Source: Anabaena sp. UHCC 0204 (GTDB lineage: Bacteria; Cyanobacteriota; Cyanobacteriia; Cyanobacteriales; Nostocaceae). Taken from it: a stretch of DNA of 48,037 nt. Positions 1 to 48,037 of this stretch are shown piece by piece. Position 1 is the first letter of the stretch. Each line of letters opens with the position of its first letter. The DNA lies in assembly GCF_009711975.1 (NCBI RefSeq), contig NZ_VIKW01000031.1, forward strand, positions 1-48,037, read 5' to 3'. A program made the translations under genes and the position numbers. Under the pieces are notes generated by a model. It saw only the letters and a list, made by a program, of their open reading frames with translations, did not search any database and was not told the DNA's origin.

Positions 1-164
1 GGTATTGATTGAAGATAACGTAATTCATCCTGCAAATAGATGAAAGGAATAAAAATAAAAGCTAGAAACTGGAGATAGGGGATAGGATTTTAGGTAAATT
101 GCCTATGTCCCAATCCCCTTTGTTTATTCTCCAGGATGGGAAAATCCCACCCTTACAGACATTC

Positions 165-1700
165 TTAACGAACTAAGTCGTAAGAAATATCGGTCTTACC
201 AGCAACATTGGTGTTGTTGTCAATTTCTTCAAATACTGTGTTCACAATCCAGTTCAACAGGTTGATGATACCTTTGTAACCAACAGTTGCATAACGGTGG
301 TAGTGGTGACGATCCATGATAGGATAACCAATTCTTACCAAAGGTACACCACAATCGCGCCACAGGTATTTACCGTAGGAGTTACCAATTAACAGGTCTA
401 CTGGTTCTGTGAACAACAATGATCTTAGATGCCACAAGTCTTTACCACCCCAGATTTTAGCGGACTTACCGAAGACGCTAGAATCTAACAATTCTTGCAA
501 TTCTTTCTCGAATACTTCGTTGGTGTTGTGAACCAAGATATGTACAGGTTCAGCACCCATTTCTAGCATGAAACCAACTACGCTATAAACTAAGTCAGGA
601 TCACCGTAGATAGCGAAACGCTTACCGTGAACCCAAGCGTGGGAGTCAGTCATTGCGTCAACTGCACGACCGCGTTCAATTTCCAATTCTTCAGGAATAG
701 CCTTACCAGTCAATTCGCTGAGTTTCATCAAAAACTCGTCAGTTCCCTTGATACCCCAAGGACGGGAAACTGAAACGTCTTGCTTCCAGTCTTTAGCGAT
801 GTATTCACGGGTCTTGGTTGTGGAGTAAGCTTGAAGAGCAATAGTAGCATTAGCGTTAATGGAATCTGCTGCATCTTCTAGCTTAGTACCACCTGGATAC
901 ATATTGTATTCACCATCACAAGGTGAGTCAACATAATCGCTGTTATCAGACAACAAGGTGTAGTCAATACCCATCAAAGAAGCAATTCGCTTAATTTCGC
1001 GGTTGTTTTCTACGTAGGTATCAAAACCAGGAATGAAGTTGATTTTGCCGTTGCTCTTGGTTTTCTTCTTACCTGCGGTTAAGGTAGTCAGAATTCCCTT
1101 CATCATGTTGTCGTAACCAGTGATGTGAGAACCAACGAAGCTAGGTGTGTGAGCAAAAGGTACTGGTAAATCTTGAGGAACTGAACCAGCTTCTTTAGCG
1201 TTACCAATAAATGACTGTAAGTCATCACCGATAACTTCTGCCATACAGGTGGTGCAAACAGCAATCATCTTAGGACTGTATAGCTTGTAGGAGTTAGCCA
1301 AGCCATCAATCATGTTTTGCAAACCACCGAACACAGCAGCGTCTTCTGTCATGGAAGAAGAAACGCCGGCGAATGGTTCTTTGTAGTGACGAGTTAAGTG
1401 GGTACGGAAGTAAGCCACACAACCTTGAGAACCTTGAACGAAGGGAAGAGTACCTTCAAAACCTACAGCCGCAAACATAGCACCTAAAGGTTGACAACCT
1501 TTAGCGGGGTTAACGGTTAAAGCTGTACGTTCAAAGTTCTTTTCCCGGTATTCCCAGCTTTTTGTCCATTCGGAAACTCGTTGGACTTCTTCTGGTGTGT
1601 GAGCGTTTTCAAACTGTTTCTTGTTTTCAAACAGTTGTTGGTATTCTGGCTGGTGGAATAGCTCAACGTGATCCTGAATCTTGTCTGGATTCTGAGGCAT
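165..1700 (-). CDS. nifK: Nitrogenase molybdenum-iron protein beta chain NifK
   Basis: Beta subunit of the MoFe protein (dinitrogenase), an alpha2-beta2 tetramer with NifD that takes electrons from NifH and reduces N2. It is 511 aa, normal for cyanobacterial NifK. P-cluster cysteine contexts are visible in [24 protein letters not shown] and [13 protein letters not shown] in the N-terminal third. ATG at 1700 is preceded on the minus strand by GGAGAT about 7 nt upstream, a good ribosome binding site. It is the last nif gene in the window and follows the nifD 3' fragment by about 230 bp, so it should be on the nifHDK transcript. In vegetative cells it is separated from the nifD 5' part by the 14.5-kb element. 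Identity is certain from sequence. Confidence 0.98.
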
Positions 1701-1877
1701 TTCTATATCTCCAAGCTGTGTATTGTGTTTGCCTTAGGGGCGGTGTTTCCGCTCCCTTTGGTGGGTTTTTCTGCCCGTAATCTTGTGGTGGGGAGTGCGA
1801 AATGTAGCTCAAAATTCAAAATGCAAAATCCAAAACTTAGAATTTTTAATTTTGAATCTTGAATTCCTAACTCCCCC

Positions 1878-1894
1878 CTGGGGCCAAACCCCAG
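1878..1894 (-). other. Hairpin in nifD-nifK spacer
   Basis: Perfect 6-bp inverted repeat (CTGGGG / CCCCAG, 5-nt loop) about 40 nt after the nifD stop codon. There is no U-run, so it is more likely an mRNA processing or stability hairpin between nifD and nifK than a terminator. A second, imperfect GC-rich hairpin lies at about 1737-1757, just ahead of nifK. Confidence 0.45.
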
Positions 1895-1933
1895 ACTATC
1901 CCTGTACTGGCAGGTTTTACCCCTATCTGTTCT

Positions 1934-2083
1934 CTAAACGGAAGCCTTAGCCTTTGCTTTAGCTTTTTGAGCTTTTTTGTTCCAGGGAGCGCCGATTAAT
2001 CCCCATGTTGGGCTGTTGAGCGCCAAATCCATGTCACGAGCGAAGATTGCGAATCCGTCGTAACCGTGGTAAGGACCGGAGTA
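1934..2083 (-). CDS. nifD: NifD 3' fragment (C-terminal 47-49 residues), split by excision element
   Basis: The minus-strand reading from 2083 gives [18 protein letters not shown], continues through [14 protein letters not shown], and ends in an Ala/Lys-rich tail with TAG at 1934-1936. This is the extreme C-terminus of the nitrogenase alpha chain and has no start codon of its own. Its first codons TAC TCC G overlap the 7-bp repeat shared with the end of the 5' part at 16564-16570. Joining the two across the repeat gives ...[14 protein letters not shown]..., a continuous 501-aa NifD. The fragment should be expressed only after the nifD element is removed in differentiating heterocysts. Confidence 0.95.
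2077..2083. repeat. nifD element left recombination core (CGGAGTA)
   Basis: Direct repeat of the core at 16564-16570. It overlaps the first codons of the nifD 3' fragment. On the element side the sequence reads tttattttgc, so the match to the longer GGATTACTCCG at the other end stops after 7 bases. Confidence 0.85.
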
Positions 2084-2116
2084 TTTATTTTGCTGGTTTA
2101 ATAGCTTTTAACTCCG

Positions 2117-2161
2117 CTATGTTTGCAGTGAGCAATGTCAGGGATAAACTATGTTTGCAGT
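2117..2161. repeat. 13-bp direct repeats near nifD element left end
   Basis: CTATGTTTGCAGT occurs at 2117-2129 and again at 2149-2161, 32 bp apart, between the recombination core and the recombinase gene. They could be accessory recombinase-binding or regulatory sites, but position is the only support. Confidence 0.4.
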
Positions 2162-2248
2162 TAACTCCTTTATTTTTTGTCTAAATATAGTCTGAAAGAT
2201 TCAGAGTTAAGTTTCGCGCAAAGGCGCAGAGGAGCAAAGACGCAAAGG

Positions 2249-3550
2249 ATGAAGGAACAGCTATTATGGGAAATACAGCAGGTAAATCTGCGTTTGAAGT
2301 CTGCGAAGACTAGGGTAACAATTCGGGAATCCAATGGATGTCTGCAATTACGGGCAACTTTACCTATTAAACCGGGAGATCAGGACACAAGGGGTACTGG
2401 AAGAAAACAATACAATATCACTTTGAATCTTCCGGCTAACTTTGATGGACTGAAAACGGCTGAAGAAGAAGCTTATGAATTAGGAAAGTTAGTTGCTAGG
2501 CAAACTTTTGTCTGGAATAATAAATATTTGGGAAATGAGGCAATTAAAAAGGATTTACGAACTATTGGTGAGTTATTGGGAAGGTTTGAGGAGGAATATT
2601 TTAAAACCCATAAACGCACTACTAAAAGTGAACATACTTTTTTCTATTATTTTTCTCGAATTAAGCGTTATACAAATGCTGATGATTTGGCAATTGGGGA
2701 AGTTTTGATTCATGCGATTGAAAAAATAGATAAGGAATGGGCTAAATATAATGCTGTGAGGGCTATTTCTGTTTTTTGTCAACTTTTTAAAATTGAGATC
2801 AATTTAACTAATTATTCTAAAGTACCTGAAAGTAATTCTCGCAATGTTCCTACTGATAAGGAAATAGTTACTGGATTTTACAAGTTTGATGAATATCTGC
2901 ATAATCGCGGTAAGCAAGTTAATCAAGATGTCAAAGATAGTTGGCAATTATGGCGTTGGACTTATGGAATGTTGGCGGTTTTTGGTTTACGTCCCCGTGA
3001 GCTTTTTGTTAATCCTCATATTGATTGGTGGTTAAGTGATGAAAATACAGATTTAACTTGGAAGGTTGATAAAGATTGTAAAACTGGTGAAAGGGAAGCT
3101 TTACCTTTATATAAGGAATGGATTAATGAATTTGATTTGAGAAATCCGAAGTATTTAGAAATGTTGGCAATAGCAATTAGTAAAAAAGACCAGAATAATC
3201 ATGCGGAAATCACGGCTTTAATTCAAAGGGTGAGTTGGTGGTTTAGAAAAATCGGTTTGAATTTTAAACCTTATGATTTACGTCATGGTTGGGCAATTAG
3301 AGCGCATATTTTGGGAGTTCCGATTAAGGCTGCGGCGGATAATTTGGGTCATAGTGTGCAGATTCATACGAAAACTTATCAACGTTGGTTTTCTTTGGAT
3401 ATGCGGAAGTTGGCAATTAATCAGGCTTTGAGTAAACGGAATGAGGTGGAGTTGATTAAGGATGAAAATACAGGGTTGAAAATGGAGAATGAAAGGTTGA
3501 AGATTGAGGTGGAGAAGTTGAGGATGGAAATGGTTTATAAACGGAGTTAA
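2249..3550 (+). CDS. xisA: XisA-type tyrosine site-specific recombinase of the nifD element
   Basis: Site-specific recombinase that should excise the nifD element in heterocyst development. Numbering from an in-frame TTG at 2177, the catalytic signature is Arg272 (FGLRPRE), Tyr366-x-x-Arg369 (PYDLRHGWAIR), His392 (LGHS) and nucleophile Tyr401 (TYQRWF). Tyrosine stands where most phage integrases have the first His of HxxR, a hallmark of the XisA/XisC family. The C-terminal ~35 residues form a Leu/Glu/Lys coiled coil. I prefer ATG 2249 (433 aa). The extension back to TTG 2177 is encoded by a common intergenic repeat (gcaaaggcgc type), and the paralogue's homology begins near the ATG. It lies beside the nifK-proximal boundary, as xisA does in PCC 7120, and is about half identical to the recombinase at 18639. 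Confidence 0.92.
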   Translation: MKEQLLWEIQQVNLRLKSAKTRVTIRESNGCLQLRATLPIKPGDQDTRGTGRKQYNITLNLPANFDGLKTAEEEAYELGKLVARQTFVWNNKYLGNEAIKKDLRTIGELLGRFEEEYFKTHKRTTKSEHTFFYYFSRIKRYTNADDLAIGEVLIHAIEKIDKEWAKYNAVRAISVFCQLFKIEINLTNYSKVPESNSRNVPTDKEIVTGFYKFDEYLHNRGKQVNQDVKDSWQLWRWTYGMLAVFGLRPRELFVNPHIDWWLSDENTDLTWKVDKDCKTGEREALPLYKEWINEFDLRNPKYLEMLAIAISKKDQNNHAEITALIQRVSWWFRKIGLNFKPYDLRHGWAIRAHILGVPIKAAADNLGHSVQIHTKTYQRWFSLDMRKLAINQALSKRNEVELIKDENTGLKMENERLKIEVEKLRMEMVYKRS

Positions 3551-3566
3551 GTAATGCACCATAACA

Positions 3567-3908
3567 CTATTTAAATGCTTCAATTTGATCCGAATAAACA
3601 TTAATTAGCTTGTGATCAATGACTAACATTTCAATCTCTGTCCAAACTTTAGCTAGAAATGAGTGAAATTCACGTTTTCGCATATTCCCAAAACGTAGAT
3701 GCACTATTTTAGGTGGAGAAGAATCAACCATCAACCGATCTGAAAAATCTGCATCTTTAGTAACAATCACCAATTCTTTTTCCTTTGCATACTCCCAGAT
3801 TTGGGTATCACTCGGACTATTACCTAAAATAGAAACATGAATTACGGGTAAAGATGGAGTAAATTGGATTTTAGTGGGGAGATTTTCATCAAATAAAAAC
3901 CCATTCAT
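3567..3908 (-). CDS. DUF5615 family PIN-like toxin
   Basis: Predicted toxin of a type II toxin-antitoxin pair (113 aa). The N-terminal FLFDENLP and the central IVTKDADFSD are the acidic motifs of the DUF5615 (Mut7-C-like, PIN-fold) family, whose members are presumed RNases. A longer reading frame opens at 3965, but the start at 3908 is favoured because ATGA at 3905-3908 overlaps the stop of the upstream DUF433 gene, the usual coupling in this pair. Convergent with xisA, with a 16-bp gap. Likely role: stabilising the element. Family assignment is firm; toxicity is inferred. Confidence 0.85.
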   Translation of the reverse strand: MNGFLFDENLPTKIQFTPSLPVIHVSILGNSPSDTQIWEYAKEKELVIVTKDADFSDRLMVDSSPPKIVHLRFGNMRKREFHSFLAKVWTEIEMLVIDHKLINVYSDQIEAFK

Positions 3909-4129
3909 GCAATTTTTCTCACTTCGTAATGATTCCCCATCAATTTTGCCGCAAATTGGATGCAAGCATAAATGTCTTCTCGTTCTAAAGATGGGTATTC
4001 TTCTAGAACTTCCTCGATAGAATCACCTGCACCTAAAAATTCTATAATTGTTTGTACAGAAATTCGAGTGTTAGTAATAACAGGTCTGCCATTGCAAATA
4101 TCTGGATGAATAGTTATTCGCTTTTCCAT
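3905..4129 (-). CDS. DUF433 family antitoxin
   Basis: 74-aa protein with the typical DUF433 pattern: ITIHPDICNGRPVITNTRIS followed by EEVLEEYPSLEREDI. DUF433 proteins are predicted antitoxins, with a DNA-binding-like fold, for DUF5615 toxins. The toxin gene follows with a 4-nt ATGA overlap, so the two are translationally coupled. Probably autoregulated through the AT-rich region upstream, as is usual for such modules; this is not visible directly. Confidence 0.88.
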   Translation of the reverse strand: MEKRITIHPDICNGRPVITNTRISVQTIIEFLGAGDSIEEVLEEYPSLEREDIYACIQFAAKLMGNHYEVRKIA

Positions 4130-4465
4130 AACGGTTTTTCCTTTTTATAAACCTAGTGTTAAGTAGCTAAGAATAATATTATTTTACATGATTATTAGCA
4201 TAATGTCATAGTTTTTGAATAAGAGTTTAAATATTGGATTAAATTGAATATTACAACATATAATTTTATCAAAAAATAGAAAGTGTACAGTATTAAAAGT
4301 ATATTTTAATATATTAAACTTTATGATGTATGTATATTTTTAGACCTTCTTGTATATAAAAGTTTTGTATAATAAGTAATTTCCATGTAGGTATTTAGTT
4401 AAACATATTGCTAAGATTCATGATTAGCAAGTTAACGATTATCAAAATCTTCTGAGGATACAGAT
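4130..4465. other. AT-rich divergent intergenic region
   Basis: 336 bp between the divergent antitoxin and helicase genes. It is extremely AT-rich with long A/T runs. A TATAAT box sits at 4368-4373 about 90 bp before the helicase start, and GAGGA at 4454-4458 is the helicase ribosome binding site. No open frame of note. Probably carries the promoters of both divergent units. Confidence 0.4.
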
Positions 4466-7400
4466 ATGACATATAGGCTCTTTGAAATTCCATCTGAAAA
4501 CGGTAATCACGCAGATATTGTTTGGGCTGATCCTGATAGCGGAGATCGCAACGCCTACACTCATATAGCCTATGCAATTGAAACAACGGACAGTGAAAAC
4601 AGCGTCATAGATGGGCGGGGTATTCGTTTCAAAAACTTACGTCGAAGGGGAATGATCAAGGAAAAATTTCCCGAATTATTTTTACGTCTTAAAGAAAAAC
4701 GCGCTTACTATCCAGGTGAAAGTGTTCTTGAGCAAAATGAATTAAAGCCTGATCATCATATTAAAACAGTTTTGAGGCTTGGTGCATTAGAGCTATTAGC
4801 AAATATTTATTCTGGGCGAATTACTGCTAGTGACAAAGATCCTTTTCCTCATCAACTAGCATTACAGCAGTATGTCAAAACTAAGGAATCTCGTATCAAA
4901 CGCATTTTGATTGCTGACGAAGTAGGCTTAGGCAAAACTATTGAAGTAGCTTTAATTTTAAGAGATAAGCTAATTACTCAAAAAGAGGATTTTCGTTGTC
5001 TTTATTTAACATCTGGCGGTTTGACAGAAGATGTTAAAGAAAAATTGCGTAGTGTAATTAAAGATTCTGGTGATGACAGCATTATTAGTGTTGTAGATTC
5101 TTTTAGAGATTATGGTGATTCTATTAGCCAGAAAGGTATTCGTATTGCTAGTATGCACGCAGCTAGACTATATCTTGAAGATAAAAGTAAAAAGCAATTA
5201 CCAGTAGGAATTAAGCCAAATATCATCATTATTGATGAGTGTCATCACTGTTCCAGCAATGATGATTTAAATGGTCAGTCTGTAGAATCGGCAACTTATA
5301 CAACACAAGCATATAAAGCTGCCTATCAAATGATTGCAGGTAAATTCTGGAAAGACTCTGAACCACCAGAGTTAGTAATTCTAATGAGTGCTACACCCTT
5401 TCGTTCTGCTAATCAATTTACAAATTTATTGCGATTACTGACACACCAAACAGCATTGACAAATGGCTATGCTAAAGATATTGGCAAAAATGAGCTTTTA
5501 GCAGCAATATCAAAAGATGATTCACCTGTAACAGTGATTTGGCGACAACAGGATGAGATTCGTAATTGGTTAGATAAGCGATTATTTCCTAAATTAAACA
5601 TAGTTCGTCCACACCGGGAAGGATCACCAACTCTTGAAAAAACTAATGAAGAATATCTATCAACATTAGAGAAAATCAAAAAAACTGTACAGAGAATTTA
5701 TCGAGATCATAATGATAGTTTTGGAGGTTTTGCTACTGCACATCTTGAAACTCGTTTGACAAGTAGTTCTTTAGCTGGTGCTTGTTGGTTATTTCGTTGG
5801 TCTGTCCGTCATCATCCTAAATGGCAAAACGAAAAAATGTATAAAGGAGATATATCAGATGATACAAAACAATTGAGAAGGTTAATTCGGGAGATTTCCA
5901 AATGCCTAGCAAAATTTGATGAGGATAGAGACATAGAATATGCTAAAGAGATTCTTTTTCCGTCTGACAGTAACTTTTCTTTTGGGTCTAAACATTTAGG
6001 AGAAGGTAGTATACCTCGAATTTACGAATTTCAGAAAACCATACTAGATAATATCAAGCGCAAAAATGATAACGACGACGATCCAGACTTGGAAGCAACA
6101 ATAGAGGAAATATTAGAAGTATCAGAATTAGCATTAAATTTATTGGCATCAGGTACAAGTGTGGAAAATGCCAAGCTGAACTGGCTAAGAGCTATGCTTG
6201 AAGAACACCCAGATTCTCGGTTTCTAGTCTTTACTGAAGTCCTACAAACTACTGCTATTATTACGGCAACTTTCCCAAAACAAAGTCTTGCCCTCACTGG
6301 TGGAATGAGTTCTGATGAGCGTAAGGAAGTAGTCAAGAAATTTTATGATCGCAACAAAAATTACCGTATCCTTGTAGCCACTTCTGCTGCGGATGAAGGA
6401 TTAGATTTTCAAGTAGCAAATAAAGTTGTGCATTGGGATATCAGTCCTGATCCTGCCATTTTAATGCAACGTAATGGGAGGGTTGCTCGCTTAGGACAAA
6501 TTTCCGACGTTACTGCTTATTACTTGATTTTAGAAGGTACACTAGCTGAAAAAAGAGATACTGCTTTATTAGACCGTCTAATCAAAGCAGGAGTAACAGA
6601 TCACCGGATGCAGCTTAAAATTTTAGGGCAACTTGATAATAAGCAGGAGGAAAAGATTATTAATGCAGTTGATGAAGCTAATGATAAGGGTAATGTAGAC
6701 GAAATTTTGAAAAAAGCCCAGGAACATAGCAATCTAATGGAGAAAGAACTCCGTAAATTAAATGAGCAAGAGCAACTAAAACTTCAATGGGTGCTTGATC
6801 GATATAAGCTACTCAAACGCCTGAAAGTTTGGCATGATTTAAATGTTACTGAATATGATCCTTACAGACATAAACTAGCTTTTGAGGCTAAAGAGTGGCA
6901 ACGTCCTGTTTTTGGGGAAGAGAAAACAGAAATGGAATCAGCAACTTCTGAAGTTCTGGTAATTTGGCAAGGTAGAGATAACAAATCTAAATTTAACTTT
7001 GATCCAGAATTTGGTCTTTTTAGCCAAGAAAAAAATCTCAATAAATTAGCAGGGTTGCTACCGTGGCTTTTAACAGAAACTGATGCAGGTATAAAACAAC
7101 ATAAGCCTATGATTGGAGCCGATCTAATAGGAAGTTTAACTCAATCTCTTGCTAGACAAAAACAAGCAGATTTTTTAGCTGTTTCGGCATACAACTTGTA
7201 CCAAAATTTTCCTAATTGTCAAGATTGTTCTTACTTGCTATTTGCAACTCATCCATTACGAGAACTGGAAAAAAGTAAATCATCAGATTCAGCTAAGTAT
7301 CTGACTTATTATTGTTTTACTACTACTGATTTTAGTCAACCTATGAATCCTGATGGTGCTTCTGCTAATGAAGTACATGAAATGATTACATTCTTAGAAA

Positions 7401-7582
7401 AAGAAATTACTCAAGGTGCAGTCTCTCTATCATTAGAAGAAATTGAACAGGCTAAATCAGTAGGAAAGGCAATTTCTCAATGGGTGCAGGATTCTTTGAT
7501 TATGGGTGGTGATAGTTTTCTTGATGAGGAGTCAAGTTATTTTGTAGCAATTCCTGTAGCCTTAGTTGCAATTGTTCATTAG
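4466..7582 (+). CDS. DEAD/SNF2-like superfamily II helicase, candidate defence component
   Basis: 1038-aa superfamily II ATPase. Motif I is ADEVGLGKT with Lys157, motif II is IIDECHH with Asp257-Glu258, motif III is MSATPF, and the C-terminal RecA domain ends in motif VI QRNGRVARLGQ (Arg669, Arg675). ADEVGLGKT and the motif VI form resemble RapA/SNF2-type translocases, as found in several defence systems. About 130 N-terminal residues and 340 C-terminal residues are not assignable. The start is set by GAGGA 8 nt upstream. Two small genes, an ATPase and a TOPRIM-like gene follow on the same strand, which suggests a multi-gene system. The substrate (duplex DNA translocation) is inferred. Confidence 0.85.
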   Translation: MTYRLFEIPSENGNHADIVWADPDSGDRNAYTHIAYAIETTDSENSVIDGRGIRFKNLRRRGMIKEKFPELFLRLKEKRAYYPGESVLEQNELKPDHHIKTVLRLGALELLANIYSGRITASDKDPFPHQLALQQYVKTKESRIKRILIADEVGLGKTIEVALILRDKLITQKEDFRCLYLTSGGLTEDVKEKLRSVIKDSGDDSIISVVDSFRDYGDSISQKGIRIASMHAARLYLEDKSKKQLPVGIKPNIIIIDECHHCSSNDDLNGQSVESATYTTQAYKAAYQMIAGKFWKDSEPPELVILMSATPFRSANQFTNLLRLLTHQTALTNGYAKDIGKNELLAAISKDDSPVTVIWRQQDEIRNWLDKRLFPKLNIVRPHREGSPTLEKTNEEYLSTLEKIKKTVQRIYRDHNDSFGGFATAHLETRLTSSSLAGACWLFRWSVRHHPKWQNEKMYKGDISDDTKQLRRLIREISKCLAKFDEDRDIEYAKEILFPSDSNFSFGSKHLGEGSIPRIYEFQKTILDNIKRKNDNDDDPDLEATIEEILEVSELALNLLASGTSVENAKLNWLRAMLEEHPDSRFLVFTEVLQTTAIITATFPKQSLALTGGMSSDERKEVVKKFYDRNKNYRILVATSAADEGLDFQVANKVVHWDISPDPAILMQRNGRVARLGQISDVTAYYLILEGTLAEKRDTALLDRLIKAGVTDHRMQLKILGQLDNKQEEKIINAVDEANDKGNVDEILKKAQEHSNLMEKELRKLNEQEQLKLQWVLDRYKLLKRLKVWHDLNVTEYDPYRHKLAFEAKEWQRPVFGEEKTEMESATSEVLVIWQGRDNKSKFNFDPEFGLFSQEKNLNKLAGLLPWLLTETDAGIKQHKPMIGADLIGSLTQSLARQKQADFLAVSAYNLYQNFPNCQDCSYLLFATHPLRELEKSKSSDSAKYLTYYCFTTTDFSQPMNPDGASANEVHEMITFLEKEITQGAVSLSLEEIEQAKSVGKAISQWVQDSLIMGGDSFLDEESSYFVAIPVALVAIVH

Positions 7583-7610
7583 ACGCTCGAATTTTCATCA
7601 ATTCTAAATA

Positions 7611-7639
7611 GCGATTCCTACGGAGTGTTTCGCTATCGC
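7611..7639. repeat. Interspersed palindromic repeat (copy in nifD element)
   Basis: A 29-bp hairpin-forming sequence, GCGATTCCTACGGAGTG... ending in TATCGC. A near-identical copy lies in the nifH element at 22196-22224. It is a typical cyanobacterial dispersed repeat and could act as a transcript stabiliser between the helicase gene and the small genes. Confidence 0.6.
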
Positions 7640-7701
7640 ACTCTCTCAAATCCCAAGTGACGGATGATAACAATTAAAGTCTAATCCCCACCATAACAAT
7701 T

Positions 7702-7917
7702 ATGAACGCTATAAAACTATTTCCCACTCTGCGAAATCTAAATCGTGCAGACAAACTAAAAGTAATGCAGTTTCTAGTTTCCGAATTATCTAGGGATGAA
7801 GAACCATCATTAGAACAGGGAGCAACCTATTCTATTTTATCACCGCTTAATTCCCATGCAGCCGCACATCAACTTGCTCAACTACTAGAAGCGGACGAAC
7901 AAAAGCACAATGGCTAA
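7702..7917 (+). CDS. Small hypothetical protein, 71 aa
   Basis: No function recognised. The product begins MNAIKLFPTLRNLNRADKL, is charged and mostly helical by composition, and has no membrane segment. It resembles short cyanobacterial proteins that precede toxin-like or nuclease genes. It starts 120 bp after the helicase and ends 52 bp before the next small gene, so it is probably co-transcribed. An ATG overlapping its end (cacaATGGCT) opens a frame that stops after four codons, possibly the remnant of a lost partner gene. Confidence 0.6.
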   Translation: MNAIKLFPTLRNLNRADKLKVMQFLVSELSRDEEPSLEQGATYSILSPLNSHAAAHQLAQLLEADEQKHNG

Positions 7918-7969
7918 ACTTTAAAGATTTTCCAATGATAAAATCAAGAAAACTAAAGATAATCCACCA

Positions 7970-8218
7970 ATGACAAATACACTCGTTAAACCATCCCAAT
8001 TATTACCTGAAGGAATCTGCATCAAGCATATCAACAACCTCATGCTATTCAAATTTACCGATAAGCTAGGGGAACGGATGCAAGAACTCCTTGATAAAAA
8101 CAAATTAAATACCCTCACTCCAGAGGAAGCAATAGAATTAGAGGCGATGGGGGAACTTGACGACATATTCAGTTATATTAACGCTGCTGTTGCTACTCAA
8201 AACCATGCCCATTACTAA
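7970..8218 (+). CDS. Small hypothetical protein, 82 aa
   Basis: Function unknown. The product contains LPEGICIKHINNLMLFKFTD followed by an acidic helix-rich stretch (NTLTPEEAIELEAMGELDDI). It is soluble and acidic, about the size of an antitoxin or small adaptor. It lies 30 bp upstream of the ATPase gene on the same strand and probably shares its transcript. It could be a regulator of the ATPase/TOPRIM pair; this rests on position only. Confidence 0.6.
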   Translation: MTNTLVKPSQLLPEGICIKHINNLMLFKFTDKLGERMQELLDKNKLNTLTPEEAIELEAMGELDDIFSYINAAVATQNHAHY

Positions 8219-8248
8219 AACTCTTTATCCATAGATATAGATAAAAAT

Positions 8249-9376
8249 ATGCTAGAAAAACTAATACTTCATAATTTCAAAAGCCATAAATCTACAGAAC
8301 TCAATTTTGACAATTCCCGATTACATGGAATTGTAGGAAAAAACAGTGCTGGTAAAACAACGGTTTTACAAGCTTTGTATAGTTTAAGTATGCTTACTCA
8401 TTCATTATCTACACAAATATTTGAAAATGAAAATTCACCTCAATTTATTACAACAATGGGTGAAAAAAGAATGTCTATAACTGCGAGTGGTTATTGGCAA
8501 GATAATTTTAAGAAAAAGTGGAAATTTTTCTACAGTATTGAAGAGGAAAAAATTTATAATTACAATTCCAGCATAATATTAAGTATAGATGGACATCAAT
8601 ATAATTGGGATCAAGATCCACGTTTTAGAGATATATCCAAGATTCCTCAATCTTTAAAAAATACTATCTATTTAAAATTAATTGCCAGCAACCTTGCCAA
8701 AGCAACTTACAGTGATGAAGTTACACCGAGAATTGAGTTCGATGGTTCAGGATTAGCACCCACTTTAGATTTTTTGCGTGATGAAGCTCCAGATCAATTT
8801 CAATTAATAGAAGAAAAATTGAGTCAAATTGTTCCAAATGTACGCAAAGTTGGCATCAAACGAGCAAAAGTTCCAGTCATTCGCAAACGTTTAATCGAAG
8901 TAGATGGTAAATCTATTTCCTATGAAGAAAATCAAGAAATGATAGGACAAGAAATTATATTAAATATGAATACAGGTGAACGTATTCCAGCCCATGCAAT
9001 TAGCGAAGGAACAATGTTAACTTTAGGATTATTAACTGTACTAATGAATCCTAATCAACCTAATTTAGTTTTATTAGATGATGTAGAACAGGGACTTCAT
9101 CCTAAAGCACAACGTGAGTTAATGACTGTTTTTAAAGAAATAATTGCCGAAAATCCTAACCTGCAAATTATTTTTTCTACTCATTCCCCTTATATTATTG
9201 ATGCACTTACTCCTTCTCAAGTCCACATATTAAATAACAGTAAATCAGGTTTTACAATTGCTAAACGTTTGGATGAACATCCTGATGTAGAATGGGCAAA
9301 AGAAACCTTAACGACTGGTGAATTTTGGGATGCTGAAGGTGAAGATTGGGTGGTAGAAGGAGAAGTCAGTGACTGA
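8249..9376 (+). CDS. OLD/RecF-like AAA ATPase, candidate defence component
   Basis: 375-aa ABC-type (SMC/RecF/OLD-like, AAA_15/AAA_21) ATPase. It begins LEKLILHNFKSHKSTELNF, the usual first strand of the family. Walker A is GKNSAGKTT (Lys36), the signature is AISEGT, Walker B is LLDDVEQGLHP (Asp277-Asp278, Glu280), and the switch histidine is STHSPY (His312). OLD proteins proper carry a C-terminal TOPRIM domain; here the chain stops after the ATPase and the next gene, overlapping by 8 nt, supplies a TOPRIM-like product. This two-gene split resembles the AriA/AriB arrangement of PARIS and ATPase-DUF4276 pairs. Family firm; defence role inferred from context. Confidence 0.88.
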   Translation: MLEKLILHNFKSHKSTELNFDNSRLHGIVGKNSAGKTTVLQALYSLSMLTHSLSTQIFENENSPQFITTMGEKRMSITASGYWQDNFKKKWKFFYSIEEEKIYNYNSSIILSIDGHQYNWDQDPRFRDISKIPQSLKNTIYLKLIASNLAKATYSDEVTPRIEFDGSGLAPTLDFLRDEAPDQFQLIEEKLSQIVPNVRKVGIKRAKVPVIRKRLIEVDGKSISYEENQEMIGQEIILNMNTGERIPAHAISEGTMLTLGLLTVLMNPNQPNLVLLDDVEQGLHPKAQRELMTVFKEIIAENPNLQIIFSTHSPYIIDALTPSQVHILNNSKSGFTIAKRLDEHPDVEWAKETLTTGEFWDAEGEDWVVEGEVSD

Positions 9377-10142
9377 GTTTATTGTCATAGTTGAAAGTGG
9401 TGCAGATGCCAGAATAGCGACTAAATTAGCCGAGCGAGTTTTGCAGGAAAAATTCGATTGGTTAGATAATGATATTCTGCAACATTGTTTTCAGTGGACT
9501 GGTTTAGAGGAAGGGACAGAATTTTCTTGTTGGAGAGACATTAGAAAAATTATTGATGATGCAAAAAAACAACTAAAATATAATGAACCCAGATATTTAG
9601 GTCATTATAGTAAGGGTGTATCTTTAGAAGCTGATGGAGCAGCATCTATCAAGATTCTTAATTTAGTACGTTTTTTGCAAAAAACACGACATATTAAAGC
9701 TGTTATTTTTATCCGTGATTTAGATAATCAACCGGAACGTAAAGAAGGAATTGAGCAAGCACGTTCAGCACATATTAATAAAACGCCGAAATTAGAAATT
9801 ATCATTGGTGCGGCTGATCCAAAACGTGAAGCATGGGTTTTAAATGGGTTTATTTCATCTAATCAACAAGAGGAACAAATTCTCGAAGAAATCAAAAATA
9901 AATTGAGTTTTGATCCTTGCATAGAGTCTCATAGATTACGTGCTACTTCTGAGAAAGAACCTGAACGAATCAGAAATGTAAAAGTAGTTGTTGAACAACT
10001 TACAGGAAATATGGAACGGGAAAAGCAGTGTTGGGAAGATACAAGTTTAAAACATTTACGAGAAAGAGGAGTTGATACGGGTTTGACAGATTATATCTGT
10101 GAAGTTGAGGAACGATTAGCTGCAATTATTTTATCTGAATGA
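9369..10142 (+). CDS. TOPRIM/DUF4276-like protein paired with ATPase
   Basis: 257-aa product starting with GTG at 9369, inside the end of the ATPase gene (8-nt overlap), so translation is coupled. The N-terminal strand FIVIVESGAD carries an acidic residue (Glu9). A DxD motif is at FIRDLDN (Asp117, Asp119), followed by PKREAWVLNGF (Glu154). This order (E...DxD...E-x-W) fits the TOPRIM-like fold of DUF4276/DUF4435 proteins, which act as nucleases or effectors beside OLD-type ATPases. The C-terminal third (EKEPERIRNVKVVVEQLTG onwards) is unassigned. Fold assignment is from motifs only; a catalytic role is inferred. Confidence 0.7.
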   Translation: MTEFIVIVESGADARIATKLAERVLQEKFDWLDNDILQHCFQWTGLEEGTEFSCWRDIRKIIDDAKKQLKYNEPRYLGHYSKGVSLEADGAASIKILNLVRFLQKTRHIKAVIFIRDLDNQPERKEGIEQARSAHINKTPKLEIIIGAADPKREAWVLNGFISSNQQEEQILEEIKNKLSFDPCIESHRLRATSEKEPERIRNVKVVVEQLTGNMEREKQCWEDTSLKHLRERGVDTGLTDYICEVEERLAAIILSE

Positions 10143-10185
10143 GGAATATTATAGAGTTGAGTGCGATCGCGAAATATGAACAGCA

Positions 10186-10279
10186 GGCGTTGCTAAGTCG
10201 CAATATGAATTAGTTTCGTCAAAAAGTACAAAAAACGTAATTTTGGCATTTCATATTCAATATGGCTATCAGCAACGCC
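10186..10279. repeat. MITE-like inverted repeat block
   Basis: Terminal inverted repeats GGCGTTGCT (10186-10194) and AGCAACGCC (10271-10279) bracket 94 bp that includes further imperfect inverted matches (GCAATATGAAT / ATATTCAATATGG). It sits between the TOPRIM-like gene and the end of the FABP-like gene. No target-site duplication was identified. Confidence 0.45.
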
Positions 10280-10299
10280 AAATATCAAGCCCTATTTGT

Positions 10300-10698
10300 T
10301 TAAGCTCTCTTGAATGTTCTCGTTGCAGTGACTTCGTTCGTTGTCATAGTCATGATCATTTGATCGCTAGTAAACTTTGTGGAAGACGTAGAAGAGGTAT
10401 CCTCAACCTTCTTAGTCACCAAGGTGTCACCCCCTTCCAAAGTAGTGATGTATTTGTCAACTTTGTTCGTTCCTGGGTCACAATCATACTCTTTTCCCAA
10501 GGTAAAACTAATCTTGATAGTCTTTAGATTGGTGACGGTGGTGATGGTAAAGTTGTCGCCGTCAATCTCCACAATCATGTCTGGCGTGGTTTTTGCCAAC
10601 ACCGTTCGCGTTATCATCCCAACATTTTCAGCCTTCAAGTAGTCCTCGAAGTTTTCTTGGGAAACAAAGCTATATTTTCCGGCTATTTGTACAGTCAT
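10300..10698 (-). CDS. Animal-type fatty-acid-binding protein (intracellular lipid-binding family)
   Basis: 132-aa protein with the whole FABP/iLBP pattern: GKYSFVSQENFEDYLKAENV (strand A and helix I), MITRTVLAKTTPDMIVE, DGDNFTITT, KISFTLGKEYD, TLEGGDTLV, and the C-terminal TATRTFKRA. Arg127-x-Phe129 stands at the place of the family's Arg-x-Tyr carboxylate-binding pair; the second usual arginine, near residue 107, is Thr/Lys. No signal peptide, so a cytosolic lipid carrier is expected. The family is essentially metazoan. Codon use differs from neighbours: AAG outnumbers AAA, C-ending codons are frequent, and GC is about 42% against clearly AT-richer surroundings. This suggests acquisition from an animal source or a long-diverged bacterial branch. 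Start ATG at 10698 follows a weak GAAAG. It is not part of an operon. Confidence 0.85.
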   Translation of the reverse strand: MTVQIAGKYSFVSQENFEDYLKAENVGMITRTVLAKTTPDMIVEIDGDNFTITTVTNLKTIKISFTLGKEYDCDPGTNKVDKYITTLEGGDTLVTKKVEDTSSTSSTKFTSDQMIMTMTTNEVTATRTFKRA

Positions 10699-10892
10699 GA
10701 TGAAACTTTCATATAATTCAGATTGAAAAGAACTATATTTGAAAATTGGTGTTTAGTCAAGAGTTTGTTTAGCTCTTCTACGCCATGTTAACTCATCCAG
10801 AATATAATCTAAAGTCTTCTAGAATTACGAATTTCCCTCGATCTTATTCTAAAATATCTCTGCTGTGAGACGAGACACTAAACGGAACTAAT

Positions 10893-11159
10893 TTAGCGAC
10901 GAAAACCTTTTCCAACAGAACTTGCAACTATTATGGGAACTGCAAATCCTACCCCCAATAAAACAAGTAATGACAGAATGCTTTTGGTATTTATTTCCAA
11001 CTGTGAACACCTATTTGGTAAAGTACAATTCGTCGGTCCAATGGCAAAGGCAAACCAAACAGATACATACAAGCAAAACGGAAAAAAACAGATGAAGATT
11101 ACACAACTAGATAGACAAACAGCCAATTTGCTATTTTGATTTGTCCTAAAATGTTTCAT
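10893..11159 (-). CDS. Small predicted membrane protein, 88 aa
   Basis: Two strongly hydrophobic segments are visible: about residues 13-40 (LAVCLSSCVIFICFFPFCLY and onward) and about 61-80 (SILSLLVLLGVGFAVPIIVA), joined by a short loop with two cysteines (NCTLPNRC) and ending in basic KGFRR. This fits a small two-span inner-membrane protein with the loop possibly disulfide-bonded. No family recognised. It lies on the same strand as the FABP-like gene, about 195 bp upstream of it, so co-transcription is possible. It might instead be a chance frame; the hydrophobic pattern argues for a real gene. Confidence 0.5.
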   Translation of the reverse strand: MKHFRTNQNSKLAVCLSSCVIFICFFPFCLYVSVWFAFAIGPTNCTLPNRCSQLEINTKSILSLLVLLGVGFAVPIIVASSVGKGFRR

Positions 11160-11344
11160 TTTTTCAGTCTGTTAATGCTGTTTAAAAATTGAGATAACGG
11201 CGTTAAAATTTATGCACTACAGTAGATGAATATTTAATTGTAGCATTTTTCACTCTATAACTTTTATTAAAATATACTTTAATAACCTGAAAATAGTTGT
11301 AATTGTAGTTGCTATAATCAAAACAAACTTAAAAAAATCCTGAT

Positions 11345-11935
11345 ATGATAGCCATTCCCCAACAACCGCAAAAAATGACCATTGAGGAATATCTCCAATG
11401 GGAACTTGACCAAGATATTCGCTATGAATACATAAACGGCGAAGTCTTTGCCATGACTGGTGGTACAATTCCCCATAATGATATTGCTCTCAATCTTTAC
11501 AGACCTCTATACTCTCATCTGCGTCCTAGAGGTTGTCGAGTCAATGTATCAGATGTGAAAGTACAAGTAACCCCTAAAAGTCCATACTTCTATCCTGATA
11601 TTATCGTCAGTTGTCACCCTGAAGACCTCAACGCCCGTAAATTTATTCAAAATCCCAAATTAATTGTTGAAGTTCTTTCTCCTGGTACAAGCAGTAAAGA
11701 TAGAGGTGAAAAATTCAGATATTATCTAACAATGCCCAGTTTACAAGAATACATCTTAATTGATTCTGAAAAAATATCCGTTGAACGTTATTGTCGAGGA
11801 GAAGGAAGAATGTGGCTTTATTATCCCTACACTGCTGGAGACATCATCACTTTATCAAGTATCGAATTTGAATTTCCGATAGAAATGCTTTATGATGGTG
11901 TTGGATTGGAAACTGAATCACCACAATACAATTAA
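11345..11935 (+). CDS. Uma2 family protein (DUF820, PD-(D/E)xK nuclease fold)
   Basis: 196-aa Uma2/DUF820 protein, a family greatly expanded in cyanobacteria with a restriction-endonuclease-like fold but unproven function. Family features seen: MTIEEYLQWE near the N-terminus, YEYINGEVFAMTGGT, the acidic strand PYFYPDIIVSC, and the core LIVEVLSPGTSSKDRGEKF, giving the D...ExL-type active-site arrangement, then YILIDSE. Full length. Single gene on the plus strand after a 185-bp spacer. Family certain; biological role unknown. Confidence 0.9.
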   Translation: MIAIPQQPQKMTIEEYLQWELDQDIRYEYINGEVFAMTGGTIPHNDIALNLYRPLYSHLRPRGCRVNVSDVKVQVTPKSPYFYPDIIVSCHPEDLNARKFIQNPKLIVEVLSPGTSSKDRGEKFRYYLTMPSLQEYILIDSEKISVERYCRGEGRMWLYYPYTAGDIITLSSIEFEFPIEMLYDGVGLETESPQYN

Positions 11936-11991
11936 CATATTCTAGCAAATAAATATTACTGTAAAATCAAATTTAGTGACTTATTACGATT

Positions 11992-12570
11992 ATGACAAAA
12001 CGTAAAAAAACCAAGTTTAAGTGGATTAAAGAAACTCTGGAATTAAAACCAGATCATCATTGGGAATCTCCCCCAGAATATAATATTTTTGTCGCAGGTA
12101 GAGGGGCTGTACGTTTCAATGTTCCTCGCGGTTGGATATCTGAACCACAGGAAAAATCATTTAAGTTCATGGATAAGAAACCACCTGATGATGATTGTTG
12201 TTTAGAGGTATCTTACAATCATTTACCAGCTAATGATTGGACTCTATTTCCTCTCAAATCTACTTTAAAAAAAATCATGGAAAATGATAGCCGTGATGTG
12301 ATTGAAAGAGGAGAAGTGATTACCGTCAAGCGACAAACTGCCAGAATTATGTGGTGTGAAATTAAATTTATTGATACTCAAGCAGAACCAAGGGAAGCTT
12401 TTTCTCGGACTTGCGTGGGTTTAGGTTCTAATATTCAATGTTTAATTACCTTTGATTATTGGGCAGATCAAGCAGAACAATTAATACCTGTTTGGGATGA
12501 AGTGATGCGGAGTTTGACACTGGGATTATATATCAGAGATCCGAGAACTGGTTTAGCTTTCCCAGATTAA
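11992..12570 (+). CDS. Hypothetical protein, 192 aa (possible PsbP/DcrB-like fold)
   Basis: Not confidently recognised. After a lysine-rich start (MTKRKKTKFKWIKE) the product contains RFNVPRGWISEPQEKSFKF and later DYWADQAEQLIPVWDEVMRS. That resembles the layout of the Mog1/PsbP/DcrB-like fold used for small stress or lipoprotein-like factors (a `P-x-G-W` strand early and a `W-x-x-V-x-x-S` helix late). There is no signal peptide. It starts 56 bp after the Uma2 gene on the same strand and could be co-transcribed. The fold guess is weak. Confidence 0.65.
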   Translation: MTKRKKTKFKWIKETLELKPDHHWESPPEYNIFVAGRGAVRFNVPRGWISEPQEKSFKFMDKKPPDDDCCLEVSYNHLPANDWTLFPLKSTLKKIMENDSRDVIERGEVITVKRQTARIMWCEIKFIDTQAEPREAFSRTCVGLGSNIQCLITFDYWADQAEQLIPVWDEVMRSLTLGLYIRDPRTGLAFPD

Positions 12571-12724
12571 AATGCCGAGAAAACAACCTGATCTTGAGTT
12601 TTTTATCACAAGTAGAAATTGTTAGTTTGAAAAGTTGTGGATGTTAGTCAACATTATGTTCAATATTTTGGGTAAACTAGAAGCGACAAAATAACCCATT
12701 GCACAGATTAGTAATTCAATATTC

Positions 12725-13240
12725 ATGGCAAATCCCACCGCAACTCTGGAAACTTCCCTTGGTACTATTACTCTTGAGCTATTCACCGATGTTATGCCCA
12801 TAACGGCTGGAAATTTCATCAAATTGGCTAAAAGTGGCTTTTATGATGGTCTCCATTTCCACCGTGTGATTAAAAACTTCATGGTGCAATTTGGTTGTCC
12901 TCACAGTAAAGATCCTAGCTCTCCTCGTGCGGGAACGGGTAATAGTCCTGATGGGTGCATTCAAGATGAGCATCCTGAAGACGGGAAAATTTCCAATGAA
13001 CCAGGAACTCTGTCTATGGCTAATACGGGGGCCCCTAATAGTGGAAGTTGCCAGTTTTTCATCAACACTGTCCACAACTCCTATTTAGATTGGTTTACAG
13101 CCGGTCAATCCAAGCATCCTGTTTTTGGTCGAGTTACTGAAGGCATGGATGTATTGAAAGCCATTGAAACGACTCCAACGGGACAAGGCGATCGCCCAAA
13201 AACTCCAGTTAAAATGATCAAAGTTACAATTCACGAATAA
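12725..13240 (+). CDS. Cyclophilin-type peptidyl-prolyl cis-trans isomerase
   Basis: 171-aa cytosolic cyclophilin. Conserved active-site stretches are visible: [15 protein letters not shown] (catalytic Arg), [20 protein letters not shown] (substrate pocket), and [14 protein letters not shown]. It lacks a signal peptide, so it should act on cytoplasmic proteins by isomerising Xaa-Pro bonds. It is close to the standard size for the bacterial PpiB type. It is a housekeeping-type gene as cargo of an excisable element, flanked by unrelated genes, and would be redundant with a chromosomal copy. Function certain; why it sits here is unknown. Confidence 0.95.
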
Positions 13241-13342
13241 ACAGAAAAATTGGTGCGGAGATTTTCTCCGCACATATCTTCAGGCAAAATTCCCTGTTTC
13301 TCATGAAAGAACTCCACATAAAAACTAATCCGATCAAACCAA

Positions 13343-13918
13343 CTAACCTTGAGTTTCTTCTTCAGTAAAAATAGGAGGCCATAATTCAGAAACAGCTAAT
13401 TCCCAACCTGGAAAAAGTTCAGGTAAAGTTAAAATATCGCCATTGATTAAAACAGTTGGTTCACCTTGATGACGATAAACTGTTACAGTCTCCTCATCAG
13501 GATCAATTAAAATTCCAATCACAGCACCTAAGTTTATAAAGTTGAGAATTTTAGTAACTAAAGGTTTAATTCTATCACTTTGAGATTTAATTTCTACTAC
13601 TAAATCTGGTACAAGTTCACCAAAATAACGGGGACTTTGACGCAGACGTGCAGCCCGAACAAAAGAAACATCTGGTGCGGTGAGATTGCTATCAGGTAAA
13701 ATAAAACCACCAGCAGAATCAAATACTCTTCCTAAACGACGGGGATAAACCCAATTAGCTAATAGTCGGCTAAAAAGAATACCAACTTCACTAGATACAA
13801 TATCTGATGGACCCACAATAGAAATTCTCCCGTTTGTTAACTCAACATCATAATCTAAGCCGGCTTCACTAAAAGCAGTTTGGACTTGTTCTACATCTTT
13901 GATTGTCATTACTTGCAT
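13343..13918 (-). CDS. Uma2 family protein (DUF820)
   Basis: 191-aa Uma2 protein with a nuclease-like fold and no proven function. Signature segments: GGFILPDSNLTAPDVSFVRA (acidic strand), PDLVVEIKSQSDRIKPLVTK (core E-x-K, so the catalytic triad D...ExK is complete here), and IGILIDPDEETVTVYR. It is only distantly similar to the other two Uma2 proteins in this element. Minus strand, 65 bp downstream of the next Uma2 gene (13984-14739), so the two may form a small operon. RBS candidate AGGAGAAA lies just upstream of the ATG. Confidence 0.9.
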   Translation of the reverse strand: MQVMTIKDVEQVQTAFSEAGLDYDVELTNGRISIVGPSDIVSSEVGILFSRLLANWVYPRRLGRVFDSAGGFILPDSNLTAPDVSFVRAARLRQSPRYFGELVPDLVVEIKSQSDRIKPLVTKILNFINLGAVIGILIDPDEETVTVYRHQGEPTVLINGDILTLPELFPGWELAVSELWPPIFTEEETQG

Positions 13919-13983
13919 AAAATTTTCTCCTAATATACAAAGTTGGCGTAATTAAACCAAACACAATTTGATTTTATATTTCA

Positions 13984-14739
13984 TTAAATTGTATCTGGAT
14001 CAATATTCAACTCTCTTAATTTTGCGGCTAACCTTTGAGATTTTTCATTTGATATTTTCGCTCTTTCTGCTTCCATTGCTGCTCTTTTAGCTTCAATTTC
14101 TGCTCTTGTTGCTTCCATCTCTGCGCTTTGTTCCGGTGTAGGAACTAAAACTCCTGATGATGTAAAATATCTTAACAAACCCTCATGAATTCCTAAATAT
14201 AAACCCAATTCTTCACTCCATAAATATCCTTTTTCGTTAGGTTTTAAGGGTTGATATTTGCCACTGATTAAATTAAATCCTGCAAATTCTAATGTATAAG
14301 GATCAAACCAAAAATAATCAGGTGTACGGAAAGTATCTTGATAAAGTAGTTTTTTAGTTTCTCTATCAGTTTTAGCTGTAGTTGGTGAAAGAATTTCGAC
14401 AATGACATGAGGATATTTGCCATTTTCTTCCCACACTACCCAACTTTTTCTAGTTTTTCGTTCTGTTCCTAAAACTACGAAAAAATCTGGACCTCTAACA
14501 TCTTCTGATTTCTTTTGATGAGGACTATAGTAAATACTCAGGTTTCCGACAGCATAAAAATCAGTTCTCTCTTTCCATAACCATTCTAAACATTTGAAAA
14601 GGAGAATAATTTGACGTAAATGCAGTTCTGTTTCCACGGGAGGTTCATCACTATATAGGTCACTGGGGGGAAAAATGATATCCTCTGATATATCTTCTAA
14701 GGTGTTAGTTTGTAATTCCAGTGCTTGAGTAATCATCAT
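13984..14739 (-). CDS. Uma2 family protein with C-terminal charged coiled coil
   Basis: 251-aa Uma2/DUF820 protein. The core HVIVEILSPTTAKTDRETKK and the acidic strand RGPDFFVV identify the family. The last ~45 residues are a charged repeat (EMEATRAEIEAKRAAMEAER) likely to be a coiled coil, ending in KLRELNIDPDTI. The nifH element carries a close relative (20168-20860), most of whose residues match by eye and which ends in the same dozen residues, but with the coiled coil shortened by about 20 residues. Function unknown. Confidence 0.9.
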   Translation of the reverse strand: MMITQALELQTNTLEDISEDIIFPPSDLYSDEPPVETELHLRQIILLFKCLEWLWKERTDFYAVGNLSIYYSPHQKKSEDVRGPDFFVVLGTERKTRKSWVVWEENGKYPHVIVEILSPTTAKTDRETKKLLYQDTFRTPDYFWFDPYTLEFAGFNLISGKYQPLKPNEKGYLWSEELGLYLGIHEGLLRYFTSSGVLVPTPEQSAEMEATRAEIEAKRAAMEAERAKISNEKSQRLAAKLRELNIDPDTI

Positions 14740-14884
14740 GATATGATACCAAGTAATTATTTGTTTATTGTAGCATTAATTGTCAGAATCAGGATATCCA
14801 GGATTTTATGTATTATTAATCATTTATGATTATTGTGACGCGATCGCGCTAAAATAAAATTGGTACTTAATTGTTGAAATAAAA

Positions 14885-15109
14885 ATGGAAGTTCTTCAAC
14901 TAACAACAACAGTGGATTCGTCAGGTCATTTGCACCTTGACATTCCCACACAACTTAATCCGGGACAAGTAAATATTGTGCTGGTAATTAATCCAGTTGT
15001 TGCATCTAAAGATCAAAATCTGAAGTATGATTTTTCTCATTTGGTAGGACGGTTAAATTGGCAAGGAGATGCAGTATTGATGCAAAGGACATTACGAGAT
15101 GAATGGTAA
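14885..15109 (+). CDS. VapB-like antitoxin
   Basis: 74-aa protein beginning with a short beta-rich segment (VLQLTTTVDSSGHLHLDIP, AbrB/DUF104-like in pattern). It lies immediately before and overlaps by 11 nt a PIN-domain gene, the standard position of a VapB antitoxin. It should bind its PIN toxin and repress the shared promoter. The family call rests mainly on context. Confidence 0.75.
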   Translation: MEVLQLTTTVDSSGHLHLDIPTQLNPGQVNIVLVINPVVASKDQNLKYDFSHLVGRLNWQGDAVLMQRTLRDEW

Positions 15110-15476
15110 TCGCTATGTACTAGATACGAATGCAATCATCGCGCTTTTGCAAGGAAATACCCAACTTATTCAGTTACTTCAAAATGCTAATTGGATTGGA
15201 ATTTCGATTATTAGCCAGATTGAATTTTTAGTGTTTTCTGGGCTAACGGAAAGCGATATTCAACTGTTTCAACAATTTATTGAGCAAGTGGAAATTGTTG
15301 GTTTGACAGCGAGCGATGCCTTATTAGTTGAGAAGATTATCGAAATTCGTCAGCAATATCGGTTAAAATTACCTGATGCGGTGATTGCCGCAATAACAAT
15401 CCAAAATTCAGCAAGTTTAGTGACTGCTGATCAAGAATTTGCAAAAATAAACACTTTGCCTGTGATTAATTGGTAG
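15099..15476 (+). CDS. PIN-domain RNase toxin (VapC-like)
   Basis: 125-aa PIN-domain protein. The first acidic residue is in YVLDTNAIIALL, the central Glu in ISQIEFLVF, and the distal acidic cluster in KLPDAVIAAITIQNSASLVTADQEF. These are the metal-binding positions of VapC-type ribonucleases, which cut tRNA or rRNA when the antitoxin is lost. Its ATG lies inside the antitoxin gene. Acts with the 14885 gene as a likely addiction module of the nifD element. Confidence 0.88.
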   Translation: MNGNRYVLDTNAIIALLQGNTQLIQLLQNANWIGISIISQIEFLVFSGLTESDIQLFQQFIEQVEIVGLTASDALLVEKIIEIRQQYRLKLPDAVIAAITIQNSASLVTADQEFAKINTLPVINW

Positions 15477-15492
15477 CGATCGCCTCCTATAA

Positions 15493-15689
15493 CAGGGGAA
15501 ACGCATCTAAATTTTATTGACAAAATACCGTTTTAATGTATAAACCAAGAAATCCTAATTTATCGTTTGATTGATTTTTCAGGGTCATAGTGATGGACTA
15601 AAATATTGTCAATAAGTGGTCGTTAATGCGAATATTTTGGTCATTATATGAGATTGAATTGCCCTTATTGATAAGATGCGTTTCCCCTG
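15493..15689. mobile_element. MITE-like insertion with 16-bp terminal inverted repeats
   Basis: CAGGGGAAACGCATCT at 15493-15508 and its exact complement AGATGCGTTTCCCCTG at 15674-15689 bracket about 197 bp of AT-rich non-coding DNA. The right end lies inside a decayed ISKra4-type transposase frame, exactly where its homology to the family ends. The left end follows the PIN toxin gene by 16 bp. No clear target-site duplication is visible, because the transposase does not continue on the other side. Confidence 0.6.
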
Positions 15690-16009
15690 CACTTGCTCTC
15701 AAGCAACATTGCTCTAAATAAGGACTTATTTTTTGATTGTTTTCTAGTTTTAACTTTCGTGCTTGTTTTTCACTGACTGGCAATTCTCCAAGAATGCTTT
15801 TTATTATTCTTACTCTTCCCGATGAAGTTCCTGTTGCTTCTTTGAGAAAAAAACCCCTAATTCTGGCGTAATATATTCTAAAGTCTGCTAAGAATTGTTC
15901 TTTCAATTCCTGCTAAACTCTCTAATTCTTCAGTTTTTGCTTCTTGATATAGAATTCCGGCTATGGCTTTGAGATGCTCCTGGAGTTTTTTCTGATTAGC
16001 TGGTTCCAT
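15674..16009 (-). pseudogene. ISKra4-type transposase remnant (5' part, frameshifted)
   Basis: The minus-strand reading from ATG 16009 gives MEPANQKKLQEHLKAIAGIL and then runs through LESLAGIERTI. The frame then shifts at about 15890-15900 and continues as FFLKEATGTSSGRVRIIKS, LPVSEKQARKLKLENNQKIS and LEQCCLRASA. This is the N-terminal part of ISKra4-family transposases as I recall them. It stops at the MITE-like repeat; the remaining frame to 15598 is MITE sequence, and the catalytic part is missing. Non-functional IS debris near the right end of the nifD element. Confidence 0.7.
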
Positions 16010-16531
16010 GATTGAGATGCTCCCTTGATTTCTTCCTTTATTTTCGCTGATTTTCACCCCTGTCTGCTAGTTCATCTGTTCTAACAAACTTGAAATGCTC
16101 CCACTCTCAAGTCCCAAAAGCGCAATGTTTTGGAGTTTATGACTCAAGCTGTTGTTGCGGCTCGTGGCTCTACAACTGTACCTTCTTTGCTTCCAGAAAA
16201 TGCTACTTGTTCTGATGATTCTGACTTGTTGAAAGCTGCTTAATTTTATTGCTTGATTTTGGGGGTTGTTTTTCGTTTTCTTTACACCCTCTGAACGGTT
16301 ACTAAAAATTTAACGTACACCATACTATTTAGTCTATAAAACCAACCTACAAAAAGTTATCAAATTTAACCAAATCACCAAACATCAAAACTTAATAACC
16401 ATCTCAAACTCAGACAAAATCAGACTTTTACTACTTGCAGTTATCCACAAACAATGTTATTATCAAACATAATAAATTACATTTAGTCTAAAAATCAAAT
16501 TCTCTTAATTCCCCAACCAAAAAACCTCAAA
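16010..16531. other. Right-end non-coding region of nifD element
   Basis: 522 bp without a convincing gene. It holds three copies of a GA(G/A)ATGCTCC motif at roughly 15972, 16014 and 16091. A 34-codon open frame lies at 16139-16243 (product begins MTQAVVAARGSTTVPSLLPE), possibly the tail of a lost gene. An A/C-rich, C-poor-on-complement stretch follows, down to the nifD 5' part. Accessory recombination sites would be expected here, but I could not define one. Confidence 0.4.
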
Positions 16532-17926
16532 TTAACGCACCTTTCCACCAACATAATCAAGTTCGGAGTAATCCCAAGAGTGCATTTGACGGAAAGGAAG
16601 ACCCATCTTTTGGAAGACATACTTCTCTTTCACACCAGAAGCAACTAAGTCTGGCTTCAATGCTTTGATGAATTCTTCAAATTCGTAAGCGGTAACGTCG
16701 TCATAAACGATAGTTCCGTTTTCGATGTAGTTGGTAGTACGTTTGTAGTCGTCATTATGAGCGAACTCATAACCAGTACCAATCATCTTCATTCCTAAAT
16801 CTTGGAAAGCGGGAACAACGTGACGAGGACGTAGACCACCAACCATCATTGCTACAGTCTTACCTTCCAAACGGGGGCGATATTTAGAAACGATCGCATC
16901 CATGGTAGGTTGGTACTTAGCAATTACTTTTTCAGCATTTGCTTGGATCTTCGCGTCAAACTTGGAAGCAATTTCACGTAAAGATGCAGCAATCTTGGTA
17001 GGACCGAAGAAATTATATTCTAACCAGGGTATACCATAAGCTTCTTCCATGTGACGGCTGATGTAGTTCATCGAGCGGTAACAGTGGATGAGGTTCATCT
17101 TCACGTTGGGGGTCATCAACATTTCGTTGATTGTACCATCACCAGACCATTGAGCAACAACGCGCAAACCGATTTCTTCTAATAAGATCCGGCTGGCCCA
17201 AGCGTCACCACCGATGTTGTAGTCACCAATGATGGCTACATCATAAGGAGTTCCTTCAAACTTCAATGTTCCGTCTTTCTTAGCTTGATCTGCTCTGGGG
17301 AATACCCAGTCACGAATCATGTCGTTAGCGATGTGGTGTCCTAAAGACTGAGACACACCACGGAAACCTTCGCAACGGACGGGAATAACTGGCTTACCAA
17401 TTTTTTTGGAGGTGTTTCTAGCTACTGCTTCGATGTCATCCCCAATTAGACCGATAGGACATTCAGATTGAATAGAAACCCCACGATTCAAGGGGAATAA
17501 TACATCTAATTCTTCAATTAACTTGGTGAGTTTCTTGTCTCCACCAAAAACGATGTCGCGTTCTTGGAAGTCGGAGGTGAAGTGCATAGTACCAAAGGTA
17601 TCAATACCTGTTGTACCTAAGTAGTAGTTACGACGACCAGACCAAGACCAGTAACCGCAACCTACAGGACCGTGGCTGATGTGGATCATGTCCTTGATAG
17701 GACCCCAAACCACACCCTTAGAACCTGCGTAAGCACAACCACGAGCGGTCATTACACCAGGTAAGGATTTGATGTTAGATTTAACACCACAATCAGCCTT
17801 ACCTTCTTCATATACATTTAAATGCTTCTCGCGCTTTTTAGCAGCTTTTTCGGGGTAAGCTTTCAGAACTTCTTTAACTAGTTCTTTTCTTTGTTCAACA
17901 ATCTTCTTGTCATCTGGAGGAGTCAT
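16532..17926 (-). CDS. nifD: NifD 5' part (nitrogenase MoFe protein alpha chain), interrupted by element
   Basis: Encodes 454 residues of NifD plus 10 residues read into the element ([13 protein letters not shown] at 16532). P-cluster ligands lie in [26 protein letters not shown] and [15 protein letters not shown]. The FeMo-cofactor cysteine is in [13 protein letters not shown] and the FeMo-cofactor histidine in RQMHSWDYS, only a few codons before the junction. The truncated product therefore keeps all ligand residues but lacks the 47-residue C-terminus encoded at 1934-2083. ATG at 17926 has AGAGAGA, and further out AGGAG, upstream. It follows nifH by 158 bp. Functional only after excision of the 14.5-kb element. 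Confidence 0.97.
16564..16570. repeat. nifD element right recombination core (CGGAGTA)
   Basis: Direct repeat of 2077-2083, overlapping nifD codons Tyr-Ser. Here it is part of the longer GGATTACTCCG (complement of 16564-16574), identical to the 11-bp site known from the Anabaena PCC 7120 nifD element. Confidence 0.9.
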
Positions 17927-17964
17927 GTTCTGTCTCTCTTGCTCCTAAGGAACGGGTTAGGGAT

Positions 17965-17981
17965 GGGGACTTGATGTCCCC
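17965..17981 (-). other. Hairpin in nifH-nifD spacer
   Basis: Perfect 6-bp inverted repeat GGGGAC / GTCCCC with a 5-nt loop, between the nifH stop and nifD start. No U-run follows. A stable hairpin at this place commonly protects the abundant nifH message from 3' decay and sets the nifH:nifDK ratio; that role is inferred. Confidence 0.55.
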
Positions 17982-18084
17982 TTTGCGAATGAAGGGAATT
18001 TTGGTTAAAGGTGAGAGCTTTTGATGTGCTGCTCTCTGCCTTTTTCCTGGTGCTAGAAAATTCTTTCTTCGTAGCGAATTATGC

Positions 18085-18567
<483 letters not shown>

Positions 18568-18595
18568 TTATTTTCTACAATGTTTGTCGCAATCA

Positions 18596-18606
18596 TTGTC
18601 TAGGGT
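18596..18606 (+). repeat. Sub-terminal inverted motif of nifH element (left)
   Basis: TTGTCTAGGGT. Its exact complement is at 25659-25669 near the right boundary. Further TAGGGTA copies follow at 18622-18627 and 18633-18638, directly before the recombinase start, so the motif may serve both recombination and autoregulation. Function inferred. Confidence 0.45.
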
Positions 18607-18638
18607 AAACAGTTTTTTTATTAGGGTAAATCTAGGGT

Positions 18639-20066
18639 ATGGACAGAACACAGGAAGCATTTGCCGATTTTCACCAAACAGCTATCACGGACGGGGGATA
18701 TTTAGGTAGAATGCAAGCAGTAGAAAATCAAGAAAATCACTTAACGGCAAAATTAACAACAGAATTAAAAGCAATTAATGCTAGACTAAGAGCCGCTAGG
18801 GTGAGTGTTTCTGTGAGAAAGTCTGGAAATTCATTACAGTTGAGAACTACTCTACCTATTAAACCAGGTGATGTTGATAAAAACGGTATCGGCACTAAAC
18901 AATATGATATTTCTTTGGGGATACCATTTAGTTTTGATGGTTTAAATACGGCGGAAGAGGAAGCTAATGAATTAGGAAAATTGATTGCTAGAAAACAGTT
19001 TTCATGGACTGATAAATATTTAGGCAAAACTAGATTTAAAGCTAAGTTTCTCACAATCGGAGAGTTGGTTTCTGACTTTGAGCAAAACTATTTTCAAACC
19101 AGAAAACGTACTCTCAAAAGTAACAATACTTTTAATAGTTATTTCTATATTGCTAAAACACATTTACCAAAAGATAAATTAGCTATAAATGCTAATTTTA
19201 TTGATGCTGTAAAATTCTGCACGTCATCGGATAGTGTGAAAAATGAATTAATTAAGGTAATTCGGGTGTTGTGTAAATGTTCTGGTGTAGAAGTTCCAGA
19301 ATTAAGTAATTTAAAAATCAAGGCTATTTCTCAACGCAAACGGGATATACCCACTGACGCAGAGATAGAACAGGAATATCTCAAGTTTGAAAATTATGCT
19401 ATTAATCGTTCTAGTAAGTTGATAACTAGAGAAGATAGAAATAATTGGAAATTGTGGAGATGGGTATATGGGATGTTAGCGACTTATGGATTAAGACCAA
19501 TTGAAATTTTTGTTAATCCTGATTTAAATTGGTGGTTATCATCAGATAATACCATGAATACATGGCGAGTTAATGAAGAATGTAAAACAGGACAAAGGGA
19601 AGCTTTACCATTATATCCCCGTTGGGTGGAAACTTTTAATTTAAAAATGGATACAGAAGCAATTAATTTATTAAAAGCGAAAATCAAAGATAAAGTTACG
19701 AGTAGAGAAATCAACTCTGCGCGACATGGTACAGATAGATGGTTTAGATTTGTGGGAATTCCTTTTCAACCTTATGATTTACGGCATGGTTGGGCAATTA
19801 GAGCGCATTTAATGGGAATTCCAATTAAAGCTGCTGCTGATAATTTGGGTCATTCTGTGAATATGCACACATCCATTTATCAAAAGTGGTTTAGTTTGGA
19901 AAATCGTAAGGTTGCAATTGAGGAAGCGATTAAGAAAAAATCAAAAGTTGAAGATTTGCAAGATATAGTGATCAGATTGGAACAAGAAAATGAGAGGTTG
20001 AGAATTGAGAATGAAAGATTGAGGTTACAGATAGGAAATCAAGAGTTGATGAAAATGATTAATTAA
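18639..20066 (+). CDS. XisA/XisC-type tyrosine recombinase of the nifH element
   Basis: 475-aa site-specific recombinase expected to excise the nifH element. Catalytic residues by position: Arg286 (YGLRPIEIF), Tyr379-x-x-Arg382 (PYDLRHGWAIRAH), His405 (LGHS) and nucleophile Tyr414 (YQKWF). As in XisA and XisC, the usual HxxR histidine is replaced by Tyr. The C-terminal ~35 residues form a coiled coil (ENERLRIENERLRLQ). It is clearly paralogous to the nifD-element enzyme, sharing for example LQLR-TLPIKPGD near residue 70 and CKTG-REALPLY. The N-terminus is about 40 residues longer. ATG 18639 follows several TAGGGTA repeats that also resemble ribosome binding sites. Confidence 0.93.
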   Translation: MDRTQEAFADFHQTAITDGGYLGRMQAVENQENHLTAKLTTELKAINARLRAARVSVSVRKSGNSLQLRTTLPIKPGDVDKNGIGTKQYDISLGIPFSFDGLNTAEEEANELGKLIARKQFSWTDKYLGKTRFKAKFLTIGELVSDFEQNYFQTRKRTLKSNNTFNSYFYIAKTHLPKDKLAINANFIDAVKFCTSSDSVKNELIKVIRVLCKCSGVEVPELSNLKIKAISQRKRDIPTDAEIEQEYLKFENYAINRSSKLITREDRNNWKLWRWVYGMLATYGLRPIEIFVNPDLNWWLSSDNTMNTWRVNEECKTGQREALPLYPRWVETFNLKMDTEAINLLKAKIKDKVTSREINSARHGTDRWFRFVGIPFQPYDLRHGWAIRAHLMGIPIKAAADNLGHSVNMHTSIYQKWFSLENRKVAIEEAIKKKSKVEDLQDIVIRLEQENERLRIENERLRLQIGNQELMKMIN

Positions 20067-20077
20067 AATTATAATCT

Positions 20078-20110
20078 GTAGGTTGGGTTAAGCAACAGCG
20101 CAACCCAACA
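20078..20110 (+). repeat. 33-bp repeat, left copy of inverted pair flanking Uma2 gene
   Basis: Starts GTAGGTTGGGTTAAGC and ends CAACCCAACA; internally palindromic (GTTGGGTT / AACCCAAC). A perfect reverse-complement copy lies at 20882-20914. Related copies occur at 46675-46704, 46717-46749 and 47655-47685. Confidence 0.85.
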
Positions 20111-20167
20111 TCAAAACCCAAAATAATAATTAATGCTATAATCAATAAAATTACTTGGTATCATATC

Positions 20168-20860
20168 ATGATGATTACTCAAGCACTAGAAGCACAACCC
20201 AACATATTGGAAGATATATCTGAAGAGATAATTTTTCCACTCAGTGACCTATATAGTGATGAACCTCCAGTGGAAACAGAACTGCATCTCGAACAAATAA
20301 TGCTCTTAATAAAATCTCTCAAATGGTTATGGAAAGAGAGAACTGATTTTTATGCTGTCGGAAACCTGAGTATTTATTATAGTCCTAATCAAAAGAAATC
20401 AGAATATTTTAGAGGTCCAGATTTTTTCGTAGTTTTAGGAACAGAACGAAAAACTAGAAAAAGTTGGGTTGTGTGGGAAGAAAATGGCAAATATCCTAAC
20501 CTGATTATAGAAATTCTTTCACCAACTACAGCTAAAACTGATAGAGGAACTAAAAAAGAACTTTATCAAGATATTTTCCGCACACCTGAATATTTTTTGT
20601 TTGATCCTTATACATTAGAGTTTGCAGGTTTTTATTTAATACATGGTAAATATCAACCTGTAGAACTTAATGAAAAAGGACATTTATGGAGTGAAGAATT
20701 AGGATTATATTTAGGGATTTTTCAGGGTTTATTAAGATATTTTACACCAGAGGGAACTTTAGTTCCGACACCCGAAGAAAGTGCGGAAATGGAAGCGGAA
20801 AAATCTCAACGTTTAGCAGCAAAATTAAGGGAGTTAAATATTGATCCAGATACTATTTAA
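20168..20860 (+). CDS. Uma2 family protein (DUF820)
   Basis: 230-aa Uma2 protein. The family core NLIIEILSPTTAKTDRGTKK and the acidic strand RGPDFFVV are present. It is a close homologue of the gene at 13984-14739 in the nifD element, with long identical stretches such as KERTDFYAVGNLSIYYSP, and the same C-terminal KLRELNIDPDTI. The C-terminal coiled coil is reduced. The gene is bracketed by perfect 33-bp inverted repeats and could have moved as a unit. The strand is opposite to that of its relative. Role unknown. Confidence 0.9.
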   Translation: MMITQALEAQPNILEDISEEIIFPLSDLYSDEPPVETELHLEQIMLLIKSLKWLWKERTDFYAVGNLSIYYSPNQKKSEYFRGPDFFVVLGTERKTRKSWVVWEENGKYPNLIIEILSPTTAKTDRGTKKELYQDIFRTPEYFLFDPYTLEFAGFYLIHGKYQPVELNEKGHLWSEELGLYLGIFQGLLRYFTPEGTLVPTPEESAEMEAEKSQRLAAKLRELNIDPDTI

Positions 20861-20881
20861 CCCACCATAACTGAAAATATC

Positions 20882-20914
20882 TGTTGGGTTGCGCTGTTGC
20901 TTAACCCAACCTAC
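20882..20914 (-). repeat. 33-bp repeat, right copy of inverted pair flanking Uma2 gene
   Basis: Exact reverse complement of 20078-20110. It lies between the Uma2 stop and the end of the methyltransferase gene and could also serve as a bidirectional transcript-end hairpin. Confidence 0.85.
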
Positions 20915-21616
20915 CTATTTCTTAAATGTTGCTCTAAATCTTCTAACTACAGATCCTCTTTCTTGATCTAAATAATCTTCAAAATCTACTAATGATAAAC
21001 CTGCATCTACAAATTTCATTACTTGATCTTTAGTCAATGGATAAGGTACTTTTTCCAGTTGATCTTCTATATTTCTACCACGACAAATTACAAGTAATAT
21101 ACCATCAGGAGCAAGAAAATCTGCTATTAAAGAAATGGCTTGTGAACTTAATGTATGTGGTAATGCTTGCAGTGTATATGATTCTAAGACAAAATCAAAA
21201 GTTTGATTCCATTGGATAGGAGGATTTAACAAATCAGCAACTCTATACTCAACAGTAGAATTACGAAATCTATTTTTACACCATTCTATAGCTGAGGATG
21301 AGATATCAAAACCTGTGACTTTAAAACCACGTTGAGATAATTCTTCTGCGTCATCTCCCAAACCACAACCAATTGTTAATGCTGTTTTTCCCTGACCTTG
21401 AATATGATGATCATCTAACCATTGTACTAGGTTATGATTGGGTTTCATATCTGCCCAAGGAATAGCTTTACTATCATTATTAGCTTGAGAGTAAAGTTGT
21501 TCAAACCATTCTTTTGGTTTACCCGCTTCAATATATTGCTGGGCTAGATTTTGAACGTAAGCTCGATTTTCTGTCATATATTTATCATAAATCCCTATAT
21601 TCCAGTTTATCAGCAA
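20915..21616 (-). CDS. Class I SAM-dependent methyltransferase (thiopurine methyltransferase-like)
   Basis: 233-aa methyltransferase. The SAM motif I is TALTIGCGLGDDAEELSQRG, followed by the acidic ribose-binding strand VTGFDISSSAIEWCK. A post-I motif is YRVADLLNPP and motif IV is FDFVLESYTLQAL. The early WADMKPNHNLVQWLDD is typical of the TPMT/TehB-like group that methylates small molecules, not DNA. The first ATG used is at 21616; an ATG at about 21577 (MTENRAYVQNLAQQYIEAGK) is an equally good start. The substrate cannot be told. Convergent with the Uma2 gene. Confidence 0.85.
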   Translation of the reverse strand: MLINWNIGIYDKYMTENRAYVQNLAQQYIEAGKPKEWFEQLYSQANNDSKAIPWADMKPNHNLVQWLDDHHIQGQGKTALTIGCGLGDDAEELSQRGFKVTGFDISSSAIEWCKNRFRNSTVEYRVADLLNPPIQWNQTFDFVLESYTLQALPHTLSSQAISLIADFLAPDGILLVICRGRNIEDQLEKVPYPLTKDQVMKFVDAGLSLVDFEDYLDQERGSVVRRFRATFKK

Positions 21617-21666
21617 TTACTCAATTAATGTTAAGCTAATAAAAATCAATCAACATAATTAATGCT

Positions 21667-21927
21667 ATGGACATAAACATTAACATTGAACTTCCCAATG
21701 ATGTTTTTTCTGCACTTCGTAGTAACCCAGAAACGTTTGTTAGGGAAATGCGTTTAGCTGCTGCTGTCAAATGGTATGAAGTTGGTATGGTTTCCCAATC
21801 TAAGGGTTCGGAAATCGCAGGAGTTAGCCGTCACGAATTTTTAGAAGCTCTCAATCGTTATCATGTTTCACCTTTTCAAGTAACTCCTGAAGAATTAGCT
21901 AAAGTTTCACAGGGATGCCACAAATAA
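21667..21927 (+). CDS. UPF0175 family antitoxin, apparently orphan
   Basis: 86-aa protein of the UPF0175 (antitoxin) family: IELPNDVFSALRSNP, LAAAVKWYEVGMVSQSKGSEIAG (HTH) and RYHVSPFQVTPEELA. Members normally sit directly before a DUF3368 PIN-like toxin, as at 46769-47496 in this window. Here the downstream gene is missing: only an overlapping ATG (product MPQITFSHGQ, then stop) remains, and a DUF433 gene arrives from the other strand with a 21-bp overlap. Antitoxin family firm; loss of partner inferred. Confidence 0.85.
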   Translation: MDININIELPNDVFSALRSNPETFVREMRLAAAVKWYEVGMVSQSKGSEIAGVSRHEFLEALNRYHVSPFQVTPEELAKVSQGCHK

Positions 21928-22131
21928 CTTTTTCTCACGGTCAGCAGCGAAAGCAAGACAAGCTTTAATATCTTCTGAAGTAAGTTCAGAAAAATCTTCG
22001 AGAATTTCGGCTTCTGTCATACCACCTGCAAGATATTCTAAAATATCATATACGGTTATTCGCATTCCTCGAATACAAGGTTTGCCGCTACGTTTACCAG
22101 GTTCAATGGTGATAATTTTGTGGTAGTCCAT
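21907..22131 (-). CDS. DUF433 family antitoxin, apparently orphan
   Basis: 74-aa DUF433 protein (GKRSGKPCIRGMRITVYDIL and EAEILEDFSELTSEDIKACL). The usual DUF5615 toxin partner, seen intact at 3567-3908, is absent; the 3' end runs into the UPF0175 gene on the opposite strand. It may survive as a lone regulator or as an anti-addiction factor against related toxins. Upstream lies a dispersed hairpin repeat. Confidence 0.85.
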   Translation of the reverse strand: MDYHKIITIEPGKRSGKPCIRGMRITVYDILEYLAGGMTEAEILEDFSELTSEDIKACLAFAADREKKLFVASL

Positions 22132-22195
22132 AAAATATTATAATTTATCCATCCTACATAATTATAGCAATAGCTCTCTCCACAACACCGGAAAT

Positions 22196-22224
22196 GCGAT
22201 TCCTACGGAGCGCTTCGCTATCGC
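22196..22224. repeat. Interspersed palindromic repeat (copy in nifH element)
   Basis: Palindromic GCGATTCCTACGGAGCGC... ending in TATCGC, matching 7611-7639 in the nifD element apart from two bases. It sits between the DUF433 gene and the end of the restriction-modification gene. Confidence 0.65.
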
Positions 22225-22283
22225 AAACCTCACCGCAAGTATCGCTCTCAAACCACAACATCGGAAATGCGATAATCTTGATA

Positions 22284-25200
22284 TCAGTCTTGCAGTAAAC
22301 CCAAATCTGGTAAATTATTAACAATTTCCAGCGTTTCTAAACTCACAGTAATTATCTGTTTAATTAACCTCACAATATATTCTTCATCATCAAGACGATT
22401 TGGATCATTTGTAATTCCGCTACGTTTATCTGTGCTAACTTGATATTGGTCTATTATCCAATCTAATGCGGAACGGTTGCCTAAGCGATATTCAAATACT
22501 TCTGAGGGTATACCTGTTAAGGTGAGAAAGTCGTTATATTTGATTTGGGTTTTATCTTTAGAAAGGCGCATTTTTTCCACACGCCAATCAATGGGTAAGT
22601 CTTTATTTTCTAAATGTTTAAGGCGATATTCTGGCTGTTTTTCATAGTTAACATGAATTTCTGCTAGTCGTTTTCCGGCTTCTGCAAAAGGATGAAATTC
22701 TGGTGCAAAGGGAATGCGGGGAAGTTCTCGTTTTAGGTTTGCTGCGTAGCGTTCCCGGTAGTGGGGATGATGAAGAACGGAGTATATATAGTAGAAAATA
22801 TCCCATTTGTTAATTGTGTTATCTTGGTAATGGTTGCGATATTTTTCTAATGCCCAATCTGTAATGTTTTCTTGGCGGTTTGTTCCGTCTTCGTCGTAGG
22901 TGTAAAAGGGAAAAGATTGAGTTTGTCTACCACCATAATGGAGACAGGGAATACAGTTAATTATTTGTGCAGAAAATGGAATTTGAGCTTCATTTACAAC
23001 ACATATAACATAATTTTCTGCTTCCACTAAAGGTATTGGAAATATTTTAGGAAGCTGACCTCTTCTATGGTTCAAAACAGCATCAAAATAAAGATATTGA
23101 CGACTAAAAGGTCTATACAAAGATGTTCTAATTTTTGATGAATCAAATTCGGTAGATACACCAGCCTTTAATAATTCCTTTAATCTACTACTCCATTTAA
23201 TTTTTTGATCATCATACAAAACAAATGAGTCTATATCTTTGTCTGATTGTCCTCTTCTACTCCATTTAAAAACTTGTTGGTTATAAGTTTCAATAAAAAT
23301 ATCTATATTTTTGCTTAAATCATCAATTTGATAATTGTAAACCCAATTATCTCTATTGCTATTGATGCCTAAGCTGTAAATTGAAAAAATTGCGGAAGGA
23401 TTTAAAGATTGAGATTTTGTCTCTTTATTACCCATCGGTAAAAAATTATCATAATCAGCTTTAAGCTCTTTGGTTAGCCATGTGTATTTACTATCGGGCT
23501 TAATTTCCTCCCAAGAAATACCAACTATTGAAATAGCATTTTCAATTATTGAAAATTTTTCTTTTCTGGTAGCCCTAAAATCAACCTCAGAGTAAAAAAT
23601 TTTAATAGGTTCAGATTCAGTATTCTTTTTCTTAATAAATATATTAATTGAAATACCTACCATTGCAGCTAATCCAAAGACAGTATGTTCTTCACCTAAA
23701 GGGATTCCATCTCTCATAGAATCCTTCCTAATATCTCCATGCAAATTTAGAATGTAGATTCTTGAAAAATCTTTTGATAAATGTTTTCTTACACCATCAA
23801 AGGAAATTTGATCTAGAAACCCATTGTTAGTTACAAATGCTATAATACCCTCATCTTCTATACGATCAGATGCCAATCTTATAGCTTTTACATAAGGATC
23901 ATTTAGCTTATTAGTGCTAGAGGCTTTTGAATCTTTAGAGTATGTTTCTGAAATTCTCTTGTCTAAAATCTTATATTTACGGTTCTTATTATTATCATTT
24001 TCGTTAACTTGATTGGCATTATATGGTGGATTTCCTAAAATTATAAAAATTTTAGTTTGTTTCTGTTTTTCAAGTCTGGCTGTATTTTCAGGAACAAAAA
24101 GGGATAATTGCTGACTCTCAGCTAACTCAAAAGTATCTACATAACAAATACCTTCAAAAGATTTATATTCTCCTGCTTGCTCAAAATACTCATGTTCAAT
24201 ATTCATCGAAGCAATATAATAAGGCAACAACATCACCTCATTACAATGTAATTCATGTTCATATTTATAAGGTAAAGCTGATTTTTGAATTTCTGCAATT
24301 TCTCGCATTACCCGAATAATAAAATTACCTGTTCCCACAAACGGATCAAGAATATGTACACCTTTATCAACTAACGACTTACCAAACTCTCTTTGTAAAA
24401 TATCCTCAATACTTTTCACCATAAAATTAACAATGGGTTGAGGAGTATAAACAATTCCATGAGTATCCGCAACCTTTACAGAAAAACCTTGAAAAAACCG
24501 CTCATAAATAGTATTCAAAAAATGCTGTTTTTGAGAAAAATCATCAATGGTTGCGGCGGTTTCTTCAATTGCACCATAAAACCGATCTAAACTACTTAAA
24601 AAATGAATACGACTAAAAGATTTAGAGGTTAAAGCATTAATTACTTTTTCAATTTCTACCGCAATAATATTCCGTTGAGCAAAATCAGGATTATTAAACA
24701 CACTTCTAAAAATGCGCTCAGTCAATAAATGTTGAATTAACATTTCCTCAACTGCTGCTTCTGAAAGATTGGGATTAATTGACTGACGACAAAGTTGTAA
24801 AAAATCGGCAAAAGCATCAATAAACTTTTTATTTTTCTTACCCTGTTCTCGAATTAATTGTAATAAAGCTGTAGCGTGTTCCTTAACCCGAAATCCAAAC
24901 TCATCAGCCGCTTTTTCCCATTGTTCAATAGCTGGAGGACGATATTCAAAAAACTGCCGCACAACATCCACTAAATTTTGTGGTTTAGTAATATCTTCAT
25001 CCATTACCAGTTTACCGTCTTGGTAAAGAATCGCCCTTTCCGGTTGTTGGAAAATAATGTTATCTTTAGGATAATTAACAGCTAACTTTTTCTGTACTTC
25101 TTTCTTTAAATTGTCCTTACTATCCTTAGCTTCCCAATAAGCACGAGGCAAGTTAAAATCATCAACTAAAGCCCCATCAACACGAAGCGGTTGTTTTTTC

Positions 25201-25385
25201 GGTCTTTTAATAGCATACTCTTGGACAAGAGTCCATTTAAACTGTTGACAGCAAGACTCAAGCAACTTTTGAAAAGCAGCTTTTACCGCAGTTTCATGAA
25301 CCACACCCAATTTTTTAAAATTTTCTAACTCTTCGTAATATTGCTTAATAGGTTTGTGAGTTGGTTTGAGATTAAGACTAGACAT
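22284..25385 (-). CDS. Single-chain restriction-modification protein (nuclease + N6-adenine methyltransferase)
   Basis: 1033-aa protein. The N-terminal PD-(D/E)xK nuclease has Asp70 (RVDGALVDD) and Glu85-Ala-Lys87 (RAYWEAKDS). After a helical connector come the methyltransferase motifs: I at HILDPFVGTGNF (Asp347) and IV at NPPY (Asn452-Tyr455), an N6-adenine type. The C-terminal ~400 residues (from about YRPFSRQYLYFDAVLN) form the target recognition region. Annotation pipelines call such proteins type ISP or type IIG. A true ISP enzyme has a helicase between nuclease and methyltransferase and is about 1500 aa; none is seen here, so IIG-like is the better description. It should protect the host by methylating and cutting the same site. 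Monocistronic. Confidence 0.9.
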   Translation of the reverse strand: MSSLNLKPTHKPIKQYYEELENFKKLGVVHETAVKAAFQKLLESCCQQFKWTLVQEYAIKRPKKQPLRVDGALVDDFNLPRAYWEAKDSKDNLKKEVQKKLAVNYPKDNIIFQQPERAILYQDGKLVMDEDITKPQNLVDVVRQFFEYRPPAIEQWEKAADEFGFRVKEHATALLQLIREQGKKNKKFIDAFADFLQLCRQSINPNLSEAAVEEMLIQHLLTERIFRSVFNNPDFAQRNIIAVEIEKVINALTSKSFSRIHFLSSLDRFYGAIEETAATIDDFSQKQHFLNTIYERFFQGFSVKVADTHGIVYTPQPIVNFMVKSIEDILQREFGKSLVDKGVHILDPFVGTGNFIIRVMREIAEIQKSALPYKYEHELHCNEVMLLPYYIASMNIEHEYFEQAGEYKSFEGICYVDTFELAESQQLSLFVPENTARLEKQKQTKIFIILGNPPYNANQVNENDNNKNRKYKILDKRISETYSKDSKASSTNKLNDPYVKAIRLASDRIEDEGIIAFVTNNGFLDQISFDGVRKHLSKDFSRIYILNLHGDIRKDSMRDGIPLGEEHTVFGLAAMVGISINIFIKKKNTESEPIKIFYSEVDFRATRKEKFSIIENAISIVGISWEEIKPDSKYTWLTKELKADYDNFLPMGNKETKSQSLNPSAIFSIYSLGINSNRDNWVYNYQIDDLSKNIDIFIETYNQQVFKWSRRGQSDKDIDSFVLYDDQKIKWSSRLKELLKAGVSTEFDSSKIRTSLYRPFSRQYLYFDAVLNHRRGQLPKIFPIPLVEAENYVICVVNEAQIPFSAQIINCIPCLHYGGRQTQSFPFYTYDEDGTNRQENITDWALEKYRNHYQDNTINKWDIFYYIYSVLHHPHYRERYAANLKRELPRIPFAPEFHPFAEAGKRLAEIHVNYEKQPEYRLKHLENKDLPIDWRVEKMRLSKDKTQIKYNDFLTLTGIPSEVFEYRLGNRSALDWIIDQYQVSTDKRSGITNDPNRLDDEEYIVRLIKQIITVSLETLEIVNNLPDLGLLQD

Positions 25386-26332
<947 letters not shown>

Positions 26333-27235
26333 CTAAACTGCTTCGACGATGATTTCTTTGCTGATGCGATCGCGTAATCTCGCTTCAATCGCAATCTTTA
26401 AAGTTGCAGTGCTGCTAGAACATGAACCGCAAGCACCTTGGAGAATTACTTTAACTTTATCGCCTTCTACATCATAAAGTTCTACATCTCCCCCGTCGGC
26501 GATTAAAACGGGTCGGACTTCTTCATCTAATACTTTTTGAATCAGGGCAATTTTTTGAACTGTAGTTAATGGTCTTTGTTGCCCTGAACTAGGAATTTCT
26601 GTAGTAGGTTTCGCGCCGTAGCTGTTGAGATTTTGTTTGGCGGCTTCCTGCTTTACTTCTCTTATTATATCATCAATCTTCGTTAAACAAGAACCGCATC
26701 CGCCACCAGCTTTTACATAATTTGTTACCTGCTCTGCACTGAAGAGATTATTTTGAGCAACAGCCTTTCTAATTTTAGTATCTGTGATCCCAAAACAGCT
26801 ACAAATTAGGACACCTTCATCATCGTCATTATGGACAGCTAAAGGAATACCTCTATAATTAAATATAGCAGCTTCTAAAGCTTCTTGACCCATGACTGAA
26901 CAGTGCATTTTTGCTTCAGGTAAACCACCTAAATAATCAGCGATTTCCTTATTTGTAACTTGCAAAGCTTCATCTAAAGTCAAACCTTTAACCATTTCAG
27001 TTAAAGCACTGGAAGAAGCGATCGCACTTGTACAACCAAAAGTTTGAAAACGAGCATCAAGAATCTTATCAGATGCAACTTCCACTTTTAAATGTAATCT
27101 TAAAGCATCACCACAAGCAATACTTCCGACTTCACCAGTTGCCAGTTTCACACCAGCTTCGCCAGTTTCTTCAATTGCACCCTGGTTTTTAGGATCGTAA
27201 AATAACTCTAATACTTTATCAGTGTAGTCCCACAT
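26333..27235 (-). CDS. nifU: Fe-S cluster scaffold protein NifU
   Basis: 300-aa three-domain NifU that assembles Fe-S clusters for nitrogenase with NifS. The N-terminal IscU-like domain (to about residue 125) has cysteines in SIACGDALRL, FGCTSAIASS and MHCSVMG. The central bacterioferredoxin-type 2Fe-2S domain has LICSCFGITD and GGGCGSCLTKI. The C-terminal Nfu domain has CGSCSSSTATLKIAIEARLR. Length and domain order are standard for the nitrogen-fixation form. It follows nifS by 136 bp. Confidence 0.97.
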   Translation of the reverse strand: MWDYTDKVLELFYDPKNQGAIEETGEAGVKLATGEVGSIACGDALRLHLKVEVASDKILDARFQTFGCTSAIASSSALTEMVKGLTLDEALQVTNKEIADYLGGLPEAKMHCSVMGQEALEAAIFNYRGIPLAVHNDDDEGVLICSCFGITDTKIRKAVAQNNLFSAEQVTNYVKAGGGCGSCLTKIDDIIREVKQEAAKQNLNSYGAKPTTEIPSSGQQRPLTTVQKIALIQKVLDEEVRPVLIADGGDVELYDVEGDKVKVILQGACGSCSSSTATLKIAIEARLRDRISKEIIVEAV

Positions 27236-27240
27236 AATTG

Positions 27241-27271
27241 ATTTTGGATTTTGGATTTTAGATTTTGGATG
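27241..27271. repeat. Short tandem repeat in nifS-nifU spacer
   Basis: Four imperfect copies of GATTTTG(G/A) directly upstream of nifU, a typical cyanobacterial heptamer/octamer repeat. Confidence 0.6.
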
Positions 27272-27338
27272 TTAGATTGGCAATTCGTAATTTTCGATTG
27301 GTCAGCAGTCAATTTTTATTTACTACTGACCACTGTAC

Positions 27339-27403
27339 GGGCGAAGCATTCGGGCGACTAATTATCAATTTTTATCTAAGGCTATTTTCCGAATGCTTCG
27401 CCC
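27339..27403. repeat. Inverted repeat pair overlapping nifS 3' end
   Basis: GGGCGAAGCATTCGG at 27339-27353 and its exact complement at 27389-27403, a common cyanobacterial dispersed repeat. The second copy lies inside the nifS reading frame and encodes part of its C-terminus. Confidence 0.75.
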
Positions 27404-28601
27404 CTACGACTACTGACTGTTGTTGTAACCAATCGGCATTATCATTTTTGAAGGGAGATAAAGCCCGGAGACGGTCAACAATTTCCGGCATTACAGCTAT
27501 TACTTGATCAATTTCCGCTTCTGTTGTGTAGCGAGAAAGACTGAAGCGAATTGAACCATGTAAAGTCGTGTAGGGTAAACCCATAGCTCGTAAAACATGA
27601 GAAGGTTCAAGAGAACCAGAAGTACAAGCAGAACCAGAAGAAGCACAAATACCGTACTTATTTAAAGAGAGCAAAATTGCTTCACCTTCAATATATTTGA
27701 AACCGATATTTGTAGTATTTGGCAATCTATTTTTGATATCACCATTTACTTCACAATCGGAAATTTTAGCCAGAAGAGTTTGTTCCAAATAATCACGCAA
27801 CTTTCTTTCTTTAGTAGTTGCCTGTTCTATATGTAGCTTTTCCAATTCCGCAGCTTTGCCCAAAGCAATAATTCCGGGAACGTTCTCTGTACCTGCTCTG
27901 CGTCCCCGTTCTTGGTGTCCACCAACTAATAAAGGACGGAATCGAACTCCACGTCTAACATACAAAGCACCAATACCTTTAGGAGCATGAATTTTGTGAC
28001 CAGATATAGTTAACATATCTATGGTGCTGGTCTTCATATTCAAGGGTATTTTGCCTACCGCTTGCACTGCATCAACGTGGAAGATTGCTCCATATTCTTT
28101 AACCATAGCACCAATTTCTTCAATTGGAAAAATAGTGCCGGTTTCATTATTGGCATACATCATTGTCACCAATGCAGTGTTACCAGTTAGAGAAGCTTCT
28201 AACTCGTTCAAATCCATTTGTCCCTTAGCATTTACTGACAAATAGGTAACTTGATAACCTTTAGATTCTAATTGTTTGCAGACATTTAAAACTGCTGGAT
28301 GTTCTACTTGGGAAGTGATGATGTGACGTTTTTCGGGTTGAGCTAATAATGCAGCATGAATAGCAGCATTATCACCTTCAGTTCCGCAACTGGTAAAAAT
28401 AATTTCTGATTCTTCTGCTCCAAGTAAAGCAGCAACTTGTTCTCTGGCTGTTTTTACAGCTTTACCAAGTTGTCCACCAAAACTGTGCATACTAGAAGGA
28501 TTGGCATAGTAGTCCGTCAAATAAGGCATCATTGCCTCTACAACTTGAGGATCTATTTTAGTGGTGGCATTATTATCAAGATAGATGCAATTATTTTGCA
28601 T
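27372..28601 (-). CDS. nifS: Cysteine desulfurase NifS
   Basis: 409-aa PLP-dependent desulfurase that supplies sulfur to NifU. The PLP lysine lies in TISGHKIHAPKGIGALY, the active-site cysteine in ASSGSACTSGSLEPSHVL, and the N-terminal IYLDNNATTKIDP is typical. Group I NifS/IscS-like with a normal core. The last ~10 codons (GAKHSENSLR) are derived from a dispersed GGGCGAAGCATTCGG repeat, so the C-terminus is slightly extended or altered. RBS not obvious. Between fdxN and nifU, as in all heterocystous nif clusters. Confidence 0.97.
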   Translation of the reverse strand: MQNNCIYLDNNATTKIDPQVVEAMMPYLTDYYANPSSMHSFGGQLGKAVKTAREQVAALLGAEESEIIFTSCGTEGDNAAIHAALLAQPEKRHIITSQVEHPAVLNVCKQLESKGYQVTYLSVNAKGQMDLNELEASLTGNTALVTMMYANNETGTIFPIEEIGAMVKEYGAIFHVDAVQAVGKIPLNMKTSTIDMLTISGHKIHAPKGIGALYVRRGVRFRPLLVGGHQERGRRAGTENVPGIIALGKAAELEKLHIEQATTKERKLRDYLEQTLLAKISDCEVNGDIKNRLPNTTNIGFKYIEGEAILLSLNKYGICASSGSACTSGSLEPSHVLRAMGLPYTTLHGSIRFSLSRYTTEAEIDQVIAVMPEIVDRLRALSPFKNDNADWLQQQSVVVGAKHSENSLR

Positions 28602-28644
28602 GGTTTTCTCTATAAAAGTATAAAGTGGTAAAGAAGGAGTCAGG

Positions 28645-28696
28645 GGGAGAGGGGCAGGGGAGCAGGGGAGCAGAGGGGCAGAGGGGCAGGGGAGAA
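28645..28696. repeat. G-rich short tandem repeats in fdxN-nifS spacer
   Basis: Irregular GGGGAGCA / GAGGGGCA units, same class as the array at 36745-36857, followed by GTCACCT(G/A)TC-type repeats (28724-28752) that run up to the fdxN stop. Confidence 0.65.
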
Positions 28697-28750
28697 TATT
28701 TATCTTTCCTATTTCCTATTAACTGTCACCTGTCACCTGTCCCCTGTCAC

Positions 28751-29095
28751 CTATATAACTACTTGTCCTTGATGCTTTTGCAACTGTTCGGAGAACTTCT
28801 GAGAATAAGAGTTATACCAATTTTCCCAGTAGTCTTGTTTTTTTGTTAACTTTGCTAAGACACGGTTGTAATTAGCAAACCAACTTTCCCAATAATCACT
28901 AGGTTGTTTAACGCAACCATTAGCAGTAGGACAACTGGCTTTACATTGAGGTACAGTGTGAATACTACCAGCGCAGTTTGTGCAAAGTTTAGAGTCAATC
29001 CAGTAATTACCGTCACCTTCTTTAATTGCACCGGTAGGACAAACAGATAAACACAACTTGCAGGAAATACACTGGCTAGTAATTTTGTAAGCCAT
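28751..29095 (-). CDS. fdxN: Bacterial-type ferredoxin FdxN
   Basis: 114-aa ferredoxin with one canonical 4Fe-4S motif, CISCKLCLSVCPTGAI, and a second modified one, CTNCAGSI, a spacer with PQCKASCPT, then NGC. This gives two clusters with an extended loop, as in nif-associated FdxN, which supports NifB-dependent cofactor synthesis. The C-terminal ~45 residues are aromatic (YWESWFANYN, YWENWYNSYS). The gene is intact here: unlike PCC 7120, there is no fdxN element. 88 bp downstream of nifB. Confidence 0.95.
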   Translation of the reverse strand: MAYKITSQCISCKLCLSVCPTGAIKEGDGNYWIDSKLCTNCAGSIHTVPQCKASCPTANGCVKQPSDYWESWFANYNRVLAKLTKKQDYWENWYNSYSQKFSEQLQKHQGQVVI

Positions 29096-29183
29096 GATTA
29101 TTTACCTTGGTGTGAATTGGTGAATTGGTAACAGGTAATTGGTGATTGGTGATTGGAAAATATTACCCATTACCAATTACCTT

Positions 29184-30644
29184 TTACCCATTAGCCTTAA
29201 CATATTCCTCGTAAAATTCTAAAGCAACCTTTTCAATTACGTCGTAGGCTTCAACAGTTTGGATTCCTGCTGCTTCTAATTTTTCTTTGGGACAATTGCC
29301 TATTTTCGATACTAAGACTGCTTTACAATCTGCGATCGCTTTCATTATATTGTCTGCGGTAGCTTCTTCGCTGTAACCACCTTGACAGTATTGATCAATC
29401 TTCCGATGACTGATAAAGCGCACTTCATTACCATCAACTTCATAAATTTGAAATTCTTTGGCGTGTCCGAAGTGTTGGTTAACTAATCCACCGCCTTTTG
29501 TCGCTACTGCAACTAGGATTTTAGGTTTGTTTTGTAGAGATTTACCATCATTATTCTCTACAGAATTGGCTTTAGCTTTGTCTTTGGCTGCCTTAATTTC
29601 TTCTCTAAATTTCTCAATACCTTCGTGAACTTCTTGACGGGTTTCAAAGTTATATTCTGGAGCCATTTCCATGAATTTATCTTTAGTAAATTCTTGGCTA
29701 CGATCTTCTCCTAATAATCCTACCGCATCGGCTCGACACTGGCGACAGTGGCGCATCATTTTCATGTTACCAGAGCAATTGTCTTGGACTTCTTTCAGTT
29801 CTTTTCCTGTTGGTCCACGTTGACCAGTTAAACCAAAATGAGTACCATGTTCTGGTGCAGAAATCAGCGGCATGATGTTGTGTAAGAATGCTCCTCTTTC
29901 ACGAATAGCCTTGTTAACTTCTACCAAATGTTGATCATTAACTCCAGGAATCATCACGGAATTAACTTTGCATAAGATATCAGCTTCTTTGAGAGCTTGC
30001 AATCCTTCTAACTGCTTTTCTAGAAGAATTTTTGCTCCTTCAACCCCTCTATAACGTTTGCGTTTATAGTGAACCCAAGAATAGATTTGTGCGCCTATTT
30101 CGGGGTCAATGGTATTAAGGGTGATAGTAACGTGATCTATATTTAATTGTTTGATGCGATCGATATATTCGGTGAGCATCAAACCGTTAGTTGATAAGCA
30201 CAATTTAATATCTGGTGCTTTGTCTGCAATTAATTCAAAAGTCCGAAAAGTTTTTTCTGGATTAGCCAAAGGATCACCAGGACCAGCAACTCCTAATACA
30301 GTCATTTGGGGAATTTTTCCGGCAATTACTAACACTTTATGTGCAGCTTCTTCCGGTGTGAGCAGTTCACTCACTACTCCAGGACGACTTTCGTTAGCGC
30401 AGTCATACTTGCGGTTACAATAGTTACATTGAATATTGCAAGCTGGAGCAACAGCAACGTGCATCCGTGCATAGTGATGATGAGCCTCTTCACTATAACA
30501 AGGGTGTTTAGAAATGCGTTCTATGAGTTTTTCATCCATTTCTGGAGTTGTGCTGCTGTCGCAACCACAAGCAGCAGATGTAGCCGGGCTGATAATGATA
30601 TCCTGATTTTCGGAGGTGAGAATGTCTATAGCAGGTAGTGTCAT
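29184..30644 (-). CDS. nifB: FeMo-cofactor biosynthesis radical SAM protein NifB
   Basis: 486-aa NifB that makes the 8Fe-9S-C NifB-co core of FeMo-co. The radical SAM motif is [18 protein letters not shown] (CxxxCxxC). A downstream [17 protein letters not shown] supplies cysteines for accessory clusters. A C-terminal NifX-like domain begins at about residue 375 ([19 protein letters not shown]). A TTG at 30656 in frame would add four residues; ATG 30644 is preferred. First gene of the nifB-fdxN-nifS-nifU operon. The 840-bp region upstream should contain its CnfR-dependent promoter, although cnfR is not present in the window. Confidence 0.97.
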
Positions 30645-30656
30645 TGAATTTCGCAA

Positions 30657-31480
30657 GTTCGGTGGACTAGAGGGCCACTGTGGGAGATGCTGTTACTACT
30701 GCCAATGTCTGGAAATTGAATAAGCTGTATACAGCCGTAACTTCAATTTACTTGGACATGGTGCTATCTCATCCCTCCACTCACTTTTGGCTGCTAACTT
30801 TGTTAAGGAGCGTTAAGTGATTGGCGATAAATGATTTATAGCAGTCCGTTCTTTAGCCGTTGCTGGGTTTATCTGGGATAGAACTTATTGGATTTATTAG
30901 TTTTGTACTCAAATTCTAAAATCCTTGTATTGCAACCATAAAAAAATTAAAAAAACTTTTTTTGGGTAGGGGTACGAGTATTTATAGTGAGGGGTACTAG
31001 TATTTATAGTGAGGGGTTCAGGATTTCTTTGTACTCATCTAAAACTCAATACCTGTCAGGATTTGAGCTATATTTTCATCGGGTTTTTCTAATATTCAAC
31101 TGTACTCAAGTTTCCCGCAAATTCTCCTGAAAACTCTGGTTTGTCAGGGATTTAAGGGTAAAAAACTGGAGTAGAATCAACCTGATTACTCCAGATACGT
31201 GCGAAATTCAATTCTGTATACAACCTATCATTTATTTTTCGCATAAAAATGCAATTTATCTTTTCTTAATTTTTCTATTTTTCATGATACAAAACATAGC
31301 TAGATCCTGACTATATCAGGAATGTAGCATTGAAAAAACATCTATCTTAATGCAGATCATTTTCAAAAGATTTAATTGTTTTATCATTATTTCTTGATGA
31401 TTATTGATAATTTTGTTAACCATGAACTTTCAATTATCATTACACTATAACTATGACGAACAAATCGAATTAGGGAAAAT
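30657..31480 (-). promoter_or_regulatory. Region upstream of nifB, expected to hold the operon promoter
   Basis: About 820 bp without a gene between divergently transcribed nifB and the MDR oxidoreductase. Notable content: a tandem pair of 22-bp repeats at 30969-31012, a G/C-rich stretch next to nifB (30657-30720), and AT-rich DNA at 31205-31440. Transcription of nifB operons in heterocysts depends on CnfR; its exact site cannot be assigned by eye. Confidence 0.4.
30969..31012. repeat. Tandem 22-bp repeat upstream of nifB
   Basis: Two adjacent 22-bp units (30969-30990 and 30991-31012) of the form GGGGTAC-G/T-AGTATTTATAG..., differing at a single base and followed by a third partial GGGGTT. 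Located about 325-370 bp upstream of the nifB start. Candidate activator-binding site. Confidence 0.6.
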
Positions 31481-31483
31481 GTG

Positions 31484-32443
31484 ATGAAAGCTGTTGTTAT
31501 CCATCGTTATGGCTCTCCTGAAGTTTTGCAATATGAAGAGGTGGAACAACCAAAAATTAAGCCTGAGCAATTACTTGTCAAAGTTCATGCTAGTAGTGTT
31601 AATCCCATTGATTGGAAAACCCGCAAAGGGATGTTGAGTATATTAACAGGAAACAAATTTCCGCTGATTTTGGGTTTTGATGTGGCTGGGGAGGTGGTGG
31701 AAGTTGGTTCGCAAGTAACGCGCTTTCAGGTAGGTGATGCTATTTATGGCAGCACTAACTTTCCTGGTGGTGCTTATGCCGAATTTGCAGTTGTTCCCGA
31801 AAATTTAGCTGCTCCCAAACCCACAAATCTGACTTATGAAGAAGCCGCAACTGTTCCTTTAGCGGCGCTAACGGCTCTTCAAGCCCTGCGAGACTTGGGT
31901 AATCTCAAATCAGGTCAATCGGTATTGATTAATGGGGCTTCGGGCGGTGTGGGCGTTTTTGCTGTGCAAATTGCTAAGGCTTTGGGGGCTGAGGTGACTG
32001 GTGTTTGCAGTGCTAAAAATTTGGATTTGGTGAAGTCTCTGAATGCAGATTTAGTTATTGACTATACTATACAGGATTTTACAGAAGGTAATGTGCAGTA
32101 CGATATCATTTTTGATGTAGTTGCTAAAAGAGAATTTTCTGAATGCAGAAAGGTTTTAAAGCCCAATGGGGTTTTTATTTCTACTTTACCTACCCCAGAT
32201 GTAATTTTGCAGATTATTTTAACGGCGGTTTTTCCGGGACAAAAGGTAAAATTTGTCTTAGAAAGACCTAATAGCCAGGATTTGCTGTATTTGCAAAAGT
32301 TAATTGAAACAGGTAAAATGCGGACTGTAGTTGATCGCACATATCCATTACAAGAATTAATTGCTGCTCATCAGTATAGTGAAAGTGAACGAGCTATGGG
32401 TAAAATTGCGATCGCTGTAAATACAGTATTTACCCGCATTTAA
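31484..32443 (+). CDS. NAD(P)-dependent MDR-family alcohol dehydrogenase/quinone oxidoreductase
   Basis: 319-aa medium-chain reductase. The GroES-like N-domain contains SSVNPIDWKTRKG and GFDVAGEVVEVGS; the Rossmann motif is VLINGASGGVGVFAVQIAK. The structural-zinc cysteine cluster is absent, placing it with zinc-free quinone-oxidoreductase-like enzymes that reduce quinones or enones with NADPH. I use ATG 31484 (AGGG 7 nt upstream); a GTG at 31481 is one codon earlier. Monocistronic and divergent from nifB. Substrate unknown. Confidence 0.9.
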   Translation: MKAVVIHRYGSPEVLQYEEVEQPKIKPEQLLVKVHASSVNPIDWKTRKGMLSILTGNKFPLILGFDVAGEVVEVGSQVTRFQVGDAIYGSTNFPGGAYAEFAVVPENLAAPKPTNLTYEEAATVPLAALTALQALRDLGNLKSGQSVLINGASGGVGVFAVQIAKALGAEVTGVCSAKNLDLVKSLNADLVIDYTIQDFTEGNVQYDIIFDVVAKREFSECRKVLKPNGVFISTLPTPDVILQIILTAVFPGQKVKFVLERPNSQDLLYLQKLIETGKMRTVVDRTYPLQELIAAHQYSESERAMGKIAIAVNTVFTRI

Positions 32444-32483
32444 TTGTACTGCATTTAACCTATTTCTGATTCTCTTTCTCCAG

Positions 32484-34046
32484 CTATATCTCACTCACGA
32501 CTGTTGACGCAGTTGCAAATTTTAATGGCAAAGATAATACATAACGATATCCTGATTCTGGTGAACCTTGAATAGAAATTTGTCCATTATGCAATTCTGC
32601 TAAATGACAACTCAACAATAGTCCTAGTTTTTCACGTGACATATTAGCCGCTAATTTTTCAGTTTTTTCAACTAAACAATCACCTAACATATCTGAGTAA
32701 GAATCAGGAACTTTTTGGGGATTTTCTGACTGCATATCATCATTGCTATACTCATCTACCACAGCTACCATTTGCGAGGAATTGAGGTAAAAGTAAGCAT
32801 CACAGTCAGTAATACCATCTCCTAACCAAGGATGAGATACCCAAACTGTCACACATAAAGTATCTTCTTTATATGTAACGTGAATTCTGACTATGCTACC
32901 CATAGCAGAAATTTGAATGACACTAAAAATCAAATTATATAAAATTTGTCGTACTTTATCTTTATCTAAAGATAAGAAGCGATTACGCCCTGGTTCTATA
33001 GATAGGCGAATATTTTGATCCCGACGAGTAGCTAGTTCTTCTAAAGTATTGATAACTTGTTTACACAGCATTTCAATATCTACAGGAACTAAATTTATGA
33101 CATGGGAATTTTGATTTGTTGCGTCTAATTCGGTAATTTCATTGACTAGAGAAAGTAAATATTTGCCACTATGTTGGATGATTTCTAAATATTCTTTTTG
33201 TTTAGTTGTCAGTGGTCCATAAATTTCTCTTCCTAATACACCAGCCATTCCTAATATAGATGTTAATGGTGTCCGTAATTCTTGAGTTAGCTGGCTGAGA
33301 AGTTCTAATTGAATTTGTTTAGTTAAGTCTAAGTCTGCTTCTACATGAGTCGCAGCAACTTTTAAGTCAATTGTTTGTGCTTCTAAAAGTGAAAAATTTG
33401 AATTAGGTTTAACGGTTCTTGGTTCTGAGTTATCTTTTAATAAGCGGTTGCGCTCAAACTCACTCATACTCCAACGCGCAATTATTTGTAAGAATTCAAT
33501 ATCACGAGTTGTAAAATTACGAGGCTGTCTATCCATGACTGCTAATGTACCCAAACAATTACCTGCTGCATCAATTAGAGGCGCTCCCAAGTAAGTACGA
33601 ATACCATAATCACGAACTAATTTACTTTCTTGAATGAATGAATTTGTGTCAAGATTTGTATCATTAATGACTAAAACTTGTGATGTTTCTACGACTTGAG
33701 TACAAAATGATTCCTGGCGCAAAAGTTGGCGGTTGCGAGCTAAGTCATTCATTAATCCTAGCCGGGATAAGCCCACCGCTGATTTGAACCAATGAAGTTT
33801 TTGGTCAATAAATCCTAAAATAGAAATTTCTACACCTAAAAAGTGAGCAGCGGTTTGGGTAGCTTCTTCAAACACCGGAATCATTTCTGATTGTCGCAGC
33901 CCCAGACTTGTCAGTGCTTGAAGACGTTGTTGTTCTTTTGGGGTGACGGAATTCCAATTATGTTGGGGCGCAAATAATTTATTTTCTGAATCTACCATTG
34001 TCATTATTACCTTGATAACTGCTGGCTTGATGAGGCAAATAACCAT
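32484..34046 (-). CDS. GAF domain histidine-kinase-like protein lacking the phospho-acceptor His
   Basis: 520 aa from ATG 34046; an internal ATG at 34004 (MTMVDSENKLFAPQ) is an alternative start. The GAF domain spans about residues 55-205 (ISILGFIDQKLHWFKSAVGL, then YLGAPLIDAAGNCLGTLAVM). Next comes a HisKA-like dimerisation helix in which the usual SHELRTPL reads LTQELRTPLTSI: Gln255 replaces the phosphorylated His. The ATPase domain is degenerate (DKVRQILYNLIFSVI, no clear DxGxGI). It is therefore probably a catalytically dead sensor or scaffold, possibly signalling by partner binding. Monocistronic. Confidence 0.88.
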   Translation of the reverse strand: MVICLIKPAVIKVIMTMVDSENKLFAPQHNWNSVTPKEQQRLQALTSLGLRQSEMIPVFEEATQTAAHFLGVEISILGFIDQKLHWFKSAVGLSRLGLMNDLARNRQLLRQESFCTQVVETSQVLVINDTNLDTNSFIQESKLVRDYGIRTYLGAPLIDAAGNCLGTLAVMDRQPRNFTTRDIEFLQIIARWSMSEFERNRLLKDNSEPRTVKPNSNFSLLEAQTIDLKVAATHVEADLDLTKQIQLELLSQLTQELRTPLTSILGMAGVLGREIYGPLTTKQKEYLEIIQHSGKYLLSLVNEITELDATNQNSHVINLVPVDIEMLCKQVINTLEELATRRDQNIRLSIEPGRNRFLSLDKDKVRQILYNLIFSVIQISAMGSIVRIHVTYKEDTLCVTVWVSHPWLGDGITDCDAYFYLNSSQMVAVVDEYSNDDMQSENPQKVPDSYSDMLGDCLVEKTEKLAANMSREKLGLLLSCHLAELHNGQISIQGSPESGYRYVLSLPLKFATASTVVSEI

Positions 34047-34655
34047 GAGAGGTTATCCTGTCCTTTTTTTAAGCATTCCCTAATTGTGCCTAGAATCAAT
34101 ACTTTGGGAGAAAAAATTTTTGTCCTGACAACCTGAAGGATAATTACAGTGATTTTCGGGTAAATTCACCACATTTTATATCTCACGCAAAGGCGCAAAG
34201 ACGCAAAGGAAGAAAGGAATAGAAAAATTAGCGTGTGGTACGAATACATGAAAACTGCTGTAATCACAAATTATAAATAACGAACTAGGATTTGATATAA
34301 TTATCAGTATCAATAACTAGGAGGTATCTCAGTTATTCTACTTATTGAATAATGAGAACAGAATTGCTGATCAAAAATATCTAAACCCCTTCCAAGTTGA
34401 AATCCATAGTTTTTTCTATGGCGAAAACTCAAGTTTTCAAGATGGATGAGGTTTAAAGCTAAATTCTGCCTTAAATTCCCCTAGTACAGATTGGCGTAAA
34501 TAAACCAACTATTCCAAATCTCTGAAAAGCTCATGCTGTATTCATTTTGATTTTTGACTTTTGACTTTTGACTTCCGCCTTGCGGTACTAGTGTCCCACA
34601 ATTTGGGAAACTCGAATACTGTTATAGTTTTTTAGGCTACTCAATCACTAAGCAA
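34047..34655. other. 609-bp intergenic region with repeats and twin hairpins
   Basis: No gene. Contains a dispersed gcaaaggcgcaaagacgcaaagg repeat (about 34187-34209), two adjacent hairpins at 34404-34438, and a (GACTTTT)n tandem repeat at about 34549-34573 followed by gacttccgccttgcggtact. It probably includes promoters for the divergent kinase-like and aminotransferase genes. Confidence 0.4.
34404..34438. repeat. Twin hairpins
   Basis: CCATAG-TTTTTT-CTATGG (34404-34421) is followed one base later by GAAAACT-CA-AGTTTTC (34423-34438). Both are perfect short stems. Could be a regulatory RNA structure; no U-run follows, so a terminator is less likely. Confidence 0.5.
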
Positions 34656-35789
34656 ATGACTGTAAAAATTCCTTTTGTTGATTTGAAATTTCAACACCAG
34701 CCAATTCAATCTCAACTGCACCAAGCAATAGAGAATGTATTGACAAAGGGTGATTTTATTTTAGGACAAGCAGTATCAGATTTTGAGACAGCCTTCGCAA
34801 CGGCTTCCGGGACAAAATATGGGGTTGGGGTAGCATCAGGAACAGATGCGATCGCTCTGGGGTTAGAAGCCTGTAATATTGGCATAGGTGATGAAGTCAT
34901 TTTACCTGCCAATACCTTTGTTGCTACATTGATAGGCGTACTAAAAACCGGAGCAAAGCCGATTTTAGTAGATTGTGACCCCAAAACGGCCTTAATTGAT
35001 TTAGAAGCCGCTGCAAAAGCCGTAACACCCCAAACCAAAGCCATTATTCCCGTCCACCTATATGGACAAATGGTATCACCAAGTCAGCTATTAGATTTTG
35101 CCAATACCCATCAAGTCATCATTTTTGAAGATGCAGCCCAAGCACACTTAGCAGAAAGAGAAGGATACAAAGCCGGCTCAGTAGGGAAAGCAGCAGCCTT
35201 TAGTTTTTATCCCAGCAAGAATTTAGGCGCTTTGGGAGATGGGGGAATATTGGTGACAGCAGATGCAGATATAGCCACAAAAATGCGTCGCTTACGAAAT
35301 TATGGTTCATCTCAAAAGTACGTGCATCTAGAACCGGGAACTAATAGCCGTTTGGACACCTTACAAGCAGCGATATTACAACAAAAATTACCCTATTTAG
35401 AGAAATGGAATAGCGATCGCTTGACTATCGCCCAAGAGTATAATCAAAAACTAGCCCCTTTAGCCTCTCTTGGTATTCTGCCCATAGAAAATCAAAGTAG
35501 TACAGGTCATGTTTATCATCTTTATGTCATCAATATAGATCAATCTTGTCCTGTAACCCGCGCACAAATACAAACACAATTAACAACAGCCGGCATTCAA
35601 ACAGGAATTCATTACCCAATTCCCTGTCATCTCCAACCAGCATTTACATATTTAGGTTATCAAAATGGAGACTTTCCCCATTCAGAACAGCTATCTACAC
35701 AAATATTATCCTTACCCATGTACCCTGGTTTGAATAGCAATCAAATCACAGAAGTTGTCTCTACTATAGCCATCCTATTTGATCTATAG
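34656..35789 (+). CDS. DegT/DnrJ/EryC1/StrS family sugar aminotransferase
   Basis: 377-aa PLP-dependent aminotransferase that makes amino sugars for surface polysaccharides. Start IPFVDLKFQHQPI, GVASGTDAIALGLEA, VPVHLYGQ-type motif (IIPVHLYGQMVSPSQLLDFA), FEDAAQAHLA, the lysine in SFYPSKNLGALGDGG, and C-terminal GIQTGIHYPIPCHLQP are all family hallmarks. First gene of a plus-strand surface-polysaccharide block (34656-41412). It ends about 70 bp before the exosortase start. Confidence 0.95.
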   Translation: MTVKIPFVDLKFQHQPIQSQLHQAIENVLTKGDFILGQAVSDFETAFATASGTKYGVGVASGTDAIALGLEACNIGIGDEVILPANTFVATLIGVLKTGAKPILVDCDPKTALIDLEAAAKAVTPQTKAIIPVHLYGQMVSPSQLLDFANTHQVIIFEDAAQAHLAEREGYKAGSVGKAAAFSFYPSKNLGALGDGGILVTADADIATKMRRLRNYGSSQKYVHLEPGTNSRLDTLQAAILQQKLPYLEKWNSDRLTIAQEYNQKLAPLASLGILPIENQSSTGHVYHLYVINIDQSCPVTRAQIQTQLTTAGIQTGIHYPIPCHLQPAFTYLGYQNGDFPHSEQLSTQILSLPMYPGLNSNQITEVVSTIAILFDL

Positions 35790-35859
35790 AATAGGGACTA
35801 GAAAGAGGCTGGAGAAAGGGGGACAGGATCACATTTTTTGTCAATTATCAATTATCAAT

Positions 35860-36744
35860 ATGACATTTCCACAACAGTTAAAAAAAACCAACCAAGAACA
35901 ACTTCTCACCTTCGGAATTATAGGCATTTTAATCTTACTTTATGCGCCCATCTTACTACATTGGGTAGATGGTTGGTTACACAAAAGCATTAGTATCGAA
36001 CATGAATATTTTAGTCATGGTATTATCGGGTTACCATTTGCATTTTATCTAAGTTGGTTAAATCGAAAAAAATGGCAACGGCTTCCAGATCATAGCAATC
36101 CTTTGGGGTTGTTTCTATTAATAGTAGGGATGGTTTTTTATTTAAGTGGTGTAACGGAATGGGTTAATCTTTCCCTACCAGTTATACTGACGGGAATATG
36201 CTTATGGCTAAAAGGCCGCCCCGGTTTAAAATTACAAGGGTTTTCCCTAATCTTAGTATTTCTTGCTACTCCTACAGCCATACCATATATCATCACTCCC
36301 TACACATTTCCTCTACAAAGTTTTATTGCCGGAACAGCCGCATTTATTCTCAATCAAATGGGTATGGATGTAACTGTAAATGGTATAAATATATATGTTG
36401 GTGGCAGAATTGTCGAAGTTGCGCCCTATTGTGCCGGCTTGAAAATGTTATTAACAACCTTCTACGTCAGCTTAATGTTACTTTATTGGACCGAAACTTT
36501 ATCTTCTCGCCGCATCAGTGCCATATTTTTATCTGTTGCTATGCTTATTAGTGTAATTGCTAATATTATTCGCAACACTTTCCTGACATTTTTCCACGGT
36601 ACAGGTAATGAAGGCGCTTTTGTCTGGCTTCATGATAGTTGGGGCGGCGACCTATATTCAGCTTGTATGCTGTTATTGTTAATACCTATACTCAATTGGA
36701 TGAATACCTATTTTATGGGAGAAGAACTGGAAACAAGTGAATAA
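35860..36744 (+). CDS. Cyanoexosortase A (CrtA-type membrane transpeptidase)
   Basis: 294-aa, eight-span-like membrane protein of the exosortase/archaeosortase family. Catalytic Cys is in VEVAPYCAGLKML, Arg in NIIRNTFLTFFHG, and His in LHDSWGGDLYS, the expected C...R...H triad. It should process PEP-CTERM-like sorting signals for surface proteins. I use ATG 35860, because the upstream frame back to 35779 is made of tandem repeats (tcaattatcaattatcaat). It is followed by a repeat array and its partner gene. Confidence 0.92.
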   Translation: MTFPQQLKKTNQEQLLTFGIIGILILLYAPILLHWVDGWLHKSISIEHEYFSHGIIGLPFAFYLSWLNRKKWQRLPDHSNPLGLFLLIVGMVFYLSGVTEWVNLSLPVILTGICLWLKGRPGLKLQGFSLILVFLATPTAIPYIITPYTFPLQSFIAGTAAFILNQMGMDVTVNGINIYVGGRIVEVAPYCAGLKMLLTTFYVSLMLLYWTETLSSRRISAIFLSVAMLISVIANIIRNTFLTFFHGTGNEGAFVWLHDSWGGDLYSACMLLLLIPILNWMNTYFMGEELETSE

Positions 36745-36857
36745 GGGGAGCAGGGGAGCAGGGGAGCAGGGGAGCAGGGGAGCAGGGGAGCAGGGGAGTA
36801 GGGGAGCAGGGGAGTAGGGGAGCAGGGGAGCAGGGGAGCAGGGGAGTAGGGGAGCAG
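36745..36857 (+). repeat. Octamer tandem repeat array (GGGGAGCA)n
   Basis: About 14 copies of GGGGAGCA, with some GGGGAGTA variants, immediately after the exosortase stop. It is followed by four CAATTCC units (36871-36899) and then CACCAAT-type units to 36925. Class of short tandemly repeated repetitive sequences known in heterocystous cyanobacteria. Confidence 0.9.
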
Positions 36858-36949
36858 AAATAAGTTTCCCAATTCCCAATTCCCAATTCCCAATTCCCAA
36901 TCACCAATCACCAATCACCAATCACCTGACTAGCAACTTGCATTACTAT

Positions 36950-37654
36950 ATGATTTCTCTATCTAAATTACTCAAACAACAATGGTATCAAGTGATTGTA
37001 GTAGTCTTACTATTATTACTGTTAGCCCTGGGAGCATTTCCTGGATACATAACAGGAAAATGGCAATGGAAACAGCCACCACCAATTACTAACCTCCAGA
37101 AGTTGCAAAATATCCGCAAAGTGGGATTAAGTATTCCAGGGTGGCCAACTATTGAACAATCTCAACAACAACTTGGTACACATAAATGGTCTTGGCAGCG
37201 CATCAAGAAGCAAGGAACTTCTACCGAAGCGATCTTACTTTTACTACCGCAAAACGGACCAAAAGATCAACCAGAAGTAGAATGGACAGAAATAAATAAC
37301 TGGGGAAGATGGGATATAGCTCAAGATCGTTCTGGTGAATTTACTGTTAATATAACTTCAAATGAAGATACAAATACTACATTTAAAGTAACGGCTAATT
37401 TTTTTCGTGCTGTCACCCCACAGCAAACCTTCGCTGTTTTACAATGGTATGCAATGCCGAACGCAGGTAATCCATCACCGTTAAATTGGTTTTTTGCCGA
37501 TCAAGTGGCACAATGGCAGCATCGCCGTATTTATTGGGTGGCTGTTACTATTTTGCTACCAATTGAGCCTTTAGGAGAGGTGGAAACATCTTGGACTGAG
37601 GTTCAGTCATTAGGTCAGATTGTCCAACAAGCTTTAATCACAGAGGTTTTATAA
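36950..37654 (+). CDS. Cyanoexosortase A system-associated protein
   Basis: 234-aa protein with one N-terminal membrane anchor (about residues 13-33, VIVVVLLLLLLALGAFPG) and a periplasmic domain rich in Trp (QLGTHKWSWQRI, EWTEINNWGRWDIAQ). It belongs beside cyanoexosortase A, like the periplasmic EpsI/associated factors of exosortase loci. ATG 36950 preferred over TTG 36938. Likely an assembly partner or substrate-handling factor; no catalytic motif. Confidence 0.85.
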   Translation: MISLSKLLKQQWYQVIVVVLLLLLLALGAFPGYITGKWQWKQPPPITNLQKLQNIRKVGLSIPGWPTIEQSQQQLGTHKWSWQRIKKQGTSTEAILLLLPQNGPKDQPEVEWTEINNWGRWDIAQDRSGEFTVNITSNEDTNTTFKVTANFFRAVTPQQTFAVLQWYAMPNAGNPSPLNWFFADQVAQWQHRRIYWVAVTILLPIEPLGEVETSWTEVQSLGQIVQQALITEVL

Positions 37655-37819
37655 ATTTCACTTTTTAATATCTTTCCTAAGTACATCAGGAAAAACCTTA
37701 TTCTTCCTCGTTGTCTCCTGAATGGGCGCAGACCCTGCGCCCCTACCTCCTGTGTCCTTATGGCTAACCCTACTTATTGAACCGATACAAAAATATCTTG
37801 TAACAATACTCAATCTAAT

Positions 37820-39148
37820 ATGCGTAAATTTAGTCTCCTATTTTTAATCAGTGTTCAAATAACAACATCATTTCATCCTGTCATAGCGCAGAATTTACCA
37901 CCTTCGCAATCGTTACCTTCACCACCTGAGAATGCTGAGATGACATCTACAGCTACCACAAGTAACGAAATTTCACCACAATTTAGTAATTATCTTTTAT
38001 CCACAGGAGATACAATTCTTGTTTCCGTACAGCGTCCTCCTGGAATATACCGTTTAGGTATTGGTGATTCCATTAGTTTGAATGTGCAGCGTTTTCCAGA
38101 TTTAAGCTTTCAAGCATCTATTAATCCAGAAGGTAATATTATTGTTCCATTATTAGGAGTAGTTCCTTTGCAAGGGTTAACTTTGCTAGAAGCAGAAGCA
38201 AAACTTCGCACTCAATTAGATCGTTATATTATTAATCCCATTACAGTTTTATCACTGGTAGGACAACGGCCAGACTCTAGTTTTTCTGCCCCCATTGGCA
38301 TAGATGGTAATATTATTGTGCCACAAGTAGGAAAAATCTCCGTACAAGGTTTGAGTTTGGAAGAAGCACAGGCAAAAATTCGCTTGGCTTTAGAGAAAGT
38401 TGCACCTAATCAAATTGTCGAGGTGTCTTTGTCGGGAATGCGTCCTGTGCAATTGACTATTACTGGTGAAGTATTTCGACCAGGAATATATTCTGCATCA
38501 ACGGCTATGCCCAGAATTACTGATATCTTACCATTGGCTGGTGGTTCTACGCTGAAGGCAGATTTGCGGCAAGTACAAGTCCGTCGTCAATTAACTGATG
38601 GTTCGATTATTTCACAAAACATTAATTTATATGCTGCTTTGCAAAATGGTGTATCAGCACCTAATTTACGTCTGCAAGATGGTGATGCCATTATTGTGCC
38701 ACAACGGGAAGTTGGTACGGATGAAGGTTATGATCGGAATTTAATTGCCCGTTCAACTTTGGCTGTTCCGCAAATTAGAGTGCGGGTGTTAAATTATGCT
38801 GCGGGAGGAATTGCGATCCAATCTCTTCCGAATGGAAGTACGTTTATAGATGCTTTAGGGGGTATTCGACTCGATACTGCTAATATTCGTGATATTGCTG
38901 TAGTTCGTTTTGATCCTGAGCAAGGTAAAGCTGTTACTCAAAGACTAGATGCTAAAAAAGCCCTTGCGGGTGATGCTTCCCAAAATGTGGCACTACAAGA
39001 CAATGATGTAATTGTTGTTGGTCGCAATTTAGTCGGGAAAGTTACTAATTTACTCAATACTATTACTCAACCTTTCTTTAATGTTCAGTCTTTTCTCCGT
39101 TTTTTCCAAAACTTTGGCAGTGGTTTATTCGGTGGTACAGAAAATTAA
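37820..39148 (+). CDS. Wza-like polysaccharide export outer-membrane protein (SLBB domains)
   Basis: 442 aa. Signal peptide MRKFSLLFLISVQITTSFHP ending near VIAQ. The polysaccharide-export domain starts with YRLGIGDSISLNVQRFPDLSF, followed by INPEGNIIVPLLGVVPLQGL repeated in a second copy (IGIDGNIIVPQVGKISVQGL), then SLBB-type folds (ITGEVFRPGIYSASTAMPRI). It forms the outer-membrane channel for exopolysaccharide with the Wzc-like kinase encoded 69 bp downstream. The duplicated domain is a common cyanobacterial variant. Confidence 0.93.
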   Translation: MRKFSLLFLISVQITTSFHPVIAQNLPPSQSLPSPPENAEMTSTATTSNEISPQFSNYLLSTGDTILVSVQRPPGIYRLGIGDSISLNVQRFPDLSFQASINPEGNIIVPLLGVVPLQGLTLLEAEAKLRTQLDRYIINPITVLSLVGQRPDSSFSAPIGIDGNIIVPQVGKISVQGLSLEEAQAKIRLALEKVAPNQIVEVSLSGMRPVQLTITGEVFRPGIYSASTAMPRITDILPLAGGSTLKADLRQVQVRRQLTDGSIISQNINLYAALQNGVSAPNLRLQDGDAIIVPQREVGTDEGYDRNLIARSTLAVPQIRVRVLNYAAGGIAIQSLPNGSTFIDALGGIRLDTANIRDIAVVRFDPEQGKAVTQRLDAKKALAGDASQNVALQDNDVIVVGRNLVGKVTNLLNTITQPFFNVQSFLRFFQNFGSGLFGGTEN

Positions 39149-39216
39149 AGAACCGAGAAAAAGAATCTTTTGACTAAGTTTCCATGAAGTTTTCTCATTT
39201 TAAATTATAAATTATT

Positions 39217-41412
39217 ATGACTCCACCAATTGTTAAACGCTATCTTATTGCTTTTGAAAAGTATAAATGGATTGGATTAGCAGGTTTTAGTTTAGCTGTA
39301 ATTGGTTCAACGGTAGTGGCAATGCTACCTGATCCACCACCAGTATATATAGCCACAGGGCAGTTAAATTATACTGGACCAACTGTGTCTTTTTCTCAGA
39401 CTGGTAGTGAGATACAACAGCAGGGAAGAGAATTAACAAATGCCACTTTATTATCGAATCCAGTAATTGAAGCGGTAGCAGCAAAGATGAGGATAAAACC
39501 AACAACTATTGCTAAAAATATCTCGATCAAAATGCCTGGTAAAGATAAGTTGGGAAAACCAACGTCTACAACTATAATCTTGGGCTATCAAGATCAAGAT
39601 GGTAATAGAGCTAGGGACGTCTTGCTGGGATTAATGCAAGAAATGGTGAAGCTAAGTGGAGAAATTAATACTAGTAGATTAACCGCGATTATTGAAAAAC
39701 TAAATGAGCGTTTACCACAGATTAAAAAATCGCTACAAATAGCCGAGCAGAAATTAGAAAAATACGATCGCTTGGAACGTCCAGCAATTTTAGCGGCAGA
39801 AAATGGTAGTTTATTGTCTGGGATTACATCTAGTCTCAATCAGCAACGGCAAATTAGATTCGCTATTGCTGGAATTAAAGCTCAAATTAATTCTTTGGAA
39901 CGGAAATTAGGGTTGGGGGTAAATCAGGCTTATGTGGCTTCTGCTTTGAGTGCTGATCCGATTATTGCGAATTTGCGATCGCAAATTTATCAAGTTGAAT
40001 CACAAATTGCTTTTCTGAGAAAGGATTTACGACCCCAACACCCAACTATGGTGCAATTACAGCGTCAGAAAGCAGCCTCGGAAGAGTTATTACAAGCACG
40101 AGCTTATGAGGTGTTGGGTGGTGCAGGTATGGCTGCTCCTCTTCAAGGTGATTTGACCGGGATTCGGACTCAAAGTAGCTTAGATCCAACCAGACAGGGG
40201 TTAGCTAACCAAATGGTAGCCTTGCAAACTCAACAGGAAACACTGGAACAACAACTTAATCAGCAGATCCAGCAAGAGGCTAAATTACGTCAAGAGTATG
40301 CTGTGATTCCCAATAAGCAATTAGAGCGATCGCGTTTAGAACAAGCAGTTGCACTCGAAAAAGCTATATATAACCAAATTCAAGCCAAGCTCACAGATGC
40401 CAAAACCGCAGAAGCAGAAACTGTATCTAGTCTGAGTATTTCTAGTCCTCCCATCAGTGAAGCTAAAGCAGTTAAACCCAAAAATATACCTGTAACTATA
40501 GCTATTGGCTCTTTTATGGGTATTGTTGTTGGTGGTGGAGTCATCTTTTTATTAGGTTCTCTAGAAGGAATTTTCAAAACCAGAGAAGATATCCGCGACA
40601 GTCTCAAGGAACGAGAGGTGGCACTATTGGGAGAATTGCCCATCATGCCCTTAGATGATTTCCATACAGATGGTGTCCCAGTAATTCTGGACTCCGATTC
40701 TCCCTATTTGGAGTTTTATGAAAGATTCCGCAGTAATTTGCGCCGCATTGGTGGGAAAGACTTTAAAGTATTATTGATTACTAGCATTAGTAGTCGAGAA
40801 GGGAAAACAGTTAGTGCTTATAACTTAGGCATTGCTTCTGCTAGGGCTGGGAAAAGAACCTTGATTATTGAAACCGATTTGCGATCGCCATCCCGTGCTG
40901 CATTCTTAAATGTCAATCTTGACGAAGATACTGCCCTTGAACCACTACAGTATTACTCCAACTTGAGTGAATGTATCCGCATAGTTCCAGACATAGAAAA
41001 TTTATACATTATTCCTAGTGCTGGACCGGTTCTTCACTCCGCCGCAATTATCGAATCTAGTGAAATCAAACGACTCATGGAAGATGTCCGAGAACGTTAT
41101 GATTTAGTAATCTTAGATACTAGCAGTCTCAGTTTTTCCAACGATCCCCTATTACTTCAGTCCTATAGTGATGGCATGGTGTTAGTAACACGACCAAACT
41201 ATACACAAGAAAATTTACTGGGTGAAACCATTGATCAATTAATGAACTATGAAATTAATCTCTTAGGAGCAATTATTAATGCCGCCGATATCCCTGTACA
41301 AATTGCTGAACCAGTTTTTGAATCATTAGAAGATATCATCATCCCCACACAAGATGCAGAATTAGAAATTGTCCCATCCCCAGAAGTCCCAATTGCTGCA
41401 CACAGAAAGTAG
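39217..41412 (+). CDS. Wzc-like chain-length determinant/tyrosine autokinase
   Basis: 731-aa polysaccharide co-polymerase with a BY-kinase. A first membrane span lies at about residues 18-36 (LAGFSLAVIGSTVVAML). A long periplasmic coiled-coil region follows (to about 420; LEQQLNQQIQQEAKLRQE). The second span is about 427-448 (IAIGSFMGIVVGGGVIFLLG). The cytoplasmic ATPase has Walker A SSREGKTVSAYNLG, Walker A' LIIETDLRSP and Walker B DLVILDTSS. No obvious Tyr-rich C-terminal tail is visible. Works with the preceding Wza-like gene to control chain length and export. Confidence 0.92.
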   Translation: MTPPIVKRYLIAFEKYKWIGLAGFSLAVIGSTVVAMLPDPPPVYIATGQLNYTGPTVSFSQTGSEIQQQGRELTNATLLSNPVIEAVAAKMRIKPTTIAKNISIKMPGKDKLGKPTSTTIILGYQDQDGNRARDVLLGLMQEMVKLSGEINTSRLTAIIEKLNERLPQIKKSLQIAEQKLEKYDRLERPAILAAENGSLLSGITSSLNQQRQIRFAIAGIKAQINSLERKLGLGVNQAYVASALSADPIIANLRSQIYQVESQIAFLRKDLRPQHPTMVQLQRQKAASEELLQARAYEVLGGAGMAAPLQGDLTGIRTQSSLDPTRQGLANQMVALQTQQETLEQQLNQQIQQEAKLRQEYAVIPNKQLERSRLEQAVALEKAIYNQIQAKLTDAKTAEAETVSSLSISSPPISEAKAVKPKNIPVTIAIGSFMGIVVGGGVIFLLGSLEGIFKTREDIRDSLKEREVALLGELPIMPLDDFHTDGVPVILDSDSPYLEFYERFRSNLRRIGGKDFKVLLITSISSREGKTVSAYNLGIASARAGKRTLIIETDLRSPSRAAFLNVNLDEDTALEPLQYYSNLSECIRIVPDIENLYIIPSAGPVLHSAAIIESSEIKRLMEDVRERYDLVILDTSSLSFSNDPLLLQSYSDGMVLVTRPNYTQENLLGETIDQLMNYEINLLGAIINAADIPVQIAEPVFESLEDIIIPTQDAELEIVPSPEVPIAAHRK

Positions 41413-41458
41413 GTGAGCGTTAAAATAAGGCAGGGGGCAGGGTGCAGATATTTTCAAC

Positions 41459-41503
41459 TAACAACTAACAACTGACAACTGACAACTGACAACTGACAAC
41501 TGA
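41459..41503 (+). repeat. Short tandem repeat (ACAACTG)n
   Basis: About six heptamer copies of ACAACTG/ACAACTA between the Wzc-like and rhomboid genes. Confidence 0.8.
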
Positions 41504-41518
41504 CTAATCCCCAATTCC

Positions 41519-42178
41519 CTAATCTCGATTACCGATGGCAAAAATCATGCCCGCAACAAAGCCGCCAAGATGCGCCCAGTAGGCAACTCCTCCAGTTTCT
41601 ACACTCATATTAGCGGCCGCTTGCAGACTGGCAACACCGGAGATGAGATTCTGAATAAAGAAAATGCCAATCATGATTATGGCCGGAATATTGATTGTAG
41701 TCACGAAAAAACCTAAGAAGACTAAAGAGGTAATTCTGGCTTGGGGAAACCAGATTAAGTAAGCACCTAAAACCCCAGCAATTGCTCCACTTGCTCCCAA
41801 AGAAGGAATACTAGAATTAATCGCAATAAACCATTGACACAGAGCAGCTAAAGCACCACAAATCAGATAAAATATCAGATATTTTAAATGCCCTAAACGG
41901 TCTTCAATATTGTTACCAAAAACCCAAAGATAGACCATATTAGAAATTAAATGCCACCAACCCCCATGTAAAAATTGCGAGGTAAATAAGGTTGTCCACT
42001 CACTAGCAACATTGGTTGTTAATTCTTGCGGTATTACAGCATACAATTGGAAAAATTGCTCTAGTTGTGCATTTGATAAGCTAACTTCATGGAGAAAAAT
42101 AAGAACGTTCATCCCAATCAACCCATAAGTTAAAAATGGGGTGGTTCGGGTGGGGTTTTCATCATAGAGGGGAAACAC
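41519..42178 (-). CDS. Rhomboid family intramembrane serine protease
   Basis: 219-aa six-span membrane protein. Conserved WWHLISNMVYLWVFGNNIED (L1/TM2), catalytic Ser in SLGASGAIAGVLGAYL, and catalytic His in GGVAYWAHLGGFVAGM. It cleaves transmembrane segments within the bilayer. N-terminal MFPLYDENPTRTTPFLTYGL is typical of the short bacterial form. Monocistronic, convergent with the polysaccharide block. Substrate unknown. Confidence 0.95.
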   Translation of the reverse strand: MFPLYDENPTRTTPFLTYGLIGMNVLIFLHEVSLSNAQLEQFFQLYAVIPQELTTNVASEWTTLFTSQFLHGGWWHLISNMVYLWVFGNNIEDRLGHLKYLIFYLICGALAALCQWFIAINSSIPSLGASGAIAGVLGAYLIWFPQARITSLVFLGFFVTTINIPAIIMIGIFFIQNLISGVASLQAAANMSVETGGVAYWAHLGGFVAGMIFAIGNRD

Positions 42179-42300
42179 AAATGTTGTTCCTAATCATCAT
42201 TAATAACAATATAACGCTTAATAGCTGAGTCTTATTTAATTTTGCCAAAAAACTACCTATATAGTTACCTATTCCCTATTCCCTGCTCCCTATTTTCTAT

Positions 42301-43650
42301 TTACAAAAGATTTGCAGATTCATATAGTCTTCTGAGTATGGCTGTAATCTTTGTACCATAATCTAAATCAGCCGACCAACGTCCAGATAATTGATGTACT
42401 GAAGGAGCAACACCTCTGGTAACAAAACGAAATCTAGGATCTACTTCTTGTTGTACTAAAGGTTCTAAACTGGCATAGGCTTTTAAATGTTGAATATGCG
42501 CTCTCACCCCAATTCTGCCGCTAGGAAATGATGCTCCTTCTGCACCACCACCAACTCCACCTAAGCCGGCAAAGTTGTTTTGTTGGGGTTGAATATCAGT
42601 ACCAAAACGTAAAAATCCAGTTTCTAAACACATTTGTGAAAAAGCTAAATCATGATTTACTCCCTCAATAGTTGCTTCTTCTCGATAGAATTTAGGAAGT
42701 TCAGGAAACTGTGTAAGAGCAGCTTCATTATTATTTTTCAAAAATATTTGTAGTTCTAATTCTGATGTATTCCCATTAGAAATAATTTGTTCAATTTGTC
42801 CGGGACAAACTGCTAAAATTGAACGTAATTTAACAGTCCGGGTGGCACTATCCCAAGCAATAGAAACATTATAATTGCGGAGATCAACTGCTTTGATATA
42901 AACGATTTGACGATAATTAACACGCACTAGATTAGCAACTTTGGTGATGTCAACGCGCAACCGATCTACTAAATCAATGGGGATATAAGCATTACCATTA
43001 ATTAATGCTCCTTGTTCGGGATAATTTTGTCCATTGATGTTGATATTAATATTAGGATAACTGACTACTGGAGTTGGTTGATCAGGGTTATTTGCCTGAT
43101 TCCAAGCAGTAATTCCTTCAGTAATACCGATCGCCAAATCACGACGACGATTTTGGAGTAAAGCTCGATCTTCTGGATTGCTAATAAAACCTACTTGCAT
43201 TAATAAAGCCGCGATCTTTGTTTGCCGACAAAATTGTAAACTACCTAAACCACTATCTGTATCTGGCTTAACTCCACGATTTGGTAACTGCGGAACTCGT
43301 CCCAATAGTCCCATCAATACCGTTTCGGCATTTTTTTTTCGTTGGTCATTACCAGCAATATAAAACACACTAGCTCCACGGATAGAGGGACTACTAGCAG
43401 CATCAGCATGAATTTCCAAAGTTATATCCAGGGAACGAGCGCGAGAGTTAATCCAAACTATCGTTTGAGCAGCACTCAAATCATCAGGAACAGCTAAAAC
43501 TTCCAAGTTCCGGGTGCGGAGTTCTGTGACTATCAAATCCCGTAGAAAAATCATTTCCTTGGCTTCCGTTGTTCCACCTGCGATCGCACCAGGGTCATTC
43601 CTACCCGCTTCAGTGCCTCCATGCGCCGCCGAAATAAAAATACGTCCCAT
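42301..43650 (-). CDS. N-acetylmuramoyl-L-alanine amidase with C-terminal glucosaminidase-like domain
   Basis: 449 aa. The N-terminal Amidase_3 domain (residues 1-180) has zinc-ligand contexts ISAAHGGTEAG, GTTEAKE and LEIHADAA, and ends with LLMQVGFISNPEDR. A middle copper-amine-oxidase-N-like segment (about 205-275; NINGQNYPEQGALINGNAYI) is likely a wall- or dimer-binding domain. The C-terminal ~130 residues (ATIEGVNHDLAFSQMCLETG, NNFAGLGGV) resemble GH73 glucosaminidase. It should cut peptide side chains and glycan in septal or heterocyst-neck peptidoglycan. No signal peptide is seen at the chosen ATG. Confidence 0.9.
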   Translation of the reverse strand: MGRIFISAAHGGTEAGRNDPGAIAGGTTEAKEMIFLRDLIVTELRTRNLEVLAVPDDLSAAQTIVWINSRARSLDITLEIHADAASSPSIRGASVFYIAGNDQRKKNAETVLMGLLGRVPQLPNRGVKPDTDSGLGSLQFCRQTKIAALLMQVGFISNPEDRALLQNRRRDLAIGITEGITAWNQANNPDQPTPVVSYPNINININGQNYPEQGALINGNAYIPIDLVDRLRVDITKVANLVRVNYRQIVYIKAVDLRNYNVSIAWDSATRTVKLRSILAVCPGQIEQIISNGNTSELELQIFLKNNNEAALTQFPELPKFYREEATIEGVNHDLAFSQMCLETGFLRFGTDIQPQQNNFAGLGGVGGGAEGASFPSGRIGVRAHIQHLKAYASLEPLVQQEVDPRFRFVTRGVAPSVHQLSGRWSADLDYGTKITAILRRLYESANLL

Positions 43651-43837
43651 TTTTACCTATTTCCGTTGTTAAGTCCCAGCAATTGCAATTTTATCTATGA
43701 TTTTGGATCTAGAAACAAGAATTTGAGAAAATTTATGCCCAGTCACCTAAAATTAGGAATTTGAGATTACTAATCCTATTTACCGCGTTATTTTATAATT
43801 AACTTCAGCAAATTAACTTTACTCCCAACCAAATTGA

Positions 43838-44740
43838 ATGACACGATTTATCCATGACCAATTTGCCAAAGACTATCTTGAGGAATTACTAAAACCCTTT
43901 GGAAAAGTTGAAGCACCGAGTCGCGTATCGGGAGAAGCTAGGGAAATTGACGTTTCATTTTCTCCATTTTCTGTACAAAATGCTAATATAAAAGTATTAG
44001 GATTATTAGGGACAATAGCCGCTACACCTGCTATATTTGAACCATTTCGGAATCCCGCATCTAAAGAAGAGATATGTAGTTGCATATTAAAATTATTAGA
44101 AATTAGAGGTGCATTTCAAAGACAAGCAAATCGCCAAAAAACCACAGTTACAGAATTAGATATTCCCAAACTATGGATTATTACCCCAACCGCATCTACA
44201 AAACTATTATCAGGATTTGGTACAATTCAAAAGGTAGATTGGTTGCCTGGAGTACATTTTTTACCTGATTCTCTAGGGACAGCCATCATTGTTGTGCATC
44301 AATTACCCAGCACTGAAGAAACTCTGTGGTTAAGAGTTCTGGGACGTGAAACCGTGCAAAGACAAGCGGTTGATGAATTGGCAGCACTACCGACAAGTCA
44401 CCCATTTAAAAAAGTGATGCTAGAATTACTATACAATTTCCAGCAGAACTTGAGAGCCAATCAAAATCTAGAACCAGATGATAGGGAGTTGATTATGCGA
44501 TTAGCACCACTGTACCAGCAAGACCGGGAAAAAGCTATTCAAGAAGGAGAAGAAAGAGGACTACAGCAAGGAGAACAGCGCGTAATTATCCGCCAACTAA
44601 ATCGTCGAATTGGAGAACTTTCTTCATCTTTAGTTGTACAAATTCAAGGATTATCTTTAGAACAATTGGATTTATTAGGAGAAGCATTATTAGATTTTTC
44701 AGAAGTAGCTGATTTAGAAACTTGGTTAAAACAATTATAA
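43838..44740 (+). CDS. DUF4351-containing protein (Rpn/PD-(D/E)xK-like)
   Basis: 300-aa cytosolic protein. The N-terminal HDQFAKDYLEELLKPFGKVE and REIDVSFSPF resemble Rpn-type recombination-promoting nucleases. After about residue 235, a repeat-like EEGRGLQQGEQ type linker (QEGEERGLQQGEQRVIIRQL) leads to the C-terminal DUF4351 helical domain (LNRRIGELSSSLVVQIQGLS). The family is common in cyanobacteria with no settled function. It ends 13 bp before dnaG on the same strand. Confidence 0.85.
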   Translation: MTRFIHDQFAKDYLEELLKPFGKVEAPSRVSGEAREIDVSFSPFSVQNANIKVLGLLGTIAATPAIFEPFRNPASKEEICSCILKLLEIRGAFQRQANRQKTTVTELDIPKLWIITPTASTKLLSGFGTIQKVDWLPGVHFLPDSLGTAIIVVHQLPSTEETLWLRVLGRETVQRQAVDELAALPTSHPFKKVMLELLYNFQQNLRANQNLEPDDRELIMRLAPLYQQDREKAIQEGEERGLQQGEQRVIIRQLNRRIGELSSSLVVQIQGLSLEQLDLLGEALLDFSEVADLETWLKQL

Positions 44741-44753
44741 GTATTAATCTCTA

Positions 44754-46664
44754 ATGCAAATTCCCCGCTTACATCCAGACACTATTGAAGAAGTTAAACT
44801 CCGGGCTGATATTGTTGATGTGGTTTCGGAGTATGTAGTCTTGCGGAAACGGGGAAAAGATTTTGTGGGATTATGTCCTTTTCATGATGAGAAAAGCCCC
44901 AGTTTTACCGTCAGTCCTAATAAGCAAATGTATTATTGCTTTGGCTGTTTAGCAGCGGGGAATGCAATTAAGTTTGTGATGGATTTGGGAAAACGCCAAT
45001 TTGCTGATGTGGTACTAGATTTAGCAAAACGTTATCAAGTTCCTGTTAAAACTTTAGAACCTGAACAAAGGCAAGAATTTCAACGACAGATATCTCTACG
45101 TGAACAATTATATACTGTTTTGGCTTCCGCTGCTCAATTTTATCAACACACTTTAAGACAATCTCAAGGACAAAAAGCCCTAGAATATTTAGAACAAAGT
45201 CGTCAATTTCAACAATCAACAATTCAACAATTTGGGTTAGGTTATGCACCACCTGGATGGGAAACACTTTACCGTTATTTGGTAGAAAGTAAACATCATC
45301 CTGTGCAATTGGTAGAACAAGCGGGATTAATTAAACCCCGGAAAGAAGGGGGCGGATATTATGATGTTTTCCGCGATCGCTTAATGATTCCCATTCGTGA
45401 TATTCAAGGTAGAGTAATTGCTTTTGGTGGCAGAACTTTAACGGATGAACAGCCTAAATATCTCAATTCTCCAGAAACAGAACTGTTTAGTAAAGGGAAA
45501 ACCTTATTCGCTTTAGATGAAGCCAAAGACGGTATTTCTAAAGTAGATCAAGCTGTAGTTGTAGAGGGGTATTTTGATGCGATCGCTCTCCATGCAGCAG
45601 GAATTAATAATGCTGTTGCTTCCCTGGGTACAGCTTTAAGCATAGAACAAGTACGGCTACTATTACGTTACACCGAATCCAAACAATTAATCCTTAATTT
45701 TGATGCAGATAAAGCCGGAATCAACGCCGCAGAAAGAGCAATTGGTGAGATTGCCACCTTAGCATATAAAGGCGAAGTACAATTAAAAATCCTCAATTTA
45801 CCTAATGGTAAAGATGCTGACGAATATCTACATAGTCATACTTCCGCAGATTATCAACAACTATTAATAAATGCACCACTTTGGCTAGATTGGCAAATTC
45901 ATAAAATTATTGAAAATCGAGACTTAAAACAAGCCACCGACTTTCAACAAGTCACCCAACAAATAGTTAAAATATTACAAAATATAGATAATAGTGATAC
46001 ACTTAATTATTATGTTTCCTACTGTGCAGAAATCCTAAGTTTAGGAGATACTCGACTCATACCTTTAAGAGTTGAAAATCTTTTAACTCAAATTAAACCT
46101 AGTAGTATAAAATCCTTAAATTCCCGCACAAGTAAACCACCTACTAAAACCCCAAAGCTATCTTTAGTAACCACAGAACGCAGTTTACTAGAACGAGCCG
46201 AAGCATTATTATTAATCATCTATCTGCATTCTTCCCAACAGCGACAAACAATTATTGATGATTTAGAAACCCGCAATTTAGAATTTAGTCTTTCTCATCA
46301 TCGCTTTTTATGGCAACAAATTGCCGAATTTACAATTGATGAAGTTGATTTAATTTCTAGTGTGCAAAATAGATATTTAGAATTAGCAGAAGAGTTAGAA
46401 GTAGTTTCTCATTTATTTCATCTCAATGAAAAAAATAAAACAGAAATCTTGCGAACTCCTCACGTTATCCAAGCAGCATTAGCTTGTATGGAAAGAGTAT
46501 TCCGAGAAAAACGCTATCGTTACTTTATGGAAAAATGGGAAAAAATAGATCCTGAAGCTGAACCAGAAAAAGATAAATATTATGTTGAAGCCATATATAT
46601 AGAAAAAATCCATTTACAAGACCTTGAAAAACAGCGACAATTTTCTATAACTGACTTAATTTAA
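44754..46664 (+). CDS. dnaG: DNA primase DnaG
   Basis: 636-aa primase that makes RNA primers for DNA replication. CHC2 zinc finger CPFHDEKSPSFTVSPNKQMY through CFGC near residues 40-65. Primase core with YDVFRDRLMIPIRDIQGRV. TOPRIM at AVVVEGYFDAIALHAAG and NFDADKAGINAAERA (DxD-type). The C-terminal DnaB-binding helical region begins near 435. Length is normal. The 13-bp gap to the DUF4351 gene suggests co-transcription. Confidence 0.97.
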   Translation: MQIPRLHPDTIEEVKLRADIVDVVSEYVVLRKRGKDFVGLCPFHDEKSPSFTVSPNKQMYYCFGCLAAGNAIKFVMDLGKRQFADVVLDLAKRYQVPVKTLEPEQRQEFQRQISLREQLYTVLASAAQFYQHTLRQSQGQKALEYLEQSRQFQQSTIQQFGLGYAPPGWETLYRYLVESKHHPVQLVEQAGLIKPRKEGGGYYDVFRDRLMIPIRDIQGRVIAFGGRTLTDEQPKYLNSPETELFSKGKTLFALDEAKDGISKVDQAVVVEGYFDAIALHAAGINNAVASLGTALSIEQVRLLLRYTESKQLILNFDADKAGINAAERAIGEIATLAYKGEVQLKILNLPNGKDADEYLHSHTSADYQQLLINAPLWLDWQIHKIIENRDLKQATDFQQVTQQIVKILQNIDNSDTLNYYVSYCAEILSLGDTRLIPLRVENLLTQIKPSSIKSLNSRTSKPPTKTPKLSLVTTERSLLERAEALLLIIYLHSSQQRQTIIDDLETRNLEFSLSHHRFLWQQIAEFTIDEVDLISSVQNRYLELAEELEVVSHLFHLNEKNKTEILRTPHVIQAALACMERVFREKRYRYFMEKWEKIDPEAEPEKDKYYVEAIYIEKIHLQDLEKQRQFSITDLI

Positions 46665-46674
46665 ACTATTTATA

Positions 46675-46749
46675 TAGGTTGGGTTGACGCAAGGAAACCC
46701 AACATTTTCGGAACTTTGTTGGGTTGCGCTGTCGCTTAACCCAACCTAC
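46675..46749. repeat. Inverted pair of GTTGGGTT repeats after dnaG
   Basis: Two related copies in inverted orientation (46675-46704 and 46717-46749), both carrying the GTTGGGTT...AACCCAAC palindrome. The second differs from 20882-20914 by one base. Likely a bidirectional transcript-end hairpin between dnaG and the convergent toxin gene. Confidence 0.8.
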
Positions 46750-46768
46750 ATTACTACGCTATCAGACA

Positions 46769-47260
46769 TTATTCATTTGCTTGTTTCAAAATACGATCAT
46801 AGAGTTTCTCACCAACTCTAAAAGTTGTTTGAGAAATTAAATCATCCATTAATGATTTGACATTACTGATTAATCCTCTTTTCTTAGCAATTAAAAGCAT
46901 ACCTAATATGCCTGTTAAAGACAATCCTAATTTTACTGCTTCTCGTCTTCCTAACCTTTCATCAATTAATAGTTGATTGGCATTTAATTCTACAGCTAAT
47001 ATAATAGCTTCAGCTTCTCCTTGATCTAAATTTAAATCTAATTTTCTGACTGATTGCTTATTAATAACACTTTTTATTTCTATCCAATTTGCATTTTTTA
47101 GGGCGTTATTAACTTTTTCTCCTGCTCTAATATCAGTTAATTCATTATATACTGCTTGTGGGATGATCACTTGACCATAAATATATTCAAGCAAAGACAA
47201 TTGATTAATCTTTGCTAAACTGCTAATTGGCGAAGTATTACTAACAACAATCATAGCCAA
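46769..47260 (-). CDS. DUF3368 family PIN-like toxin
   Basis: 163-aa PIN-like predicted RNase. The first acidic motif is within VVSNTSPISSLAKINQL, the distal acidic residues are in LNLDQGEAEAIILAVEL and QLLIDERLGRREAVKLG. Partner of the UPF0175 antitoxin just upstream (10-nt overlap), a standard type II toxin-antitoxin layout. The intact version of the pair whose antitoxin half appears alone at 21667-21927. Confidence 0.88.
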   Translation of the reverse strand: MAMIVVSNTSPISSLAKINQLSLLEYIYGQVIIPQAVYNELTDIRAGEKVNNALKNANWIEIKSVINKQSVRKLDLNLDQGEAEAIILAVELNANQLLIDERLGRREAVKLGLSLTGILGMLLIAKKRGLISNVKSLMDDLISQTTFRVGEKLYDRILKQANE

Positions 47261-47496
47261 CCTGTAGATTGAAGAGTTTTAATATCTTCTTCAAATTCTT
47301 CAACATCATAGTGCATAGAAATATTGCGTTTTGCAAGTAATTCTTGAAACTCTACATAATTCATTTCAGCGATTTTACTAGCCTTACCCAGACTAACCCT
47401 TTCTTGTAAAAATAGCATAATTGCAATTTCTACTAATAATTCACTCCCTGTCATTCCGCTAGAATTTAGCACCTCATCAGAAATAGTTAAACTCAT
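47251..47496 (-). CDS. UPF0175 family antitoxin
   Basis: 81-aa UPF0175 protein (ELLVEIAIMLFLQERVSLGK, EMNYVEFQELLAKRN, helix-turn-helix-like). Overlaps the toxin start by 10 nt, so translation is coupled. Upstream GGAGATGAAAT gives a clear ribosome binding site. Expected to neutralise the toxin and repress the pair. Confidence 0.9.
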   Translation of the reverse strand: MSLTISDEVLNSSGMTGSELLVEIAIMLFLQERVSLGKASKIAEMNYVEFQELLAKRNISMHYDVEEFEEDIKTLQSTGWL

Positions 47497-48037
47497 AATT
47501 TCATCTCCTTACAAACAGCAAATTTTATACAAAATAAGCCCTGAAACTTTCCCAAATTCCACTATTTTGATAAATCAACAAGAGTATTCCCTAACTATTA
47601 TAAACGATAACTTTACCTATTTTTCTATCCTGAGAAACCTAATTTTTAAATTCCGTAGGTTGGGTTGACGTAAGGAAACCCAACATTTAAATAATTGTCA
47701 GAATCAGGTGGTTATCGAGTTTCGACTCCGCTCAACTACCGCGGAGTCGAGATAATTTACAGAATTTAAGGATTTACAGGATTTTTTTTCATCATGATCT
47801 AGAGTATTTTATCATTTAAATAATTGTCAGAATCAGGTTATTATCATTTTCAGAATTAGAACAATAACATACAGCACTTCCCGGTGTTAGGAGGTACACT
47901 TCTACCCGTCACGATGCCCACACCACAAGAGTTTAATAATTTAAGTTTGTATCTCAAAAGAGTGGAATCTGCTGTAATTTCGGAATTATCATAAATATTT
48001 AGGGCTTGCTGAAAAAGTCGTATTTAAGCCAGACCAC
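47497..48037. other. Repeat-rich non-coding end of window
   Basis: 541 bp with no convincing gene. It contains a GTTGGGTT-type repeat (47655-47685), a 26-bp direct repeat (CATTTAAATAATTGTCAGAA...) at 47684-47709 and 47813-47838, and a strong hairpin TCGACTCCGC/GCGGAGTCGA at 47722-47750. A 26-codon frame at 47913-47993 (starts MPTPQEFNNLSLYLKRV) may be a gene remnant. The last bases, agggcttgctgaaaaagtcg, look like an insertion-sequence end. Confidence 0.45.
47722..47750. repeat. Strong hairpin
   Basis: Perfect 10-bp inverted repeat TCGACTCCGC (47722-47731) and GCGGAGTCGA (47741-47750) with a 9-nt loop. No U-run; a dispersed repeat rather than a classical terminator. Confidence 0.65.

Follow-up and report, generated by a model that had tools for sequence, protein, structure and literature searches.

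Fatty-acid-binding proteins (FABPs), members of the iLBP family, have been regarded as animal proteins: according to a 2020 study, FABP genes were known up to then from vertebrates and invertebrates alone (PMC7193176), and the passages and abstracts of open-licence literature that we searched yielded no publication on a bacterial FABP like the one reported here. Two Streptomyces plasmids (NZ_CP109451.1 and NZ_CP071045.1) nevertheless carry genes of the same family, whose records read 'lipocalin/fatty-acid binding family protein', so bacterial members are already known to databases. The protein studied here, P0001, is encoded in a 48,037-nucleotide stretch of Anabaena sp. UHCC 0204 DNA (the window) and is 32% and 31% identical to the two plasmid proteins. 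Squid ReP1-NCXSQ (PDB 3ppt; 3pp6 is its Y128F mutant) is 36% identical, matches over residues 3-130 and resembles P0001 in the lid-helix region and in Arg126, but has Arg106 and Tyr128 where the window protein has Thr and Phe. FABP4 and the heart-type vertebrate FABPs align ungapped with its core and share Arg126, although FABP4 is only 35% identical, has the Arg106 that P0001 lacks and reads DDRKVKS in place of TNKVDKY. Liver-type FABP1 shares the GKY..SQENFE and TMT stretches at 33% identity, but its alignment is gapped and it is absent from the best 60 of 243 phmmer matches. The setting also has a described counterpart, because the element of Anabaena PCC 7120 likewise interrupts nifD; its cargo, CYP110, is reported to bind long-chain fatty acids (PMC1079853), and such elements have been surveyed across 38 genomes (PMC4874684). 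The PCC 7120 element is 11 kb long with a P450, whereas that of the window measures 14.5 kb, holds the FABP gene and has no P450 among the eight ORFs scanned.

A preliminary description of this DNA had placed an iLBP/FABP gene at 10300-10698 without giving its strand. The reading frame was borne out and lies on the minus strand, where it spans 132 codons; the plus-strand reading of the interval is interrupted by an in-frame stop. All of the quoted motifs (NFEDYLKAENV, DGDNFTITT, ISFTLGKEYD and a terminal R-x-F, here R-T-F) were found in P0001. A phmmer search of the PDB returned 243 sequences at E<=0.01, of which the best 60 were all FABPs or named kin, with squid ReP1-NCXSQ at the top (E 9.8e-22) and FABP4 at about 1e-20. 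Global alignments to seven animal iLBPs scored 90-215, whereas none of 500 shuffles scored above 63, and P0001 exceeded the Pfam cut-off for PF14651 (26.6 versus 25.4 bits), while PF00061 was not reported for it at E<=0.01. These similarities, far beyond chance, mark P0001 as a genuine FABP/iLBP family member as judged from its sequence; the family is a known one, and the host and location are unusual for it. Profile coverage of its bacterial relatives (described below) was uneven: the copy in genome G369 was above the cut-off for both PF00061 and PF14651 and that in G245 for PF00061 only, the relative in G155 was below the Pfam cut-off, that in G049 had no Pfam match, and none of the seven bacterial proteins matched NCBIfam. 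A PROSITE-type FABP signature matched nine of ten PDB rows and none of the seven bacterial rows, with P0001 departing, as read by eye, at the last of 18 positions; a pattern of this kind does not strictly delimit the family. P0001 matched no PHROG and no PADLOC model, and a defence role was dropped on the latter result.

As the preliminary description had held, the gene resides in an excision element within nifD. The element (2077-16570; 14,487 bp between core starts) is bounded by 7-bp core repeats, TACTCCG, on the minus strand at 2077-2083 and, within GGATTACTCCG, at 16564-16570; it is at this core that the nifD halves meet. The 5' part of nifD (16532-17926, minus strand; Pfam and flank joining) reads into the element, and nifK (165-1700, minus strand; Pfam) lies beyond its other end. 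Joining the flanks in silico produced a 501-codon nifD frame with the expected NifD C-terminus. Adjoining the left core is a tyrosine-recombinase-like gene (2177-3550, plus strand) that matches PF00589 at 21.1 bits, below the cut-off of 27.1, and that from its position would be XisA-like. Core repeats, a recombinase-like gene at one end and restoration of nifD together establish that the element is real. The preliminary description had also entertained a lipid theme on these elements by analogy with the P450 of PCC 7120; the basis of that theme is the published CYP110 of the PCC 7120 element, and the eight ORFs scanned here had no match to a Pfam P450 model. In the nearby nif DNA, nifH is split too, with its N-terminal part at 25676-26113 and its C-terminal part at 18085-18483 on the minus strand, and between them lie a second recombinase-like gene (18639-20066) and a Type ISP/IIG restriction-modification enzyme (22284-25385).

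The FABP gene occupies a variable cargo slot of the element. The backbone, consisting of the recombinase, an AAA_21-type ATPase (8249-9376, plus strand; Pfam and PADLOC) with its partner ORF (9369-10142, plus strand; no Pfam match) and a Uma2-family gene (11345-11935, plus strand; Pfam), recurs in related genomes, and comparison with seven related loci, two of which (L035 and L036) have nif genes on both sides, placed the slot at 10151-11308, between the partner ORF on the left and the Uma2-family gene on the right. Its length ranges widely, from 10 bp in G251 (L032) through 1,440 bp in L035, 2,976 bp in L033 and 3,051 bp in L034 to 5,505 bp in L036, and ORFs other than FABP fill it in L033-L036. 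The slot is thus an exchange hotspot among related elements, and by eye its cargo includes PIN/antitoxin pairs, a slipin/SPFH-like protein and a short-chain dehydrogenase. Slot DNA near the FABP gene (10810-10901 and 10907-11166) matches slots or loci of related genomes. A short repeat adjoins the gene at 10239-10285 and is matched in part at 16 further sites of this genome; together with 10160-10200 it resembles, by eye, the paired termini of a small inverted-repeat element, a pair that the repeat search did not list. Elsewhere in the element, the region 4466-10142 includes a helicase weakly like defence helicases, and the ATPase and its partner resemble AriA/HEC-01-type defence ATPases in PADLOC.

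Homologues of P0001 are rare. At the level of the order, P0001 was matched in 6 of 388 sampled genomes, in one case by a fragment, and a mixed alignment query had matches in 5 of the 388. The near group comprises the window copy and two Planktothrix copies, in Planktothrix sp. UBA8402 (G369; 76% identical) and in G245 (72%). These are the only intact copies among ten Planktothrix genomes; another of the ten, G075, has a decayed 3' remnant, and all ten match a query for the wider locus in some part. The same HAD-phosphatase-like gene (named by eye) accompanies the FABP locus in all three: adjacent in G369, at a distance of some 2 kb in G075 and of some 11 kb in G245, where the two genes share a contig and a giant ORF separates them. 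This pattern fits old residence in Planktothrix with loss, although three genomes of ten are thin evidence. A wider contig scan with the close alignment and two short peptide patterns recovered a single locus, the UBA8402 contig, and has little bearing on distant relatives. Other nifD elements, in which the preliminary description had suggested that homologues be sought, were dropped as carriers, as matches occurred in 1 of 217 genomes of the window's family, namely its own, and in 1 of 16 genomes of its genus; the FABP gene is therefore no general component of the nifD elements of Nostocales. A phage origin was likewise dropped after 0 matches in 50,697 phage records, none confirmed in two scans of viral contigs and no PHROG.

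Presence in a single family genome would be expected if the gene were an assembly artefact or eukaryotic contamination, and the preliminary description had allowed for a contaminant absent from independent genomes. The ORF, however, sits inside a 48-kb contig with cyanobacterial flanks, next to slot segments that match related genomes, and intact homologues stand among bacterial genes in the two independent Planktothrix assemblies, making contamination a very unlikely source, to which we attach almost no weight.

Comparison at the DNA level revealed that the window and UBA8402 share more than the coding sequence. A promoter-plus-gene cassette on the minus strand (10292-10769) is 83% identical to UBA8402 DNA and takes in 71 bp upstream of the start codon, ending just upstream of a -35-like box; homology to G245 is shorter (10292-10718, 81%). 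The cassette contains a promoter-like TTGACT-17-TATAGT (10732-10760, minus strand), kept in UBA8402 as TTGACT..TATATT with the boxes 17 bases apart, whereas G245 is without that stretch. The promoter scan found 6 such sites in the region versus 3.7 +/- 2.0 in shuffles, so that the match alone is not significant and it is conservation alone that speaks for a promoter.

Synonymous divergence indicated that the gene moved between the window lineage and Planktothrix. FABP dS between the window and the two Planktothrix copies was 0.42 and 0.55, well below the 1.09-1.74 measured for 11 phycobiliprotein pairs of the same genomes, and therefore the gene crossed between lineages after their split. Between the two Planktothrix copies, FABP dS was 0.33, inside the range of five phycobiliprotein pairs (0.24-0.75). 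The phycobiliprotein pairs were matched by best identity with orthology unchecked, and those below 65% identity were dropped, leaving 5 of 8 own loci for G369 and 6 of 8 for G245. Because only 1 of the 217 family genomes has a match, the likely direction of transfer is into the window genome, a direction that we infer from this count together with the neighbourhood shared by three of ten Planktothrix genomes. Our proposal is that the cassette belonged to Planktothrix, or to some unsampled relative from which Planktothrix received it as well, and entered the variable slot of this cyanobacterium's nifD element, where it encodes an iLBP that would probably act as a carrier of fatty acids or similar lipids; as a whole, we regard this account as probable, if well short of certain. 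The FABP gene would then be a clear-cut example of genes passing from one bloom-forming cyanobacterium to another and into an element that is predicted to be excised during development.

The preliminary description had offered horizontal transfer from a eukaryote such as an aquatic grazer. A history of transfer was upheld, but among the genomes searched the closest source is a second bloom cyanobacterium. Had this cyanobacterium acquired the gene directly, and at a fairly recent date, from an aquatic animal such as a grazer, a mollusc or a fish, that would account for the best solved matches of P0001 being animal proteins and for its identity of 34-36% to squid, FABP4, locust and fly FABPs versus 28-32% to four distant bacterial rows. 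Composition has been read the same way: GC3 of the gene is 0.52, above the 0.16-0.41 of the 22 window ORFs measured. However, the closest copies are those of Planktothrix, at 72-76% identity with bacterial flanks (in collections searched without eukaryotic genomes), the gene is intronless, and its bacterial-type promoter is common to UBA8402. The claim that codon usage sets the gene apart held only in part, since GC3 does exceed that of its neighbours, but the native nifK and nifD favour AAG and GAC to a similar degree and use ACC more than the FABP gene does, a profile that is not clearly eukaryotic. GC3 was 0.50-0.55 in the three near-group copies, compared with 0.37 (window), 0.46 and 0.45 in the phycobiliprotein genes of the same genomes; such a composition could reflect either a foreign source or high expression. 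We thus consider direct animal donation improbable, although an older animal source upstream of Planktothrix is possible. Overall, the observation made in the preliminary description was confirmed, and its interpretation was partly supported.

The FABP protein is under purifying selection of moderate strength. Across the three FABP pairs dN was 0.12-0.15. In neutral simulations with the same base changes (400 per pair), the two window-Planktothrix pairs had fewer amino-acid differences than expected (32 versus a mean of 42.2, and 37 versus 47.4), with 0 of 400 simulations as low in each case; the signal was weaker for the Planktothrix-Planktothrix pair (31 versus 38.5; 3 of 400 as low). These results bear on whether the transferred gene is a neutral passenger with no role in this host and heading to decay, as its patchy distribution, the decayed 3' remnant in G075 and the free exchange of slot cargo might suggest. 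Although the selection could be mainly Planktothrix-side, the ORF is intact, the promoter-like sequence is conserved and amino-acid changes fell below all simulations in both window-Planktothrix pairs; a passenger is accordingly a rather unlikely reading. Because cyanobacteria have intact FABPs under selection, and two genera have close copies, the question of where this much-studied family arose becomes testable in bacteria.

The ligand site is only partly canonical. The preliminary description had read the terminal motif as a carboxylate pair; in the ungapped alignment with FABP4, Arg126 is kept, but Arg106 is replaced by Thr (by Ile in the two Planktothrix copies) and Tyr128 by Phe. Counting Met, these positions are Thr107, Arg127 and Phe129 of P0001, which therefore retains one of the three residues of the carboxylate-site triad (Arg106, Arg126 and Tyr128). 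That triad is not universal among iLBPs, FABP1 being an example, and a ligand site of FABP1 type was considered as an alternative for P0001. A fatty acid or similar carboxylate is the simplest guess from the residues present, and on our proposal the product would probably be a soluble protein that carries or buffers free fatty acids, or a comparable carboxylate lipid, with Arg127 (the equivalent of FABP4 Arg126) anchoring the ligand inside the barrel. If P0001 does bind fatty acids, it would represent a type of intracellular lipid carrier undescribed for these bacteria in the literature searched. The Thr or Ile at the Arg106 position means that the ligand may differ from that of canonical FABPs. 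Bilins and carotenoids are abundant in cyanobacteria. An iLBP for a bilin, a carotenoid derivative or a retinoid-like molecule is consistent with the altered Arg106 position and the Phe at Tyr128 throughout the near group, and FABP relatives from eel are reported to bind bilirubin (PMC4641735). As Arg126 is kept, in the manner of carboxylate binders, we hold such a ligand to be the less likely choice, but a serious rival to a fatty acid. AlphaFold models of P0001 from a two-row alignment showed, at low confidence (pLDDT 48.3 and 43.2), a single helix and nine strands, ordered as expected, compared with the ten-stranded barrel and helix-turn-helix lid typical of the family. A Foldseek search with the first of these, itself partly sequence-driven, ranked CRABP2 and FABP4 at the top (E 4.7e-7, TM about 0.56), with poor superpositions (rmsd mostly 13-15); the predicted iLBP fold thus rests on sequence and not on the models.

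Four more distant bacterial relatives were found: one in G155, from another cyanobacterial family (L011:10208-10624), one in G049 and the two Streptomyces plasmid genes. The best PDB match was CRABP2 for G155 (1e-21) and 8wkh for G049 (1e-7), and animal FABPs were the best matches of the protein from Streptomyces NBC_01471. In the cyanobacterial class, the mixed alignment matched 2 of 291 genomes, G049 and, weakly, G494, where a 152-aa ORF (L015:1453-1911; E 6e-4) is perhaps a distant lipocalin-like protein. In a 17-row tree, which left out G494 and one FABP4-variant row, the near group was fully supported, 10 of 14 inner branches were open and G049 formed a long branch. These relatives raise the alternative that the window copy had no animal donor and belongs to an old branch of bacterial iLBPs with a sparse distribution across cyanobacteria and actinobacteria. 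Consistent with this, the relatives in G155 and G049 stand among bacterial-type genes and others on two Streptomyces plasmids, G155 and Streptomyces CA-256286 are 39% identical and each closer to the other than to P0001, and forcing the seven bacterial rows into one clade cost 3.03 log units and was not rejected (p-AU 0.256). Yet the bacterial rows did not form one clade in the free tree, where most forks were without support, the animal best matches of G155 and NBC_01471 are as expected from several separate animal gains, and matches are confined to 6 of 388 order genomes. An old bacterial branch is therefore possible rather than probable, and neither the 3-row nor the 17-row set can settle the origin of bacterial FABPs. 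More speculatively, bacteria might hold a thinly scattered iLBP reservoir, in cyanobacteria and on Streptomyces plasmids, that moves as promoter-plus-gene cassettes on mobile DNA, with animal FABPs deriving from a prokaryotic branch or having exchanged genes with it more than once; we put this forward tentatively, as an idea with the balance against it. Were it true, a family described as animal-only would have a prokaryotic branch. The plasmid gene of Streptomyces sp. CA-256286 (L008:7851-8384) encodes an N-terminal extension that, by eye, resembles a signal peptide, and the genes on one side of it recur in mirror image on the other, forming a large inverted repeat.
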